This document shows, one piece after another, positions 1 through 64,000 of a stretch of 64,000 bases of DNA. The position numbers and the translations under genes are program-made. This stretch comes from Anaeromyxobacter sp. Fw109-5 (GTDB lineage: Bacteria > Myxococcota > Myxococcia > Myxococcales > Anaeromyxobacteraceae): contig NC_009675.1 of the NCBI RefSeq assembly GCF_000017505.1, positions 2,604,001 through 2,668,000 on the forward strand. The letters are read 5' to 3'. Numbering within the stretch: position 1 is the stretch's first letter; each line of letters begins with the position of its first letter. Under the pieces are notes generated by a model that saw only the letters and a program-made list of their open reading frames with translations, had not been told where the DNA came from and did not search any database.

Positions 1-709
1 CATGCTGCTCGCCGGCGAGCCGGCCCCCCTCGCGCCGCTGGCGCCTGCGCTCGGGCTCTCCTCTGAGACGTGGCGCGTCGAGGACCGGCGCATGGCGGTG
101 CTGGTGGAGGCGAACGGGCAGCGCGCTGCCTTCGCGGTGGACGAGGTCCTGGCCGAGCGCGAGCTGTCGCTCGAGCCGCTCTCCGGGAGGCTGGAGGGGC
201 TGACCCTCGCGAGCGCCGTGGCGGTCCTCCCCGGGGGCGACCTGGCGGTGGTGCTGGCGAGCCGGGAGCTGGTCGAGCTCGCCCACGGCGCCCAGGCCCC
301 TTCCCCCGCGCCGCCGCGGGAGGCCGCTCCAGCCCGACGCCGCGTGCTGCTCGCCGACGACGCCGCGACCACCCGCGCCCTGGCGCGGAGCCTCCTCGAG
401 GCGTCCGGGTTCGAGGTGATCCCCGCCGGCGACGGAGAGCAGGCCTGGTCGCTGCTCCAGCAGCACGGCGCGGACGTCGTGGTCTCGGACGTGGAGATGC
501 CGCGGATGAGCGGCTTCGAGCTGACCCGGGCGATCCGGCAGAGCCCCCGCTTCGCCAGGCTGCCCGTCGTGCTCCTCACCGCGCTGGAGAGCGAGGGGGA
601 CCGGCGCCGCGGCCTGGAGGCCGGCGCGGACGCATACCTCGTGAAGGCCACGTTCGATCAGCGCGTGCTCCTCGACACCATCGCGGAGCTGCTCGAGGAG
701 GTCCCATGA
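1..709 (+). CDS. Hybrid chemotaxis histidine kinase CheA, C-terminal part (CheW-like + receiver domain), 5' partial
   Basis: The reading frame is open from the left edge, so only the C-terminus of a longer protein is seen. The first ~100 visible residues resemble the CheW-like regulatory domain that docks CheA to receptors and CheW (ending in LPGGDLAVVLASRELVELA). A Pro/Ala linker follows, then a complete receiver domain from about residue 114 to the end, with the acidic pair in VLLADDAATT, the phospho-acceptor Asp in VVVSDVEMPRMSG, the Thr of VLLTALE and the Lys of YLVKATF. CheA proteins with a fused C-terminal receiver are common in alternative chemosensory systems of myxobacteria. The stop overlaps the start of cheB (ATGA), so the two are translationally coupled. 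Kinase and Hpt domains would lie upstream of the window. A separate CheW-receiver (CheV-like) protein is the alternative. Confidence 0.85.
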   Translation, partial: MLLAGEPAPLAPLAPALGLSSETWRVEDRRMAVLVEANGQRAAFAVDEVLAERELSLEPLSGRLEGLTLASAVAVLPGGDLAVVLASRELVELAHGAQAPSPAPPREAAPARRRVLLADDAATTRALARSLLEASGFEVIPAGDGEQAWSLLQQHGADVVVSDVEMPRMSGFELTRAIRQSPRFARLPVVLLTALESEGDRRRGLEAGADAYLVKATFDQRVLLDTIAELLEEVP

Positions 710-1722
710 TCCGGGTCGTCGTCGCGGACGACATGCAGGCGTCGCTGCAGCTGCTGGAGGCGATCTTCGCGCTCGAGCCCGGCTTCGAGATCGCCGGCCG
801 GGCGAGGGACGGGCGCGACGCCGTCGAGCTCACGCAGCGGCTGAAGCCCGACCTCGTCACGATGGACATCCAGATGCCGGTCATGAACGGCTTCGACGCG
901 ACCCTCCGGATCATGACCGACTGTCCCACCCCCATCATCGTCGTCTCGGGGCAGGACGTGAGCTCGGTGGGCTTCGCGCTGAACGCCATGAAGGCAGGCG
1001 CGCTCGCCGTGGTCCCGAAGCCGGTCGCGCCGGGCGCTCCGGGGTTCGAGGAGCAGGCCCGGCACCTGCTCACCATGGCGCGCGCCATGGCGGGGGTGAA
1101 GCTCCTGCCGCGCGTGCAGCCCACCCGGCCCGGCGAGACGGCGCCCGGCGCGCGCGCGCAGCGTACCCGCGCGCGGGTGGTGGCCATCGCCGCCTCGACG
1201 GGCGGGCCGCCCGCGCTGTCGCGGATCCTCTCCGAGCTGCCGGCCGACTTCCGCGCGCCGCTGCTGGTCGTCCAGCACATCGCCGAGGGCTTCGCGGAAG
1301 GGCTCGCGAAGTGGCTCGGCGAGGCGTCGCCGCTCCGCGTGAAGGTCGGCGAGGACGGCGAGCCGCTCGCGCCGGGGACCGTGTACCTCGCCCCCGACCG
1401 CCGCCACCTCGGGGTGAAGGGCGACCAGGTGGAGGTCTCCGACGCCGCGCCGATCGACGGCTTCAAGCCGTCGGGGACCTACCTGTTCGAGTCGGTCGCG
1501 CGCTCCTTCGGCCCCGCCGCGCTCGGCCTCATCCTGACCGGGATGGGCCGCGACGGCGTCCAGGGGCTCGCGGCCCTGCGCGCCGCGGGCGGCACGGTGG
1601 TCGCGCAGGACAAGGACTCCTCCGTCATCTTCGGCATGAACGGCGAGGCGGTGCTCGGCGGCCTCACCGACGAGGTCCTGCCGCTCGACGCGATCGCGTA
1701 CCTGCTCATGCAGGCGGTGTGA
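706..1722 (+). CDS. cheB: Chemotaxis response regulator protein-glutamate methylesterase CheB
   Basis: CheB removes methyl esters from receptor glutamates (and deamidates glutamines) to reset chemoreceptor signalling in the cytoplasm. The protein has 338 residues, normal for CheB. An N-terminal receiver domain (residues 1-120) carries VVADD and the phospho-acceptor D54 in TMDIQMPVMNG, and K105 in VVPKPV. The C-terminal methylesterase domain shows the expected triad: S164 in AIAASTGG, H191 in VVQHIAEG and D283 in TGMGRDG. The ATG at 706 is chosen because it overlaps the stop of the CheA gene (ATGA) and starts exactly at the receiver fold. Phosphorylation is expected from the coupled CheA. Identification is secure. 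Confidence 0.97.
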   Translation: MIRVVVADDMQASLQLLEAIFALEPGFEIAGRARDGRDAVELTQRLKPDLVTMDIQMPVMNGFDATLRIMTDCPTPIIVVSGQDVSSVGFALNAMKAGALAVVPKPVAPGAPGFEEQARHLLTMARAMAGVKLLPRVQPTRPGETAPGARAQRTRARVVAIAASTGGPPALSRILSELPADFRAPLLVVQHIAEGFAEGLAKWLGEASPLRVKVGEDGEPLAPGTVYLAPDRRHLGVKGDQVEVSDAAPIDGFKPSGTYLFESVARSFGPAALGLILTGMGRDGVQGLAALRAAGGTVVAQDKDSSVIFGMNGEAVLGGLTDEVLPLDAIAYLLMQAV

Positions 1723-1771
1723 TCGCGTGCACTTTCCGTGAGACAGTCCCAGGCGACCGCAGGAGGTTCCC

Positions 1772-2543
1772 GTGAGACTGGACGGCAGCGTCACGCGCGT
1801 CGCCGCGGCCGCGATCGTCGCGATGCTCCTCGCCTGCACCGGCGAGGACGATCCTGCGGGCACGTGCGACGTGTTCGCCTCCGCGGTGTGCCTCGACGGC
1901 GGGCGGATGATGTCCGACGTCGAGACGCTCGCCGGGGCACAGTACGCGGGGCGCCGGGCCGGGACGCCGGACGCCGACGGCGCCGCGGCGCTCGTCGAGT
2001 CGCGCTTCCGCGCCGCCGGGCTGGCGCCGGCGGTCGGCTCCGGGTACCTGCAGCCGTTCTCATTCGTGGACTGGATGCCCACCGCGACGGCCCTGTCGCT
2101 CGGGGGCGTGCCCGCGCCGATCGGCGCGGCGTACGAGGTCGTGTACGGCTCCGTGTCTGGGACGGTGCCGCCCACCGAGCTCGTGTTCGTCGGGTACGGG
2201 ATCCGCGAGGGTGATCGCACGACCACCGCTCACCGCCTCTGACCACGCGTGCTTTCGGGAGCGCGGTATCCCCGCGTTCCTCGCCTCGACCCCCGTGATC
2301 CTCGAGCACCCGACGTATCACACGGTGGACGACGTCGCGGGGGGCGTCTCCCGGGACAACCTGGAGGCCTCCGCGCGGCTGCTCTGGGCGGGCGTGCGGG
2401 AGCTCGCGATGGGCCGGGCACCGGTCGCGACCTCCGCGAACGCGCACGCGGCGGCCATCGCGGGCCCCGCCCCGGCGACCGTCGCGCAGCCCGAGCCCCT
2501 CCCCGGCTACGTCGCGTGCCCGCGCTCCGGGTTCGAGGAGTGA
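1772..2543 (+). pseudogene. Broken M28-family metallopeptidase lipoprotein (internal deletion with frame change)
   Basis: A GTG start at 1772 follows a good ribosome binding site (AGGAGG). The product begins with a hydrophobic segment ending in MLLAC, a lipobox-like site. Residues 40-150 look like the N-terminus of a secreted M28 aminopeptidase up to its PA-type insert (TELVFVGYGIRE). The frame then runs into a stop near 2242. From about 2220 a different frame (to 2543) gives the typical M28 C-terminus: SDHACFRERGIPAFL followed by HPTYHTVDDV, which carries a family zinc-ligand His. The central catalytic part with the HxD and EE zinc and catalytic motifs is absent. This is most simply an internal deletion of several hundred bases that also shifted the frame. 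Both remaining pieces keep normal codon usage, so the loss may be recent. Confidence 0.8.
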
Positions 2544-2553
2544 CGAAAGGCGA

Positions 2554-2581
2554 AGCGGCGCGCCCCGGAGGACGCGCCGCT
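2554..2581. terminator. Hairpin between convergent transcription units
   Basis: A perfect 9-bp inverted repeat (AGCGGCGCG / CGCGCCGCT, 10-base loop) lies between the end of the M28 pseudogene (+) and the end of rpsA (-). It is placed to end transcription from both sides. There is no clear T-tract, as is usual at this GC content. Confidence 0.5.
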
Positions 2582-2603
2582 CGAGAGCTCCGTCGGAGCG
2601 CGA

Positions 2604-4310
<1,707 letters not shown>

Positions 4311-4450
4311 TCGGTAAAGACCAACCTTTGTCGGGATCACGCCGGCCCCGTCACGACGGGTGAGCGGCTCAGGACCGCGTCGGCGTCAACCACAGCAAGC
4401 CCCCTGGTTCGTGTCGCGTCGCCGCCCCGGGGATCGAAGGCGCCGCCGCG

Positions 4451-4469
4451 CGCCGGGCATACCCCGGCG
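4451..4469 (-). terminator. Candidate hairpin terminator downstream of ispH
   Basis: A 7-bp perfect stem (CGCCGGG / CCCGGCG, 5-base loop) lies about 50 bases after the ispH stop, in the ispH-rpsA gap. No U-tract is present. The rest of the gap (4311-4518) holds no gene and no convincing rpsA promoter; a TTGACG-like -35 (minus strand, 4389-4384) has no matching -10. Confidence 0.35.
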
Positions 4470-4518
4470 TACATCGGGATTCTTGGAAGGCGCACGCTAC
4501 ACGCCCGAGATCAGGCGG

Positions 4519-5370
4519 TCAAGGCGTGCCCGGCCGGTGGAGACCCCTCAGCCAGCCCGCCACTCCTTCGACCACCCAGTCGGGCGTCGACGCCCCGGCG
4601 GAAAGGCCGACCACCTGACAGCCGGTGAACCACTCCGGGCGGAGCTCCGCCTCGGTCTCGACGTGCCAGGTCCGCGGCTGGATCTCCCGGCAGATCTCCG
4701 CCAGGTGCCGGGTGTTCGCGCTGTTCTTGCCGCCCACCACCACCACCGCGTCGACCTCCCGGGCGAGCGAGCGGGCGTCCGCCTGCCGCTCCTCCGTGTC
4801 GTTGCAGATGGTGTTCACGGCCCGGACCTCCTTGTGCCGGAGGGCGAGCGCGCCCACGACCGCCTCGAAGTCCGCGCCGATGCACGTGGTCTGGGCGATG
4901 ACCGCGACCTTCTTCGCGGGGATCTCCGGGATGGGTCCGCCCGGCTTCACGACCGTGCAGGGGCCCTCGGAGTAGGAGATGACGCCCTTGATCTCGGCGT
5001 GGTTGGCGTCGCCCACGATGACGACGTGGTAGCCCTCGGCGCTGAGCCGCTGGGCGATGGCCTGCGGGTACTTCACGTAGGGGCAGGTGCCGTCCACCAC
5101 CTCGAGCCCCCTGCCCTCGGCGCGATCCAGCTCCTCCTTCACCGCGCCGTGCGTGCGGACGACCACCGTCGTCCCGTCCCCCACCTCGCCGACGGCGTCG
5201 ACGGTCCCGACGCCCTTCTCGCGGAAGCGGGCCACCGCCTGCGGGTTGTGGATGATGGGGCCGAGCGTCACGACGGGACCAGAGGCGTGATCGGCGACCT
5301 CCATCACCTTGTCGACGGTGCGGCGGACGCCCCAGCAGAAACCGGCGGTCTTCGCGATTTTGACTTCCAC
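4519..5370 (-). CDS. ispH: 4-hydroxy-3-methylbut-2-enyl diphosphate reductase (IspH/LytB)
   Basis: IspH is the [4Fe-4S] enzyme that makes IPP and DMAPP from HMBPP in the last step of the MEP isoprenoid pathway. The 283-residue product has the three cluster cysteines C12 (GFCWGV), C96 (DGTCPYV) and C189 (NTICNDTEERQ). It also has the conserved H41, H74 and H124 and the catalytic E126 (NHAEIKG). The GTG start at 5370 is used because the conserved family start (VEVKIAKTAGFCWGV) begins there. A TATATA box sits only 8 bases upstream, so the message may be leaderless. Cobalt/nickel transporter genes lie upstream on the same strand behind a hairpin. Confidence 0.96.
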   Translation of the reverse strand: MEVKIAKTAGFCWGVRRTVDKVMEVADHASGPVVTLGPIIHNPQAVARFREKGVGTVDAVGEVGDGTTVVVRTHGAVKEELDRAEGRGLEVVDGTCPYVKYPQAIAQRLSAEGYHVVIVGDANHAEIKGVISYSEGPCTVVKPGGPIPEIPAKKVAVIAQTTCIGADFEAVVGALALRHKEVRAVNTICNDTEERQADARSLAREVDAVVVVGGKNSANTRHLAEICREIQPRTWHVETEAELRPEWFTGCQVVGLSAGASTPDWVVEGVAGWLRGLHRPGTP

Positions 5371-5378
5371 GGGCGCTC

Positions 5379-5384
5379 TATATA
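5379..5384 (-). promoter_or_regulatory. Candidate -10 box (TATATA) directly upstream of ispH
   Basis: An AT-rich hexamer in otherwise ~75% GC sequence, ending 8 bases before the ispH GTG. A transcript from it would start at or within a base or two of the start codon. No good -35 and no Shine-Dalgarno sequence are visible. Confidence 0.4.
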
Positions 5385-5414
5385 ACGCCCCCCTCCGTCG
5401 TGGCCAGCCGACCT

Positions 5415-5434
5415 GGCGCTCCCGCCGGAGCGCC
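5415..5434 (-). terminator. Hairpin at the end of the cobalt/nickel transporter operon
   Basis: A perfect 7-bp stem (GGCGCTC / GAGCGCC, 6-base loop) begins directly after the cbiO stop codon and precedes the ispH promoter region. It is a likely operon terminator, without a T-tract. Confidence 0.5.
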
Positions 5435-6214
5435 CTAATCGACGTCGTGGACGTGGAAATGGGCGTGCGCGGCGGTCCCGTGACGGTGCGCGTGGCGATG
5501 CGCGAGACCGCTCCGGACGAGCAGCGCCTCGTCGCGGAGGAGCTCGGCCGGGGCGCCGTCGAAGAGGACCCCGCCGCCGGCGCGGTCGAGCAGGATGGCC
5601 CGCTCACCGAGCTCCTCGACGACCGAGAGGTTGTGGGTGGACGCGAGGGTCGTGACGTCGAGCGCCCCGAGCAGCTCGACCACCCGCGCGGCCGTGGCGG
5701 GATCGAGGTTGGCCGTCGCCTCGTCGAGGAGGAGCACCCTGGGCTCGAGCGCGAGGATGGCGGCGAGCGCGACGCGCTTCTTCTCGCCCCCGGAGAGCTC
5801 GAACGGCGCCCGGCCGAGGAGCGGGACGAGCTCGAGCGCCTCCGCCCAGCGCCGCACCCGCGCGTCCACGTCGGCGACGCCGAGCTGGCGCGGGCCGAAC
5901 GCGATCTCGTCCGCGACGGTCGGGTTGAAGAGCATCGCGTCGACGTTCTGGAAGAGCAGCCCCACCTCGCTGCGGAAGCGGCGCCGGAACGCCGCGTCCT
6001 CGAGCGCGCGCTCGGTGAGCGCCGCGCCGGCGTAGCGGATCTCCCCGGCGACCGGGGAGAGCAAGCCATCGAGCGCCCTGAGGAGCGTGGTCTTCCCGCA
6101 GCCGTTCACGCCGAGGAGGACCGCCCGCTCGCCGGGGGCGACGGTGAGCGAGACGTCGCGGAGGACCGCGCGCCCGCCCAGCTCCAGCGTGACGTGGCTG
6201 AGCTCGAACGGCAC
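5435..6214 (-). CDS. cbiO: Cobalt/nickel ECF transporter ATP-binding protein (CbiO-like) with His-rich tail
   Basis: This is the ATPase subunit of an energy-coupling-factor metal importer, 259 residues. It shows Walker A GVNGCGKTT near residue 40, the Q-loop region (GLLFQNVDAMLF), the signature ELSGGEKKRVALA, Walker B VLLLDEAT and the switch His in LASTHNLSVV. The last ~20 residues are unusually rich in His (HRHAHRHGTAAHAHFHVHD), a likely metal-binding or sensing tail that fits Ni/Co handling. The GTG start at 6214 overlaps the cbiQ stop by one base (TAGTG), so translation is coupled. An AUG alternative is not available at this position. Confidence 0.9.
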   Translation of the reverse strand: MPFELSHVTLELGGRAVLRDVSLTVAPGERAVLLGVNGCGKTTLLRALDGLLSPVAGEIRYAGAALTERALEDAAFRRRFRSEVGLLFQNVDAMLFNPTVADEIAFGPRQLGVADVDARVRRWAEALELVPLLGRAPFELSGGEKKRVALAAILALEPRVLLLDEATANLDPATAARVVELLGALDVTTLASTHNLSVVEELGERAILLDRAGGGVLFDGAPAELLRDEALLVRSGLAHRHAHRHGTAAHAHFHVHDVD

Positions 6215-6780
6215 TAGAACCCCCGGGAGCGCATGGCGTCGGAGACGTCGCGCGCGTTCTTCATGGAGAGCGTGAGCAGGGCCCCGGTGATCCCGCCCGC
6301 CCCGCGGGCGACGTCGACCGGCCCGGGGCGGCGGAGCATGCGGCTGCGCAGGCCGAGGAGCGAGTCGGTCGCGAGCAGCCGCAGGGCGTGCACCTGCGCG
6401 AGCGTCAGGACGAGGAGGCGGCTCGCGGTCGGGAACGGCGCGAGGGCTCGGAACAGGTCGATGCGCGCGAGCGCCGCGAACGTCACGAAGGAGATGACCG
6501 CGGCGCGGAGCGCGAGCGCCGCGAAGGGCGTCGCGTCCGGCCAGCGACCGGAGACGAGCCGCAGCCACCCCGCCGAGGCGAGCGAGAGCGCCACGGTGAG
6601 CGGCAGCACCGAGCGGAGCACGCGCCGGGCCGCGGCGAGGGCGCCGCGCCACAGCAGCGCGCCCGCGAGCAGGGCCGCCAGCCCGAGCGCGGGGAGCGTC
6701 GTGAGGGCCGAGACGCCGAACACGGCGATCGCCCAGAGCGCCAGCAGGAGCTGGCTGCGGCGCGGCTCAGGAAGCCTCAC
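6214..6780 (-). CDS. cbiQ: Cobalt/nickel ECF transporter transmembrane protein (CbiQ-like)
   Basis: This is the T-component that couples ATP hydrolysis by CbiO to the substrate-binding M subunit in the inner membrane. It has 188 residues, somewhat shorter than typical CbiQ (~225). Hydrophobic segments lie near residues 10-45, 55-75, 85-105 and 115-135. A cytoplasmic coupling region with the CbiQ-type motif (SLLGLRSRML, then MKNARDVSDAMRSRGF) ends the protein. It overlaps the cbiM end by 14 bases and the cbiO start by one base, within one operon. Confidence 0.85.
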   Translation of the reverse strand: MRLPEPRRSQLLLALWAIAVFGVSALTTLPALGLAALLAGALLWRGALAAARRVLRSVLPLTVALSLASAGWLRLVSGRWPDATPFAALALRAAVISFVTFAALARIDLFRALAPFPTASRLLVLTLAQVHALRLLATDSLLGLRSRMLRRPGPVDVARGAGGITGALLTLSMKNARDVSDAMRSRGF

Positions 6781-7399
6781 GGACGTCGGCCCTCCGCAGG
6801 ATCGCGAGCGCGAACAGCGTGTAGAGCCCCTCCGCCGGTCCGGTGACGGCGAGGCTCGGGACCATCATCGCCGCGAGCGTCACCGGCAGCGGGGCCGGGA
6901 AGTAGGTCGCCGACAGCCGGTGCTGCAGCCCGAGCACGAGCGCCACCGCGAGCGTCGAGACCTGCACGGCGACCCAGGCGGCCAGGAAGGCCGCGGCGCG
7001 GCGGGAGAGCCGGCGCAGGGCCAGGTGCACGAGCCATCCGGCGAGCGGGCCGAGGAGCCCCATGGCGAGCGCGTTCACCCCGAGCACGGTGAACCCGCCC
7101 GCCCCGAAGAACAGCGCCTGGACGGCCAGGACGAGCGACTCGCAGACGAATGCGACCAGCGGGCCCCTCAGCAGCGCGAGCAGGGTGACGCCGAGCAGGT
7201 GCGTGGAGGTGCCGCCGGGCAGCGGGACCATGATGGTCTGCACGACGAAGGCGAGCGCGGTGAGCGCGCCGACGACCGGCAGGGACTCCGCGGCGGAGTG
7301 CCCGAAGTGTCGCCGCGCGGCCCACGCCCAGAGCGGCGCCGACACCGCCCAGGCCGGGACCGTGAGCTGCGGCGAGACGAAGCCGTCGGGCACGTGCAT
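6767..7399 (-). CDS. cbiM: Cobalt/nickel transport protein CbiM/NikM (substrate-binding membrane subunit)
   Basis: CbiM binds Co2+ or Ni2+ through its N-terminal His and carries it through the inner membrane. The 210-residue product begins MHVPDGFVSPQ, the diagnostic metal-loop start in which the amine of Met1 and His2 ligate the ion. The rest is a chain of 5-6 hydrophobic segments, with conserved GGTSTHLLGVTL near residue 60 and NALAMGLLGP near residue 110. It starts 2 bases after the preceding gene ends and overlaps cbiQ. Nickel or cobalt cannot be told apart from sequence alone; no cobalamin genes are present in the window. Confidence 0.93.
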   Translation of the reverse strand: MHVPDGFVSPQLTVPAWAVSAPLWAWAARRHFGHSAAESLPVVGALTALAFVVQTIMVPLPGGTSTHLLGVTLLALLRGPLVAFVCESLVLAVQALFFGAGGFTVLGVNALAMGLLGPLAGWLVHLALRRLSRRAAAFLAAWVAVQVSTLAVALVLGLQHRLSATYFPAPLPVTLAAMMVPSLAVTGPAEGLYTLFALAILRRADVREAS

Positions 7400-7401
7400 C
7401 G

Positions 7402-7851
7402 CTACCGCTGCCTTGCCTTGCGCCGCGCGAGGACGAACAGCGCGCCGAAGATCGTCGCGATGAGGACGACGCCCAGGATCGGTCGGAGGGCCACCGCCGC
7501 ACCACCGGGCGCCGGGGCCGAGCGCGGCGAGGGGGCACCATCGGGGGCGACGTCGACCGTCGTGTCGAGGCCGTGCCCCGAGCCCTCGACGACGCGGACG
7601 CGCCAGGCGCCGGGCACGTCCGGGACGAAGGCGAGCCAGCCGTGCCGATCCGTCCTCCCTTGCAGGTACGGCTCGACCGACGCAGGGGAGAAGACCTCGT
7701 ACTGCGCGTCGGCGAGCGCCGTCCCGTCGGACTCGTAAGCCCTCACCGCGACGGCCTTTCCACGCTCGACCTCGTGCAGCACCTCGTGCGCCCGGCCGAG
7801 CGTGGGCGCCAGCGTCGCGACGAGCGCGAAGGCGAGCAGCCTCCCCTGCAT
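7402..7851 (-). CDS. CbiL/NikL-like accessory protein of the cobalt/nickel transporter
   Basis: This 149-residue protein has an N-terminal signal peptide (QGRLLAFALVATLAPTLGRA), a periplasmic domain of ~80 residues resembling a carboxypeptidase-regulatory/Ig-like fold (GWLAFVPDVPGAWRVRVVEGSGHG), a Pro/Ala linker, and one C-terminal membrane helix (LGVVLIATIFGALFVLA) followed by basic residues. Small proteins of this layout replace CbiN in many Ni/Co ECF operons. It is the first gene of the operon. The ATG at 7851 is chosen because it starts the signal peptide directly; an upstream GTG-type start would add 13 polar residues. Confidence 0.75.
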   Translation of the reverse strand: MQGRLLAFALVATLAPTLGRAHEVLHEVERGKAVAVRAYESDGTALADAQYEVFSPASVEPYLQGRTDRHGWLAFVPDVPGAWRVRVVEGSGHGLDTTVDVAPDGAPSPRSAPAPGGAAVALRPILGVVLIATIFGALFVLARRKARQR

Positions 7852-7896
7852 GTCCTCGTACCCTCCCCCGTGCGCCCGTACCGTTCGCACGAAATC

Positions 7897-7933
7897 GTAA
7901 CTCGTATTACCGAGGCACCCGACCGGGCGTCAA
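7897..7933 (-). promoter_or_regulatory. Candidate promoter and operator of the cobalt/nickel transporter operon
   Basis: On the minus strand TTGACG (7933-7928) and TAATAC (7909-7904) are spaced by 18 bases, a good sigma-70-like promoter 53 bases before the first transporter gene. The -10 lies inside an imperfect palindrome, GTAATACGAGTTAC (7910-7897), with 4-bp GTAA/TTAC arms and a central CG. This is a plausible site for a metal-responsive repressor. The factor cannot be named from the sequence. Confidence 0.5.
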
Positions 7934-8101
7934 GGGCGCGGTCCGTCGCAGGCGGCGGGCGCTCTCCACCGTCCGCCCGCCCGCCCGGCCAGAGCCTCGA
8001 TCCACCCTGCGTCACGAACGCGAGCGCGCCTCCTCCCCGGGTTGCCGGCGGCGCGCCGCCGGGATTGCCATCTTGTCGATCCGTTCCCGACGGAGCCCTC
8101 G

Positions 8102-9361
8102 ATGAAGCTCGCCGCCGCGCTGCTGGTCGTCGTCGCCGCCCCCGCGCTCGCGCAGGATCTCTCGGTGCGGGTGGTCACGCTCAAGTCGCCTGCCCTCGGC
8201 GAGGAGCGCACCGTCTACGTGCTCACGCCGCCAGGGTACGAGCGAGGCGAGCGCAAGTACCCCGTCCTCTACTTCACCGACGGCGAGCGGCACCTGCCGC
8301 TCCTCGCCACCACGGCGCGGTTCCTCGCGGACGTTGGACGGATGCCCGAGGTGATCCTGGTCGGCCTCTCGCACCCGGATCGCACGCGCGATCTCACCCC
8401 GACGCGCGGGAAGATCGTCCAGGACCGCGGGCCCGCGGTGCCCTACGAGACGAGCGGCGGTGCGGATCGGTTCCTCGCCTTCGTCGCCCAGGAGCTCGTT
8501 CCGTGGGTGGACCGGAGCTACCGCGCGGAGCGGTTCCGGATCCTCGCCGGCCACTCCTTCGGCGGCCTGTTCGCGCTCCATGCTGCGGCTGCTCGGCCGG
8601 GCGTCTTCCAGGCCGTCATCGCCGCCAGCCCGACGCTCACCTGGGACGGGAACCTCGCCGTGCGCCGCGTCCGCGACGCGGTGGCGACCCTCGGCGGGAC
8701 GATCGTGTTCTCCATGGGCGAGGAGGGACGGCTCTCGGACGACCGCTTCGAGGAGCTGAAGCGCGTGCTCGCGAGCGGCGGGGGCGCGCTCCGCTCGCGA
8801 GGGCTCCGCCTCGCGGGCGAGGACCACCTGACCACCCCGTACCCGACCTACTACGCCGGGCTGAGGGAGGTGTTCGACGGTTGGTCGATGCCGGTGAACC
8901 CGGAGGCGATCGGCCCTCGGGGCGGGGTGGCCGCGGTGGAGGCCCACTACCGGGCGCTGTCGCAGCGGCTCGGCTTCGCCGTGCCGCCACCCGAGCGCGC
9001 CCTCGCGCTCGCCGGCCTGCAGGAGCTCCTCGAGGCCGACACGGCCGGCGCGTTGCGAACGCTCGGCAGGGCGGTCGAGCTCTACCCCAGCTCCGCCCGC
9101 GCCCTGCACGCCCTCGGCGCCGCGCACGAGCACGCCGGCGACCACGGCCGCGCGGTCGACGCCTACCGCCGGGCGTGGGCGGCCGCGAAGGCGATGAACG
9201 ACCGGGACACCCGCTCCTACGAGGCGAGCTACACGCGCGCGGCGGCGGCGCGCGCCGGCGAGCGCCGCGAGCTGCCGCGGCCCGGCGACCCGAGCATCCT
9301 CCGCGAGTCGTGCGACCACTTCGGCCGCTACGAGCCCGACTCGCGGGCCGGGCGGGACTAG
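8102..9361 (+). CDS. Secreted alpha/beta-hydrolase (esterase D-like) with C-terminal TPR
   Basis: The 419-residue protein begins with a signal peptide (KLAAALLVVVAAPALAQ), so it is exported. Residues 20-260 form an esterase D / enterochelin-esterase-like alpha/beta-hydrolase, with the early YVLTPPGYERGERKYPVLYF, the nucleophile elbow GHSFGG, and a late acid/His region (EEGRL and GEDHLTTPYPTYYAGL). Residues ~300-390 look like one to two tetratricopeptide repeats (ALRTLGRAVELYPSSARALHALGAAHEHAG). Family members hydrolyse esters or siderophore and glutathione thioesters; the substrate here is unknown. The ATG at 8102 is preferred over an upstream in-frame ATG (8042) because it starts the signal peptide. 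Its 3' end overlaps the convergent neighbour by 4 bases. Confidence 0.85.
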   Translation: MKLAAALLVVVAAPALAQDLSVRVVTLKSPALGEERTVYVLTPPGYERGERKYPVLYFTDGERHLPLLATTARFLADVGRMPEVILVGLSHPDRTRDLTPTRGKIVQDRGPAVPYETSGGADRFLAFVAQELVPWVDRSYRAERFRILAGHSFGGLFALHAAAARPGVFQAVIAASPTLTWDGNLAVRRVRDAVATLGGTIVFSMGEEGRLSDDRFEELKRVLASGGGALRSRGLRLAGEDHLTTPYPTYYAGLREVFDGWSMPVNPEAIGPRGGVAAVEAHYRALSQRLGFAVPPPERALALAGLQELLEADTAGALRTLGRAVELYPSSARALHALGAAHEHAGDHGRAVDAYRRAWAAAKAMNDRDTRSYEASYTRAAAARAGERRELPRPGDPSILRESCDHFGRYEPDSRAGRD

Positions 9362-10047
9362 CTCTTCTCGCCGACGAACCTGTCGCGCTCGTCGCGGAAC
9401 AGCACGTTGAAGGTGGTGAGCGACCCGTAGCAGCGGGTCACGTACTGCTGCAGCTCGACCTTCTCCGCGTCCGAGAGCTTGTCGTGCCCGTTGAGCCGCT
9501 GCTCGAGGACGCGCAGGCGGTCCCGGATCATCACGATCTTGTGGAACAGGCTGTCGAGGGGGATCTCCTTCGCCTGCGTCTGCGCGTCCCCCGGCTTGAG
9601 GACGACGGTGCCGCCCTCCCAGCGCGGGGCGAGGCGCACCTCGACGGCGTCCTCGCGCAGCACCTCGCGGATGGCCTCGGCGAACTCCTCGCGGGTCATG
9701 TCGGTGAGCTCCTCGGGTAGCGGGGGCAAGGGCGTCGCGACGGCCCTCGGGGGCGGCACCACCGGCCTCGCGAGCGGCGCGGGAGCGGACGGCTCGGCGC
9801 CTCGATGCACGAGCGGGGCGGCGGGGCGCGAGGCGCGGTGACGGATGGCGACGGGCGGCGGGGCGGACGGGATGGCCGCGTCGCGGGAGAGGTACCGCTC
9901 GCAGGCGGGCGCCGTGCCAGGGAAGTCGCCGGTGCGGACGCCGAGGCGGCAGGGTCCGATGGGCCCGCGCGCGTCCTCGAGGATGGGCCGCCAGAGCCGG
10001 CAGCTCCCGCACTCCTTCGACCCGTACCGGCGCTCCTGAGTCATCAT
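9358..10047 (-). CDS. Conserved hypothetical Cys-rich protein, coupled to cmk
   Basis: Function not recognised. The 229-residue product has an N-terminal ~50-residue module with four cysteines (CGSC, PCRLGV, ACERYL) that could bind a metal. A Pro/Ala-rich, probably disordered linker follows (residues ~55-110). The C-terminus (~110-229) is helical and charged, with LFHKIVMIRDRLRVLEQRLNG suggesting a coiled coil. Its ATG overlaps the last base of the cmk stop (TGATG), so it is translated with cytidylate kinase in the hisC-cmk operon. The Cys-linker-coiled-coil layout suggests an adaptor rather than an enzyme, but this is only inference. Confidence 0.75.
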   Translation of the reverse strand: MMTQERRYGSKECGSCRLWRPILEDARGPIGPCRLGVRTGDFPGTAPACERYLSRDAAIPSAPPPVAIRHRASRPAAPLVHRGAEPSAPAPLARPVVPPPRAVATPLPPLPEELTDMTREEFAEAIREVLREDAVEVRLAPRWEGGTVVLKPGDAQTQAKEIPLDSLFHKIVMIRDRLRVLEQRLNGHDKLSDAEKVELQQYVTRCYGSLTTFNVLFRDERDRFVGEKS

Positions 10048-10760
10048 CACGCCTCGCTCCGTCCGTCGCCCGAGAGCCGCGCCTCGAGCTCGCGCACCAG
10101 CGCGTCCACCACCGCGTCGAGCGGCAGGCCGCTCGTGTCGACGAGCTGGGCGTCCGCGGCCGGCCGCAGCGGAGCGATGGCCCGCTCCGAGTCGTCCTTG
10201 TCGCGCCTCAGCTGATCGGCGAGCACCTCGTCGTACGTCGAGGCGTCCCCGCGCGCGCCGAGCTCGGCGTGCCGGCGCCGGGCGCGCTCCTCCGCGGAGG
10301 CGGTGAGGAAGAACTTGGCGTCCGCGTCCGGGAACACCACGGTGCCGATGTCGCGACCCTCCAGCACCGCGCCACGGTTCTCGGGCGCGCAGGCGAGCCG
10401 GCGCTGCAGGTCGAGCAGCCCGGCGCGCACGACCGGCCTCGCCGACACCTTGCTCGCCCCGAGGGAGATGGGGGGCGTGCGGATCTCGACCGAGACGTCG
10501 TCCTCGCCGAGGAGCACGCGCTGGCCGCCGCCGGGCGAGGGCGAGAAGCGGATCTCCAGCTCGGGCAGGAGCACGGCGAGCGCCGCGTCGTCGTCGAGCG
10601 CGATCCCGCGCCGCGTCGCAGCGAGCGCGACGGTACGGTAGATCGCGCCCGTGTCCACCATGGCGAAGCCGAGGCGCGAGGCGACCCTGCGCGAGACGGT
10701 GGACTTGCCGGCGCCGGCGGGGCCGTCGATCGCGACGATGAACGGCCGCCCGGCGGTCAC
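10047..10760 (-). CDS. cmk: Cytidylate kinase
   Basis: Cmk phosphorylates CMP and dCMP to the diphosphates in the cytoplasm. The 237-residue product starts with the P-loop IDGPAGAGKST (residues 11-21). It has the family motifs MVDTGAIYRTVAL and GRDIGTVVFPDADAKFFLTAS. A C-terminal helical lid contains ARRRHAEL and RRDKDDSERAIAPL. The GTG start at 10760 is chosen because it forms a GTGA overlap with the hisC stop and leaves the usual short leader before the P-loop. A longer ATG start 11 codons upstream would lie inside hisC. Confidence 0.94.
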   Translation of the reverse strand: MTAGRPFIVAIDGPAGAGKSTVSRRVASRLGFAMVDTGAIYRTVALAATRRGIALDDDAALAVLLPELEIRFSPSPGGGQRVLLGEDDVSVEIRTPPISLGASKVSARPVVRAGLLDLQRRLACAPENRGAVLEGRDIGTVVFPDADAKFFLTASAEERARRRHAELGARGDASTYDEVLADQLRRDKDDSERAIAPLRPAADAQLVDTSGLPLDAVVDALVRELEARLSGDGRSEA

Positions 10761-11851
10761 GCGCCGAGGATCCTCCCGAGCGCCGCGAGGCACCGCTCGT
10801 TCTCACGCCGGAGCCCCACGGTGATCCTGAGCGCGCTCGGGAACCCGTAGCCCGCCACGGGACGGGCGATGACGCCCTCGCGCAGCAGCGCCTCGAAGAG
10901 ATCCTTCCCGGTCCGGCCGGGGAAGTCGGCCAGGACGAAGTTCCCCTGTGACGGGACGACGATCGCGCCGAGCGCGGCGAGCCCCTTCGCGAGGAACGGC
11001 CGCTCCTCGAGGACGAGCGCGCGGCTCTTCGCGACGTGGGCGGAGTCCCCGAGCGCGGCGGCGCCGGCCGCCTGGGCGACGAGGTTCGTGTTGAAGGGCG
11101 GGCGCACCCGGTCGACGTACTCCACCACCTCCGGCCGCGCCAGCCCGTAGCCGAGGCGCATGCCGGCGAGGCCGTAGATCTTGGAGAAGGTCCGGAGCAC
11201 CACGACGTTCGGGTACTTCCGGCGCAGCGCGAGCCCGTCCTGGAACCCCGGCGCGTCCACGTACTCGACGTAGGCCTCGTCGAGCACGACGAGCGTGTCC
11301 TTCGGCACCGCGTCGAGGAATGGGGTGAGCTCCGCCTCGGTGAACCAGGTGCCCGTCGGGTTGTCCGGGTTCGCGAGGAACACGAGCTTGGTGCGGCGCG
11401 AGAGCAGCTTGCGGAGCGCGTCGAGGTCGTAGTGGAAGCGCCCCTTCATCGGCGCCTCGACGAGCGTGCGGCCGTGCTCGTGCGCGGCGAGCTTGTAGGC
11501 GACGAAGCTCTGCGCGCTCGTCAGGACCTCCTCGCCGTCGAGCACGAACGTCCGGACGAGCAGCTCGATGAGCTCGTTCGAGCCGTTCCCGACCATCACC
11601 TCCTCGGGCGGGACGCCGAGCTTCGCGGCGATCGCGTTCCGGAGGAGGTAGGCCGAGCCGTCGGGGTAGAGGTGGACCTTGGCGCAGGCCTCTCGCGCCG
11701 CGGCCAGCGCGAGGGGCGAGGGACCGAGCGCGTTCTCGTTCGAGGCGAGCTTCGCGACGTTCGAGACGCCGTACTCCCGCTCCACCTCCTCGATGGGCTT
11801 GCCGGGGACGTACGGAGTCAGCGAGGCGACGTGGGGCGGGACGAGAGGCAT
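10757..11851 (-). CDS. hisC: Histidinol-phosphate aminotransferase
   Basis: HisC is a PLP enzyme that transaminates imidazole-acetol phosphate in histidine synthesis; some homologues act on aromatic amino acids. The 364-residue product has the aspartate-aminotransferase fold type I signature. It shows KLASNENALGPSP near the N-terminus, the NPDNPTGTWF loop, DEAYVEY, the PLP lysine K224 in LRTFSKIYGLAGMRLGYG, and the C-terminal Arg of LRITVG. It is first in an operon with cmk (GTGA overlap), an arrangement that says little about function. A TATAAC box 9 bases before the ATG suggests a nearly leaderless transcript. Confidence 0.92.
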   Translation of the reverse strand: MPLVPPHVASLTPYVPGKPIEEVEREYGVSNVAKLASNENALGPSPLALAAAREACAKVHLYPDGSAYLLRNAIAAKLGVPPEEVMVGNGSNELIELLVRTFVLDGEEVLTSAQSFVAYKLAAHEHGRTLVEAPMKGRFHYDLDALRKLLSRRTKLVFLANPDNPTGTWFTEAELTPFLDAVPKDTLVVLDEAYVEYVDAPGFQDGLALRRKYPNVVVLRTFSKIYGLAGMRLGYGLARPEVVEYVDRVRPPFNTNLVAQAAGAAALGDSAHVAKSRALVLEERPFLAKGLAALGAIVVPSQGNFVLADFPGRTGKDLFEALLREGVIARPVAGYGFPSALRITVGLRRENERCLAALGRILGA

Positions 11852-11860
11852 GGGGCGACG

Positions 11861-11866
11861 GTTATA
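11861..11866 (-). promoter_or_regulatory. Candidate -10 box (TATAAC) directly upstream of hisC
   Basis: TATAAC on the minus strand ends 9 bases before the hisC ATG. A weak TTCGCG -35 lies 18 bases further up. Transcription would begin at or just before the start codon, and no Shine-Dalgarno sequence lies between. Confidence 0.45.
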
Positions 11867-11899
11867 CCCGAGGCCCCCGGCGCTCGCGAAGGCCCCGCG

Positions 11900-12868
11900 C
11901 TACTCCTCGGACGTGAACACGCCCATCGCCCGGAACTTCCTGTACCGGTCGACGACGAGCTGCTCGGGAGAGAGCTTCTTCAGCTCGGCCAGGTGACGGC
12001 GGATCGCGGCCCGGACGTTCTCCGCCGCGAGGCCGTGGTCCCGGTGCGCGCCGCCCTCGGGCTCGGGGATGATCTCGTCGGTGATGCCGAAGCCGGCGAG
12101 GTCCTTGGCCGTGAGCTTCAGCGCCTCCGCGGACTTCTTCCCCTGGGCCGGATCGCGGTAGAGGATCGAGCTGCAGCTCTCGGGCGAGATGACGTTGTAC
12201 CAGGCGTACTGGAGCATCAGGATCCGGCTGGTCACGCCGAGGCCGAGCGCGCCGCCCGACGCCCCCTCCCCGATGACCACCGAGATCGACGGCACGCCCA
12301 GCGAGGACATGACCTCGAGGTTCGTCGCGATCGCCTCGGCCTGGCCGCGCTCCTCCGCGCCGATGCCTGGGTACGCGCCGGGCGTGTCGATGAAGATGAT
12401 GACGGGGCGCTGGAAGCGCTCGGCGAGATCGAAGAGCCGGCGCGCCTTGCGGTAGCCCTCGGGGCGCGGCATCCCGAAGTTCCGCAGCATGTTTTCCTTC
12501 GTGCCGCGGCCCTTCTGGTGGCCCATGACGAGCACGGGCTCGTCGTCGAAGCGAGCGAACCCGGCCACGATGGCGCGATCCGCCGCGAAGCGCCGGTCCC
12601 CCTCGAGCTCGAAGAAGTCGGTGAACAGCCTGCCGACGTAGTCGAGCGTGTAGGGCCGGTTCGGATGGCGCGCGAGCTGGACGGTCTGCCAGGGAGAGAG
12701 GTCGCTGAAGATCTCGGCCTGGAGCCGCTTCGCCTTCTTCTCGAGCTTCTGGATCTCGTCGCTGAAGTCGACGCGGGCGCCGCCGGACAGCTCCTTCAGC
12801 TCGGCGATCTTGGACTCGAGCGCGATGAGGGGGCGCTCGAAGTCGAGGGCATGGGCTGGCTTCGTCAC
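11900..12868 (-). CDS. accA: Acetyl-CoA carboxylase, carboxyltransferase subunit alpha
   Basis: AccA pairs with AccD to transfer CO2 from biotin-BCCP to acetyl-CoA, the first committed step of fatty-acid synthesis. The 322-residue length is typical. Landmarks are FERPL near residue 10, the LSPWQTVQLARHPNRPYTLDY block, VMGHQKGRGTKEN, the oxyanion-hole glycines in FIDTPGAYPGIGAEERGQ, GEGASGGALGLG, and the carboxyl-end ESCSSILYRD. The GTG start at 12868 follows a TG-extended TATAAG box by 7 bases, again pointing to a leaderless message. AccD is not in the window. Confidence 0.96.
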   Translation of the reverse strand: MTKPAHALDFERPLIALESKIAELKELSGGARVDFSDEIQKLEKKAKRLQAEIFSDLSPWQTVQLARHPNRPYTLDYVGRLFTDFFELEGDRRFAADRAIVAGFARFDDEPVLVMGHQKGRGTKENMLRNFGMPRPEGYRKARRLFDLAERFQRPVIIFIDTPGAYPGIGAEERGQAEAIATNLEVMSSLGVPSISVVIGEGASGGALGLGVTSRILMLQYAWYNVISPESCSSILYRDPAQGKKSAEALKLTAKDLAGFGITDEIIPEPEGGAHRDHGLAAENVRAAIRRHLAELKKLSPEQLVVDRYRKFRAMGVFTSEE

Positions 12869-12875
12869 GACGCGC

Positions 12876-12881
12876 CTTATA
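12876..12881 (-). promoter_or_regulatory. Candidate extended -10 box (TGC-TATAAG) directly upstream of accA
   Basis: On the minus strand TGCTATAAG ends 7 bases before the accA GTG. The TG dinucleotide one base before the hexamer makes an extended -10, which can work without a good -35. The implied start of transcription is at the start codon. Confidence 0.45.
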
Positions 12882-12922
12882 GCACGAGGTGGCCGAAGCG
12901 CACGGTCGAGGCATTTGGATTC

Positions 12923-13825
12923 TCAGCCGTTTTCGACGCGGCGCGCCAAGTCGTCCGCGTCGAAGGGCGGCGCGATCCACTCGACGCCGCGCTCGCGCCG
13001 CAGCCAGATGACCTGCCGCCGCGCGTACCGGCGGTGCGCCACCTGCACGCGGCGGACGGCCTCCGCCAGCTGGAGCTCGCCGCGCACGCAGCCGATCGCC
13101 TCCGCGTAGCCGATGGGCAGCTTCGGCGGGAGGGCGTCGCCGAAGCGGGCGGCGAGCGCGCGCGCCTCCTCGAGGAGCCCGCCCGCGAACATCTCGGCGA
13201 CGCGGGCGTCGATGCGCGCGTGGAGGGAGGCGCGCGGCGGATCGAGGGCGAGCAGCCGCGCCGCGTAGCGATCCTCCCGGAAGGCGTGCCGGGCGTACAG
13301 CTCGGACGGCCGGGTCCCGCCGGCGGCGATCTCCAGCGCGCGGACGATCCGGACGAGGTCGTTGGGGCGGATCCTCGCGGCGGCGTCCGGGTCGAGCGCC
13401 GCGAGCCGCGCGTGCAGCGCGGGCCTCCCCAGCCGCGCCGCCTCCTCCTCGAGCCGCGCGCGCAGCGCGGCGTCGCGGCCGGGCGCGGCCACGACGCCGT
13501 GGAGGAGCGCGCGCAGGTAGAGCCCGGTGCCGCCAGCCACGATCGGCAGCCGGCCGCGCGCGGCGACGTCGGCGATGGCGGCGTCCGCGAGGGCGGCGAA
13601 GCGCGCCGCGTCCATACCCTCCCCCGCCTCCGCCACGTCGAGCAGGTGGTGAGGGACGGCGGCGCGCTCGGCCGCGGTCGGCTTGGCGGTGCCCACGTCG
13701 AGCCCGCGGTAGACCTGCTGCGAGTCGGCGTTGACGATCTCGCCGCCGAGGCGCCGCGCGAGCGCCACGGCGAGCGCGGTCTTGCCGGACGCGGTCGGCC
13801 CGGCGATGACGAGGAGGCGGTTCAC
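12923..13825 (-). CDS. miaA: tRNA dimethylallyltransferase
   Basis: MiaA adds a dimethylallyl group to A37 of tRNAs that read UNN codons. The 300-residue product has the P-loop GPTASGKT (residues 9-16), NADSQQVYRGLDVGTAKPT, HHLLDV, and GGTGLYLRALLHG. The C-terminal IGYAEAIGCVRGE and RRYARRQVIWLRRE match the tRNA-binding part. Its start overlaps the end of hisS by 4 bases, so the two form a translation-related pair. Its DMAPP substrate would be supplied by the MEP pathway, whose ispH lies in this window. Confidence 0.95.
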   Translation of the reverse strand: MNRLLVIAGPTASGKTALAVALARRLGGEIVNADSQQVYRGLDVGTAKPTAAERAAVPHHLLDVAEAGEGMDAARFAALADAAIADVAARGRLPIVAGGTGLYLRALLHGVVAAPGRDAALRARLEEEAARLGRPALHARLAALDPDAAARIRPNDLVRIVRALEIAAGGTRPSELYARHAFREDRYAARLLALDPPRASLHARIDARVAEMFAGGLLEEARALAARFGDALPPKLPIGYAEAIGCVRGELQLAEAVRRVQVAHRRYARRQVIWLRRERGVEWIAPPFDADDLARRVENG

Positions 13826-15069
13826 CTCACCCGCGCGACGAGGTCCGCGAGCGCGATCGGCGTCTCCTCGCGGGTCTGCAGGTCCTTCAGCTTCGCCTGG
13901 CCGGTCTGGACCTCGTTGCCGCCCAGGACGAGCGCGTAGCGCGCGCCGACGCGCTCCGCCTGCTTGAACTGCGCCTTCAGCTTGCCGCCGCGGGCGTCGA
14001 GCTCGCAGGCGATCCCCGCCCGGCGAAGCTCCGCCGCGCGCCGGAGCGCCTCGCGCGCACCCTCGGCGTCGGCGCTGACGAAGAAGACGACCGGCCGGCG
14101 CTCGGGCGCGGCGCGGCCCGCCTTCTCGAGGATCATCGCGAGCCGCTCCTGGCCGAGCGCGAAGCCGATCCCCGGGGTGGGCGGCCCGCCCAGGGTCTCG
14201 ACGAGCCCGTCGTAGCGCCCGCCTCCGGCCACCGCGGACTGCGAGCCGAGCGCGTCGGAGGTGAACTCGTAGGCGGTGCGGACGTAGTAGTCGAGGCCGC
14301 GCACGAGCCGGGTGTCCACGGTGTAGCGGACGCCGAGCGCGTCGAGCCCGCCCTTAACGGCGTCGAAGTGCGAGGCGCACTCGGGGCAGAGCCGCTCGAG
14401 GAGCCGCGGCGCCTGCGCGAGCACGGGCTGGCAGCTCTCCACCTTGCAGTCGAGCACGCGCAGCGGGTTCCGCTCCATCCGCTCGTTGCAGTCGGCGCAG
14501 AGCTCGCCCTTGCGCGAGGCGAGGAAGTCGCGGAGGTCCTGGAGGTAGGCCGGGCGGCAAGCGCGATCGCCGACCGAGTTGAGCTTCAGCTCGGCGCGCA
14601 CCCCGAGGCGCGCGAGGTAGTCGTCGAGGAGCGCGATCTGCTCGGCGTCGAGGTACGGCTCGGCGATCCCGAACGCCTCGCAGCCGATCTGGTGGAATTG
14701 GCGGTAACGGCCCTTCTGCGGCCGCTCGCGCCGGAACATCGGGCCCACGTAGAACCACTTCTGCGGGCCCTCCACGAACGCGCCGTGCTCGATGAAGGCG
14801 CGCACCGTGCCGGCGGTGCCCTCGGGGCGCAGGGCGAGCAGCTCCTCGCCCTTGTCCTCGAAGACGTACATCTCCTTCTTCACGATGTCGGTCGCCTCGC
14901 CGACCCCGCGCGCGAAGAGCTGCGCGGGCTCCACGACCGGCGTCCGCACCTCTCGGTAACCGTACAGCGCGAACACCTCGCGCGCGACCGCCTCCATCTC
15001 CTGCCAGCGAGACGCCTGGCCGGGCAGCAGGTCGTTCATTCCCTTGACGCCGTTGATCTTCGTCGCCAT
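13822..15069 (-). CDS. hisS: Histidine--tRNA ligase
   Basis: This class II synthetase charges tRNA-His. The 415-residue product has GVKGMNDLLPG at the N-terminus, motif 1 around VRTPVVEPAQLF, and motif 2 FRRERPQKGRYRQFHQIGCEAFG. The histidine-specific blocks are LVRGLDYYVRTAYEF and AVAGGGRYDGLVE, and motif 3 is GIGFALGQERL. The C-terminal anticodon-binding domain ends near LADLVARVR. A four-Cys insertion (CADCNERMERNPLRVLDCK and a later CPEC) is visible around residues 190-240, as in many bacterial HisS. miaA follows with a 4-base overlap. The ATG at 15069 has a nearby AGAAGGA ribosome site. Confidence 0.96.
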   Translation of the reverse strand: MATKINGVKGMNDLLPGQASRWQEMEAVAREVFALYGYREVRTPVVEPAQLFARGVGEATDIVKKEMYVFEDKGEELLALRPEGTAGTVRAFIEHGAFVEGPQKWFYVGPMFRRERPQKGRYRQFHQIGCEAFGIAEPYLDAEQIALLDDYLARLGVRAELKLNSVGDRACRPAYLQDLRDFLASRKGELCADCNERMERNPLRVLDCKVESCQPVLAQAPRLLERLCPECASHFDAVKGGLDALGVRYTVDTRLVRGLDYYVRTAYEFTSDALGSQSAVAGGGRYDGLVETLGGPPTPGIGFALGQERLAMILEKAGRAAPERRPVVFFVSADAEGAREALRRAAELRRAGIACELDARGGKLKAQFKQAERVGARYALVLGGNEVQTGQAKLKDLQTREETPIALADLVARVR

Positions 15070-15095
15070 CGCCGCGTCCTTCTAGCAGAAACGGG

Positions 15096-15944
15096 TCACG
15101 CCGGCCCACCGATCGGCTCCCCGACGCGCAGCCGCGCGCCGGGGACGAGCCGGGCGTCGAGGCGCACGCGCCCCGGCTCGAACAGCAGGATGACGGTCGA
15201 GCCCATCTCGAACGCGCCCAGCTCGCCGCCCTTCTCGATCGGCAGCGGCGACTCGTAGTCGCGCGCGGCCGCCGTGGCCGCGGGCAGGTTCGTCACCGGG
15301 ACCGTCGGGTCGTAGAAGGCCCGCACCCGGCCCACCACCGTCGCGCCGACGGCGACCACCGCGCACGCGCCGAGCGGGGTCTCCAGGACGGTGACGAGCC
15401 GCTCGTTCACGGTGAACAGGCCCGGCACGGTGCGGACCGAGGCCGGGTTCACCGGCCAGAGCTGGCCCGGGACGTAGCGCCAGCCTGTGATCTTCCCGCC
15501 GAGCGGGAAGTGGATGCGGTGGTAGTCGCGGGGCGACAGGTAGATCGTCGCGTAAGCGCCGCCGCGCAGCCGGGCGGCGAGCGCCTCGTCGGCGACGAGC
15601 GCGCTCGTCGGGTAGTCGAGGCCCTTCGCCTGGACGAGCCGCCCGTCCAGCGCGACCCCGGTCTCCGAGACGGCGCCGTCCACCGGCGACACGATCACGG
15701 CCTCGCCGGGCGCGATGGGCCGGAGCCCGGGCCGGAGCGGCCGGGCGAAGAACTCGCCGAAGGTGCGGTAGACCTCGAGGTCCGGGCACTCCGAGAGGTC
15801 GATGCCGTAGCGCGCGGCGAAGGCCTTCATGACCCCGAGGCGGACCGGGGCGGGCGCGTTCCAGCGCGTGAGCGCGCCGGCGAGGCGGGAGACGGCGTTC
15901 TTCGGCAGGAGCTTCAGGGCCGAGATGAAGAGCTGATCGTTCAT
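15096..15944 (-). CDS. psd: Phosphatidylserine decarboxylase proenzyme
   Basis: Psd converts phosphatidylserine to phosphatidylethanolamine at the inner membrane. The 282-residue proenzyme matches the bacterial long form. It shows [13 protein letters not shown] near residue 70, [11 protein letters not shown], the conserved [16 protein letters not shown], and the self-cleavage site [12 protein letters not shown]. Cleavage between G248 and S249 would create the pyruvoyl group. The common motif is LGST; here it reads MGST, a conservative change. Divergently oriented to hutU across a 116-base gap; a TACACT-like hexamer lies 14 bases before its ATG. Confidence 0.95.
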
Positions 15945-16060
15945 GGGAGCGGGCGCGGAGTGTAAACCAACGCTCGCTCGGCGGCACCGGCCGCGGCGCC
16001 CCGTTTTTGGCGGTGCGGCCGGGCGGTCGCCGGGTGAGGCTTGGGGCCCGGAGGTGCTCG

Positions 16061-17701
16061 ATGGAGGAGATCCGCGCGCCGCGGGGCACGGGACGCTCGT
16101 GCAAGGGCTGGGTGCAGGAGGCCGCCCTGCGCATGCTCATGAACAACCTCGACCCCGAGGTGGCCGAGCGGCCCGAGGACCTGGTCGTCTACGGCGGCAC
16201 CGGCAAGGCCGCGCGCGACTGGGAGAGCTACCGGCGGATCGTCGCCGCGCTCAGGGCCCTCGGCGACGACGAGACCCTGCTCGTGCAGAGCGGGAAGCCC
16301 GTCGGCGTCCTCGGCACCCACCCCGACGCGCCGCGCGTGCTCATCGCCAACTCGAACCTGGTGCCGCGCTTCGCCACCTGGGAGCACTTCTGGGACCTCG
16401 AGCGGCGCGGGCTCATCATGTTCGGCCAGATGACCGCGGGGTCCTGGATCTACATCGGGACGCAGGGGATCCTGCAGGGCACCTACGAGACGTTCGCGCA
16501 GGCGGGGCGGACGCACTTCGGGACCGACGACCTCGCCGGCCGGCTCGTCCTCTCCGGCGGCCTCGGCGGGATGGGCGGCGCCCAGCCGCTCGCGGCGACC
16601 ATGCTGGGCGCGGCGTTCCTGGGCGTCGACGTCGACCCCGCCCGCATCGAGAAGCGGCTCCAGGGCGGCTATCTCGACGAGCGCTCGGACGAGCTCGACG
16701 ACGCGCTCCGCCGGCTCGAGGAGGCGCGCCGTGCCCGACGCCCGCTCTCGATCGGGCTCGTCGGCAACGCCGCCACGGTCTACGCGGAGCTGGCGCGCCG
16801 CGGGCTCGCGCCGGACCTCGTCACGGATCAGACCTCCGCCCATGATCCGCTGAACGGCTACGTGCCCGCCGACGTGCCGCTCGTGGACGCGCCCACGCTG
16901 CGCCGGCGCGATCCGGAGGGCTACGTCCGGCGCGCGAAGCAGTCCATGGCGCGGCAGGTGGAGGCGATGCTCGCCATGCGCGCCGCCGGGAGCCACGTCT
17001 TCGACTACGGCAACAACCTGCGCGCCGGCGCCCGCGAGGCCGGGGTCGCCGACGCCTTCGCCTACCCCGGCTTCGTCCCGGCCTACATCCGGCCGATGTT
17101 CTGCGAGGGGAAGGGCCCGTTCCGCTGGGTGGCGCTGTCCGGCGATCCCGCGGACATCGCCCGGACCGACGCGGCGGTCGCGGCGCTGTTCCCCGAGGAC
17201 GCCGGGCTGCGCCGCTGGCTCGACCTCGCGGCCCGAAAGGTGAGGTTCCAGGGGCTGCCGGCGCGCATCTGCTGGCTCGGGTACGGGGAGCGGGATCGCG
17301 CGGGGGTCGCCTTCAACGAGCTCGTCCGGCGCGGCGAGGTGAAGGCGCCCATCGTCATCGGCCGGGACCACCTCGACTGCGGCTCCGTCGCCTCGCCGAA
17401 CCGCGAGACGGAGGCGATGAAGGACGGCTCGGACGCGATCGCCGACTGGCCCATCCTGAACGCGCTCGTGAACGCGGTGAACGGCGCGTCGTGGGTCAGC
17501 TTCCACCACGGCGGCGGGGTCGGCATGGGCTGGTCCCTGCACGCCGGCCAGGTGGTGGTCGCGGACGGCACGGAGGCGGCGGGACGCCGGGTCGAGCGGG
17601 TGCTGCGGAGCGACCCGGCGATGGGCGTGCTCCGGCACGCCGATGCGGGATATGAGGAGGCGCGGGAGGTGGCGAGGGTGCGCGGAATAAGGATTCCCTG
17701 A
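16061..17701 (+). CDS. hutU: Urocanate hydratase (urocanase)
   Basis: HutU hydrates urocanate to imidazolonepropionate in histidine degradation, using tightly bound NAD+ as an electrophile. The 546-residue product has normal length. It opens with [23 protein letters not shown] and [12 protein letters not shown]. The NAD-binding region is [14 protein letters not shown], preceded by [17 protein letters not shown]. Near the end are [10 protein letters not shown] and [17 protein letters not shown]. The ATG at 16061 gives the family start; in-frame codons upstream lack homology. Its downstream partner hutI is separated by a repeat array rather than the usual short gap. No hutH or hutF gene is seen in the window. 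Confidence 0.96.
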
Positions 17702-17739
17702 CCGACCTCGGCTCTTCTGGGGCCGGTCACCCTGAGCGT

Positions 17740-17762
17740 CGCTCCGCGGCAGCGGCGGAGCG
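17740..17762 (+). terminator. Hairpin after hutU, possible terminator or dispersed repeat
   Basis: A perfect 8-bp stem (CGCTCCGC / GCGGAGCG, 7-base loop) starts 39 bases after the hutU stop. It is embedded in GGTCACCCTGAGCG ... GCGAAGTCGAAAGGG, a wording often met as an intergenic dispersed repeat in high-GC bacterial genomes (from general knowledge; copy number here cannot be checked). Confidence 0.4.
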
Positions 17763-17778
17763 AAGTCGAAAGGGCCTC

Positions 17779-18052
17779 GACCTCGACCCCGACCTCGACC
17801 CCGACCTCGACCCCGACCTCGACCCCGACCTCGACCCCGACCTCGACCCCGACCTCGACCCCGACCTCGACCCCGACCTCGACCCCGACCTCGACCCCGA
17901 CCTCGACCCCGACCTCGACCCCGACCTCGACCCCGACCTCGACCCCGACCTCGACCCCGACCTCGACCCCGACCTCGACCCCGACCTCGACCCCGACCTC
18001 GACCCCGACCCCGACCCCGACCTCGACCTCGACCCCGACCTCGACCTCGACC
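17779..18052. repeat. 12-bp minisatellite between hutU and hutI
   Basis: Nineteen perfect, consecutive copies of GACCTCGACCCC run from 17779 to 18006. They are followed by a degenerate stretch of GACCYC hexamers (18007-18052) that reaches the hutI GTG itself. The 351-base gap between hutU and hutI therefore holds only the hairpin and this array. The complementary strand carries GGGG runs every 12 bases. Long reading frames through the array on both strands have no start context or homology and are artefacts of the period, which is a multiple of three. Confidence 0.95.
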
Positions 18053-19333
18053 GTGCCCGCCCGCAAGCCACTCCGCCCCACGGCCACCCTCGTGCTCCGC
18101 AACGCGGTGGTGGCGACCTGCGACGCGGGGACCTCCGATCCCGGGCTCATCCCGTCGGCCGCCGTCGCGGTGGACGACCGCCGCATCGCCTACGCCGGGC
18201 CGGAGCGCGGGCTCGAGGAGGTGGTGGACGCCGCGGATGCCCAAGTGATCGACGCCGGCGGCGGGCTCGTGACGCCGGGGCTGGTGGACGCGCACACGCA
18301 CCTCGTGTTCGCTGGCGAGCGGGCGGGCGAGTTCGCGCTGCGCTGCGCGGGCAAGAGCTACCTGTCGGTCGCGCTCTCCGGGGGTGGCATCGCGGTCACC
18401 ACGCGCGCGACGCGCGCCGCGTCCGACGCGACGCTCCTCGAGGCGGCGATCGCCCGGGCGCGGCGGCTGCTCGCGCAGGGCGTCACGACCATCGAGGTGA
18501 AGAGCGGCTATGGCCTCTCGACCGCCGACGAGCTGCGCCTGCTGCGCGTCATCCACGACCTGGCGCACGCGCTCTGGGCGGAGGTGACGATCGTCCCCAC
18601 CCTCCTCGCCCACGCCGTCCCGCCCGAGCGCGGCGGCGACCGCGACGCGTTCGTGCGCGAGCTGTGCGAGGTGCTCATCCCGCAGGCGGCGCGCGAGCGG
18701 CTCGCCGATCACGTGGACGCGTTCGCCGAGGAGGGCGCGTTCACGATCGACGAGGCGCGCCGGATCCTGGCCGCGGGGGAGCGCCACGGCCTCGTGCCGC
18801 ACCTGCACGCGGACCAGCTCACCGCCTCCGGCGGGGCGCAGCTCGCCGCCGCGCTCTCCTGCGCGAGCGCGGACCACCTCGAGGAGATCGACGACGAGGG
18901 GATCGCCGCGCTCGCCCGCGCGGACGTGGTGGCCGGGCTCCTCCCCCTCTCCACCCTCTTCCTCGGCTCGAACCGCTACGCCCCCGCGCGCAAGCTGCTC
19001 TCCGCGGGCGCCCGCATCGCGCTCGCCACGAACCTGAACCCCGGCAGCGCCATGAGCGAGAACGTCGGACTGGCCCTCTCGCTCGCCTGCCTGAAGCTGC
19101 GGCTCAGCCCCGCCGAGGCGCTCGTGGCCTTCACCGCGGGGGGAGCCCGGGCGCTCCGGCGCGCCGACGCGGGGCGCCTGCGGCCAGGCGCCGACGCGGA
19201 CCTCGTGCTCTGGGGCTGCAGCTCGCCCGAGCACCTCGCCTGGCACATGGCCGTGAACCACGCCCTCGTCGTCGTGAAGCGGGGGCGGGTCGTGCACACG
19301 GCCGCGCCGGGAGCCGCGGTGGACTGCCGGTGA
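18053..19333 (+). CDS. hutI: Imidazolonepropionase
   Basis: HutI opens imidazolonepropionate to N-formimino-glutamate in histidine catabolism, in the amidohydrolase superfamily. The 426-residue product has the metal motif DAHTHLVF (H81, H83) and the family block ERAGEFALRCAGKSYL. Further metal or active-site positions are in EVKSGYGLS, HLHADQLTASGGAQLAA, and ATNLNPGSAMSENV. The GTG at 18053 directly abuts the 12-bp repeat array, so no Shine-Dalgarno sequence exists. A GTG a few codons on (before LRNAVVATCDAG) is an alternative start. The next gene begins 5 bases after its stop. Confidence 0.93.
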   Translation: MPARKPLRPTATLVLRNAVVATCDAGTSDPGLIPSAAVAVDDRRIAYAGPERGLEEVVDAADAQVIDAGGGLVTPGLVDAHTHLVFAGERAGEFALRCAGKSYLSVALSGGGIAVTTRATRAASDATLLEAAIARARRLLAQGVTTIEVKSGYGLSTADELRLLRVIHDLAHALWAEVTIVPTLLAHAVPPERGGDRDAFVRELCEVLIPQAARERLADHVDAFAEEGAFTIDEARRILAAGERHGLVPHLHADQLTASGGAQLAAALSCASADHLEEIDDEGIAALARADVVAGLLPLSTLFLGSNRYAPARKLLSAGARIALATNLNPGSAMSENVGLALSLACLKLRLSPAEALVAFTAGGARALRRADAGRLRPGADADLVLWGCSSPEHLAWHMAVNHALVVVKRGRVVHTAAPGAAVDCR

Positions 19334-19338
19334 GGGCC

Positions 19339-19863
19339 ATGCGCGTCGGGCTCGTCTCGGACACGCACGGCCTCGTCGATCCCCGGCTGCCGGAGGTCCT
19401 CGAGGGCGCCGACCTCGTGCTGCACGCCGGCGACATCGTGAAGCCCGAGATCCTCGCCGTGCTGCGCGAGATCGCGCCGGTGAAGGCCGTGCGCGGGAAC
19501 AACGACGAGGGGCTGCCCGCCCTCGCGCGCCTGCCGGAGACCGCGGTCGTCGAGGTGGGAGCGCTCACGCTGCTGCTCGTCCACGACCTCGGCGCGCGAG
19601 AGCGGCCCAAGCTCCCGGCGCGCCCGCTCCTCGCGCGGCACCGTCCCGAGCTCGTGGTCCACGGCCACTCCCATCGGCCGGGCGCCGCGCGCGTGGGCGG
19701 CACCCTGTTCGTGAACCCGGGGAGCGCGGGTCCTCGCCGCTTCTCGCTGCCGCGCACGGCGGCGATTCTGGAGGTGCGAGGCCGCGCCGTCCGCGTCACG
19801 TTCTTCGACCTCTCCCGCGAGGCGCCGGCGCCGTTCGGCGATCCCATCGAGGCGGCCCTGTGA
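19339..19863 (+). CDS. YfcE/MJ0936-type metallophosphoesterase
   Basis: A 174-residue calcineurin-like phosphodiesterase, cytoplasmic. The metal-binding motifs are in the usual order: SDTHG (D8, H10), HAGDI (D36 region), GNNDE (near residue 60), VHDLG, and HGHSHRPG. NPGSAGPRR near the end is typical of the YfcE group. Family members cleave phosphodiesters in vitro; the true substrate is unknown. The ATG at 19339 starts exactly at the first beta strand and lies just after the hutI stop. Its stop overlaps the following GTG (GTGA), so it is coupled to the DUF99 gene. Confidence 0.88.
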   Translation: MRVGLVSDTHGLVDPRLPEVLEGADLVLHAGDIVKPEILAVLREIAPVKAVRGNNDEGLPALARLPETAVVEVGALTLLLVHDLGARERPKLPARPLLARHRPELVVHGHSHRPGAARVGGTLFVNPGSAGPRRFSLPRTAAILEVRGRAVRVTFFDLSREAPAPFGDPIEAAL

Positions 19864-20438
19864 CGCGGTTCCCTCCGCCGGGCCGCGCGCTCCGCGCGAT
19901 CGGCTTCGACGACGCGCCGTTCGAGCGGAGGAGGCGCGGGGACGTCGGCCTCGCCGGCGTGGTCTGCGCCGGGACGCGCTTCGAGGGGCTCGTCTGGGGC
20001 CGCGTGCGCCAGGACGGCTGGAACGCGACGGAGGCGATCCTGGCGCTGCTCCTCGGCGGGAAGTTCCTGCCCCAGCTCCACCTCGTCCTGCTCGACGGGC
20101 TCGGCTTCGGCGGCTTCAACCTGGTGGATCTCGAGGGCCTGGCCGCGCGGCTCGGCCGCCCGTGCGTGGCGGTGATGCGCCGGATGCCGGACCTCGCCGG
20201 GGTGGAGCGCGCGGTCCGCAGGCTCCCCCGGCCGGAGCGGCGGCTCGCGCTGCTCGCGCGTGCGGGTCCCATCCATCGCCTCGACGGGTTCGTGTTCCAG
20301 GTGCAGGGCGCCGAGCCCGCCGCGACGGCCCAGGCGCTGGCGCGCGTCACCGACCGGGGCCACGTCCCCGAGCCGCTCCGCCTCGCGCACCTCGTCGGCG
20401 CCGCGTTCCGGGAGGGCGAGAGCGGGAAGCGCGCCTAA
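19860..20438 (+). CDS. DUF99 family protein (endonuclease V-like fold)
   Basis: The 192-residue product has the DUF99 pattern: IGFDDAPFERR near residue 17, GVVCAGTRFEGLVWGRV, and LHLVLLDGLGFGGFNLVDLEGLAARLGRPCVAVMRR. This family is structurally related to endonuclease V and is best known from archaea, where members have been proposed to act on deaminated bases. Conserved acidic positions are present (D in FDDAPF, D in LLDGLGF, D in NLVDLE), so catalysis is possible. It is coupled to the phosphodiesterase upstream by GTGA. The 241-base gap downstream holds only a promoter candidate. Confidence 0.8.
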   Translation: MTRFPPPGRALRAIGFDDAPFERRRRGDVGLAGVVCAGTRFEGLVWGRVRQDGWNATEAILALLLGGKFLPQLHLVLLDGLGFGGFNLVDLEGLAARLGRPCVAVMRRMPDLAGVERAVRRLPRPERRLALLARAGPIHRLDGFVFQVQGAEPAATAQALARVTDRGHVPEPLRLAHLVGAAFREGESGKRA

Positions 20439-20638
20439 GAGGCCGTGAGACAATCCCGGCGCCTGCTGCGACGCACGCTGCTGCCTTCGACGGCATCGCG
20501 TCTCGCGACGGCTCGGGATCATTTCCCGACCTCCGGAGCGGCCGCGCGAGGTGCCGCGCGAGGCTTCCGCCGTGCACGGCTTCACGCCGCCAGGCGGAGG
20601 CTCGCCGGCCGGGCGGGAAGGGGCGGACCGAGCACTCA

Positions 20639-20668
20639 TTGGCGCGCGCCCTCGGGCGCTGCTACGTT
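20639..20668 (+). promoter_or_regulatory. Candidate promoter of the class II amidotransferase gene
   Basis: TTGGCG (20639-20644) and TACGTT (20663-20668) with an 18-base spacer. The -10 ends 11 bases before the ATG, leaving a leader of only a few bases. Confidence 0.4.
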
Positions 20669-20679
20669 TCCCATTCGCG

Positions 20680-21444
20680 ATGTGCCGCCTCTTCGGCCAG
20701 CACGCCCACCCAGGCTTCGACGTCTGCGAGCCGCTCTGCAGCGCGGCGAACGCGCTCCGCTTCCAGTCGCATCGCCACCCGCACGGCTGGGGGATCGGCT
20801 GGTACGTGGACGGGTCCCCTCACGTCCGGCGCGGCATCCTGCCCGCCCACGCCGACGACTCCTTCGTCGCCGCCGGCCAGGAGGTCCGCTCGGCGGTGGT
20901 GCTCGCCCACGTCCGCGAGGCGAGCGTCGGGCCGGTGCTCCCCGAGAACACGCACCCGTTCCTGTTCGATCGCTGGCTGTTCGCCCACAACGGCACGGTG
21001 GCGCGCTTCCGGGACGTTCCCGCCGTCCGCGAGGCGATCGAGCGCGAGATCGATCCCGATCTCCGCCGCGAGATCCGCGGGGACACGGACAGCGAGCGGG
21101 TGTTCTACCTGTTCCTCACCCGGCTCCGCGCCGGCGGCGCGCCGAGGGACGCGGACCTCCCCGCGGTGCGCCGCGCCCTCGCCGACACCACCGAGACCGT
21201 GCTCCGCATCGCGGAGGCCGAGCCCTCTCCCAAGCCGACCTCGCTGAACCTCGTCGTCTCCGACGGGAGGCTCCTCGCCGCCTGCCGCCACGGGCGGACG
21301 CTGCACGTCGCGTCCGCCGCGGGACCGCGCCCCGTCTTCGCCGTCGCGAGCGAACCCATCGGCCCGGGTCCGTGGGAGGAGCTCCCGGAGGGCGGATTCG
21401 TCGGCACCGAGGACGGGGCGCGCGTCGAGCGCGGGCGGCTGTAG
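20680..21444 (+). CDS. Class II glutamine amidotransferase (YafJ/DUF4243-like)
   Basis: The 254-residue protein starts MCRLFGQHAHPG, giving Cys2 as the N-terminal nucleophile after Met removal. Family features follow: SHRHPHGWGIGWYVDG, VLAHVREASVGPVLPENTHPF, FAHNGTVARF and SERVFYLFL. The domain fills the whole protein with no synthase partner fused, as in the stand-alone YafJ-like group, so it probably releases ammonia or cleaves a gamma-glutamyl bond of an unknown substrate. The ATG at 20680 is fixed by the Cys2 requirement. It ends 2 bases from the convergent DUF4139 gene. Confidence 0.88.
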   Translation: MCRLFGQHAHPGFDVCEPLCSAANALRFQSHRHPHGWGIGWYVDGSPHVRRGILPAHADDSFVAAGQEVRSAVVLAHVREASVGPVLPENTHPFLFDRWLFAHNGTVARFRDVPAVREAIEREIDPDLRREIRGDTDSERVFYLFLTRLRAGGAPRDADLPAVRRALADTTETVLRIAEAEPSPKPTSLNLVVSDGRLLAACRHGRTLHVASAAGPRPVFAVASEPIGPGPWEELPEGGFVGTEDGARVERGRL

Positions 21445-21446
21445 CG

Positions 21447-23093
21447 TCACTCCAGCCCGGCGATCGCGAGGCCGCGCGGGTAGCGGACCTCGTAGCGGAG
21501 CTCGACCACCTTCGCCTCGTTCGCCGCCAGCGCGAGCTCGTGGATGCGGACGCCGGGGCGCTCGGGGTCCTCCTTCGTCGCGGCCGTCGTGCCGTCGAGC
21601 ACGGCCACCTTGATCTTCTCGTCTCGGCTGACCGGGACGAGGTCGACGAGCTTCACCGCGGCCTGGGTGGCGTAGCGGTTCTTCACCTCGATGCGGACGC
21701 GGTAGCGATACACGTCGTCCTTGGAGACGAGCCCCGCCGTCAGGCGCTTCCGCTCGAGCACCCTGCGCTCCACCTCGATCCGATCGTCCACGCCGAACGC
21801 GAGCTCGAGCTCGCCGCCCGGCGGCGTCAGCGCGACCGGCGCCCGCCCGACGAACTCGTCGCCCACGTACACCCCGGCGACGCCGGGCAGGAGCGGGAAG
21901 CCCGTGTCGTTCACCGCCTTGGCGGTGAGGAACGTCGCAGCCTCGCGGCGCGGCGCGGCAACGCGCACGAGCTCGGCCTTGAGCGGGAAGCGCTGCAGCG
22001 CGATCCGCCTCGCCTGCCCGGCCCCGTCCACCGCCTCCCGTCGCGGCGCGGTGAACGTGGCGGAGAGCAGGCCGTGCTCGACCGTGGCGGCCGCGAGCTG
22101 CACGTCGTGGAGCTCCTCGGCGGCGACCTCGTCGCGCTCCTGCACCAGCGCTCCCAGCGCCGCGGCCGGGGCGCTCGCCATCGACTTGCGCGCGTCCTCG
22201 TAATGCCGCACCCCGCGCTGCTCGGTCAGGTAGACCGGCTCCAGCTCCGGCACGTACAGGCCGCGCCCGGGCTGCGCCGTGGAGACGGCGAGCGTCACGT
22301 CCGCCCAGTCCTCGCCGGTGCGCTGCCAGACGGACCCGAGGAAGATGAGCTCCATCGTCGCGCGCTCCGGCGCGAGCCGCGCGTCCCAGAGCGGCGACCA
22401 GCCCGCGGACGCGACCGCGTACGAGACGGCCAGCTCGAGCGCGCCGCCCCGCTCCGCCTCCACCTCGACCGAGATCGCCTTGGTGGTCCGGCCCCGCTTC
22501 GCCTGGACCTTCTCGAGGTCCGCGCGGGCCTGCGCGATCCTACGCGCGAGCTCGCGCCGTCCCACCTCCGCCTTCCGCACCGCCGCCGCCGCGTCCGCGA
22601 GCTCTCGCTCCACGTGGCCGGCCAGCTCGGCCCACTCGCGCACGGAGACGCCGCGGACGGCGAGGTTCTTCGCCCGTTCCTCGGAGTACGTCGAGCGGAG
22701 CGACTCCACGAACTTGGCGCGCGCCTGGGCGGCGCGGGCCGCGTCCTCGAGCGCGCGGTCCTCGTCCTGGAGCCGCTCGATGCGCTCCTCGACCGCGCGC
22801 GCCTCCGCCGTGACCGCCTCCTTCGCCGTCATGCGCTCGACGCCCACGCCGAACACGCGCGCCTTCGCGGCGCCCTTCCCTTCCACGCGGATGGAGTCGT
22901 CGTCGAGCTCGTCGGGGAGCCCCTCCAGCACCACCCGGGTCGGGCCGTCCGGCAGCTCCACCTTGGCGACGCGCGTCACGCGCGCGGACTGCCGGTAGAC
23001 CGTGACCGCGTCGATGCGGGACGGGGGTCTCAGGGCGGGTGCCGCGGCGGCGAGGGCGGGGATGGAAAGGATGACGAGGGCAAGCGTGCGCAT
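21447..23093 (-). CDS. DUF4139 / mucoidy-inhibitor-A-like secreted protein
   Basis: The 548-residue product has a signal peptide (RTLALVILSIPALAAAAPA). An N-terminal DUF4140-like beta domain follows (IDAVTVYRQSARVTRVAKVEL). A long charged helical stretch at residues ~100-200 is likely a coiled coil. The C-terminal DUF4139 domain begins with LAVSYAVASAGWSPLWDARL and ends with strands such as EVRYPRGLAIAGLE. Such proteins lie in the envelope and their role is not established. The ATG at 23093 has a strong GGAGGAGG ribosome site. A REP-like sequence lies 64 bases upstream, so its promoter region is shared with a mobile-element end. Confidence 0.85.
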   Translation of the reverse strand: MRTLALVILSIPALAAAAPALRPPSRIDAVTVYRQSARVTRVAKVELPDGPTRVVLEGLPDELDDDSIRVEGKGAAKARVFGVGVERMTAKEAVTAEARAVEERIERLQDEDRALEDAARAAQARAKFVESLRSTYSEERAKNLAVRGVSVREWAELAGHVERELADAAAAVRKAEVGRRELARRIAQARADLEKVQAKRGRTTKAISVEVEAERGGALELAVSYAVASAGWSPLWDARLAPERATMELIFLGSVWQRTGEDWADVTLAVSTAQPGRGLYVPELEPVYLTEQRGVRHYEDARKSMASAPAAALGALVQERDEVAAEELHDVQLAAATVEHGLLSATFTAPRREAVDGAGQARRIALQRFPLKAELVRVAAPRREAATFLTAKAVNDTGFPLLPGVAGVYVGDEFVGRAPVALTPPGGELELAFGVDDRIEVERRVLERKRLTAGLVSKDDVYRYRVRIEVKNRYATQAAVKLVDLVPVSRDEKIKVAVLDGTTAATKEDPERPGVRIHELALAANEAKVVELRYEVRYPRGLAIAGLE

Positions 23094-23156
23094 GCGTGAG
23101 GCCTCCTCCTGCCTGGAACGCACGCGTCCGGAAAAGGATCTCCTCGCCTCGACCGA

Positions 23157-23169
23157 ACCCAGAGTAATT
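23157..23169 (-). repeat. Solitary inverted REP-like core upstream of the DUF4139 gene
   Basis: ACCCAGAGTAATT matches the reverse complement of the core shared by the three arrays (AATTACTCTGGGT). Surrounding bases diverge (GAACCC instead of CCGACCC), and the long GTCCGCGGA hairpin is missing, so this is a partial or older copy. Confidence 0.6.
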
Positions 23170-23407
23170 CTCGTCGACCGTTCGACAGGGCCCCCTCGGC
23201 GACTTCGATCGACCAGACGGATCGTTTCACGCGGCCGCCGCAAGTGCGTCCCGACCATGAATGACGGTGCCGGGCGTGAGATCCAGAGCGGCTCAGCACC
23301 CCGCGAGGCGCGACGCCACCTCTCAAGGCATACCTGTGGAAGCTGCCGCTCTGGAGCCCAACGCAGGCCTCGGCTTTACCCGATGTAGGCTGCTGCCACG
23401 CAGCTCG

Positions 23408-24340
23408 TCAACGCAGGTTGCAGCGCGCTCCATGGGCCACGCGCAACCAGTAGGTTCCGGGCGGGAAGAGCACGTCGCGAACGCCTGCTCGAAACAGCCT
23501 CCACGCCGCGCGGTAGGCACGCAAGAACTCGACGAGCCGCCCGAGGGCCTCGATCCGCTTCCACTTGTCGCGCGCAGCGATGCGGGGATTGAGCTTGCGC
23601 CGCGGCTCGCCCGGCGCCGGGCGGCCGGAGGGATTCTGCGCCAGCACGCGCCTCACCCCGAGCGGCGCAAGGCCTCGCGTCCGCAACGCGTTCGCGGCCT
23701 GTTCCTCGCGCTCTGCGACTGCGGCAGCGAGCCGTTCCCTGAAATCCGCCGCCGAGGCGAACCCGGGCGGCGCGGACAGCTCGAGCTCAAGCTTCTCCGG
23801 CATGCGGCCCGTGGGCCTGAAGAAGATCGAGGGCCGCTTCGCCACGAGCGCCGGACCGCCGATCCCGGCGGGATCCGACCAGAGCCCCGGCCACTCCCGC
23901 CCCCGTCGCACGAGCCCGGCCGCGACGGGATTCACGAGCACGTACGCCGCCTTGTCGAGCACGTCCTCCGGGCTGACGAGCGCGACCGCGCTGTAGCTGC
24001 TCGGCGCCCAGAACGCCTCCCACCGTCCCAACGAGGCGTTCAGCGCGCGGGCGACGAGAGAGTCGAGGTACTGCTCGAAGGCGGGCAGCTGCGCGTCGGG
24101 ATCCGTGACCACGAGATGAAAATGGTTGGAGAGCACGCAGAATGCGTGGACCAGCACGCCGAAGCGCTCGGCGGCCACCGCCAGGACGTAGAGGAAGACC
24201 TCGTTCACGACCGCCGACGGCCGGAGCAGGAACTGCCTCTGCGCGCAGCGACGCGTGACGAGATAGGTGGTTCCCGGAAGAACCTGACGAGGCGCGGTCA
24301 CTCCTGCCCGCCTCGCAGGAGGCGTGCCACCGAGATTCAC
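23408..24340 (-). CDS. REP-associated tyrosine transposase (RAYT, Y1/HUH family), intact
   Basis: The 310-residue protein belongs to the TnpA_REP group of single-strand HUH nucleases related to IS200/IS605 transposases. The HUH motif is SNHFHLVV (H73, H75), and the likely catalytic tyrosine is Y91 in AFEQYLDSLVARALN. N-terminal RQVLPGTTYLVTRRCAQRQFLL and the block AAYVLVNPVAAGLVRR are typical. The C-terminal ~130 residues are Arg/Pro-rich and longer than usual. It is transcribed away from a four-copy REP-like array at its 5' side. Two truncated copies of its first ~129 codons occur at 27273-27659 and 30535-30924, each beside another REP array. Confidence 0.9.
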   Translation of the reverse strand: MNLGGTPPARRAGVTAPRQVLPGTTYLVTRRCAQRQFLLRPSAVVNEVFLYVLAVAAERFGVLVHAFCVLSNHFHLVVTDPDAQLPAFEQYLDSLVARALNASLGRWEAFWAPSSYSAVALVSPEDVLDKAAYVLVNPVAAGLVRRGREWPGLWSDPAGIGGPALVAKRPSIFFRPTGRMPEKLELELSAPPGFASAADFRERLAAAVAEREEQAANALRTRGLAPLGVRRVLAQNPSGRPAPGEPRRKLNPRIAARDKWKRIEALGRLVEFLRAYRAAWRLFRAGVRDVLFPPGTYWLRVAHGARCNLR

Positions 24341-24343
24341 CGT

Positions 24344-24564
24344 GCTTCCGCGCCCGCCACTCGGCGAGAGGTCCGCGGACCAGACGGCCGTCCGCGGAAA
24401 TTACTCTGGGTCGGGGCCTTGAAATTACTCTGGGTCGGGGCCTTCCGCCCGCCACTCGGCGAGAGGTCCGCGGACCAGACGGCCGTCCGCGGAAATTACT
24501 CTGGGTCGGGGCCTTTGGGGCCTAGGGTCGGGGCCTTCCGGAAATTACTCTGGGTCGGGGCCTT
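24344..24564. repeat. REP-like array 1 (four copies)
   Basis: AATTACTCTGGGTCGGGGCC occurs within units at 24398-24420, 24421-24444, 24492-24515 and 24541-24564, plus a partial at 24520-24537. Two units carry an upstream hairpin, TCCGCGGAC / GTCCGCGGA (stems 24372-24380/24390-24398 and 24467-24475/24485-24493), within a ~75-base unit duplicated at 24344-24420 and 24440-24515. The array separates the RAYT gene from an immunity-type gene, whose stop codon lies inside the last copy. Confidence 0.92.
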
Positions 24565-25057
24565 GGCCTTGGGCCTTCAGATCGCGCGAAGCAGCGAACG
24601 GGCGCTCGCGCCCACCAGTCCGAGACCTGAAGTAGTACACCCAGGGCGAACACCGGATGACTCGCTGCACAAACCGCCCGTCGGTCGCAACCCGGTATTG
24701 CGCGCTCTCAAGCACATCACCCCTCTTCGAACGCGCCGCTTTCAAAATGGCTGAGTACGAGACCGCATCGGGCGACAGCATCATCTCGGAGGGAGGCAAG
24801 CCTTCCCTCCCCTCGTCTCCCTCGACTTCAAGGAAGAGAGCTCTTCGCGCGGCGCTCACGTCCGGCGCCCACATCAAAGCCGAGGCCAGTCGCGCGCCAG
24901 CAACCTGCGCAGACTTGCTGCGAACCGCGATTATGAAACCGTCGGCTCGGCACTGGAAGAGCGTCAGCGCGACATGATGCGGCGCGAACCGTAAGTCATC
25001 GACGGCGGTGCCGGCGGGAATCCCGACCAACTCGTCCCATCCTACTTCGGCGGCCAC
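24545..25057 (-). CDS. Probable immunity protein for orphan toxin tip 1
   Basis: The 170-residue protein is not recognised as a known family. It is compact, with mixed alpha/beta sequence (HHVALTLFQCRADGFIIAVRS; WVYYFRSRTGG), and has no signal peptide. Its GTG start overlaps the end of the orphan Rhs tip gene by 16 bases, the standard coupling of toxin and immunity in Rhs/CDI modules. The last residues (GPDPE-stop) are encoded by the REP-like repeat, so the natural C-terminus may have been replaced when the repeat arrived. Function is inferred from position only. Confidence 0.65.
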   Translation of the reverse strand: MAAEVGWDELVGIPAGTAVDDLRFAPHHVALTLFQCRADGFIIAVRSKSAQVAGARLASALMWAPDVSAARRALFLEVEGDEGREGLPPSEMMLSPDAVSYSAILKAARSKRGDVLESAQYRVATDGRFVQRVIRCSPWVYYFRSRTGGRERPFAASRDLKAQGQGPDPE

Positions 25058-27272
25058 TTGAAGATCTCCCCCGTCACTCGGTTGTTCTCCAATGCATCTT
25101 TGGCGGCGGCCCGCAGAGCCTCATCTGGAAGCGCCTCGACGGCCTTCCTAACCTCCGGCATCCATGCCTTCAGCTTCTTGGGCGGCAACGACTTCGGGTA
25201 TCCCTTTCCGCTCGAACGATACTTCGCATCCCAGACAACGATGGACTCCGACTTCGGGTCATACGTGATGAAGTCCGGGCCCTTCTCGGAAACCTTGCCC
25301 GGTCCCTGGATGGGCTCATGGCCGCCCTTGAGCGCGGCATTCCAGCCCTTCTCTTCCGCTATCGCGCCGTTCACATGGCGCGGGTTGCCACCAGAGATCC
25401 TCGTGGGTCCCCCAGCCCTCGCCTCCATGTTCTTGGGGAATCGCTCGGCCGCAGACAACCCCTCCGCTCCGGCCGCAACCGTCCTGCCGTCCGCGGTCAC
25501 ACCCGCCAGCGCCGGCTTCGGCATCGGGCGAATGTTCTTCAGCCCGCGCCACACGCCAACGCCGGCCTCGCCGAGCGTCATGACCGTGGTGGCTGCGCCG
25601 ACACCGAACTCGCACGCTCCCGCCGTGCTCTGCATGCTCGCGGGCAGGCCGCTCACGTCGCCGACCGGCAGGACTCCGTTCCCACCGCCCAGGGCGCAAC
25701 CCATCACGTGAGCGCGCGCCGGTGTCGCCGTCCAGAACTCCCTCGTGTTCTTGGCAACGTCGCTGTTGTAGACGGCGTCGGAAACCGGCCGGGCGTTGCA
25801 CTTCACGTAACCGGCGAGCCACTGGGGTGAGTGGCTGGAGGCGTTGAACGCTGCGCCGTCGATGTTCCTCCAGTCATCGACTTCACCAGCGGCGCAACCC
25901 TGCAGCCAGTTGCCCGCGTCCGCGTTCTGATCGTTGAGCACCGCTTGATACTTCATGTCCTGCTGTGCTCTCGCCGATGTCGATTCTGGTTGCCCAACAT
26001 CCAACCCGAGCGGGTCCACATACAGCAGCGGGTTCCCCGCCGCGTAGACGAACGTCGCGAGACGTCCGGGTTGCATGAGCCGCTCGTCGCTCGCCTCGAG
26101 CGGATCCTCCGACAGGAACCTCCCGACGCTCGGGTCGTACCACCGCTGCTGCGCGTAGCTCAGTCCGACGTCCGCGTCCCAGTGCTGCCCCGCATACGCG
26201 AGGCTCGCCTCGGCGGCGCCAGGCGCACCCAGGCCGCGGAACCCGCCCCACGCGTCGTAACGGTACAGCGAGGACGACCCGTCGCTCCGCACCCGCCCGA
26301 CGATGGTGTCGAGCCCGTCGTGCATGAGCCGCTCGCTGCCGGCCGGCGTCCCGCCCGCTCCGTAAGCGCTCACCCCGACGACGAGCCCGCCCATCCGCTC
26401 GTACACGAGGCGCGTGCCGCTCGGCGCCACCTCCTCCACGAGGTCGTCCGCGCCCCACAGGTAACGGCTGTCACCGGTCGGACCGCTCTTCTCGATCCGG
26501 CGTCCGGCGAAGTCGTAACGGTACGTGAACGTGTCGACCGTGCCGCCTCCGCCAGCCACGGCCGGGCCGAGCTTGGCCTCGGCGAGCCTCCCGGCGGCGT
26601 CCCAGGTGAGCTCCTTCTTGCTCGTGCCACGCGTCTCGACCTTCACGCGTCCGGCGAGGTCCACCGTGTACGCGACCACCGCGACGCCCTGCTCGTCCGT
26701 GATGGACTCGAGCCCGCCCCGAGCGTCGTACCCGTACGTCTGCACCGCGCCCGTCGCCACGCCCCACCCGTCCGGGCCCAGGTCGCCCGAGAACGGCGTG
26801 ACGTGCTTCTCCGCCAGGCGGCTGCCGTCCCCGCCCAGCTGGTACAGCTTCGCCGTGCCGTCCGCGTAGGCGACGCCGGTCAGCCGGTCCGCCCGGTCGT
26901 ACCCGTACGACGTCAGCTCCGGCACCGTGACCGTCTCGCCCGTGTACTCCTCGCTCGTGCGGTTCCCGCGCTCGTCGTAGCCGTAGCGATACCGCACCAG
27001 CGGGGACTCGGAGAGCTCGCAGCTCTCTCCGGCGGCGACGTTCGACACCAGCGTCACGCGTCCGCGATCGTCGTAGCGGCGGCACTCGTGCAGCACGCCG
27101 TCCGCGACGTCCAGGAGGCGATCGCCTCCGGCCTCCCAGGTGAGCGTCGTCGACCTCGCGCCGGAGGCGATCGTCTGGAGACGGTCGAACGCCGGGTCGT
27201 AGCCGTAGTCGATCGTCCCGGCGGGCGACGTCATGGAGTCGAGCTGGCCGCTCGCGGTCCGCGCGTAAGAGA
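25042..27272 (-). CDS. Orphan Rhs core with PD-(D/E)XK-like toxin tip (module 1)
   Basis: A promoterless-looking Rhs fragment without secretion or shell domains. It begins at a fusion with a truncated RAYT gene (near 27272) at the Rhs sequence SYARTASGQLD. YD repeats and the RHS core RYDAWGGFRGLG...RFLSEDP follow, nearly identical to the full-length gene. After RFLSEDP the sequence is unique: FVYAAGNPLLYVDPLGLD, a ~200-residue linker, and a C-terminal nuclease-like domain. That domain shows KGPDFITYD (Asp at 25275-25273) and VVWDAKY (D-A-K at 25230-25222), a PD-(D/E)XK pattern. The first plausible internal start is ATG 27234 (730 residues). The frame is also open through the RAYT piece up to 27630 by chance. 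It is probably a stored cassette expressed only after recombination. Confidence 0.8.
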
Positions 27273-27659
27273 GTCGAGCACGTCCTCCGGGCTGACGAGC
27301 GCGACCGCGCTGTAGCTGCTCGGCGCCCAGAACGCCTCCCACCGTCCCAACGAGGCGTTCAGCGCGCGGGCGACGAGAGAGTCGAGGTACTGCTCGAAGG
27401 CGGGCAGCTGCGCGTCGGGATCCGTGACCACGAGATGAAAATGGTTGGAGAGCACGCAGAACGCGTGGACCAGCACGCCGAAGCGCTCGGCGGCGACTGC
27501 CAGGACGTAGAGGAAGACCTCGTTCACGACCGCCGACGGCCGGAGCAGGAACTGCCTCTGCGCGCAGCGACGCGTGACGAGATAGGTGGTTCCCGGAAGA
27601 ACCTGACGAGGCGCGGTCACTCCTGCCCACCTCGCAGGAGGCGTGCCACCGAGATTCAC
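27273..27659 (-). pseudogene. Truncated RAYT transposase, 5' fragment (copy 2)
   Basis: The first ~129 codons match the intact RAYT nearly identically, including NHFHL and the Tyr region, and stop matching after SPEDVLD. At that point (27272/27273) the sequence switches to Rhs core, and the RAYT frame runs 13 more codons into it before a stop. Start and ribosome site are preserved. It lacks the C-terminal half, so it is not expected to be active alone. Confidence 0.9.
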
Positions 27660-27663
27660 CGTG

Positions 27664-27763
27664 CTTCCGCGCCCGCCACTCGGCGAGAGGTCCGCGGACC
27701 AGACGGCCGTCCGCGGAAATTACTCTGGGTCGGGGCCTCGGAAATTACTCTGGGTCGGGGCCT
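27664..27763. repeat. REP-like array 2 (two copies with hairpin)
   Basis: Copies lie at 27716-27738 and 27741-27763. The hairpin TCCGCGGAC / GTCCGCGGA stands just before the first (27691-27699 and 27709-27717). The order hairpin - copies - immunity gene end is the same as in array 1. Confidence 0.9.
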
Positions 27764-28305
27764 CGGCCTTTGCGTTGAAGGTCGTAAGCGGCAGGAGCCT
27801 TCACGCTGCGCGTGAGCCGCCAACCTCTATCGAGCAACCCACCTGCTTCACGTCCCACGAAGCACGACTTCACTCGTGCGCAGTTTGCGCGGACTGCACG
27901 CTCTAGAGAACGGTAGAGGTTCACGGACTGGGCCTCCGCCGAGATGGTCGAAGCCTCCCCGGAGATCATCACGCCTTCCGAATGAATACCGCCCGGCCTC
28001 AGCAGAATAGAGCCGGGGTTTGCCATTTGGTCAACCGCATACCTGACCTCCCCGGAGTATTGCGGTATGGCGCGCACCACGATCTCGGTTCCGGCGGGCG
28101 CGACGAGATACGCGCGCTCGCGTTGCGCGTCGCCATGAACCGCGACACCCGCCCCTGGGTCTTCGGCCAGACTGTGGACGTCCTCTATCATTGGTTGTTT
28201 GTGCGACCCAGCCACGACGTAGTGAACCCGCTGCCTTGACTCAAACTCCTTTAACACATGCAGTAGGTCCTGCCGCGTTAGGAAGAAGAGGATCTGAGTT
28301 GCCAT
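27745..28305 (-). CDS. Probable immunity protein for orphan toxin tip 2
   Basis: The 186-residue protein is not recognised. Its ATG lies one base after the stop of the orphan Rhs tip gene, behind a GGAGG site within that gene, so the two are co-translated. The N-terminal ~140 residues look like a folded alpha/beta domain (ATQILFFLTRQDLLHVLKEFE). The final residues GRGPDPE and the stop codon come from the REP-like repeat, exactly as in the immunity gene of module 1, though the two proteins share no other similarity. The immunity role is inferred from position. Confidence 0.65.
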   Translation of the reverse strand: MATQILFFLTRQDLLHVLKEFESRQRVHYVVAGSHKQPMIEDVHSLAEDPGAGVAVHGDAQRERAYLVAPAGTEIVVRAIPQYSGEVRYAVDQMANPGSILLRPGGIHSEGVMISGEASTISAEAQSVNLYRSLERAVRANCARVKSCFVGREAGGLLDRGWRLTRSVKAPAAYDLQRKGRGPDPE

Positions 28306-28306
28306 C

Positions 28307-30534
28307 TCATTCCTCCGCAGGTGGCGCGACTCGCTTCAGGGAAACGGGCGCCGGCGCCGATTTCGCCTTCGGAATAAGGAGCAGGTGATCTCCAGGCGTT
28401 TGTGCACGTATGCGAGCAGCATTTGCGGACTCACGCTTATCGGGCGTAACGCCATCCGCAAGAGTGTCAACAGTGTTGATCCGCAATGTCCGGCCGTTCT
28501 TCTGCGCTGTCACGTCCACCCAGGAGGAGCCCTTTCTCGAAAAGCCCGGACCGGGGAGGTATTCCTCCTTCCCACGCCCGCCACCGCCTGTCACGTCCCA
28601 GCCTCGCATTTCGAGTTCAGTGGCGATGTCCGCGTTCTGCTGTCGAGTTCTAGCGGAGCCGAGCCGCCCCGCGCCACCGGTGGTCGACCTGCCTCCCGCC
28701 AGGTTGATACGCGGTGACGGAACGGGCAGGTTCGGCGGCTTGATCAAACCGGTGGAACCACTTCCCGGCCTCAAGGCTGCCGCGGCGTACGCCGTGCTCT
28801 CGACGTGCCCGACCGTCGCCGTCACGTTGTACTTCGTCTCTTCGCTCACGCCCACCGCGTCCGAGATCGCGTAGGCAGTTGAAGCCGCCGGACCCGCAGT
28901 GACGGCGGCCAGAATCTGACCGTTCCTCGCACGCTGTGCTTGGACAGCGTCGACCCTGCTTGCCGGCACGACGAGCGGACCGCGGCTCATGTCCTGCGCG
29001 CCGGACGGAAGACTGATCGAGACGGGCCCCTCGCCATACTCAGCAGCGACGTCGATCGCGATGACGTCCTCACCGTCCGCAGCCTGGTCGATACCCCGTC
29101 GGTACGCGTTGATGTTCCGAGCGAGGACCTTGGCACCCTGACTGTTACCATCGGAGTCGAACACGTCCCCGACCTTCTGGTACCAGGGCAGCTTGTCCCA
29201 CGCGGCCTTGCGCCTGAGGTACTCCGCGTACCACTCGGCGTCTCGCGCCTTCTCTGCCTCCGTCATCGCGCGCTCGCCGAGCGGATCGATGAACGCGAGC
29301 GGGTTCCCATTCGCGTACGCCCAGGCATGCAGCGAAACCGGGTTCGTCGGATCCCCGAACACCGGATCCTCCGACAGGAACCTCCCGACGCTCGGGTCGT
29401 ACCACCGCTGCTGCGCGTAGCTCAGTCCGACGTCAGCGTCCCAGTGCTGCCCCGCGTATGCGAGGCTGGCCTCGGCGGCGCCAGGCGCACCCAGGCCGCG
29501 GAACCCGCCCCACGCGTCGTAACGGTACAGCGAGGACGACCCGTCGCTCCGCACCCGCCCGACGATGGTGTCGAGCCCGTCGTGCATGAGCCGCTCGCTG
29601 CCGGCCGGCGTCCCGCCCGCTCCGTAAGCGCTCACCCCGACGACGAGCCCGCCCATCCGCTCGTACACGAGGCGCGTGCCGCTCGGCGCCACCTCCTCCA
29701 CGAGGTCGTCCGCGCCCCACAGGTAACGGCTGTCACCGCCCGGACCGCTCTTCTCGATCCGGCGTCCGGCGAAGTCGTAACGGTACGTGAACGTGTCGAC
29801 CGTGCCGCCTCCGCCAGCCACGGCCGGGCCGAGCTTGGCCTCGGCGAGCCTGCCGGCGGCGTCCCAGGTGAGCTCCTTCCTGCTCGTGCCACGCGTCTCG
29901 ACCTTCACGCGTCCGGCGAGGTCCACCGTGTACGAGACCACCGCGACGCCCTGCTCGTCCGTGATGGACTCGAGCCCGCCCCGAGCGTCGTACGCGTACG
30001 TCTGCACCGCGCCCGTCGCCACCCCCCACCCGTCCGGGCCCAGATCGCCCGAGAACGGCGTGACGTGCTTCTCCGCCAGGCGGCTGCCGTCCCCGCCCAG
30101 CTGGTACAGCTTCGCCGTGCCGTCCGCGTAGGCGACGCCGGTCAGCCGGTCCGCCCGGTCGTACCCGTACGACGTCAGCTCCGGCACCGTGACCGTCTCG
30201 CCCGTGTACTCCTCGCTCGTGCGGTTCCCGCGCTCGTCGTAGCCGTACCGGTACCGCGCGAGCGGCGACTCGGAGAGCTCGCAGCTCTCTCCGGCGGCCA
30301 CGTTCGAGACCAGCGTCACGCGTCCGCGATCGTCGTAGCGGCGGCACTCGTGCAGCACACCGTCCGCGACGTCCAGGAGGCGATCGCCTCCGGCCTCCCA
30401 GGTGAGCGTCGTCGACCTCGAGCCGGAGGCGATCGTCTGGAGACGGTCGAACGCCGGGTCGTAGCCGTAGTCGATCGTCCCGGCGGGCGACGTCACGGAG
30501 TCGAGCTGGCCGCTCGCGGTCCGCGCGTAAGAGA
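28307..30534 (-). CDS. Orphan Rhs core with nuclease-like toxin tip (module 2)
   Basis: It has the same build as module 1: fusion to a truncated RAYT at 30534/30535, YD repeats, and RHS core to RFLSEDP. The sequence after the core stays almost identical to the full-length Rhs for a further ~120 residues (FGDPTNPVSLHAWAYANGNP ... QAADGED), then drifts and separates. The tip is RTRQQNADIATELEMRGWDVTGGGG, EEYLPGPG, GSSWVDVTAQKNGRTLRINTVD and RIRAQTPGDHLLLIPKAK. The E...WVDVT...TLRINTVD order is compatible with a restriction-endonuclease-like fold, but this is a guess from pattern. A possible GTG start lies at 30496. No secretion domain is present. Confidence 0.75.
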
Positions 30535-30924
30535 GTCGAGCACGTCCTCCGGGCTGACGAGCGCGACCGCGCTGTAGCTGCTCGGCGCCCAGAACGCCTC
30601 CCACCGTCCCAACGAGGCGTTCAGCGCGCGGGCGACGAGAGAGTCGAGGTACTGCTCGAAGGCGGGCAGCTGCGCGTCGGGATCCGTGACCACGAGATGA
30701 AAATGGTTGGAGAGCACGCAGAACGCGTGGACCAGCACGCCGAAGCGCTCGGCGGCCACCGCCAGGACGTAGAGGAAGACCTCGTTCACGACCGCCGACG
30801 GCCGGAGCAGGAACTGCCGCTGCGCGCAGCGACGCGTGACGAGATAGGTGGTTCCCGGAAGAACCTGACGAGGCGCGGTCACTCCTGCCCGCCTCGCAGG
30901 AGGCGTGCCACCAATATTCACCAC
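30535..30924 (-). pseudogene. Truncated RAYT transposase, 5' fragment (copy 3)
   Basis: The first ~130 codons of the RAYT gene (start MVNIGGTPPARRAG, one residue longer than in the other copies) end at the same codon (SPEDVLD) as copy 2 and fuse to Rhs core at the same base. The HUH motif is kept and the C-terminal half is absent. Confidence 0.9.
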
Positions 30925-30939
30925 GCTTCCGCGCGCGCC

Positions 30940-31167
30940 ACCCGGCGAGAGGTCCGCGGACCAGACGACCGTCCGCGGAAACTACTCTGGGTTGGGCCCC
31001 CGGGCCCCCGGCCTCCGGGTTTGGGGCCTCGAATTACTCTGGGTCGGGGCCTCGCGAATTACTCTGGGTCGGCGCCTTCCGGGGTTGAGGCCTCGAATTA
31101 CGCTGGGTCGGGGCCTTGGAAATTACTCTGGGTCGGGGCTTGGGAAATTACTCTGGGCCGGGGCCTT
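30940..31167. repeat. REP-like array 3 (six diverged copies)
   Basis: Copies lie near 30977-30999, 31031-31052, 31056-31078, 31095-31117, 31119-31141 and 31144-31167, with substitutions such as CTACTCTGGGTT, TTACGCTGGG and GGCCGGGG. It is longer and more degenerate than arrays 1 and 2. It sits just downstream of the immunity gene of the full-length Rhs, which here keeps its own stop (31184) outside the repeat. Confidence 0.9.
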
Positions 31168-31183
31168 TGCGGTCGGGGCTTGG

Positions 31184-31579
31184 CTACTTCACGGAATGCA
31201 GGAGGATCACCCCAGCCGCGTCTACGATCCTAGGCGACCCGAGACGGAGGTCGCCTCCGTCAAGATCATATGGGGTCAAGATCAGCTTGTTCATCCCCGA
31301 GCCCTGCAGGTGCACAGACACGACGCGTTGATTGCCACCAGTCCCACCGCCGGGAGTAGTGCCCATCGAGAACAGGGCAGCGACCGGCACGTCACCTCCC
31401 AGCTCTCGATTGCGCAGTTCGGATCGAAGAGCTTCGATCGTGCCGTCCTCCGAGAGGACGCAGGTAGGCTTGCCGCCGGGCGACTCGAGGACCACGAGAA
31501 ATGGTGGAAAGCTACCCTCCGTGCGGAGCAACGAGTAGGCAAGTTCGTAGCCGGGTCCGAGAAAGCTCTCTGGCGTCAT
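31184..31579 (-). CDS. Probable immunity protein for the full-length Rhs toxin
   Basis: A 131-residue, cytoplasmic, unrecognised protein (TPESFLGPGYELAYSLLRTEG ... LRLGSPRIVDAAGVILLHSVK). It begins 64 bases after the Rhs stop codon on the same strand, the position of immunity genes in Rhs loci. The ATG at 31579 is favoured over an in-frame start 12 codons earlier for lack of a ribosome site there. It should neutralise the deaminase-like tip, but no sequence feature proves that. Confidence 0.65.
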   Translation of the reverse strand: MTPESFLGPGYELAYSLLRTEGSFPPFLVVLESPGGKPTCVLSEDGTIEALRSELRNRELGGDVPVAALFSMGTTPGGGTGGNQRVVSVHLQGSGMNKLILTPYDLDGGDLRLGSPRIVDAAGVILLHSVK

Positions 31580-31643
31580 GTCACACTGATGTAATGGCGG
31601 CCGCGATGCCCGCACGAGCGTCCGCCGCCGTAATCCGGGGACG

Positions 31644-34600
31644 CTACTCGGCCTTCTTCGGTCTCGTGATACGCCCCTGCTGGCTTGCGGTTCCAGTCAC
31701 ATTGATGATGCCTGCCTCCTGCTGACGAGCTTCACACTGAGGGCACGCGAAGTGCGAACTCGCCTGCCGCGCGCCTTGCGCTTCCTCGCCGACGAAGTGG
31801 ATTCCGCGCGCTTCGGCATGTTGCCCCGCCTCGCCGGGAGCGTTGCTCGACGTCGTGCCGCGCACGAAACGGACCTGCGGACCGAAGATCTCGGTCGCCT
31901 TCGCGCGCGCTGCAGGCCCGGGCACCTGCCCCACCTGTGACACAACCACCGTGGCCGCCGGCGTCACGGTGACCGCCATCGGGATGCCCTGGCCGCCGTT
32001 TCCGAACTGAGCCCGATGGATGGCGTCGATGCCCGACTGCAGCTGTTCGTCGCTCCACGGCAGGACGGTGGCAGGCTGCCGCTGCGGGGCGGCAGCAGCA
32101 CCCATTTGCGAGAAGTCGACGGCACGCGCCGCCATCTGCTGCTGAGCCGCATCAGAAGTAGAGCCTCTCCGCATCCCGCCGAAGCCCGTGCCGGCAGCCA
32201 CGACGTCCGACGCCGCCCCAACCGCGACAGTCACCCTGTGCTGCATCTCTTCGCTCGCTCCAGCGAGACGAGCCGCCTCGTGCGCAACCGATGCCGTCAC
32301 GCCGCCCCTCATCGCCGCGAGCGTTTCCGCGTTTCGCGCCCGTTGTGCCTGCACCTCCTCGACCTTGCTCGCAGGCACGACGAGCGGCCCGGCGCTCATC
32401 TCCTGCGTGCCCGACGGAAGCGTGATCGAGACGGGGCCTTGCCCGTGCTCAGCAGCGACGTCGATCGCGACGACGTCCTCACCGTCCGCAGCCTGGTCGA
32501 TACCCCGTCGGTACGCGTTGATGTTCCGAGCGAGGACCTTGGCACCCTGACTGTTACCATCGGAGTCGAACACGTCCCCGACCTTCTGGTACCAGGGCAG
32601 CTTGTCCCACGCGGCCTTGCGCCTGAGGTACTCCGCGTACCACTCGGCGTCTCGCGCCTTCTCTGCCTCCGTCATCGCGCGCTCGCCGAGCGGATCGATG
32701 AACGCGAGCGGGTTCCCATTCGCGTACGCCCAGGCATGCAGCGAAACCGGGTTCGTCGGATCCCCGAACACCGGATCCTCCGACAGGAACCTCCCGACGC
32801 TCGGGTCGTACCACCGCTGCTGCGCGTAGCTCAGTCCGACGTCCGCGTCCCAGTGCTGCCCCGCATACGCGAGGCTCGCCTCGGCGGCGCCAGGCGCACC
32901 CAGGCCGCGGAACCCGCCCCACGCGTCGTAACGGTACAGCGAGGACGACCCGTCGCTCCGCACCCGCCCGACGATGGTGTCGAGCCCGTCGTGCATGAGC
33001 CGCTCGCTGCCGGCCGGCGTCCCGCCCGCTCCGTAAGCGCTCACCCCGACGACGAGCCCGCCCATCCGCTCGTACACGAGGCGCGTGCCGCTCGGCGCCA
33101 CCTCCTCCACGAGGTCGTCCGCGCCCCACAGGTAACGGCTGTCACCGGTCGGACCGCTCTTCTCGATCCGGCGTCCGGCGAAGTCGTAACGGTACGTGAA
33201 CGTGTCGACCGTGCCGCCTCCGCCAGCCACGGCCGGGCCGAGCTTGGCCTCGGCGAGCCTCCCGGCGGCGTCCCAGGTGAGCTCCTTCTTGCTCGTGCCA
33301 CGCGTCTCGACCTTCACGCGTCCGGCGAGGTCCACCGTGTACGCGACCACCGCGACGCCCTGCTCGTCCGTGATGGACTCGAGCCCGCCCCGAGCGTCGT
33401 ACCCGTACGTCTGCACCGCGCCCGTCGCCACGCCCCACCCGTCCGGGCCCAGGTCGCCCGAGAACGGCGTGACGTGCTTCTCCGCCAGGCGGCTGCCGTC
33501 CCCGCCCAGCTGGTACAGCTTCGCCGTGCCGTCCGCGTAGGCGACGCCGGTCAGCCGGTCCGCCCGGTCATAACCGTACGACGTCAGCTCCGGCACCGTG
33601 ACCGTCTCGCCCGTGTACTCCTCGCTCGTGCGGTTCCCGCGCTCGTCGTAGCCGTACCGGTACCGCGCGAGCGGCGACTCCGAGAGCTCGCAGCTCTCTC
33701 CGGCGGCGACGTTCGAGACCAGCATCACCCGTCCCCGCTCGTCGTAGCGGCGGCACTCGTGCAGCACGCCGTCCGCGACGTCCAGGAGGCGATCGCCCCC
33801 GGCCTCCCAGGTGAGCGTCGTCGACCTCGAGCCCGAGGCGATCGTCTGGAGACGGTCGAACGTCGGGTCGTAGTCGTAGTCGATCGTCTCGGCCGGCGAC
33901 GACACGGAGTCGCGCGACGTCACGGAGTCGAGCTGGCCGCTCGCGGTCCGCGCGTACGAGACGGTCTGCGCGCCGCGGGTGATGCCCGTGAGTAGCCGGC
34001 GGTCGTCGCCGTAGGCGAACGAGATCGTGGTCGTGCCAGCCGAGCGCGTCTCGACGACGCGCACCAGCTGGTCGAGCGGATCGTAGTCCGCCTGGACCGC
34101 CGTCAGATCGCTCCCGGCGACCCCGCTGTACCCCGTGACCAGCGCGCGGCCGCGCCCGTCGAGCGCGCGGTGCGTGCCGACTCCCGTGGGATCGACGACG
34201 TCCGCGGCGCCGTTCGCCCACGTCGTCGTCCACGTCGCCCCGCCGCGCCTGCGGAAGATCTGGCGGCCCAGGTAGTCGTAGTCGAACCCCTGCCCCGCGC
34301 TGCCGCCGGAGGCAGGCGTGATCGCGGTGAGCTCCCCGCGGGCGTCGTACGCGTACTGGAACTTGCCGATCCCCCGCGGCTGCGTGACCGAGACGAGCTC
34401 GGCTCGAGGACCGTAATCGTACATCCAGCGATCCTGCTCGTCGCCGGGGCCGTGCTTCATGGACGCCAGGTTGCCGGCGGCGTCGTAGGTGAACTCCTTG
34501 AGGTCGAAGCTCGACCCGCGGCCGAACCGCTCGGTCGCGAGGAGCCCTCGAGCATCCCAGGTCAGCCGCCGCTCGCGCAGGTCGGGCGTGAGCTCGACGA

Positions 34601-37600
34601 GGAGCCTCCCGCTCGCGAAGTGGCCGTACCGCGTCTCCTCCTGGCTCGCGGTGGGTCCGTATTGCACGGACACGAGCAGGCCTTCCTGGTACCCGTACCT
34701 CCGCTCGGGAGCGGCGTGGCGGTTCTCGCGCAGGAGCCTCCCCGCCGCGTCCCAGGTCCACGCGTCCGCGAAGCCGCCCCAGGCCTGCTTGGTCACGTTC
34801 CCGAGGGCGTCGACGATCCGCTCGCCGGCCCTGGCGCCGGCGCCGGCGCCGGTGGTCCAGCTCTGGCTGATGGGGGCCACGCGTCCCGACCACGAGAGGC
34901 TCGTCTCGTACGTGTAGGCCGTCGCGTCCGGACCGGTGAACTCCTCGCTCTCGTGCAGCGTCCGGCCGCGATGATCGTAGCTGCGCTGCATGACGAGGCG
35001 CCAGCTCCCCTCCTCGGTGATCTCCTCGGTGGCCCACGGACCGTCATACGCGTAGGTGACGGTCCTCGTCTGGCTCGTGGACGTACGGCCGGGCGCGCTG
35101 TCGGTTCGCTCGTCCTTGAGGAGCAGGTGGCGGGCGTTGTGCCACCGCTTCGTGACGTAGCCGAGCGGATCCGTCTCCTGGATCGTGAAGTCGGTCCCGC
35201 CGCCGTAGGCGTACTTCCACGTCGCACCCTTCCATCCGGGCGACGAGCCCGCCGGCGGATCGGACAGCTTCTTCTCGAGGAGCTGCCGGAAGACGTCGTA
35301 CGTGTAGCTCCACTCCTCCTGCGGGTGCGGTCCGCTCTTCCCCCGCACGAGGCCGGATGCGTCGACGACATACGCGGTGACCGTTCCCGCAGCGTCGGTC
35401 TCGCGGATGAGGTTGCCGGCCGCGTCGTACGCCCGCGTCGAGACCGCCGTGTACTCGCTCGTCACCGGCGCGTCCGGCTCCGTCTCAACGTCGCCGATGG
35501 GCTCGCGGATCGTGACGAGGTTTCCGCGGGAGTCGTACTCGAAGTAACGATGGCTCTCGAGGGTCGCCCCGTCGCGGACGACGTAGTCGAGCGTGTGCAG
35601 CGTCCGACCCGTCGCGTCGAGCCAGAGCTTGCGGCGCTTCGTCAGCTGCCCGCCGACCTTCTCCTCGATGGCGACCGTGTGCTCGGCGGCGCCATCGGCG
35701 TAGGAGCGGGTCTCCTCGAAGAGCTCCGTGTACGGGGCGACGCTGCGCTTGTAGTAGGTCTGCCGTCCGAGGACGTCGTCGTACTTCCACTCCTCGACCA
35801 GCCCGAGGACCTCGTCGTTGGAGCCGAGCTTCCTGCCGAGGCGATCGTACGTCGTGATCGTCCGGAGCTGACCGCTCACCTGCGCCTCGACGTGCTTGAC
35901 GCGCCCGAGGGCGTCGACGGGCGACAGCCACTTGAAGTTCCCGTGCGTCCGCTCGACGACGGCGCCGCTCGGATCGCGCTTCACGGTCTCGACGTCCCGC
36001 TTCGACCCGTCCGCGCTGGCGGCCCCGTAGTCCCAGCTCGCCGGGCGGCCGAGCAGGTCGTAATCGATCGAGGTGACGAGACCGTTCTGATCCGTCTGCT
36101 CCTCGACCTTGCCTTCGCCGTCGAGCTTGTAGGCCACCTCCGTCGCGGTGATGTTCGTCCCTGGATCCGTGGCCGTGACCGAGATGAGCCGTCCGGAGTC
36201 GTCGTAGACGTAATCGCGCTGGATCGCGCGCTCGTCGGTGGCGAGCTCGAGGCGGCCGCCCTCGTACGTGAAGGTCCGCTTGGCCTCCGCGACCGGCTCG
36301 CCGTAAAGCCAGGTCTCCTGGACGAGGAGCCCGTCGCGGTAGAGCTTCACGCGCTTGTGCGAGGGAGCGCCCGTCAAGGTCTCGGTGACCTGGAGCTCCA
36401 GGTCGCCGGTCTCCGCGTACAGGTAGTGCCAGTCCTGATCCGGCATCCCCTTCATGAAGTGGCGCTGGAGGTTGCCTTCCGCGTCCCGAGTCCAGATCTC
36501 CTGGTCCGGTGTCCCCTTGACCAGGTGGCGCTCGAGGCGGCCCGCGGCGTCGTAGGTCCACTGCTCGTCGTGGCCCGCGTCGTCGTACACGCGCTTCAGG
36601 CGCCCGAGCCAGTCGTACTCACGGGTGCGCTTGACGCTCGGCCGTCCCCCCGTCGCGACCGACTGGAGCGCGGTCGTCGCGTCGGAGCCGAGGCCCCAAG
36701 GATCGTCCGCCGGGTAGGTGTAGCTCGTCACCCGCCCGACTGCGTCCACCGCGGTGAGGAGCCGCCCGTCGGCGTCGTAGGCGTCGAGCGAGGAGGACGT
36801 GAGGACCGTGCCCGCCTCGTCCCTGACGGTCAGGCTTCGGAGATCGCCGGTCCCGTCATCGACGGGCGTCTCCCAGGTGGCTTGCCCGCTCGCGGTCGCG
36901 CGGGTCGTCTCCTCGGGTACGCCGAAGGTCGGATCGTACGAGCCGGGCGCGTGCGCGCGGAGCACGGTGTCCTTCGCCGCTCCGGCGACGTCGAGTGAGT
37001 CCGCCTGGTTCAGGTCCGCGAGCTTCAGGGTGGTCGGGAGGAGCCGCTCGTTCGTGTCGAACGCGAGCTTGCGGCCACCCGGCGCGGTGCGGGAGCTGGG
37101 CGACACTCGCTCGCTCTCGCTCGCGTCGTTGAACCACGTGGTCGTCCGCGCCGTCACTCCGATCGTCTCTTCGGTCACGCTGCCGAAGGCGTTCGTGCCG
37201 ATCGCGACGCTGACCCCATCCGGGCGGACGACGTTGCGCCCGGTGGCGCTCACCCAGTCGATCTTGGTCTCGACCTCTGCGATGGCGGCCGTGTCTGCCG
37301 ACACGGTGCTCGTCCCCGGCAGCACGACCCGGTCGACGATCTCGAAGAGCTTCGTGTGGGGGAAGGGCTGGCTTGCGGCGAGGCTGCGGCCCCAGCGCGT
37401 CCGCCACTGGACGACGCCACGGAGCCTGAGCTCGGCCTTCACGAGCTCGTTCGTCGCCTCCCACAGGTCCTGCGCGGAGAGCGGCTTCCCGGCGGACGCG
37501 AGCGACTGGAGGTCCTCGACGTACGCGTACTCCCACGCCTGGTCGATCGTGACCTTGTCCTCCGACGCGATGCGCTGGACCTTCCAGAGGTTCCTCCGCC

Positions 37601-40600
37601 CGTCCGCCGTCGGGGCGAACGAGAGCCGGACGATGAAGTCCTCCGCAGCGCCCGACGGCGTCCCGTCTCCCGCCTGGAACCTCGCCACGACGGTCTTCAG
37701 GAAGCCGAAGCTCTCCGCGACCGCAGCCGCCTTGAACCGCGGCGACACGCTGGAGGCGAGGTCGACGGGCTCGTACGCGAAGTACAGCCCGAGCTTGCCG
37801 CCCTTGCGGTAGACGCGGCGGATCATGTCGGAGTCCGCGAAGTACTCGACGACCGTCCAGCCGGGGCCGAGCTTCGTCGCGTCCACGGCGTCTTGGCGGG
37901 CGTGACCGTCGCCGACGGCCGTGAGCACCCACCGCCGGCGGCCCGCCTCGCGGATCTTCTTGCGCGGCGGCGTCGCCTGGATCGGGGTGGAGTCGCCCAC
38001 CTTCGCCTGGTACTCGGCGAGCTCCTGCACCGAGCGGGCGGTGACGTACGCGTCGGTCGTGCCGACGACCTGGAGCGCGCGCTGAGAGTAGCGGTCGAAC
38101 CGGTAGCGCTCCCCGTTCGGCGCCGTGAAGAGGACGTCGGGGATGTGCTTGGGCGCTTGCGGATCGGTCTCGGGGCGCTCGGCGACGGTGAGCGTTCCTC
38201 CGTGCGCGTTGTCCGTCCTGCACTCGACGGCCGACCGCCGCCCGTCCGGCTCCTCACGCACGGTGCAGGCCGGGAAGTCGTACGACTGCCCCTCCAGGAC
38301 CATCGTGTAGCGCCCGAGCGACTCCTCGACGACGTACGCCTCGAAGTTGTGGCGCCACCCGATGCCCAGGGTGCCGATCTCGTTGTCCTGGTTGTTGTAC
38401 GTGCGCGCGAACCGCACGGTGCCGGCCAGCTCCGGCAGCGAGAAGTCCTCGTGCCGGAAGGACAGGTGCCCGTCGGCGACGTTCACGCCGCCGATGCCCG
38501 CCTGGCCCGGAGCGCGGGCGTTCGCGCCCTGGTAGGCGCCGACCGCCTTGCCGAGGTTCACGTCGTGCGCCTGCGCGTACGGGTCGGCCTTGTCGATCCA
38601 CTGGACGAACACGTCCGGCGGCGCCTCGGCGCGGCCCGGCATGCTGACGAGGTGCGGCGGGATCGGGACCCGGAACAGCGCTGCGCCATCGACGCCGGCG
38701 CGCGGCACCTGCTCGATCGCGCCGGCGCCTGCGAGCTCCTCCACGTCGAAGGAGCCGGTGTCGGCCCACGACAGGTCGAAGGACCGGATGAGCCCATCGC
38801 CGAAGCACGTCCCGGCGCAGACGTTCACGGTGCCCTGCTTGAACTGCGCCGGCCCGAGGAACACGTTCGCGAGCGCCGGCTCCGAGATGGAGCGGAGCAC
38901 CGCGGGGACGCCGCCCGCGTCGGCGGTGATCGACTTGCTCAGCGTCGACTGGTGCCCGGCCGTCACGAGGTCGCGCCGCGGGGAGAGCCCCTGGAGGTTG
39001 TACTTGTAGAGGATGTTCTCGGCGTTCCCCGCCATGGAGAGGCCGATGTAGACGACGTCGCGCCCGCTCAGCACGTCGTAGAGCCAGCCCCCGTCGCAGG
39101 TGGCGGTGAGCGTGCCGGCCTCCACCCGCACCGAGCACTCGATCCCGTACGCGTCGCTGCCGAGGCGGACCCCATAGCTCCCAGGCAGCGTGCCGGCCCG
39201 GCCGGCGTCCGGGGCGACGAGGTTCATCAGGAGCTGATACGAGAGGTCTCCGTCGAGCGCGGCGTGGGCGGTCGTCCCATCCGCCGGATCGTCGACGCTG
39301 CGGCTCGTGCCGTCCGCCTGCTTGGCGGTCACCGAGGTGAGCGTCAGGTCGAGCACGCGGAACTCGTGCTCCCGGTCCCGATCGAACCGCTCCAGCGCCG
39401 AGCCGTCGGGCTCGAGGCTCCGGTAGACGTTCTTGAGCGCGATCGCCCGCTCGGGCATGCCGGTCTTCCACGACTCGTCGGCGTTCGCGGGCTCGCTGAA
39501 GGCCGGCGGCGACACCGCGATCTCCGTCGCGGGATCGATGCGGCCGTCGCCGTTGCGGTCGTTGAACAGCGTGAGGTTTCCGACGACGTGGACGTAGTAG
39601 CTGGCCTTCTGGAGGTTCGTGGTGATCCTCTGGGAGGCGCTCGTCCCGGAGGTCCCGTCCGTGGGCGCTGCGGTGTTCTCGACCCGCAGCGCCGCCTGGA
39701 TGTTGCTCGTCCCCTTCCCCGGGTGGATCGGGAACACCGCCACAGCGGGTCTCTCGACGGAGGTCCCCGTCACGCGGACGAGCTGCCCCGCGAGCGGCGG
39801 GACGCCGGCGGGCACGTCCATGAGGCGCGCCTCGAGCTTCGTGCAGATCTTGATCTGATCCGGGGTCGGGTTGACGAGCTCCGAGCAGTACCGCTCGAGC
39901 ATCTTGCCCGGACCGCCGGCGATCCTGGGCGGCGCAGGCGGCGGCGTCCACTCCGGGTGCGCAGGATCGGGGCAGCCGTGGTTCGCGCCGGGACCCGGGC
40001 TCCAGATGCAGGCGTCGTCCGGGTCCGCGGTGCCGTCATCGTCCGTGTCGAACCGGCTCACGAGCGACGGGCAGCCGGCCGGCGTGCTGCCGACCGCGAC
40101 CGAGGGGCCCGGGTACAGGGGGCAGAGATCCTGGATGTCGGCGACCCCGTCGCCATCGGCGTCGCCTTCCCCCGAAGCCGGCGGAGTCCAGTACGGGTCG
40201 TTCGGGTCGGGGCAACCGGCGTTCGTCGTCGGCCCCGGCTGCAGCACGCAACCCGCCTGCTCCGAGGCGTCGGGCGTTCCGTCGTGATCGCTGTCGGTCC
40301 CGGCCGGGCAGCCCGAGCTCGCCGCATCGCCCGCCAGCAGCGGGCAACGGTCGGCGACATCGGACGTGCCGTCGCCGTCGCGATCGTAGGTGATGTCGGG
40401 GATGCCGTCGCCGTCGGCGTCGAACGGGTCGACGGCGGGACCGGGTTGCACGCCCGAGTACTGATACGGCCAGGGCGTGCCGCCGGTGCTTGGGATGCCG
40501 TCGACCGGGAGCGCGGGCGGCGCAACCGGCGTCTCCGGAGGCACGGGCGGCGGCTCCCACATCGGCTGGTTCGGGTCCGGGCACCCGAACGTATTCGGGG

Positions 40601-43600
40601 GTCCGAGCTGTGTCGGGCAGCGGTCGGTCAGGTTGGCCGTACCGTCGCTGTCCAGGTCCTCGGGCGGGAGCCGGACGCGCCAGTGCGTGGAGACGTGCAC
40701 GAACTCGTCGCGGACGGTCGCCGAGCCGCCGTGGCGGACGAGGTGCTCGGAGGCGGTCGTCGCGGCGTCCTCGGCGCGGACCTGCCTCGCGACGCGCACG
40801 TCGATCTCCGGCGGGTAGAGGCGCACGTTCCCGAAGACGCGGAGGTCCTGCCTGGCGCAACGAGAGATCGTGAGCGTCTCGCCGAAGTCGGGGAACTCGA
40901 TCGGCCCGCCCGCGGCGTCGTCCGCCGCACAGTGCTGGTTCTGGTCGAGCCCCTCGAGCGTGGTGATCGGCGGGACCACGACGGTCGTCGCCCCGGCGTA
41001 GCCGGTCGCGTGGTTCACGGCGAAGACGACGATGCGGTCGCCCTGCGAGAGGCGCAGCGTGAGGATCCGCTCCTGCCCCTCACACCGGAACTTGAAGTAC
41101 TCCGTCGCCGTGGCGCCGGCGGCCCTGAGCTGATCGCACTCCTCGCGGTCTCGCCGCGTCCAGCGCTCCGACGGCCCGAAGCGGAGCCGCTTGTACTCGC
41201 CGTGCGCGCTCGTGGCCGTGCACTGGCCCGCATCCGGCGGCGTCGCGAGCGTGTACCGCGCGATGGGCGTCTCGAGGTCGTCCTCGCGGAAGAAGTAGAC
41301 CTCCGTCTGTCCGACGTCCTCCCGCGCGATGCGCGTCAGCTCGTTGCGGGCGGGATCCCACTCGGACCCCTCGTCCTCGCCGCAGGCGAGCTCGACCCGC
41401 GTGTCGTCGCGGTTGTAGAAGTTGATGCTGCCGAGCAGGAGCCGCATGTCGACGAGCAGGCTCACCGGCGAGAAGGAGCCGGGCGAGACGCCGTACGCGT
41501 TCGAGCAGACCGGGAACCCATCCGTGATCGGGTAGCGCACGATCTTCGGGCTCTCCGCGTCGGAGCGGTCGGCCTGCGCGATCCAGCGGAGCCCCGTCTG
41601 CACCTCGGTGCAGACGAGCGCGCCTTGCTGCGACCCGTAGGAGAACACCGGGATCGAGAACTGGCCGCGGGTTCCGGAGACCCCGCGAACGCTCGTCGCG
41701 CTCGTGACCTCCACCGGCCAGTTGGAGAAGAAGCTGATGCCGGACGATGCGGCCGAGTCGTCCGTCTCGACGAGCTGTCGAACGACGAGCGTGCCGCGGC
41801 GCTCGGGCTTGCCCGTCACCGGGTCGACGATGGAGGGATCCGGAGGCAGCTCCGTGACGACGGCCTCGAGGCGCGTCGTGCGAGAGTCTCGTCCCGCCTG
41901 GGCCTCGGCGGTGATGAGCGTCGTCCCGGGCTCGAGCTGCACGTGGCCTCGAACGGTCACGTCGCCGCCCTCGCCCTGGATGGGCGTCTCCTGCCCCCAG
42001 TTCTCCAGCACGGGCGGCGCGATGACCGTCTGGCCGCGCTGCGCGCGCATCGAGAGCTGGATGGAAGCGGACGACCCTGCCTCGGGCCTGGCGACGAAGA
42101 CCACCTCGTGCAGGTGCGGGAGACCGACGATGCCTCCCTCCGTGCCCGCGGTAACGTCGATCCTGAACTCCAGCTCCTGCGGCGAGCGGATCTTCCCGGA
42201 GATGAAGGCGGTCCCGACGTTCGGCTCCGGCAGCCCGCCGAGGCCCATCTGGTCCCAGAACGCCTGAGCGCGGCCGCCACCGAGTGGAAGCATGAGCAGC
42301 TTCGCGAGGAGCGGCAGGTCGTCGCGCGCCGCAGCGGGCTTCATGCGGAAGCCGGTCGTTTCCTCGGGGGGCGGCGTCGCGGTCCCCTCCGGCGCCGGGC
42401 TCAGCGTCGCCTCGAGCCACGCCTGCTGCTCGTCGGAGACGTGGCCGTACCCGAAGAAGTCGAGCGCGCTCACGCCGGTGGGCTCGAGCGTCGTCAGCGT
42501 AGCGCCGTCCGCTGCCACCCTTGCGACGCCGACGCGCGCGAGCATGTGCCGGTCGGGGTCGTACCCATAGACGAGCGCGTATCGTCCGGCCGGAAGGGCC
42601 GTGACGTTCGGGAACGTCAGGTCCACCGGTTGCGCGATCCGGATCCCGACGGGCCCGACCTGCCAGAGGGCCGCGAGGTCGGCGCGACCGTCGTCGATCG
42701 GGACCGGCAGCGCGTACCTGGGGATGCGGGTGGCCGTGACGAAGCCGGCGGTCTTGCCGTCCTCGAAGTAGAGGCCGTCGGCGGGGACGTCGATCGCGAG
42801 CCCTTCATGCCGGCCAGAGAACGTGAGGTGCATCGCCGTCCGCGCGTCGACGTGATCGACCGCGCCACGATCGACCGGCACCATCACGAGGTGCGCGTCC
42901 TTCGTGTCCTCCGTGGCGCTCACGAAGAGGCGCCGCCGGATCACCGGGAGCGCGGCCCCGTCGCCGAGGACGCCGCCCTCGAACCGAACCACGACTGCGC
43001 CGGGCTTCACGCCGAAGAGGTGCCAGCTTCCCTCCGGACCGGTGCGCGTCGAGAGGCTCGTGCCCTCCACGGACACGAGCACGTCCTCGAGCGGCTCCAG
43101 CTGCGCGTCCAGCACGTGCCCCTCGAGCTGGAACCGCCGCGGGCGAACGCCGAACTGGCTCGTGAAGACGCCGCTCATGTCGGGCCCGGCCTCCGCCTCC
43201 ACTCCGTCGACGCGGACGTCCAGCCGCTTGCCCTCCGGCAGAGGGCCGCGCGCGACGAAGCTCACGGTCTGCGCTCCCGGCGCGACGTAGTAGCCCCCCT
43301 CGAGCGGCGTTCCCTCCACCGACACGGTGAAGTGGCCCGCGAGGCTGTCGCGAACGATCGGCTTGTTGAACGCGACCGACACGAGGGCGCTCGGCTCGAT
43401 CTCGCTCGCCCCGGGGATGGGATCGACGCCGGTGACGGCGAGCGGCTCCTTGGTGGCGTCGCTGAACCGGACCTTGACCGACGCGGACCCGGTGAGGCCG
43501 CTGGCGTCCGTCGCGACGACCGAGATGACGTTCTCGCCGTAGGCGAGGGCGAAGTCCGCCACCCACTCACCGCCCTCGAGCTGCGCGGGGCCCGTCCCGA

Positions 43601-46600
43601 TCGACACCGACTGCAGTGACGCCGTCGCGTCCACCCGCGCGCGAACCTTCACGATGGGCGTGGCCGACTCGCTCCCGTCGATCGGCGCGAGGATGGTGAC
43701 GGCCGGCGGGAGCGCAGCCACCGTCAGCGTCAATGTGCGGGTGGTCACGTTGCCGGCGAAGTCGCGCGCAGCCACCTCGATCTCGTTGGCGCCGACCTGG
43801 AGCGGCACCGCCGCGGAGAAGTCGCCGCCCAGCAGGGTCGCCGGGGTGCCGCCGACCGTGACGGACGCCAGGTGAACGTCGCCCACCGTGCCCCGCACGA
43901 GGTACGGGGACTCGGTGGCCTCCTCGGCGCTCGAGGCCGGTCGGGTCACGGCGAGATACGGCGCCGTGTGATCGACGCTCACCTGCCGCTGCGCGGTCGC
44001 CACCTGCCCGGCGGCGTCGGTCGCCTTGATGACCAGGGTGTGGTCGCCCTCCACGAGCGCGGGGGCGGCGTTGAAGTAGCCCGACGTCACGGACGCAGCC
44101 ACCCCCGCGACGGTCACCTGCACCGGAGCCGTGCCACCCTCCACGCGGCCGGTCACCGGCACCGTTCCGCCGCCGAGGATCGCGCCGTCGGCAGGGGCAT
44201 CCACCATGAGCTGGAGCGCGCCCTCGGCGGGCGGCTCCTCGGGAGGCGGCGGCGGCTCTTCTGGAGCCTCCTGCCCGTTGTGACCCGTGATCGTCGTCGC
44301 CGTGGTGCGCCCGGCGATGTCGGTCGCGATCACGTTCAGGGTCACGGGGCCGGGCGCGACGTCGACGGACGTGGAGAAGCTCCCGTCTCCTCCGACCGCC
44401 ACCGCTGCGCCATTCACCGTGACCATCACGGGACCGCTGGCGGAGGTGGCGGTGCCGCGGACGGCGACGGGGGACATCGTGGTCACGAAGTTCGCCCCCG
44501 GCTCGGCAATCACCAGCCTGGGCGGCTCCTGGCGAACCGCGAACCGAACGGTGCGCGTGGAGGCGTTGCCGATGGAGTCCTCCGCGTGCACCACCAGCTC
44601 GTGGTCGCCCTCCAGGTAGACGGAAGTGCAGCCCGAGAAGGCGGCGCCGCCGTCGAGGGAGGCCTCGACCGAGGCGACGCCGCTCGGATCGTTCGCCTCC
44701 ACGCACACGAGCAGCGGGAGCTCGCCGCTGACCTGCCCGTCCTCGACGCCCGAAACGAGGATGCTCGGTCCTTGCGAATCCACGCCCACGTCGAACTCGA
44801 CGCTCGCCCGGGCGTTGTTCGACTCGTTCGACTCGTTGACCTGGTTCGAGGAGTCGGCGATCGCGCCGAAGTAGTACTTCCCGGGGGACGTGGCGGAGGG
44901 GATCGTGACGGAGGTATCCGCGACGCTCGTGGCTCCGGCGGCCAGTCCGGGTACGCTCCGCGATCCCAGGTACACGTCGGACTTGGTGATGTTCGCGTCG
45001 CGGGAGAGGTAGAGCGCCACGCTGAAGCCGGTCGTGGGGCCGATCGCGGCGGTGACGGCGTTCCGGACCGTCACTGCCTTCCCCGAGGCCGCGAGAGCGG
45101 GGCCGCTCACCTCCGAGACGACGAGGTCGGGGAGCGTGATCTCGATCTCGGCGCTCGCCCTGGCGTTGTTCGACTCGTCGGACTCCTTGACGGCGTCCTG
45201 GACGTAGTAGCCGTCCCATTCATCGCCGATCCAGACCGGGAAGTTGTCGGCGATGACGCCGAGGAAGTACTTGCCCAGCGCGAGGTTGGCAGGGAGCGTG
45301 ACCGTGGTCGCCTCGGCGCTCGTCGCGCCGGGGACGAGACCGTCGACCCACCGCTGCGCGAGGAGCGTGTCCGAGCCGTCGATGATCGCGTCCTTGGACA
45401 GGAAGACGCCGACGTAGAACCCCGGTGCGCTTCCGCCCGCCGCGCTGGCCGTGATCGTGTCGTTCACCACGATGCTGCTGCCCGCGACCGCGGTTGCCGG
45501 CGCGCTCACGTGGGACGCCATGAGATCGGATCCGATTATCGTGATGGCGTTGCCGGCGCGGGCGTTGTTCGACTCGTCCGACTCTCCCAGCTTGCCCTGT
45601 GAGTCGGCGATCGCGCCGAGGTGATAGCCTCCGCCGGGCAGATCCACGGGGATGGTGACCGCCGTCGACGCGGCGTCGGAGGCGCCCGGCGAGAGGCCGT
45701 TCACGGAACGCGTCGCCAGGAGGCGATCCGAGGTGGTGATGATCGTATCGGACGAGAGGTACAGGCCGACCGAGAACGCCGGCGCGTCCGTGCCATCGGG
45801 CGCCGCCGTGACCGTGTTCGCGACGTTGATCGCCTCGCCCGTGCGTGCCGCCGCGGGACCGGCGACCGCGCTGATGGTCAGGTCCGGCGCCGCGACTGTG
45901 AGCTCGTTACCGGCGAGGGAGTTGTTCGTCTCGCTCGACTCGGCGACCTGGTTCCAGCAGTCGACGATCGCCCCGAGGTACCACCTGCCAGGCGCGAGGT
46001 TGGCGGGGATCGTCACCGGGGTCGTCGCGGCGCTGCTCGCGCCGGCGGCGAGGCCGCTGAGGTTCCGCGTCGCGAGTCGAACGTCGCTGGTCGTGATGGT
46101 CGGGTCGCTGGACAGGTAGATGCCCACGGTGAACCCGGGCGCGTCTCCGCCTTCCGGGGCCGCCGAAACGGTGGTCTCGACGTTCACCGTCGACGCGATG
46201 GCCGCCGCCATGGGCCCGCTGACTGCGGAGACGACCAGGTCGGAGCCCGAGATCGTCACGTCGTTCCCGGTCCTCGCGTTGTTCGACTCGTCCTCCTCCA
46301 GCACCTGGTTGGCGGAGTCCGCGATCGCGCCGAGATGGTACACGCCAGGCGGGAGCCATGCCGGGACCGTCACGGGGGTCTCCGCCGTGCTCGAGCCGCC
46401 GGGAGTCAGGCCCGGGACCGCCCGGTAGCCAAGGTAGCGATCCGCGCTCGTGATCGTGGCATCCGTCGACAGGTAGAAGGCGACCTTGAACGGGCCCGTG
46501 CCCGCCCCCACGGTCGCGACCGTGTTTCTCACCACGAGCGGCTTGCCGGTCGAAGCCGTCGAAGGCGCGCTCAGCTCGGCGACGACGAGGTCCGCGCCCC

Positions 46601-49600
46601 CGATCCCGATGGTCCCGCCGGCGAGCGCGTTGTTCGCCTCGTCGGACTCCTTCGCCAGGTCCTCGACGATGTAACCTTCCCATTCGTCCCCCATGTAGAC
46701 GGGGAAGTCGTCGGCGACGGCGCCGACGAAGTACGTTCCGAAGGGGAGATTCACCGGCAGCGTCACGGCGGTCGCGTCGAACGACGAGGCCCCCGGCGCC
46801 AGCCCGCCCACCCAGCGGTACCCCAGCAGCCTGTCCGAAGCGGTGATCACCGCGTCGGAAGAGAGAAAGATCCCGACGTAGAACCCGGGCGCCGCGCCGC
46901 CCGACACGTCCGCCTCGACCGTGTTCTCCACCACGATCGTCTCTCCAGCCAGCGCAGACGTGGGCGCGACGACCGTCGCCACGAAGAGGTCCGGCGCGGT
47001 CACCAGGAGCGAGCCCGCGAGGCGCGCGTTGTTCCCCTCGTCCGCCTCCACGACCGAACTCGACCAGTCGACGATGGCGCCGAGGTAGTACGTGCCGCCG
47101 GCCAGCTCGGCCGGCACCACCATCGCCGTGTTGCCCGAGCTCGACGAACCCGCGGCGAGCCCGTTCACCACGCGCTCGCCGATGCGCAGGTCGGACGTCG
47201 TGATGACCGCGTCCGTGGACAGGTAGAACCCCACCCGGAACGGGCCGGAGTTCGCTGCCCCGGCCTGCGCGGTCACCGTATCCGCCACCGAGATGGTCTC
47301 GCCGGTGAGCGCTCCCGCGGGCCCGGACACGCTGGTCACGAGGAGATCCGGACCGGTCACGGTGATCACGCCGCCGGCGAGCGCGTTGTTCCGCTCCTCC
47401 GACTCGCCGAGGTAGTTCGCGTAGTCCGCGATCGCGCCCAGCCGCCACGATCCCGGCGCGACGCTCGCCGGGATCGTCACGTTCGTCGAGGCGCTGCTCG
47501 TCGCTCCCGCGGCGAGCGACGACACGCTCCGGCTACCGAGGAACACGTCGGACGTCGTGACGACGTCGTCCTTCGAGAGGTAGATCCCGACGGAGAAGCC
47601 CCCCGCGTCCCCACCCGCGCTGCTCGCAGTGACGGACGTGTCGACCGCGATCGTCGCGCCAGAGAACGCGCCAGCAGGCCCGCTGACCGCGGAGATCGTC
47701 AGATCCGAGCCTGTGACGGCGATCACGGTCCCCGCGAGCGCGTTGTTCGTGTCATCCTCTTCCACGACATAGTTCGAGCCGTCGGCGATCGCGCCGAGGA
47801 AGTAGCTTCCGTGTGCCGTCGCGGCCGGGATCGTCACCGTCGTGTCTGCGGTGCTCGAGCCGCCGGGCGCGAGCCCGGGGACGGCCCGATTCCCGAGGAA
47901 TCGGTCCGACGCGGTGATCGTCGCGTCGGGCGACAGATAGAGGGCGACGTTGAACGAGCCCGCCCCTCCGCCGAGGGACGTCACCGTATTTCGAACGACG
48001 ACGGGCCGCCCCGTCAGCGCATCGGCCGGGCCGCTCACCTCCGCCACGACGAGGTCCGCCCCGCCGAGGACGAGCGCGCCGCCGGCGAGCGCGTTGTTCG
48101 TCTCGTCCGACTCCTTCGCCTCGTCCGCGATCCAGTAGCCGTCCCACTCGTCGCCGATGTAGACCCCGAAGTCGTCGGCGATCACGCCCAGGTAATAGGT
48201 CCCAGACGCGAGGTTCACCGGCAGCGTCACGGGGGTCGGATCGTACGACGTCTCGCCGGGCTCGAGCCCGTCCACCCAGCGGTAGCCGAGCAGCCTGTCG
48301 GACGCCGTGATCACCGCGTCCGAGGAGAGGAAGACCCCGACGAAGAACCCGGGGGCCGCGCCGCCCGACACGCTCGCCTCGACCGTGTTCTCCACCACGA
48401 TCGTCTCACCCGCGAGCCCTGCAGCGGGCCCGATCACCGAAGCCACGAACAGGTCAGGCGCAGTCACGAGCACCGTGTTCGCCTCGAGCGCGTTGTTCCC
48501 CTCCTCCTCTTCCACCACCTGGTTCGCCCAGTCGACGATCGCGCCGAGGTGGTACGTGCCGCCACCCAGCCCGGCGGGCACCGCGATCGACGTGGTGCCC
48601 GAGCTCGACGACCCCGCGGCGAGGCCGTTCACCACGCGCTCGCCGATGCGCAGGTCGGACGTCGTGATGACCGCATCCTCGGACAGGTAGAACCCCACGC
48701 GGAACGCCCCCGCGTCCGCGCCGCCGGCCTGCGCCGTGACCGTATCCGTCACCGTGATCGTCTCGCCGGTGAGCGCGCCCGCTGGACCGGACATGCTGCT
48801 CACGACGAGGTCCGGGCCGGTCACGGCGATGACGCTGCCCGCCAGCGCGTTGTTCGTCTCATCCGGCTCGGCGAAGTAGTTCGCATGGTCCGCGATCGCG
48901 CCCAGGCGCCAGGTCCCCGGCGCGATGGTCGCCGGGACCTTCACGGAGGTCGTCGCGGTGCTCGTCGCTCCTGCCGCGAGCGAAGACACGCTCCGGCTCC
49001 CGAGGAACACGTCGGACGTCGTGATCACGTCGTCCTTCGAGAGGTAGAGCCCGACGGAGAAGCTGCCCGCGTTGCCCGCGGCGCTGGTCGCGGCGACCGT
49101 CGTCTCGACCGCGATCGTCATGCCGGAGAACGCGGTCGCCGGGCCGCTCACGCCCGAGATGGTCAGATCGGGCCCGATCACCGAGAGCGCGCTCCCGAGG
49201 CGCGCGTTGTTCGTCTCGTCTCCCTCGACGACGTAGTCGTTGCGATCGGCGATCGCGCCGAGATAGTACGAGCCGGAGGCCGTCACCGGGATCGTCAGCG
49301 TCGTGTCCACGGTGCTCGAGGTCCCCCCCGCGAGCCCCGGCACGCTCCGCGTCCCGAGCAGGACGTCGGATGTCGTGATCGTGGCATCGCGGGAGAGATA
49401 GAGACCGACTATGAAACCGCCGGTACCTCCTCCGACGGCGGAGACCGTGTTCCGGACGACGATCGTCGACCCGCTCGAGCCGGTCGCCGGGCCGCTCACC
49501 TCCGCGATGACGAGGTCTGCGCCCTGGATCGCGATCGGTCCGGCGAGCGCCGCGTTGTTCGACTCGTCGGACTCGTGCGCCTGGTCCTGGACGTAGTAGC

Positions 49601-49973
49601 CGTCCAGCTCGTCGCCGATGTAGACGGGGAAGTTGTCCACGATCGCGCCGACGTAGTACGTCCCTGTGGCGAGATTCGCGGGCAGCGTCACGACGGTGGC
49701 GTCGTGAGACGACGCGCCAGCAGCGAGCGCGGCCACGGACCTGTAACCGAGCAGCGTGTCCGACGCGGTGATCACCGCATCCGTCGAGAGGAAGACCCCG
49801 ACGTAGAACTCCGGTGCGGCGCCCCCCGAGGCGCTCGCCGCGACCGTGTTCTCGACGACGATCGTTCCGGCCGTCTGCCCGCTGGCCGGGGCGCTCACCG
49901 AGGTGAGCGTCAGATCGGGCGCGACGGCCTGGAGCGTCGCGAGCAGCGAGGCGAAGAGGAGTCCGCTCGTCAT
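31644..49973 (-). CDS. Giant secreted Rhs/YD-repeat polymorphic toxin with CARDB stalk and deaminase-like tip
   Basis: A 6109-residue protein. A short signal-like N-terminus (TSGLLFASLLATLQA) precedes 14 tandem CARDB adhesion domains (~residues 20-1750, each starting like PDLTISAVSGP and ending like ESNNA). Next are Ig/Big-like domains, a carboxypeptidase-regulatory-like domain (VLDAQLEPLEDVLVSVEGTS), and TSP3-like calcium loops (~3105-3330, DADGDGIPDITYDRDGDG). The toxin-shell part comprises DUF6531 (~3830), many YD repeats (~4390-5715) and the RHS core ending RFLSEDP (~5735). The C-terminal tip shows H6052-A-E6054 and C6077-P-Q-C6080, a zinc deaminase signature. The ATG overlaps the stop of the parvulin gene (ATGA). 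It likely forms a cell-surface or secreted weapon; the route of secretion is not visible. Confidence 0.93.
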   Translation of the reverse strand: MTSGLLFASLLATLQAVAPDLTLTSVSAPASGQTAGTIVVENTVAASASGGAAPEFYVGVFLSTDAVITASDTLLGYRSVAALAAGASSHDATVVTLPANLATGTYYVGAIVDNFPVYIGDELDGYYVQDQAHESDESNNAALAGPIAIQGADLVIAEVSGPATGSSGSTIVVRNTVSAVGGGTGGFIVGLYLSRDATITTSDVLLGTRSVPGLAGGTSSTVDTTLTIPVTASGSYYLGAIADRNDYVVEGDETNNARLGSALSVIGPDLTISGVSGPATAFSGMTIAVETTVAATSAAGNAGSFSVGLYLSKDDVITTSDVFLGSRSVSSLAAGATSTATTSVKVPATIAPGTWRLGAIADHANYFAEPDETNNALAGSVIAVTGPDLVVSSMSGPAGALTGETITVTDTVTAQAGGADAGAFRVGFYLSEDAVITTSDLRIGERVVNGLAAGSSSSGTTSIAVPAGLGGGTYHLGAIVDWANQVVEEEEGNNALEANTVLVTAPDLFVASVIGPAAGLAGETIVVENTVEASVSGGAAPGFFVGVFLSSDAVITASDRLLGYRWVDGLEPGETSYDPTPVTLPVNLASGTYYLGVIADDFGVYIGDEWDGYWIADEAKESDETNNALAGGALVLGGADLVVAEVSGPADALTGRPVVVRNTVTSLGGGAGSFNVALYLSPDATITASDRFLGNRAVPGLAPGGSSTADTTVTIPAATAHGSYFLGAIADGSNYVVEEDDTNNALAGTVIAVTGSDLTISAVSGPAGAFSGATIAVDTSVTASSAGGDAGGFSVGIYLSKDDVVTTSDVFLGSRSVSSLAAGATSSASTNVTIPASVAPGSWRLGAIADYANYLGESEERNNALAGGVITVTGPDLLVTSVSGPAGALTGETISVADTVTAQAGAANSGPFRVGFYLSTDAVITTSDLRIGERVVNGLAAGSSSSGNTAMVVPAELAGGTYYLGAIVDWSSSVVEADEGNNARLAGSLLVTAPDLFVATVVAPTSALAGETIVVENTVEADVSGGAAPGFYVGIFLSSDAVITASDRLLGYRWVGGLAPGASSFDATAVTLPVNLPFGTYFVGAVADDFPVYMGDEWEGYIVEDLAKESDEANNALAGGTIGIGGADLVVAELSAPSTASTGKPLVVRNTVATVGAGTGPFKVAFYLSTDATITSADRYLGYRAVPGLTPGGSSTAETPVTVPAWLPPGVYHLGAIADSANQVLEEDESNNARTGNDVTISGSDLVVSAVSGPMAAAIASTVNVETTVSAAPEGGDAPGFTVGIYLSSDPTITTSDVRLATRNLSGLAAGASSAATTPVTIPANLAPGRWYLGAIVDCWNQVAESSETNNSLAGNELTVAAPDLTISAVAGPAAARTGEAINVANTVTAAPDGTDAPAFSVGLYLSSDTIITTSDRLLATRSVNGLSPGASDAASTAVTIPVDLPGGGYHLGAIADSQGKLGESDESNNARAGNAITIIGSDLMASHVSAPATAVAGSSIVVNDTITASAAGGSAPGFYVGVFLSKDAIIDGSDTLLAQRWVDGLVPGATSAEATTVTLPANLALGKYFLGVIADNFPVWIGDEWDGYYVQDAVKESDESNNARASAEIEITLPDLVVSEVSGPALAASGKAVTVRNAVTAAIGPTTGFSVALYLSRDANITKSDVYLGSRSVPGLAAGATSVADTSVTIPSATSPGKYYFGAIADSSNQVNESNESNNARASVEFDVGVDSQGPSILVSGVEDGQVSGELPLLVCVEANDPSGVASVEASLDGGAAFSGCTSVYLEGDHELVVHAEDSIGNASTRTVRFAVRQEPPRLVIAEPGANFVTTMSPVAVRGTATSASGPVMVTVNGAAVAVGGDGSFSTSVDVAPGPVTLNVIATDIAGRTTATTITGHNGQEAPEEPPPPPEEPPAEGALQLMVDAPADGAILGGGTVPVTGRVEGGTAPVQVTVAGVAASVTSGYFNAAPALVEGDHTLVIKATDAAGQVATAQRQVSVDHTAPYLAVTRPASSAEEATESPYLVRGTVGDVHLASVTVGGTPATLLGGDFSAAVPLQVGANEIEVAARDFAGNVTTRTLTLTVAALPPAVTILAPIDGSESATPIVKVRARVDATASLQSVSIGTGPAQLEGGEWVADFALAYGENVISVVATDASGLTGSASVKVRFSDATKEPLAVTGVDPIPGASEIEPSALVSVAFNKPIVRDSLAGHFTVSVEGTPLEGGYYVAPGAQTVSFVARGPLPEGKRLDVRVDGVEAEAGPDMSGVFTSQFGVRPRRFQLEGHVLDAQLEPLEDVLVSVEGTSLSTRTGPEGSWHLFGVKPGAVVVRFEGGVLGDGAALPVIRRRLFVSATEDTKDAHLVMVPVDRGAVDHVDARTAMHLTFSGRHEGLAIDVPADGLYFEDGKTAGFVTATRIPRYALPVPIDDGRADLAALWQVGPVGIRIAQPVDLTFPNVTALPAGRYALVYGYDPDRHMLARVGVARVAADGATLTTLEPTGVSALDFFGYGHVSDEQQAWLEATLSPAPEGTATPPPEETTGFRMKPAAARDDLPLLAKLLMLPLGGGRAQAFWDQMGLGGLPEPNVGTAFISGKIRSPQELEFRIDVTAGTEGGIVGLPHLHEVVFVARPEAGSSASIQLSMRAQRGQTVIAPPVLENWGQETPIQGEGGDVTVRGHVQLEPGTTLITAEAQAGRDSRTTRLEAVVTELPPDPSIVDPVTGKPERRGTLVVRQLVETDDSAASSGISFFSNWPVEVTSATSVRGVSGTRGQFSIPVFSYGSQQGALVCTEVQTGLRWIAQADRSDAESPKIVRYPITDGFPVCSNAYGVSPGSFSPVSLLVDMRLLLGSINFYNRDDTRVELACGEDEGSEWDPARNELTRIAREDVGQTEVYFFREDDLETPIARYTLATPPDAGQCTATSAHGEYKRLRFGPSERWTRRDREECDQLRAAGATATEYFKFRCEGQERILTLRLSQGDRIVVFAVNHATGYAGATTVVVPPITTLEGLDQNQHCAADDAAGGPIEFPDFGETLTISRCARQDLRVFGNVRLYPPEIDVRVARQVRAEDAATTASEHLVRHGGSATVRDEFVHVSTHWRVRLPPEDLDSDGTANLTDRCPTQLGPPNTFGCPDPNQPMWEPPPVPPETPVAPPALPVDGIPSTGGTPWPYQYSGVQPGPAVDPFDADGDGIPDITYDRDGDGTSDVADRCPLLAGDAASSGCPAGTDSDHDGTPDASEQAGCVLQPGPTTNAGCPDPNDPYWTPPASGEGDADGDGVADIQDLCPLYPGPSVAVGSTPAGCPSLVSRFDTDDDGTADPDDACIWSPGPGANHGCPDPAHPEWTPPPAPPRIAGGPGKMLERYCSELVNPTPDQIKICTKLEARLMDVPAGVPPLAGQLVRVTGTSVERPAVAVFPIHPGKGTSNIQAALRVENTAAPTDGTSGTSASQRITTNLQKASYYVHVVGNLTLFNDRNGDGRIDPATEIAVSPPAFSEPANADESWKTGMPERAIALKNVYRSLEPDGSALERFDRDREHEFRVLDLTLTSVTAKQADGTSRSVDDPADGTTAHAALDGDLSYQLLMNLVAPDAGRAGTLPGSYGVRLGSDAYGIECSVRVEAGTLTATCDGGWLYDVLSGRDVVYIGLSMAGNAENILYKYNLQGLSPRRDLVTAGHQSTLSKSITADAGGVPAVLRSISEPALANVFLGPAQFKQGTVNVCAGTCFGDGLIRSFDLSWADTGSFDVEELAGAGAIEQVPRAGVDGAALFRVPIPPHLVSMPGRAEAPPDVFVQWIDKADPYAQAHDVNLGKAVGAYQGANARAPGQAGIGGVNVADGHLSFRHEDFSLPELAGTVRFARTYNNQDNEIGTLGIGWRHNFEAYVVEESLGRYTMVLEGQSYDFPACTVREEPDGRRSAVECRTDNAHGGTLTVAERPETDPQAPKHIPDVLFTAPNGERYRFDRYSQRALQVVGTTDAYVTARSVQELAEYQAKVGDSTPIQATPPRKKIREAGRRRWVLTAVGDGHARQDAVDATKLGPGWTVVEYFADSDMIRRVYRKGGKLGLYFAYEPVDLASSVSPRFKAAAVAESFGFLKTVVARFQAGDGTPSGAAEDFIVRLSFAPTADGRRNLWKVQRIASEDKVTIDQAWEYAYVEDLQSLASAGKPLSAQDLWEATNELVKAELRLRGVVQWRTRWGRSLAASQPFPHTKLFEIVDRVVLPGTSTVSADTAAIAEVETKIDWVSATGRNVVRPDGVSVAIGTNAFGSVTEETIGVTARTTTWFNDASESERVSPSSRTAPGGRKLAFDTNERLLPTTLKLADLNQADSLDVAGAAKDTVLRAHAPGSYDPTFGVPEETTRATASGQATWETPVDDGTGDLRSLTVRDEAGTVLTSSSLDAYDADGRLLTAVDAVGRVTSYTYPADDPWGLGSDATTALQSVATGGRPSVKRTREYDWLGRLKRVYDDAGHDEQWTYDAAGRLERHLVKGTPDQEIWTRDAEGNLQRHFMKGMPDQDWHYLYAETGDLELQVTETLTGAPSHKRVKLYRDGLLVQETWLYGEPVAEAKRTFTYEGGRLELATDERAIQRDYVYDDSGRLISVTATDPGTNITATEVAYKLDGEGKVEEQTDQNGLVTSIDYDLLGRPASWDYGAASADGSKRDVETVKRDPSGAVVERTHGNFKWLSPVDALGRVKHVEAQVSGQLRTITTYDRLGRKLGSNDEVLGLVEEWKYDDVLGRQTYYKRSVAPYTELFEETRSYADGAAEHTVAIEEKVGGQLTKRRKLWLDATGRTLHTLDYVVRDGATLESHRYFEYDSRGNLVTIREPIGDVETEPDAPVTSEYTAVSTRAYDAAGNLIRETDAAGTVTAYVVDASGLVRGKSGPHPQEEWSYTYDVFRQLLEKKLSDPPAGSSPGWKGATWKYAYGGGTDFTIQETDPLGYVTKRWHNARHLLLKDERTDSAPGRTSTSQTRTVTYAYDGPWATEEITEEGSWRLVMQRSYDHRGRTLHESEEFTGPDATAYTYETSLSWSGRVAPISQSWTTGAGAGARAGERIVDALGNVTKQAWGGFADAWTWDAAGRLLRENRHAAPERRYGYQEGLLVSVQYGPTASQEETRYGHFASGRLLVELTPDLRERRLTWDARGLLATERFGRGSSFDLKEFTYDAAGNLASMKHGPGDEQDRWMYDYGPRAELVSVTQPRGIGKFQYAYDARGELTAITPASGGSAGQGFDYDYLGRQIFRRRGGATWTTTWANGAADVVDPTGVGTHRALDGRGRALVTGYSGVAGSDLTAVQADYDPLDQLVRVVETRSAGTTTISFAYGDDRRLLTGITRGAQTVSYARTASGQLDSVTSRDSVSSPAETIDYDYDPTFDRLQTIASGSRSTTLTWEAGGDRLLDVADGVLHECRRYDERGRVMLVSNVAAGESCELSESPLARYRYGYDERGNRTSEEYTGETVTVPELTSYGYDRADRLTGVAYADGTAKLYQLGGDGSRLAEKHVTPFSGDLGPDGWGVATGAVQTYGYDARGGLESITDEQGVAVVAYTVDLAGRVKVETRGTSKKELTWDAAGRLAEAKLGPAVAGGGGTVDTFTYRYDFAGRRIEKSGPTGDSRYLWGADDLVEEVAPSGTRLVYERMGGLVVGVSAYGAGGTPAGSERLMHDGLDTIVGRVRSDGSSSLYRYDAWGGFRGLGAPGAAEASLAYAGQHWDADVGLSYAQQRWYDPSVGRFLSEDPVFGDPTNPVSLHAWAYANGNPLAFIDPLGERAMTEAEKARDAEWYAEYLRRKAAWDKLPWYQKVGDVFDSDGNSQGAKVLARNINAYRRGIDQAADGEDVVAIDVAAEHGQGPVSITLPSGTQEMSAGPLVVPASKVEEVQAQRARNAETLAAMRGGVTASVAHEAARLAGASEEMQHRVTVAVGAASDVVAAGTGFGGMRRGSTSDAAQQQMAARAVDFSQMGAAAAPQRQPATVLPWSDEQLQSGIDAIHRAQFGNGGQGIPMAVTVTPAATVVVSQVGQVPGPAARAKATEIFGPQVRFVRGTTSSNAPGEAGQHAEARGIHFVGEEAQGARQASSHFACPQCEARQQEAGIINVTGTASQQGRITRPKKAE
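33896..33925. repeat. Small local duplication within the full-length Rhs core
   Basis: Two neighbouring copies of a GACACGGAGTCG / GTCACGGAGTCG-containing segment add six codons (SRDSVS) to the full-length gene. The orphan modules have a single copy, so this marks a difference between the expressed and stored cores. Confidence 0.7.
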
Positions 49974-50836
49974 TTCTTCTCCCCCTGCTCCAGGGACCGT
50001 CGCTTCACGCGATCCGGATAAACCCTCACCGAGACGTCCTCGCGCAGTCGCTCGAGCAGCTTCACCTGGGTTTCCCGCCGCGCCTCGGCGGCGAGCGCGC
50101 TCCGCACGTCGTCGAAGCTCGGCGTGACCGTCTCGACGCGCTCGAGCGCCTTCACGACGTGGAACCCGTAGGGCGTCTCGATGGGCTTCGAGAACTCACC
50201 GGCGGTGAGTGCGGCAGCCGCCTCGAAGAACCCCTGGTCGACCTCGCCCTCGAGGAGCGGCCCGAGGTCCCCTCCCTTCGCGCCGGTGACGGGATCTTCG
50301 GACATCTCCTTCGCCACGGCCTCGAACGCGTCGCCGCCGGCGAGCCGGGCGTAGGCGCGGGATGCCTTCGACTGCGCCGCCGCCTTGGCGCGCGGCTCGC
50401 CGTCGCGGGCGAGGAAGGCCACATGGGCCACGTGGATTCGCCGACGCGCGAGCTGGTCCTTCCGGGCCGCGTAGCGCTCGCGAAGGAGGTCCTCGCGATC
50501 CGCCTGCGCGAGCTCGCGATCGAGGTACTCCGCCGCGAGGATCTCGCGGCGCGCGGCGGCGAGCCTCGCCTTCACGGTCGGATCGTCGTCGACGTCTGCC
50601 TTCCGCGCCGCCTCCGCGAGCAACGCCCGCTCCGCCAGCTCGCCGAGCGCGGCGTCGACGTCGGAGTCGCCCGAGGTCGCGCGCCGCGAGAGGTAAGCGG
50701 CCGCCTCCTCCGGCGAGACGCGAGTTCGTCCGGAGATCACCACAGACTGACGGTCGCACCCCGCGAGGGACGCCAGAAGCGCGAGGGCGGCGAGCCCGGC
50801 CAGCGGCCGGTGCGAGACGAATGCGGTTACGGTCAT
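49970..50836 (-). CDS. Parvulin-type peptidyl-prolyl isomerase lipoprotein (PpiC/SurA-like)
   Basis: The 288-residue product has a signal peptide with the lipobox LASLAGC, so it is probably a lipoprotein facing the periplasm. A helical SurA-N-like part (~45-125) is followed by a rotamase domain at ~130-240 (RRIHVAHVAFLARDG; AFEAVAKEMSEDPVTGAKGGDLG; TPYGFHVVKALERVE). It sits between two giant secreted proteins. Its start forms an ATGA with the probable true stop frame of the upstream giant gene, and its stop overlaps the Rhs start. This argues for a dedicated folding or secretion helper for these exceptionally long proteins. Confidence 0.88.
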   Translation of the reverse strand: MTVTAFVSHRPLAGLAALALLASLAGCDRQSVVISGRTRVSPEEAAAYLSRRATSGDSDVDAALGELAERALLAEAARKADVDDDPTVKARLAAARREILAAEYLDRELAQADREDLLRERYAARKDQLARRRIHVAHVAFLARDGEPRAKAAAQSKASRAYARLAGGDAFEAVAKEMSEDPVTGAKGGDLGPLLEGEVDQGFFEAAAALTAGEFSKPIETPYGFHVVKALERVETVTPSFDDVRSALAAEARRETQVKLLERLREDVSVRVYPDRVKRRSLEQGEKK

Positions 50837-50873
50837 GGCGATTCCTTCGAGTCGGACCCGTCGAACCGGAACG

Positions 50874-53800
50874 TCACGGGCGCCTCCGGATCAGGAGGCG
50901 CCGCCGTTGACGCCTGCGTCGGCGTGGGGCTCGCGGCTGAGAGGAGAAGCAGCCGGGCCTCCACGCGCAGTCGGGGTCGTTGCAGTCCACGAGACCGTCC
51001 GAGTCGTCGTCATTGCCGTCATCGCAGCGCTCGGGAGGGCTCGCGCGGACGTTCAGGATCAGCTCACCGGTCTCGCCGCTGTAGCTGTCGGCGACGATCG
51101 CCACCCGCTGGCCGGCCTGTAGCATATACGACAGCGCCGACCTGTAGTTTCCGCCTCGGTCGTCGTCGCACGCCAGGACCGAGCCGTCGCACTGCCCGCT
51201 ACGGATCGTGAGGGTCGAGTCGAACGTCGAGCCCATCGTATCGAACCAGTAGGTACCGGTGCTGGGCGCGACCCACTCGTACACGAGCTCCGGGCCCGCG
51301 CTGCTTCCGCAGGTCGAGCTGGAGATCCGCGAGGCGGCAGGGAGTCTCGCGGCGATCCGGACGGGGACGCCCACGAGGAGCGGAGCGTCCGGCACGGCGG
51401 AACAGAAGCTCTCGCTTCCGCCGCTCGCACCCCCGCAAGCGAGATCGGGCGAGTGCGTCGCGTCGCCGTGCTGATCGACGTAGCCGTCGCGATCGTCGTC
51501 GAGGCCGTTCGAGCAGACCGGCGCCGTCGAGGGATCCGCCTCGAGGTCGTCGGCGGGCGACTCGCACCCCGGATCATCAGGCCAATCCGTCCAGCCGTCC
51601 CCGTCGTCGTCCGCGCCGTTGGCGCACGCCGCGACCGCGCACCGATATGCGCCTGCATCATCCGGGAGGCACGTGGACCCGAGGCAATCGACGCTGCCGG
51701 AGGAAGGATCGCACGACGCGCCTATCCCGAGCCGCAAGGTGGATGGCAGGATGTGGAGCACGAACGGCCCGTAGTCGCCGTACTCCCCATCCACGATGAC
51801 GGCGACCGTCTGCCCGGCCTCGAGCGCCGCGTGGGTGATCGAGGTGAAGCCCTCGTCGGGACCGCCCGCGTTCGCGTCGCACGCGAGCTCGCGCCCTCCG
51901 CAGGTGAGCTCGCGGACCGACACGATCGTGTCCATCTGCGATCCGAGGGTGTCGAACTGGTAGACGCCCGCCGCCGGTGCGGTCCACTGGTAGACCCTGT
52001 CCGGCGCAGCAGATCCGCGGGCTCCGCACGTCGCGGTGAACGCGTCGGTTCCGCCGGAGAGCGTCGCTCCGGCGACGGTAATCGGCAGCGCCAAGCTGCC
52101 GAGAGCACCGGAGATGGGGCTCGAGCAGAACGCCTCGCTGTCGCCGCTGGCTGCGCCGCACTGCGGATCGGCCGGGTAGTCGATCAGCCCGTCCCCGTCG
52201 TCGTCCCGTCCGTCCGAGCAGGCGGTGACGACGGCCGAGTCCTCGCTGTTGTCGTCCGCGTGGGCGCAGCCGGGATCGTTCGGCCAGTCCGTCTTGCCGT
52301 CGCCGTCGTCGTCCGAGCCGTTGCTGCACTGCGGGTACCCGCAGCGGTGCGCTCCGCTCGTGGTCTCGACGCACTTCATCCCGGTGCCGCACGTGACCGA
52401 GAACGCGCCCGGCTCGCACAGCGCGCCCTGAGGTAGCGTCGCCGAGGTGAGGGTCAGGTTGAGCTGATAGGCGCCTGCGGCAGTCGGCCTCAGGCCGTCC
52501 ACGATGATCGCGAGCAGGCGTCCCGCCTGGAGGGACAGGTACGTCTGGCTCGTGTAGTTCGTGCCGTTCCAGCCGTTGTAGGCGGAGCACGAGACGAACG
52601 ATCCCGTGCAGCTCGCGTCCCGGACGCGCAGCAGGGTGTCGAACGAGGAGCCGGCCGTGTCGATCCGCCACTGGCCGGTGTACGGGACCCGCCACTCGAA
52701 CACGCGGTCCGGACCGTCTGCGCTGTACCCGCAGCTCGCATCCGCGGAGAACGCATTCCCCCCGCCGATCGTAGTTCCGCGGATGGTGACGGCGAGCGTC
52801 TCGTCCGCCAGGACGCCGGCGACGATCGAGCCGCAGAACTCCTCGCTCGTCCCGGAGGCCGCGCTGCACTGAGCGTCGGTCGTGTAGTCCGGGTTCCCGT
52901 CGCCGTCGTTGTCCGCGAGATCCGAGCAGACAGGCGCCGTCGTCGGGTCCGTCTCGTCGTCGTCACCGGGCTGGGTGCAGCCCGGCTCTTCGGGCCAGTC
53001 CTTCAGGCCGTCGGCGTCGTCGTCGAGTCCGTTCGCGCACTGGGCGAGCCGGCACCGGTACGCGGCGTCCGCACCGGCCTCGCAGAAGCCCGCTTCGCAA
53101 CTGAACGCGGTCGAAGCCGGATCGCACGGCTCCTCCGGACCGAGCCTGCCCGCGACCTGCAGCACGTCGAGCACGAACGTGCCCTGCCGGACGGATGCCG
53201 AGTCGCTGCCGTCGACGACGATGGCGACGGTCTGGTTGGCGAGGAGCGGGACATCCACTCGCGGCTGGGCGCCGGTGCTGCCACCACCGCACGCCAGCTC
53301 GCTCCCGGTGCACGCGCCGTCGCGCACGGACACGACCGAGGTGAACGCCGAGCCGCTCGTGTCGATCCGGTACGTCCCGGTGCGCGGGGCGGTGAACTCG
53401 AAGATGCGCTCGGGCGAGGAGGCGCCGGTCCCGCATGCGGACATCGCGTTGTCGCCGCCGACCGTGGTGCCGATCACCCTGAACGGCGCCTCCGCGAGCG
53501 CTCCTGCGACCGGGCTCGAGCAGAACGCCTCGCTGTGACCGGCGGCCCCCGCGCACTCCCCATCGGCGGGGAAGTCCGTCGCGAGATCGACGTCATCGTC
53601 CACGGCGTTCGCGCACGCGGGGGGCTCCGCCGGATCGGTCTCGTCGTCGTCGCCCGGGTAGCTGCACCCCGGATCGTTGGGCCAGTCGGCGAGGGCGTCC
53701 TCGTCGCCGTTCGAGACTCCGTCCGCGCAGGCGGCCGCGCGGCACCGGTACGAGCCTCCCCCGTCCGCCTCGCAGATCCCGTTCTCACACATGACCGTCG

Positions 53801-56800
53801 GGGCGGCCGGGTCGCACGTCTCCCCTGCGCCGAGCGTGCCGGAGATCTGGCGGACGTCCAGGACGAAGTTTCCTTGCGACGGCGAGTAGTAGCCGTACCC
53901 GTCGATCACGACGGCGATCGTCTGCCCTGCCTCGAGCCACGCGTCGGCTCGCGCCGGCGACTCGAGGCTCGAGCTCGAGCTGCACACCACGAGCCCTCCC
54001 TCACACCCACCGTCGAAGATCGCGAGGCTCGTGTAGAAGCGGCTCCCGCTCAGATCGAACCGATATGCGCCGGTTCGGGGAGCCCTGAACTCGACGATCC
54101 GCTCGGGGGCAGATCCACCGCCGCAGGCTGCGAACGCCCTCGAGCCGCCGATCGTGGTGCCGAAGACGCGCGCCGGAGCGGACGCGACCGCGGCGAACGC
54201 CGGCGCGGCCTCGCAGAAGTGCTCGCTCGCGCCGGCTGCGCCTGCGCACGCCGTGTCTACGGGATGGTCCGTCAGCCCGTCGGCGTCGTCATCCTGCCCG
54301 TTCGAGCAGATCGCAGCCGCGAGTCCGGTCTCGTCGTCATCGCCCGCGAAGCTGCACCCGGGATCCTCAGGCCAGTCGGTCAGGCCGTCTCCGTCGCGAT
54401 CCACGCCATCGGCGCAGGCCGCCGCGCGACAGACGAGGTCGCCCGAGGCGCTCGCCTCGCAGACCCCGTTCTCACACGCAAAGCCGATCGAGGCAGGATC
54501 GCACGCCTCGCCCGCGAGGAGGACCCCCGCGACCTGCTCGATGTCGAGGACGTAGTTGCCCTCGCGGACGGCGGACGAGTCGTTGCCGTCGACCACGACG
54601 GCGACGGTCTGGTGCTGGACGAGCGACACCTCGATGGCGGCCCGCGAATACCCCTCGGGCGAGTAGCTGCCGCTCGTCGCGCAGCCGAGCTCGGCGCCGT
54701 TGCACGTTCCGTCCAGCACGGCGAGCACCGCGCCGAAGCCGGACGACGCGGTGTCGAACCGGTAGCGTCCGGTGCGCGGCGCGGTGAACTCCACGACGTG
54801 CTCGGCTGAGAGGGTTCCAGTCCCGCACGTCGTCCGCTCGCGGGAGGCGCCCTCCGTGGTTCCGAACACGCGCGCGGGCACCTCCGCGACCGCAGCGGCG
54901 GCGCCGCGGCAGAACTGCTCGCTCTGGCCGCTGGCGGCGGCGCAGCCGAGGTCCGCGGGGTAGTCGGCGGAGCCGTCCTGGTCGTCGTCGGTGTCGTTCG
55001 AGCAGATCGGCGCGATTGCCGGATCGGTCTCGTCGTCGTCCCCGGGGAAGCTGCAGCCCGGGTCCTCGGGCCAGTCGGCGAGCGCGTCCTCGTCGCCGTT
55101 GCTGACGCCGTCCGCGCACGCGGCCACGCGACACGCGTACCCGACGAGGAGGTCCTGCTCGCAGAATCCGTTCTCACACCTGACGCCGGTCGAGTCCGGA
55201 TCGCACGCGGCGCCTGCCGGCAGGAGCCCGGCGATCTGCTCCACGTCGAGGACGAAGTTGCCCTGGTAGTCCGAGTACCAGTTTCCGCTTCCGTCGACTA
55301 CGACCGCGATCGTCTGCTGCGCCGCGAGGCGTACGTCGAGCGCGGCCCGCGTGTAACCTGCCGGCGAGTAGCTCCCCGAGTTGGTGCACGCGAGCTCCGG
55401 TCCGGTGCAGCTCGCTTCCCGGATCGAGAGCAGCGTGTAGAACGACGACGCGCTCGTGTCGAACCGGTAGGTCCCGGCGCGCGGCGCGGTGAACTCCACG
55501 ATGCGCTCGGGCGTCGCATTTCCCCCGCACGAGCTCACCGTGCTGTTGGGACCGCCGATGGTCGTCCCGGCCACGCGGGCGGGCACCTCACCCACGGCCC
55601 CGATCACGTCTGCGGCGCAGAAGCTCTCGCTCCTGCCGGCGGCCGAGGCGCATTCGGGATCGAGCGGATGGTCGATGATCATGTCTCCGTCATCGTCCCG
55701 CAGGTTCGAGCACGCCGGGGTCGTGCCCGGGTCGGTCTCGTCGTCGTCGCCGCGCGAGCTGCAGCCAGGGTCGTCGGGCCAGCCGTACTTGCCGTCGCCG
55801 TCGGCGTCGACCGCGTCGGCGCAAGCCGCGGCGCGACAGCGGTACGAGCCGCTCCCGCTGCTCTCGCAGAAGCCGTCCTCACAGGCGAGCGTGGTCGAGA
55901 ACGGATCGCACACGGAGCCGGCTGCCTGGAGGCCCGTCAGCTGCGTCACGTCGAGCGCGTAGTTGCCCTGGCTGTTCGAGTCGAAACCATCCACGACGAC
56001 CGCGACCGTTTGGCGGGCGCCGAGCGTGAGGTCGAGCCGCGCACGCGAGGTGCCGTCGGACCCGCTACCTCCAGACGCCGTGCAAGCGAGCTCGGGCCCG
56101 TCGCAGGTACCGTTCCGCACCGACAGCGCCGTCGGGAACGCAGACCGCGAGGTGTCGAACCGGAACGTTCCCGCGGCCGGCGCGGTGAACTCGATCACGC
56201 GCTCCGGAGCGCCCGTGCCGTAGCCGCAGGTCCCCCTGGCGCTCGGCCCGCCCGTCGTCGTTCCCCATACCACCCCCGGGACGTCCGCGAGCACGCCCGC
56301 GACCTCGGTCGTGCAGAACGCCTCGCTCTGCCCGCTGGCCGCGGAGCACCCCGAGTCCTCGGCGAAGTCGATGAACGTGTCGCCGTCGTCGTCGTCCGTG
56401 TTCGCGCAGATGGGCGCGCTCTCCGGATCGCGCTCGTCGTCGTCGCCCGGGAAGCTGCAGCCAGGATCCTCCGGCCAGTCCACGAGCGTGTCGCCGTCGT
56501 CGTTGCTGACGCCATCGGCGCAGGCGGCGGCACGGCAGCGGTAGGCGCCGTCGACGCCGAGCTCGCACGCTCCGTTCTCGCACATCAGGGTCGTCGAGCC
56601 GGGGTCGCAGGCCTCGCCGGCGGGCAGCAGTCCGCTGGCCCGCGTGACGTCGAGCGTAAAGTTGCCCTGAGCCGGGCCGTAGTAGTCGACCCCATCCACG
56701 ATGACCGCGACCGTCTGATGCGCGTCGAGCGGGACGGCGAGGAGCGCGCGGTAATCCCACTCGGGCGAGTAAGTGCCCGACGTGGTGCAGGCGAGCGGCG

Positions 56801-59800
56801 CACCATCGCAGGTCGCGTCGCGCACCGCGAGCAGCGTCCTGAACGTCGACTCGCGGGTGTCGAACCGGTAGACCCCCTTCGTCGGCGCGGTGAACTCGAT
56901 GACGCGCTCCGGCGAGGCCGTGCCCGTGTTGCACGCCGCCTGTGTCTTCGGGCCGCCGAGCGTCGTCCCGATGACCCGCGCCGGCACCGCGGAGAGGGTC
57001 CCGGCGACGTCCGTGGCACAGAAGGTCTCGCTCTGCCCGCTCGCCCCCGCGCACTCGAGATCGACCGGATGGTCGACCCGCGTGTCGCCGTCGTCGTCGT
57101 GGCCGTTCGAGCACACGGGCACCGTGGAAGGATCCGCCTCGGCGTCGTCTCCGGCATACGCGCAGCCGGGGTCGTCCGGCCAGTCCACCTTGCCGTCTCC
57201 ATCGTCATCGAGGCGGTTCCCGCACGCCGCGGAGCGGCAGCGATTCACGCCGTCCGCGTCCGCCTCGCAGAAGCCCTCCTCGCACGCGAGGAACCTCGAG
57301 GTCGGCTCGCAGGCCTCGCCAGGCCCGACGAGCCCGGACGTACGACTCAGCTCGAGCGTGTACGTGCCGCCGGCGCCCGACGCGCCGTCGATCACGATCG
57401 CGATGCGCTCGCCCCGCGTCAACGTGAGCGACGTGGAAGTGTTCCCGCTCGCGCACGCGCCCGCCGCGTCGCACGCCTCTTTCCGGACCGACCAGTACGG
57501 GAGGAAGCTCTTGCCGGTCACCTTGACGACGTACGTCGCGGTGCTCGGAACGGTCCATTCGTAGACGTGGTCCCCCGAGCTCGTCGCGTAGGTGCACTGC
57601 GTCGCGAAGCTGCTCGGCGCGCCGCGCGTGTTGCCCCAGACGGTCAGCGGCAGGGGGCGTCCGCTGAGCACGCCCTCGAGCGGCGTCGAGCAGAACGACT
57701 CGCTCCCGCTCGCGGCAGCACCGCAGCCCGAGTCCACGCCGTAGTCCGCGAGGCCGTCACCGTCGTCGTCCACGCCGTTCGCGCAGGCGGGCGCCGCGTC
57801 CGGGCCGTCCTCCGAGTCGTCGGACCGGTCGCTGCAACCGGCGTCCGCGCGCCAGTCGATCGCGCCGTCGCCGTCGTTGTCGACGCCATCCGAGCACGCG
57901 GCCTTCGCGCAGCGGTATTCGCCCGTGGTGCCGTCGAGCCGGCAGACGCCGCCGCTCGCACACATGATGGTGCTCGACCCGGGCTGACACGTCGTCCCGA
58001 GTCCGAGTCGGGCCCAGGCGATGGACATGGTCGGCTCGTTGTTGCAGGGCGGGGTCGCGCAGGAGGGACCGACGAACATGCGGGCGCCAGCGGACAGGTT
58101 CTCCATGGCGCCGGAGCTCGCGCACGCGAGCGCGGTACCGCACGACGGGCTGTACGAGAGGTAGTCGTAGTATCTGAGCCCTGCCAGCTGGACGCTCTCG
58201 ACGTCACCATCGAACGGCAGCGAGAGCCAGGTCCCCACCTTGAACGGACCGTAATAGCTGGTGCACGGGTTCGAGAGCTGCGGCGAGAGGGTGCCGTACA
58301 GCGGCCGGAGATCGCCGGTCGGCTTGAGCTGCACGGGCGCCGCGCAGCTCAAGCCGGTCCCCGCAGGACGCACGGGGATGTCGCGCGCGACCTGGCCGGT
58401 GAGGCCGGGCTTGTCCGTCACACGGAAGCCCAGGTGCACCGTGCCTTCGGCGGCCGGCGTGAACGTCAGGTCGCTCGGCCAGCTCGTCACGTCGACCGCG
58501 GAATAGGCGAGCGCCCCGTCTGCCAGGAGCTCGAGCTTGAACGGTCGCTCGTCCCAAGCGCTTCCGGCGAGTCGGGTCGTGGTGCCTGCGACCAGATAGT
58601 CGCGCCGCTCCGACATCGACACCGATGGCGGCTGGTTCGCGTACGGATAGTAGCTGTACGACGACGTCCCGCTGGCGCCGAAGACGTCGAGCGCCTCGGC
58701 CGACACGAGCACGTTCCCGGACGCCGGGACGACGTACTCCGCGCAGAAGCTCTGACAGTCATCGTTCGAGTACGAGGTGCGACAGCTCGTCATCGCGCCG
58801 GCGAACGGGATCCCGTCGATCGTCACCACGATCGACGACACCTGGTTGTCGTCCCTCGCGGTCGCGCAGAAGGTCTCAGGGTATCCGCGGATGACGCTCC
58901 CGTTGGGAGTGTTGAGGGACAGCGTCGGCGCAACGTTCGGCTTGAGGCGCAACGTGAGCGTCCGCTTCGACGAGTGTCCGCGGACGTCGATGGCCTCCGC
59001 CTCGATGAGGCGAATCCCATCGGCCTGCTCCACCAGCGAGGGGACGCGGTACGAGCCGGACGCCGAGAACGACGAGTAGTTGGAGGCGCCATCGAACCGC
59101 GCCACCTCGGTGCCGCCGTCGCGGATGACCAGGATCCGTCCGTCGTAGTCGGGGGCGGGGTCCGAGGCGCTCGCGTACAGCCCCACGAGCGCGCCCTCCG
59201 CGACGGCGAACGACCCGTCCGCCGAAGCGTACGCGTTCTGCACGTACAGGTTGGTGATGTTCGGGGGGAGCCCGTCGGACTGGACCGTGTAGGTCCTCTC
59301 GACGGGAGCCGACGTGGCGCCCGTCGAATCGACGGCGATCGCCTTCACCCGAACCGTGGTGCCGACCGCGCTCGCGGGCAGCACGAGCGTGTAGGCGGCG
59401 CTGGCGGACGTCCGCCCCTCGCCCGACGTCGCCACGAGCCGGTCATCCACGTACAGGAGGACGCGCAGGATCGCCTGGCCCGTGACGCTGGCCGAGAGCG
59501 CGTTGTTCCAGGGCGCCCTCAGGTCCGTCGCGTTCGCGGGCGAGAGCGTCGGCGAGGGCACCGCTGCGAGGGTCGGCTTGAGCGTGATGGCCGCGGTGGA
59601 CTTGGACGCGGTCCGTCCGAGCGCGTCCGTCACCTCGGCGGTGATCGGCTGGAGCTCCTGGACGGCGACGACCGGCATCCGGACGTCACCCGCGAGGCAC
59701 AGCCCCGAGCTCGGCGTGAGCGTGCCGAGGATCCGGGTGCCGAACCGGGCGAGCGCAGTGAAGGGGCCCACGCCCGACGCGGTGCTCGTGCGGCAGACCT

Positions 59801-62800
59801 CGACCCTCACCGCCTCGCCCGGATAGACGGTCAGGCTGTTCGGCGCGAGCGTGATGGAGCTCAGCGTGAACGCCGCCGGCGACGGCGCGACGACTCGCAG
59901 CTCCGTGGCCGCCGAGAGCGCCGTCGCGCCGGTGGAGGACCGGCCCCGGACCTGAACGCGGACGACCGCGCCGGCCGGCGTCCGCACCGGAACGAACCAA
60001 CGTGAGCGCGGCGCGACGTCCGCGCTCCCTGGCGGCCTCACCGGGAACACCTCGTCCATCCTGCCGACCACGCGCCCGTCGACGAGGAGCTCGAGGTCGT
60101 AGCGCACGCCCGAGGAGGCGATCGCGATCTCGAACGACTTGCCGGCCGCGATCTCGCTGCCGTTCGCAGGCCCGAGCAGCGTCACGGTGGGCGCCGCGGC
60201 CGCTGCGCTGGGCGCCAGCGAGTGGAAGACGAGGTCCGTCCCATCCGCGACGGCGACCAGTCCGCCCGGGATCACCGCTGCGTCTCGCGCGGCGGTGGCC
60301 TGCAGCGAGGCGACGCGCAGAGGGGTCGTGGGATCCGTGAGATCCCACAGCTCGACCGCTGTCAGCTCGCTCACCACGGCGAGCCGCCCGACGAGCCGGA
60401 TGCGCTGCACGGGGCCGGCCGTCGAGAAGGCCACGAGTGGAGCCGGCTCCGCAGGATCGGCGACGTCGAGCGTGACGAGCTGGTTTCCTCGCCCGGCGAC
60501 GGCGAGCGTACCGGAGAGCCCGACCGCGTCGGCGGGCACCGACGAGAAGCCGACCTGCGCCAGCGCGCCGGCCGCGTCGACCGCGACCATCGCGAGCCCC
60601 GCGGACCCGAGCCCCACGATGGCGTGCTCACCGTCCCCGCTGACGTCGACCAGCGGCTGCCCGAGGCCGAGCTTCGCGCTCGCGCTCACGTCCGGGAGGA
60701 CCGCCGTCTTCACGTCGGAGCCGACGATCGCCCAGAGCCGTCGCGGGGACGCGTGGAACCGGATCACGCTCCCGAAGGAGCTCAAGGCCGTGTTCTCGGT
60801 CGTCTTCGCCGTGAACGTCCCGTCGGCCTTCTCGGCAGACGCCCAGAGCCGTCCGGCGTCGAGGTAGTAGACGTCCCTGCCGACGATCTCGACCTGCTGC
60901 ACGGTCGGTGCGGTCCCGCCGATGACCTTGTTCGTCGCCGCCGGCGCCGTCGGATCCGCCACGCCGACCCGCGTCACGCCGTATTGACCGTTGGCGACGA
61001 GCGCCCCTCGCCGGAACGCCGCGACGCCGAGCGCCCTCTCGGAGAGCGTGACCCGCCCGAGCTCGGCAGGAGGCGAGGTCGGGCCAGCCGACAGCGACCT
61101 GAGCTCGATGCCCGCGGGCGTCGCTGCGAGCAGCACTCCGGCGCTCGCGACGACGTCACTGGCGTCGATCGCCTGCGTCGCGACGACCCTCCCATTCAAG
61201 GGATCGCGAACGTCGACCACGCGCAGCGTCCCGTCCTGACAGGCGACGTATGCGTGGCCATCGTCGACGGCGAGCGCGCGGGTTCCCGAAGGCAGCGCCA
61301 CGGTCGACAGGCTCGAGTAGCTGTTGCTGCCCTGGACGATCCCGCCGAGCTGGACCCCGGTGTCGCTGCCCACGACGAGGAGATCGCCCGCGAGGTCGGC
61401 GTCGCGGCCAGCGGCGCTCGTGGAGAGGGTGACCTGAGCGAGGCCGCCGTCGTTCGCGCCGACGACGTACAGCGTGCTACCCGCCACGAAGACGCCGGGG
61501 CCGGAGGACCCGACGACCGGTGAGGAGTACGAATAGCTCGTGCTCGCGACGGGAGCCGTAGGGTCGGTGAGGTCGACGCGGTAGGACCAGCCGCCGCGCG
61601 TGGCCAGAATGACCCCGCCGCCTGCGCCGATGCGGGTCCAGTCGTTGCCGTCGGCGAGCGCGCCGACCTTCCTCGGATCCGAGGGATCCGAGACGTCGAC
61701 CACGTCGATGCCGGTGGACCGCGCCACGAGGAGCAGGTCACCGAGGACGGCGATGTCCCGCGCCGATGTCGTGGCGTACGTGCCGACGTGCTGCAGGGAC
61801 GGCGCCGGGACACGCTGCAGGAGCGCGATCTGGACGCCCTGCCCCGTCAGCGCGAACACGTGCTCGCCGCGCAGCTCGAGGCGGAACGCGCCCGCGAAGG
61901 TGCCCGTCGCCGTCGCCGTCGGTGCCCCAGCGACCGCTGGCGTGCCGACGAGGAGGGTCCTCGTCCTCGGGACGGCCGTGTTGCCCGAACGATCGGAGGC
62001 GGTCGCCTCGAGCGTGTACCGTGCGCCCGCGAGCGCGTCCGCCGGGACGTCGAAGACCAGCGTCGCGCCACCCTCCGCGAGGGTCACGCCGCCATCCGCC
62101 CTCGGCTTGTCCAGCAGCTGCACGGACACGCGCTCGAGGCCGACCGCGTCGCTCGCGACGGCCGTCGCCGTCACACGCGTCCCTGGCGACACCGTGATGG
62201 AGGTAGTGCCGGTGCCTGCGGGATCACCCGGGTCGACCTCGAGGGCCGAGATGGTGGGCGGGGCGGTGTCGTCCGAGCTGGCGAAGGACGTCGTGCCCTC
62301 CCCTGAACGTCCGTCGAGATCGTTGGCGACCGCCTTCACCTCGACGGTCTTCCCGCCAATCCCCATCGGCACGAACACGCTGCCGAGATACGGCGGGAGA
62401 GGGAGCAGCTGCTGCAGGGTCCATTCGGCCTGGTCGGTCGGCTTCGCGTAGATCCGGACCTCGCGGATGCCGAACCCTGACGTGACCGTCACCTCGACCG
62501 GAACGAACGTCCCCTCGAACCGCGTCACGGGGCCGAGCACGGCCACCGTCACGGCCGGGCCTCCCGGCGTCAGGTCGTCGCGCACCGTGACGGTGCGGGT
62601 CGACGCGGGGCCGCGCCTGCCCTGTTCGTCGATCGCGACCGCCTGGAGCGTGAACGTCGTGTCGGACCCGACGGCAGGAGCCGTCAGCTCCGCCGCGATC
62701 GCCGGCGCGTCCGCGACCACCTGCGTCGCGCTCTCGATCAACGTGTACTCCACCCTCGCCACGCGACCCGGCTCGGCCGGGATGGCGGCGATGGAGAGCG

Positions 62801-64000
62801 GCGTCCCCTCCAGCACCGTGTCGGCGCTGCGGAGCTCCGCGAGGGCGGGGCCCTCCGTCGAGGAGACGAGCGCGACGCTCGCCTGCGCCGTGGCGACGTG
62901 CCCGGCGAGGTCGCGGACGCGGAGGACGACCTCGGCGCTCGTCCCAGCCGCAGGCAGGTCCGCGTAGGACGGCAGGCGCGACTCGAGCGTCTCGACGATC
63001 CGGCCATCGACCAGCAGCTCGGCGGTGTAGGCGTCACGCGGATCCGGATCGACGACGGACGCGGACAGCGCCACCCGCCCGCCCGCCGGGGCGGACGCCG
63101 GAGCGGAGAGGCTGACGGACGGCGCAGCCGTCCCGAACGCGAGCCGCAGGTGCGCGTAGCCGTCGTCCTGCGAGACGAGCACGTCCGAGGCCCCAGCCAC
63201 GGGAGCGCCGGACAGCGCGGGGAAGAAGCCAGTGACGCCCGGCACCTCGCCCGCCCCGGCGCGCACGACCGAAAGGCCGTCCGTACGCGCGGACATCAGC
63301 CATCCGCCGCGCGCGACGGCGCGCGCAGGATCCGCGCCGAACGTCGAGCCGCCGTCGATCCGGAAGTCGTCGAACGTCGCGTACGCGGTCTGGTTGGCCG
63401 TGTACGAGCTCGTCGCGAGGCCGACGTACAGCGGGTCCCCCAGCGCGATGGTCTGCGTCGTGCCCTGCTGCGTCCAGGTGACGCCGTCGTTCGACCAGTA
63501 GCCGGCCAGCGAGTTGCCCGAGCGGGTGACGCGCAGCCACTTCGCGCCGCCCATCCCCACGCTGTTGCTGCTGCCGGTGCTCTGGTTCAGCCCCGTCCGG
63601 TACAGCAGCTCGGTCGTGCCCGTCGGACGGACGAGCATCGAGAGGTGCGGGCTTCCAGCCCCGAGGTCCTTGCGGACCATGAGGCCCGCCTTCGTGGAGG
63701 CGTGGACGCTCGTCAGCGAATCGACGCGCACGTCGACCGTGAAGTCGCCGCGGACCCTCTGCCACAGGTACGCGAGCTTGTCGGACGTGTTGTAGATGTC
63801 ACCGCCGTTCGCCTCCAGTCGCACCGCAGGGCTCGTCAGCGTCGGAGCCGGGGCGACGTCGCCGCCGACGTCGGTCTTCGTCCACGTCGAGGCGAGATCG
63901 AGCGGCGCATCGAGCGGATCGCTCCGGCCGCCGCTACCAGCCCCGTTGAACCGGAACGAGCGGAACACCCCAGTGGTCGGCGTCCCCGCGACGTAGGAGG
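50874..64000 (-). CDS. Giant secreted repeat protein (DUF1349, Ig-like, LVIVD, Cys/Asp-rich repeats), 5' partial
   Basis: The frame is open through the right edge, so the N-terminus is missing; more than 4370 residues are visible. In order they show a DUF1349/concanavalin-like domain (DFTVDVRVDSL ... TAYATFDDFRIDG), several Ig-like domains, LVIVD beta-propeller repeats (GIDVVDVSDPSDPRKVGAL) around residues 720-1240 counted from 63968, and more Ig-like domains. Last are ten repeats of ~210 residues (~1990-4325) made of a paired Cys/Asp loop (CANGVDDDGDGLADY) and a jelly-roll-like domain ending in a VVDG motif. The loops resemble calcium-binding repeats. The last 21 codons in this frame are Arg-rich and out of character; a frame change near 50940 would instead give a normal-looking tail ending at the parvulin ATG. 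A surface adhesin or matrix protein is the likely role. Confidence 0.85.
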   Translation of the reverse strand, partial: SYVAGTPTTGVFRSFRFNGAGSGGRSDPLDAPLDLASTWTKTDVGGDVAPAPTLTSPAVRLEANGGDIYNTSDKLAYLWQRVRGDFTVDVRVDSLTSVHASTKAGLMVRKDLGAGSPHLSMLVRPTGTTELLYRTGLNQSTGSSNSVGMGGAKWLRVTRSGNSLAGYWSNDGVTWTQQGTTQTIALGDPLYVGLATSSYTANQTAYATFDDFRIDGGSTFGADPARAVARGGWLMSARTDGLSVVRAGAGEVPGVTGFFPALSGAPVAGASDVLVSQDDGYAHLRLAFGTAAPSVSLSAPASAPAGGRVALSASVVDPDPRDAYTAELLVDGRIVETLESRLPSYADLPAAGTSAEVVLRVRDLAGHVATAQASVALVSSTEGPALAELRSADTVLEGTPLSIAAIPAEPGRVARVEYTLIESATQVVADAPAIAAELTAPAVGSDTTFTLQAVAIDEQGRRGPASTRTVTVRDDLTPGGPAVTVAVLGPVTRFEGTFVPVEVTVTSGFGIREVRIYAKPTDQAEWTLQQLLPLPPYLGSVFVPMGIGGKTVEVKAVANDLDGRSGEGTTSFASSDDTAPPTISALEVDPGDPAGTGTTSITVSPGTRVTATAVASDAVGLERVSVQLLDKPRADGGVTLAEGGATLVFDVPADALAGARYTLEATASDRSGNTAVPRTRTLLVGTPAVAGAPTATATGTFAGAFRLELRGEHVFALTGQGVQIALLQRVPAPSLQHVGTYATTSARDIAVLGDLLLVARSTGIDVVDVSDPSDPRKVGALADGNDWTRIGAGGGVILATRGGWSYRVDLTDPTAPVASTSYSYSSPVVGSSGPGVFVAGSTLYVVGANDGGLAQVTLSTSAAGRDADLAGDLLVVGSDTGVQLGGIVQGSNSYSSLSTVALPSGTRALAVDDGHAYVACQDGTLRVVDVRDPLNGRVVATQAIDASDVVASAGVLLAATPAGIELRSLSAGPTSPPAELGRVTLSERALGVAAFRRGALVANGQYGVTRVGVADPTAPAATNKVIGGTAPTVQQVEIVGRDVYYLDAGRLWASAEKADGTFTAKTTENTALSSFGSVIRFHASPRRLWAIVGSDVKTAVLPDVSASAKLGLGQPLVDVSGDGEHAIVGLGSAGLAMVAVDAAGALAQVGFSSVPADAVGLSGTLAVAGRGNQLVTLDVADPAEPAPLVAFSTAGPVQRIRLVGRLAVVSELTAVELWDLTDPTTPLRVASLQATAARDAAVIPGGLVAVADGTDLVFHSLAPSAAAAAPTVTLLGPANGSEIAAGKSFEIAIASSGVRYDLELLVDGRVVGRMDEVFPVRPPGSADVAPRSRWFVPVRTPAGAVVRVQVRGRSSTGATALSAATELRVVAPSPAAFTLSSITLAPNSLTVYPGEAVRVEVCRTSTASGVGPFTALARFGTRILGTLTPSSGLCLAGDVRMPVVAVQELQPITAEVTDALGRTASKSTAAITLKPTLAAVPSPTLSPANATDLRAPWNNALSASVTGQAILRVLLYVDDRLVATSGEGRTSASAAYTLVLPASAVGTTVRVKAIAVDSTGATSAPVERTYTVQSDGLPPNITNLYVQNAYASADGSFAVAEGALVGLYASASDPAPDYDGRILVIRDGGTEVARFDGASNYSSFSASGSYRVPSLVEQADGIRLIEAEAIDVRGHSSKRTLTLRLKPNVAPTLSLNTPNGSVIRGYPETFCATARDDNQVSSIVVTIDGIPFAGAMTSCRTSYSNDDCQSFCAEYVVPASGNVLVSAEALDVFGASGTSSYSYYPYANQPPSVSMSERRDYLVAGTTTRLAGSAWDERPFKLELLADGALAYSAVDVTSWPSDLTFTPAAEGTVHLGFRVTDKPGLTGQVARDIPVRPAGTGLSCAAPVQLKPTGDLRPLYGTLSPQLSNPCTSYYGPFKVGTWLSLPFDGDVESVQLAGLRYYDYLSYSPSCGTALACASSGAMENLSAGARMFVGPSCATPPCNNEPTMSIAWARLGLGTTCQPGSSTIMCASGGVCRLDGTTGEYRCAKAACSDGVDNDGDGAIDWRADAGCSDRSDDSEDGPDAAPACANGVDDDGDGLADYGVDSGCGAAASGSESFCSTPLEGVLSGRPLPLTVWGNTRGAPSSFATQCTYATSSGDHVYEWTVPSTATYVVKVTGKSFLPYWSVRKEACDAAGACASGNTSTSLTLTRGERIAIVIDGASGAGGTYTLELSRTSGLVGPGEACEPTSRFLACEEGFCEADADGVNRCRSAACGNRLDDDGDGKVDWPDDPGCAYAGDDAEADPSTVPVCSNGHDDDGDTRVDHPVDLECAGASGQSETFCATDVAGTLSAVPARVIGTTLGGPKTQAACNTGTASPERVIEFTAPTKGVYRFDTRESTFRTLLAVRDATCDGAPLACTTSGTYSPEWDYRALLAVPLDAHQTVAVIVDGVDYYGPAQGNFTLDVTRASGLLPAGEACDPGSTTLMCENGACELGVDGAYRCRAAACADGVSNDDGDTLVDWPEDPGCSFPGDDDERDPESAPICANTDDDDGDTFIDFAEDSGCSAASGQSEAFCTTEVAGVLADVPGVVWGTTTGGPSARGTCGYGTGAPERVIEFTAPAAGTFRFDTSRSAFPTALSVRNGTCDGPELACTASGGSGSDGTSRARLDLTLGARQTVAVVVDGFDSNSQGNYALDVTQLTGLQAAGSVCDPFSTTLACEDGFCESSGSGSYRCRAAACADAVDADGDGKYGWPDDPGCSSRGDDDETDPGTTPACSNLRDDDGDMIIDHPLDPECASAAGRSESFCAADVIGAVGEVPARVAGTTIGGPNSTVSSCGGNATPERIVEFTAPRAGTYRFDTSASSFYTLLSIREASCTGPELACTNSGSYSPAGYTRAALDVRLAAQQTIAVVVDGSGNWYSDYQGNFVLDVEQIAGLLPAGAACDPDSTGVRCENGFCEQDLLVGYACRVAACADGVSNGDEDALADWPEDPGCSFPGDDDETDPAIAPICSNDTDDDQDGSADYPADLGCAAASGQSEQFCRGAAAAVAEVPARVFGTTEGASRERTTCGTGTLSAEHVVEFTAPRTGRYRFDTASSGFGAVLAVLDGTCNGAELGCATSGSYSPEGYSRAAIEVSLVQHQTVAVVVDGNDSSAVREGNYVLDIEQVAGVLLAGEACDPASIGFACENGVCEASASGDLVCRAAACADGVDRDGDGLTDWPEDPGCSFAGDDDETGLAAAICSNGQDDDADGLTDHPVDTACAGAAGASEHFCEAAPAFAAVASAPARVFGTTIGGSRAFAACGGGSAPERIVEFRAPRTGAYRFDLSGSRFYTSLAIFDGGCEGGLVVCSSSSSLESPARADAWLEAGQTIAVVIDGYGYYSPSQGNFVLDVRQISGTLGAGETCDPAAPTVMCENGICEADGGGSYRCRAAACADGVSNGDEDALADWPNDPGCSYPGDDDETDPAEPPACANAVDDDVDLATDFPADGECAGAAGHSEAFCSSPVAGALAEAPFRVIGTTVGGDNAMSACGTGASSPERIFEFTAPRTGTYRIDTSGSAFTSVVSVRDGACTGSELACGGGSTGAQPRVDVPLLANQTVAIVVDGSDSASVRQGTFVLDVLQVAGRLGPEEPCDPASTAFSCEAGFCEAGADAAYRCRLAQCANGLDDDADGLKDWPEEPGCTQPGDDDETDPTTAPVCSDLADNDGDGNPDYTTDAQCSAASGTSEEFCGSIVAGVLADETLAVTIRGTTIGGGNAFSADASCGYSADGPDRVFEWRVPYTGQWRIDTAGSSFDTLLRVRDASCTGSFVSCSAYNGWNGTNYTSQTYLSLQAGRLLAIIVDGLRPTAAGAYQLNLTLTSATLPQGALCEPGAFSVTCGTGMKCVETTSGAHRCGYPQCSNGSDDDGDGKTDWPNDPGCAHADDNSEDSAVVTACSDGRDDDGDGLIDYPADPQCGAASGDSEAFCSSPISGALGSLALPITVAGATLSGGTDAFTATCGARGSAAPDRVYQWTAPAAGVYQFDTLGSQMDTIVSVRELTCGGRELACDANAGGPDEGFTSITHAALEAGQTVAVIVDGEYGDYGPFVLHILPSTLRLGIGASCDPSSGSVDCLGSTCLPDDAGAYRCAVAACANGADDDGDGWTDWPDDPGCESPADDLEADPSTAPVCSNGLDDDRDGYVDQHGDATHSPDLACGGASGGSESFCSAVPDAPLLVGVPVRIAARLPAASRISSSTCGSSAGPELVYEWVAPSTGTYWFDTMGSTFDSTLTIRSGQCDGSVLACDDDRGGNYRSALSYMLQAGQRVAIVADSYSGETGELILNVRASPPERCDDGNDDDSDGLVDCNDPDCAWRPGCFSSQPRAPRRRRRQRRRLLIRRRP

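What the first reader, a model, noticed from the sequence alone, without database searches (positions are those of the whole stretch)
31644..32767. Deaminase-like toxin tip on the expressed Rhs protein
The last ~60 residues contain H6052-A-E6054 and, 23 residues later, C6077-P-Q-C6080 in the setting SSHFACPQCEARQQEAGIINV. This is the zinc site pattern (HAE ... CxxC) of the cytidine deaminase-like fold found on many bacterial toxin tips. It could edit DNA, RNA or free nucleotides. The region before it (TVLPWSDEQLQSGIDAIHRAQFGNGG) looks like the start of the tip domain.
Basis: partly seen in the sequence, partly recalled or inferred. Interest (0 to 1): 0.7.

Follow-up and report, generated by a model that had tools for sequence, protein, structure and literature searches.

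The report
Deaminase-like toxin tip of Rhs protein
The end of a giant bacterial weapon protein carries the zinc-site signature of base-altering deaminase enzymes, conserved in two distant relatives mounted on different delivery proteins, so it is probably a rare, undescribed branch of a known kind of bacterial toxin, though its fold and target are unproven.

Summary
The motif is real: HAE (6052-6054) and CPQC (6077-6080) end the 6109-residue Rhs protein, the only such pattern in it; 113 of 200,000 shuffled tips show one. The ~140-residue domain has two relatives in 195 whole genomes of the phylum, both in one distant genome, on a SpvB/TcdB-type protein and on an Rhs protein beside a PAAR gene. 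At 32-34% identity, H, E, C and C are invariant. Nothing was found in plasmids, phages, viral contigs or genome contigs. Pfam, NCBIfam, PADLOC and PHROGs have no model for it; Pfam's dCMP deaminase model matches in register below threshold (E 0.024). A permissive plasmid search returned mostly Vibrio deaminases aligned HAE-to-HAE and CPxC-to-CPxC. Structure prediction without a usable alignment failed, so the fold is unproven. The setting is classic polymorphic toxin: conserved Rhs core, foreign-looking tip, adjacent small gene with an orphan paralog, and two displaced Rhs modules with other tips. Best reading: a rare deaminase-toxin family, substrate unknown (0.75).

The parts
31644..49973 (-). 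6109-residue Rhs protein: ten CARDB stretches, Ig-like/glucodextranase-B domains, DUF6531, RHS repeats, Rhs-associated core, C-terminal tip
   Evidence: ORF; Pfam; TIGR03696 Rhs_assc_core, E 8.9e-19
31644..32330 (-). variable C-terminal cassette (residues ~5882-6109); third-position GC 0.77 against 0.92 for the whole CDS
31647..32069 (-). deaminase-like toxin domain, residues 5969-6109
   Evidence: homology to L048 and L049 tips
31812..31820 (-). HAE motif, residues 6052-6054 (predicted zinc ligand His and catalytic Glu)
   Evidence: invariant H.E
31734..31745 (-). CPQC motif, residues 6077-6080 (predicted zinc ligands)
   Evidence: invariant C..C
31184..31579 (-). 131-residue ORF starting 64 bases after the toxin stop; candidate immunity protein, no family match
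   Evidence: orphan paralog 40% identical elsewhere in the same genome
28307..30604 (-). displaced Rhs C-terminal module with a different tip (96.5% DNA identity over 1586 bases of core)
27745..28305 (-). 186-residue ORF right after that module, candidate immunity protein of the displaced tip
   Evidence: no Pfam match
25042..27630 (-). second displaced Rhs C-terminal module with a third tip (98% DNA identity over 1144 bases of core)
24545..25057 (-). 170-residue ORF overlapping the end of that module, candidate immunity protein of the third tip
49970..50836 (-). PpiC-type peptidyl-prolyl isomerase gene overlapping the start of the Rhs gene by 4 bases; possible export chaperone
   Evidence: (PF13616, E 4.9e-21)

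Best explanation
The last ~140 residues are the toxin domain of a polymorphic Rhs toxin and most likely have a small cytidine-deaminase-like fold. His6052, Cys6077 and Cys6080 would hold one zinc ion and Glu6054 would shuttle the proton in hydrolytic removal of an amino group from a base in DNA or RNA (less likely a free nucleotide) of a competing cell. The Rhs shell would carry the domain out and release it after cleavage near the DPLG motif; the 131-residue neighbour would protect the producer. Shown: motif, its conservation, cassette structure, adjacent small gene. Inferred: fold, zinc, chemistry, release, immunity. Unknown: substrate.
For: Motif exact and unlikely by chance. H, E, C and C invariant at 32-34% identity in two homologs on unrelated backbones, SpvB/TcdB-type and an Rhs protein beside a PAAR gene. 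Pfam PF00383 aligns in register, positions 38-98 of 102 (E 0.024, below cut-off). In a tblastn of all plasmids at E<=10, six of eight records were Vibrio; the two read are a dCMP-type deaminase, ungapped HAEARGIHFVGEEAQGARQASSHFACPQCEARQQEAGI against HAEENAILFAKRDLDGCEIYVTHFPCPNCAAKIIQTGI. hhalign of the three-sequence family places both motifs on TadA in register and beats most column-shuffled versions: YwqJ 1/150, HAE..ACPNC pair 2/150, TadA 4/150, dCMP 14/150; ten decoys mostly do not. Residue order fits the C-terminal-hairpin layout described in PMC3482391: helix, two strands, HAE helix, strand, CxxC helix, NVTG strand, GRI strand. Polymorphic context.
Against: No curated deaminase family reaches threshold. 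hhalign probabilities are about 4% or less; plain pairwise scores against TadA and dCMP deaminases do not exceed shuffles; outside the motif residues similarity is weak. AlphaFold2 gave mean pLDDT 59 and 43 with the zinc-site half under 55, and fold searches were uninformative. The usual proline before the first Cys is Ala in all three members. An extra helix and strand sit before the HAE helix. The decoy IS66a scored 1/40, so the hhalign excess alone is not decisive.
Confidence: 0.75

Rival explanations
1. The tip is a zinc-dependent toxin of another fold, for example a nuclease or protease, in which His and the CxxC pair hold a structural or catalytic zinc.
For: No significant match to any deaminase model and no confident fold; many Rhs tips are nucleases (PMC3482391).
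Against: H-x-E paired with C-x-x-C 23 residues later, in register with dCMP deaminases over 38 ungapped residues and with TadA by hhalign; the three sequences share only two invariant His, one of them in the HxE motif.
Confidence: 0.15
2. It is a deaminase-fold domain that acts on free nucleosides, nucleotides or another small molecule rather than on DNA or RNA (a sub-case of the deaminase reading).
For: The closest weak matches are dCMP-type deaminases, which act on nucleotides.
Against: Characterised toxin deaminases DddA, SsdA and a BaDTF3 member act on DNA (PMC7901873). The sequence similarity found is confined to the zinc site, which does not report on substrate.
Confidence: 0.2
3. The domain is a degenerate, inactive tip.
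For: Small family; two other tips lie displaced downstream in the same array.
Against: The frame is open to its own stop, all four motif residues are intact, and this is the tip joined to the full-length protein.
Confidence: 0.08

Closest known systems
sce3516-like toxin deaminases (Zhang et al. 2012, PMC3482391)
   Same: HAE plus CxxC; tips of polymorphic toxins, including from delta-proteobacteria; T6SS and TcdB/TcaC delivery among others; C-terminal hairpin layout
   Different: Their sequences could not be compared here; their listed immunity is SUKH, whereas the 131-residue neighbour matches no Pfam family at E<=1
YwqJ-type deaminases (PF14431)
   Same: Myxococcota members show two strands, a helix, then G-x-H-S-E and later P-C-x-x-C, a similar layout; hhalign score exceeded in only 1 of 150 column shuffles
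   Different: No PF14431 match in this genome; the best alignment covered only the strand-2 region; no additional strand before the HAE helix is evident
dCMP deaminase / TadA (PF00383)
   Same: HAE and CPxC in register with the tip
   Different: Housekeeping enzymes with PC-x-x-C; the tip ends ~30 residues after the CxxC and is below the Pfam cut-off
DddA-like (PF14428, BaDTF1)
   Same: Deaminase toxin on a polymorphic carrier; HxE plus CxxC
   Different: PF14428 finds nothing in this genome, though it finds one member in the phylum

Membership tests
Rhs polymorphic toxins | Rhs repeats and Rhs-associated core directly before the tip | tested here: met
   PF05593, TIGR03696 E 8.9e-19
Rhs polymorphic toxins | conserved core with exchangeable C-terminal tip | tested here: met
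   Three modules with 96-98% DNA identity in the core and unrelated tips
Rhs polymorphic toxins | cognate immunity gene directly downstream | tested here: inconclusive
   131-aa ORF 64 bases downstream on the same strand with an orphan paralog in the genome; protection not tested; more distant relatives are standalone genes not beside Rhs genes
Deaminase superfamily (cytidine deaminase-like fold) | HxE (or CxE) and CxxC zinc-site motifs with suitable spacing, conserved in the family | tested here: met
Deaminase superfamily (cytidine deaminase-like fold) | five-strand sheet with the two motif helices forming one zinc site | tested here: inconclusive
   AlphaFold2 models of pLDDT 59 and 43, zinc-site half unreliable; fold searches uninformative
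Deaminase superfamily (cytidine deaminase-like fold) | significant sequence-profile match to a deaminase family | tested here: inconclusive
   PF00383 sub-threshold E 0.024 in register; hhalign above most shuffles but low probability
DddA-like deaminases (PF14428) | match to the family model | tested here: not met
YwqJ-deaminase (PF14431) | match to the family model | tested here: not met
XOO_2897-deam (PF14440) | match to the family model | tested here: not met
sce3516-like deaminases | HAE and CxxC motifs | tested here: met
   family description in PMC3482391
sce3516-like deaminases | sequence relationship to sce3516 | not testable with these tools
   sce3516 is not in the collections reachable here and the paper's supplementary alignment is not available
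sce3516-like deaminases | SUKH immunity protein | tested here: not met
   No Pfam match of the 131-aa neighbour at E<=1

The most novel reading that the evidence does not exclude
A separate, undescribed family of deaminase toxins (H[ASG]E-x-R-G-I ... A-C-x-x-C ... N-V-T-G-T ... G-R-I), found so far in only two genomes but on three different delivery proteins. It would have an added helix-strand unit before the zinc site, Ala in place of the usual Pro, and its own base and sequence preference, possibly usable as a compact base editor.
Probability: 0.4. Interest if true: 0.6.

Novelty: new member of a known kind. Interest (0 to 1): 0.45.

Why it matters
Toxin deaminases are known mutagens between bacteria and the source of base editors that work without CRISPR. 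No library searched here models this family; it is small (about 140 residues) and comes with a candidate immunity gene, so its activity can be tested directly. The same tip on three delivery proteins also illustrates how freely such cassettes move.

Tried and rejected
Close homologs in genome contigs (2 scans), viral contigs (3 scans with the tip, its alignment or a homolog, plus 1 DNA pattern), plasmids and phages: none. Weak whole-genome matches at E 1e-4 to 0.1 in other Myxococcota: none of the loci fetched for them showed a credible HxE..CxxC in register, so they were taken as chance. PDB sequence hits (VP35, an antibody) are chance. Fold search with the poor model: several cytidine deaminases at E about 2-3, TM about 0.2, and S-adenosylmethionine synthetases by VIA-align at Z under 5; not interpretable. 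The search with the PF14437 'MafB19' model hit in all 195 genomes; the top loci read are TadA-type housekeeping deaminases, so it was no help as a toxin yardstick. Immunity relatives in other Myxococcota are standalone genes, so they give no guilt-by-association.

Full report
What is there. The minus-strand ORF 31644-49973 encodes 6109 residues. The protein has no other H-x-E-x(15-45)-C-x-x-C, and 113 of 200,000 shuffles of the 141-residue tip produce one. The protein carries ten CARDB stretches, Ig-like and glucodextranase-B domains and DUF6531 (PF20148), then RHS repeats and the Rhs-associated core. A PpiC-type isomerase gene overlaps its start by 4 bases. The first ~18 residues look like a short signal peptide (inference from sequence).

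Cassette structure. The tip is the end of a three-module array. Two further Rhs C-terminal modules lie downstream on the same strand (28307-30604 and 25042-27630). They share 96.5% and 98.0% DNA identity with the main gene over 1586 and 1144 bases, then run into unrelated tips, each followed by its own small ORF. Identity between the main gene and the first displaced module ends near residue 5882 (window ~32330), so the variable cassette is about residues 5882-6109. It has lower third-position GC (0.77) than the whole gene (0.92), and the small downstream ORF is lower still (0.70). The pre-tip region of this core was found in no other genome of the family at E<=1e-20 (24 genomes). This is the anatomy of an Rhs polymorphic toxin with displaced older tips.

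Relatives of the domain. In 195 whole genomes of the phylum the domain has two relatives, both in one distant genome (E 3.7e-10 and 2.6e-8). One is the C-terminus of a SpvB/TcdB-type protein (L048), the other of an Rhs protein encoded after a PAAR-motif gene (L049). Identity is 32-34%. H-x-E, C-x-x-C and N-V-T-G-T...G-R-I are invariant. Because the three carriers differ and homology is confined to the tip, the domain is a mobile toxin module and the four motif residues are under constraint. No relative was found in genome contigs, viral contigs, phages or plasmids.

Is it a deaminase? No NCBIfam, PADLOC or PHROG model gives a meaningful match. Pfam PF00383 aligns with the motif in register at E 0.024, below its cut-off. 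A permissive tblastn of all plasmid records (E<=10) gave eight records, six of them Vibrio. The one with an annotated gene is a cytidine/deoxycytidylate deaminase family protein, and a second one read out encodes the same kind of protein, aligned HAE to HAE and HFxCPxC to HFxCPxC without gaps over 38 residues at 37% identity. hhalign of the three-sequence family against TadA from the same phylum puts both motifs in register. Its score is exceeded by only 4 of 150 column-shuffled versions; for YwqJ deaminases 1 of 150, for an HAE..ACPNC pair 2 of 150, for dCMP deaminases 14 of 150. Ten decoys gave mostly middling ranks, one gave 1 of 40. Pairwise scores do not exceed shuffles, and beyond the motif residues similarity is weak. 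The order of elements fits the C-terminal-hairpin division described in PMC3482391: helix 7-22, strands 31-35 and 41-46, an extra helix 52-62 and strand 67-73 (AlphaFold2, the better half of the model), then the HAE segment, a short strand, the CxxC helix and NVTG...GRI. Myxococcota YwqJ deaminases also appear to have two strands and a helix before their HSE (read from sequence).

Mechanism. If the fold is right, His6052, Cys6077 and Cys6080 bind zinc and Glu6054 transfers protons, as is established for this superfamily. Toxins of this superfamily that have been characterised deaminate cytosine in DNA (PMC7901873), so nucleic acid is the first guess, but the sequence does not decide the substrate. 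The DPLG sequence at residues 5760-5763, typical of the end of Rhs shells, suggests release of the C-terminal fragment by cleavage (inference).

Immunity. The 131-residue ORF starts 64 bases after the toxin stop and matches no Pfam, NCBIfam, PADLOC or PHROG family. A 40%-identical paralog, shortened at its C-terminus, sits alone next to an IS66 transposase elsewhere in the genome (transposase named from its sequence), as expected of an orphan immunity gene. A profile search found more distant relatives (28% identity) as standalone genes in other Myxococcota. The immunity role is therefore positional inference.

Verdict. This is a new, rare member of a known kind (polymorphic deaminase toxins), possibly an undescribed family. 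It cannot be filed in DddA-like, YwqJ or XOO_2897 by model, and membership in the sce3516-like family could not be tested.

Noticed in passing
window 24399-24558, 27718-27758, 30980-31161: A repeat with core AATTACTCTGGGTCGG forms small arrays at the end of each of the three tip/immunity modules; 13 matches in the window with up to 2 mismatches against 0.01 expected. No unusual fold as single-stranded DNA.
   Followed up: partly
window 30493-30924 and 27231-27659: Truncated IS200-like Y1 transposase (PF01797, E 4e-4) fragments run into the start of each displaced Rhs module. With the repeat arrays they may mark or have caused the displacement of older tips; the pairing resembles REP repeats with RAYT transposases.
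   Followed up: partly
window 28307-28890 and 25042-25900: The displaced tips are unrelated to the deaminase-like one; the third contains GPDFITYDPKSESIVVWDAKYRSSGKGYP, which looks like a PD-(D/E)XK nuclease.
   Followed up: no
window 50874-63998: An open frame of at least 4374 residues with LVIVD, PPC and Ig-like domains lies upstream of the PpiC and Rhs genes and may belong to the same surface or secretion locus.
   Followed up: no
L002 / L066 (same genome, 4289726-4290058): Orphan paralog of the 131-residue ORF, shortened at its C-terminus, next to an IS66 transposase.
   Followed up: partly
L063, L064, L065, L184, L186-L189: A conserved standalone ~140-residue protein in other Myxococcota (MNDEELL...LPFGLTLD...) is a distant relative of the candidate immunity protein; its function is unknown.
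   Followed up: partly
L161, L164: Two Myxococcota proteins carry a C-terminal HAEC...ACPNC deaminase-like domain below the YwqJ cut-off, a further little-described group that also has Ala before the first Cys.
   Followed up: no
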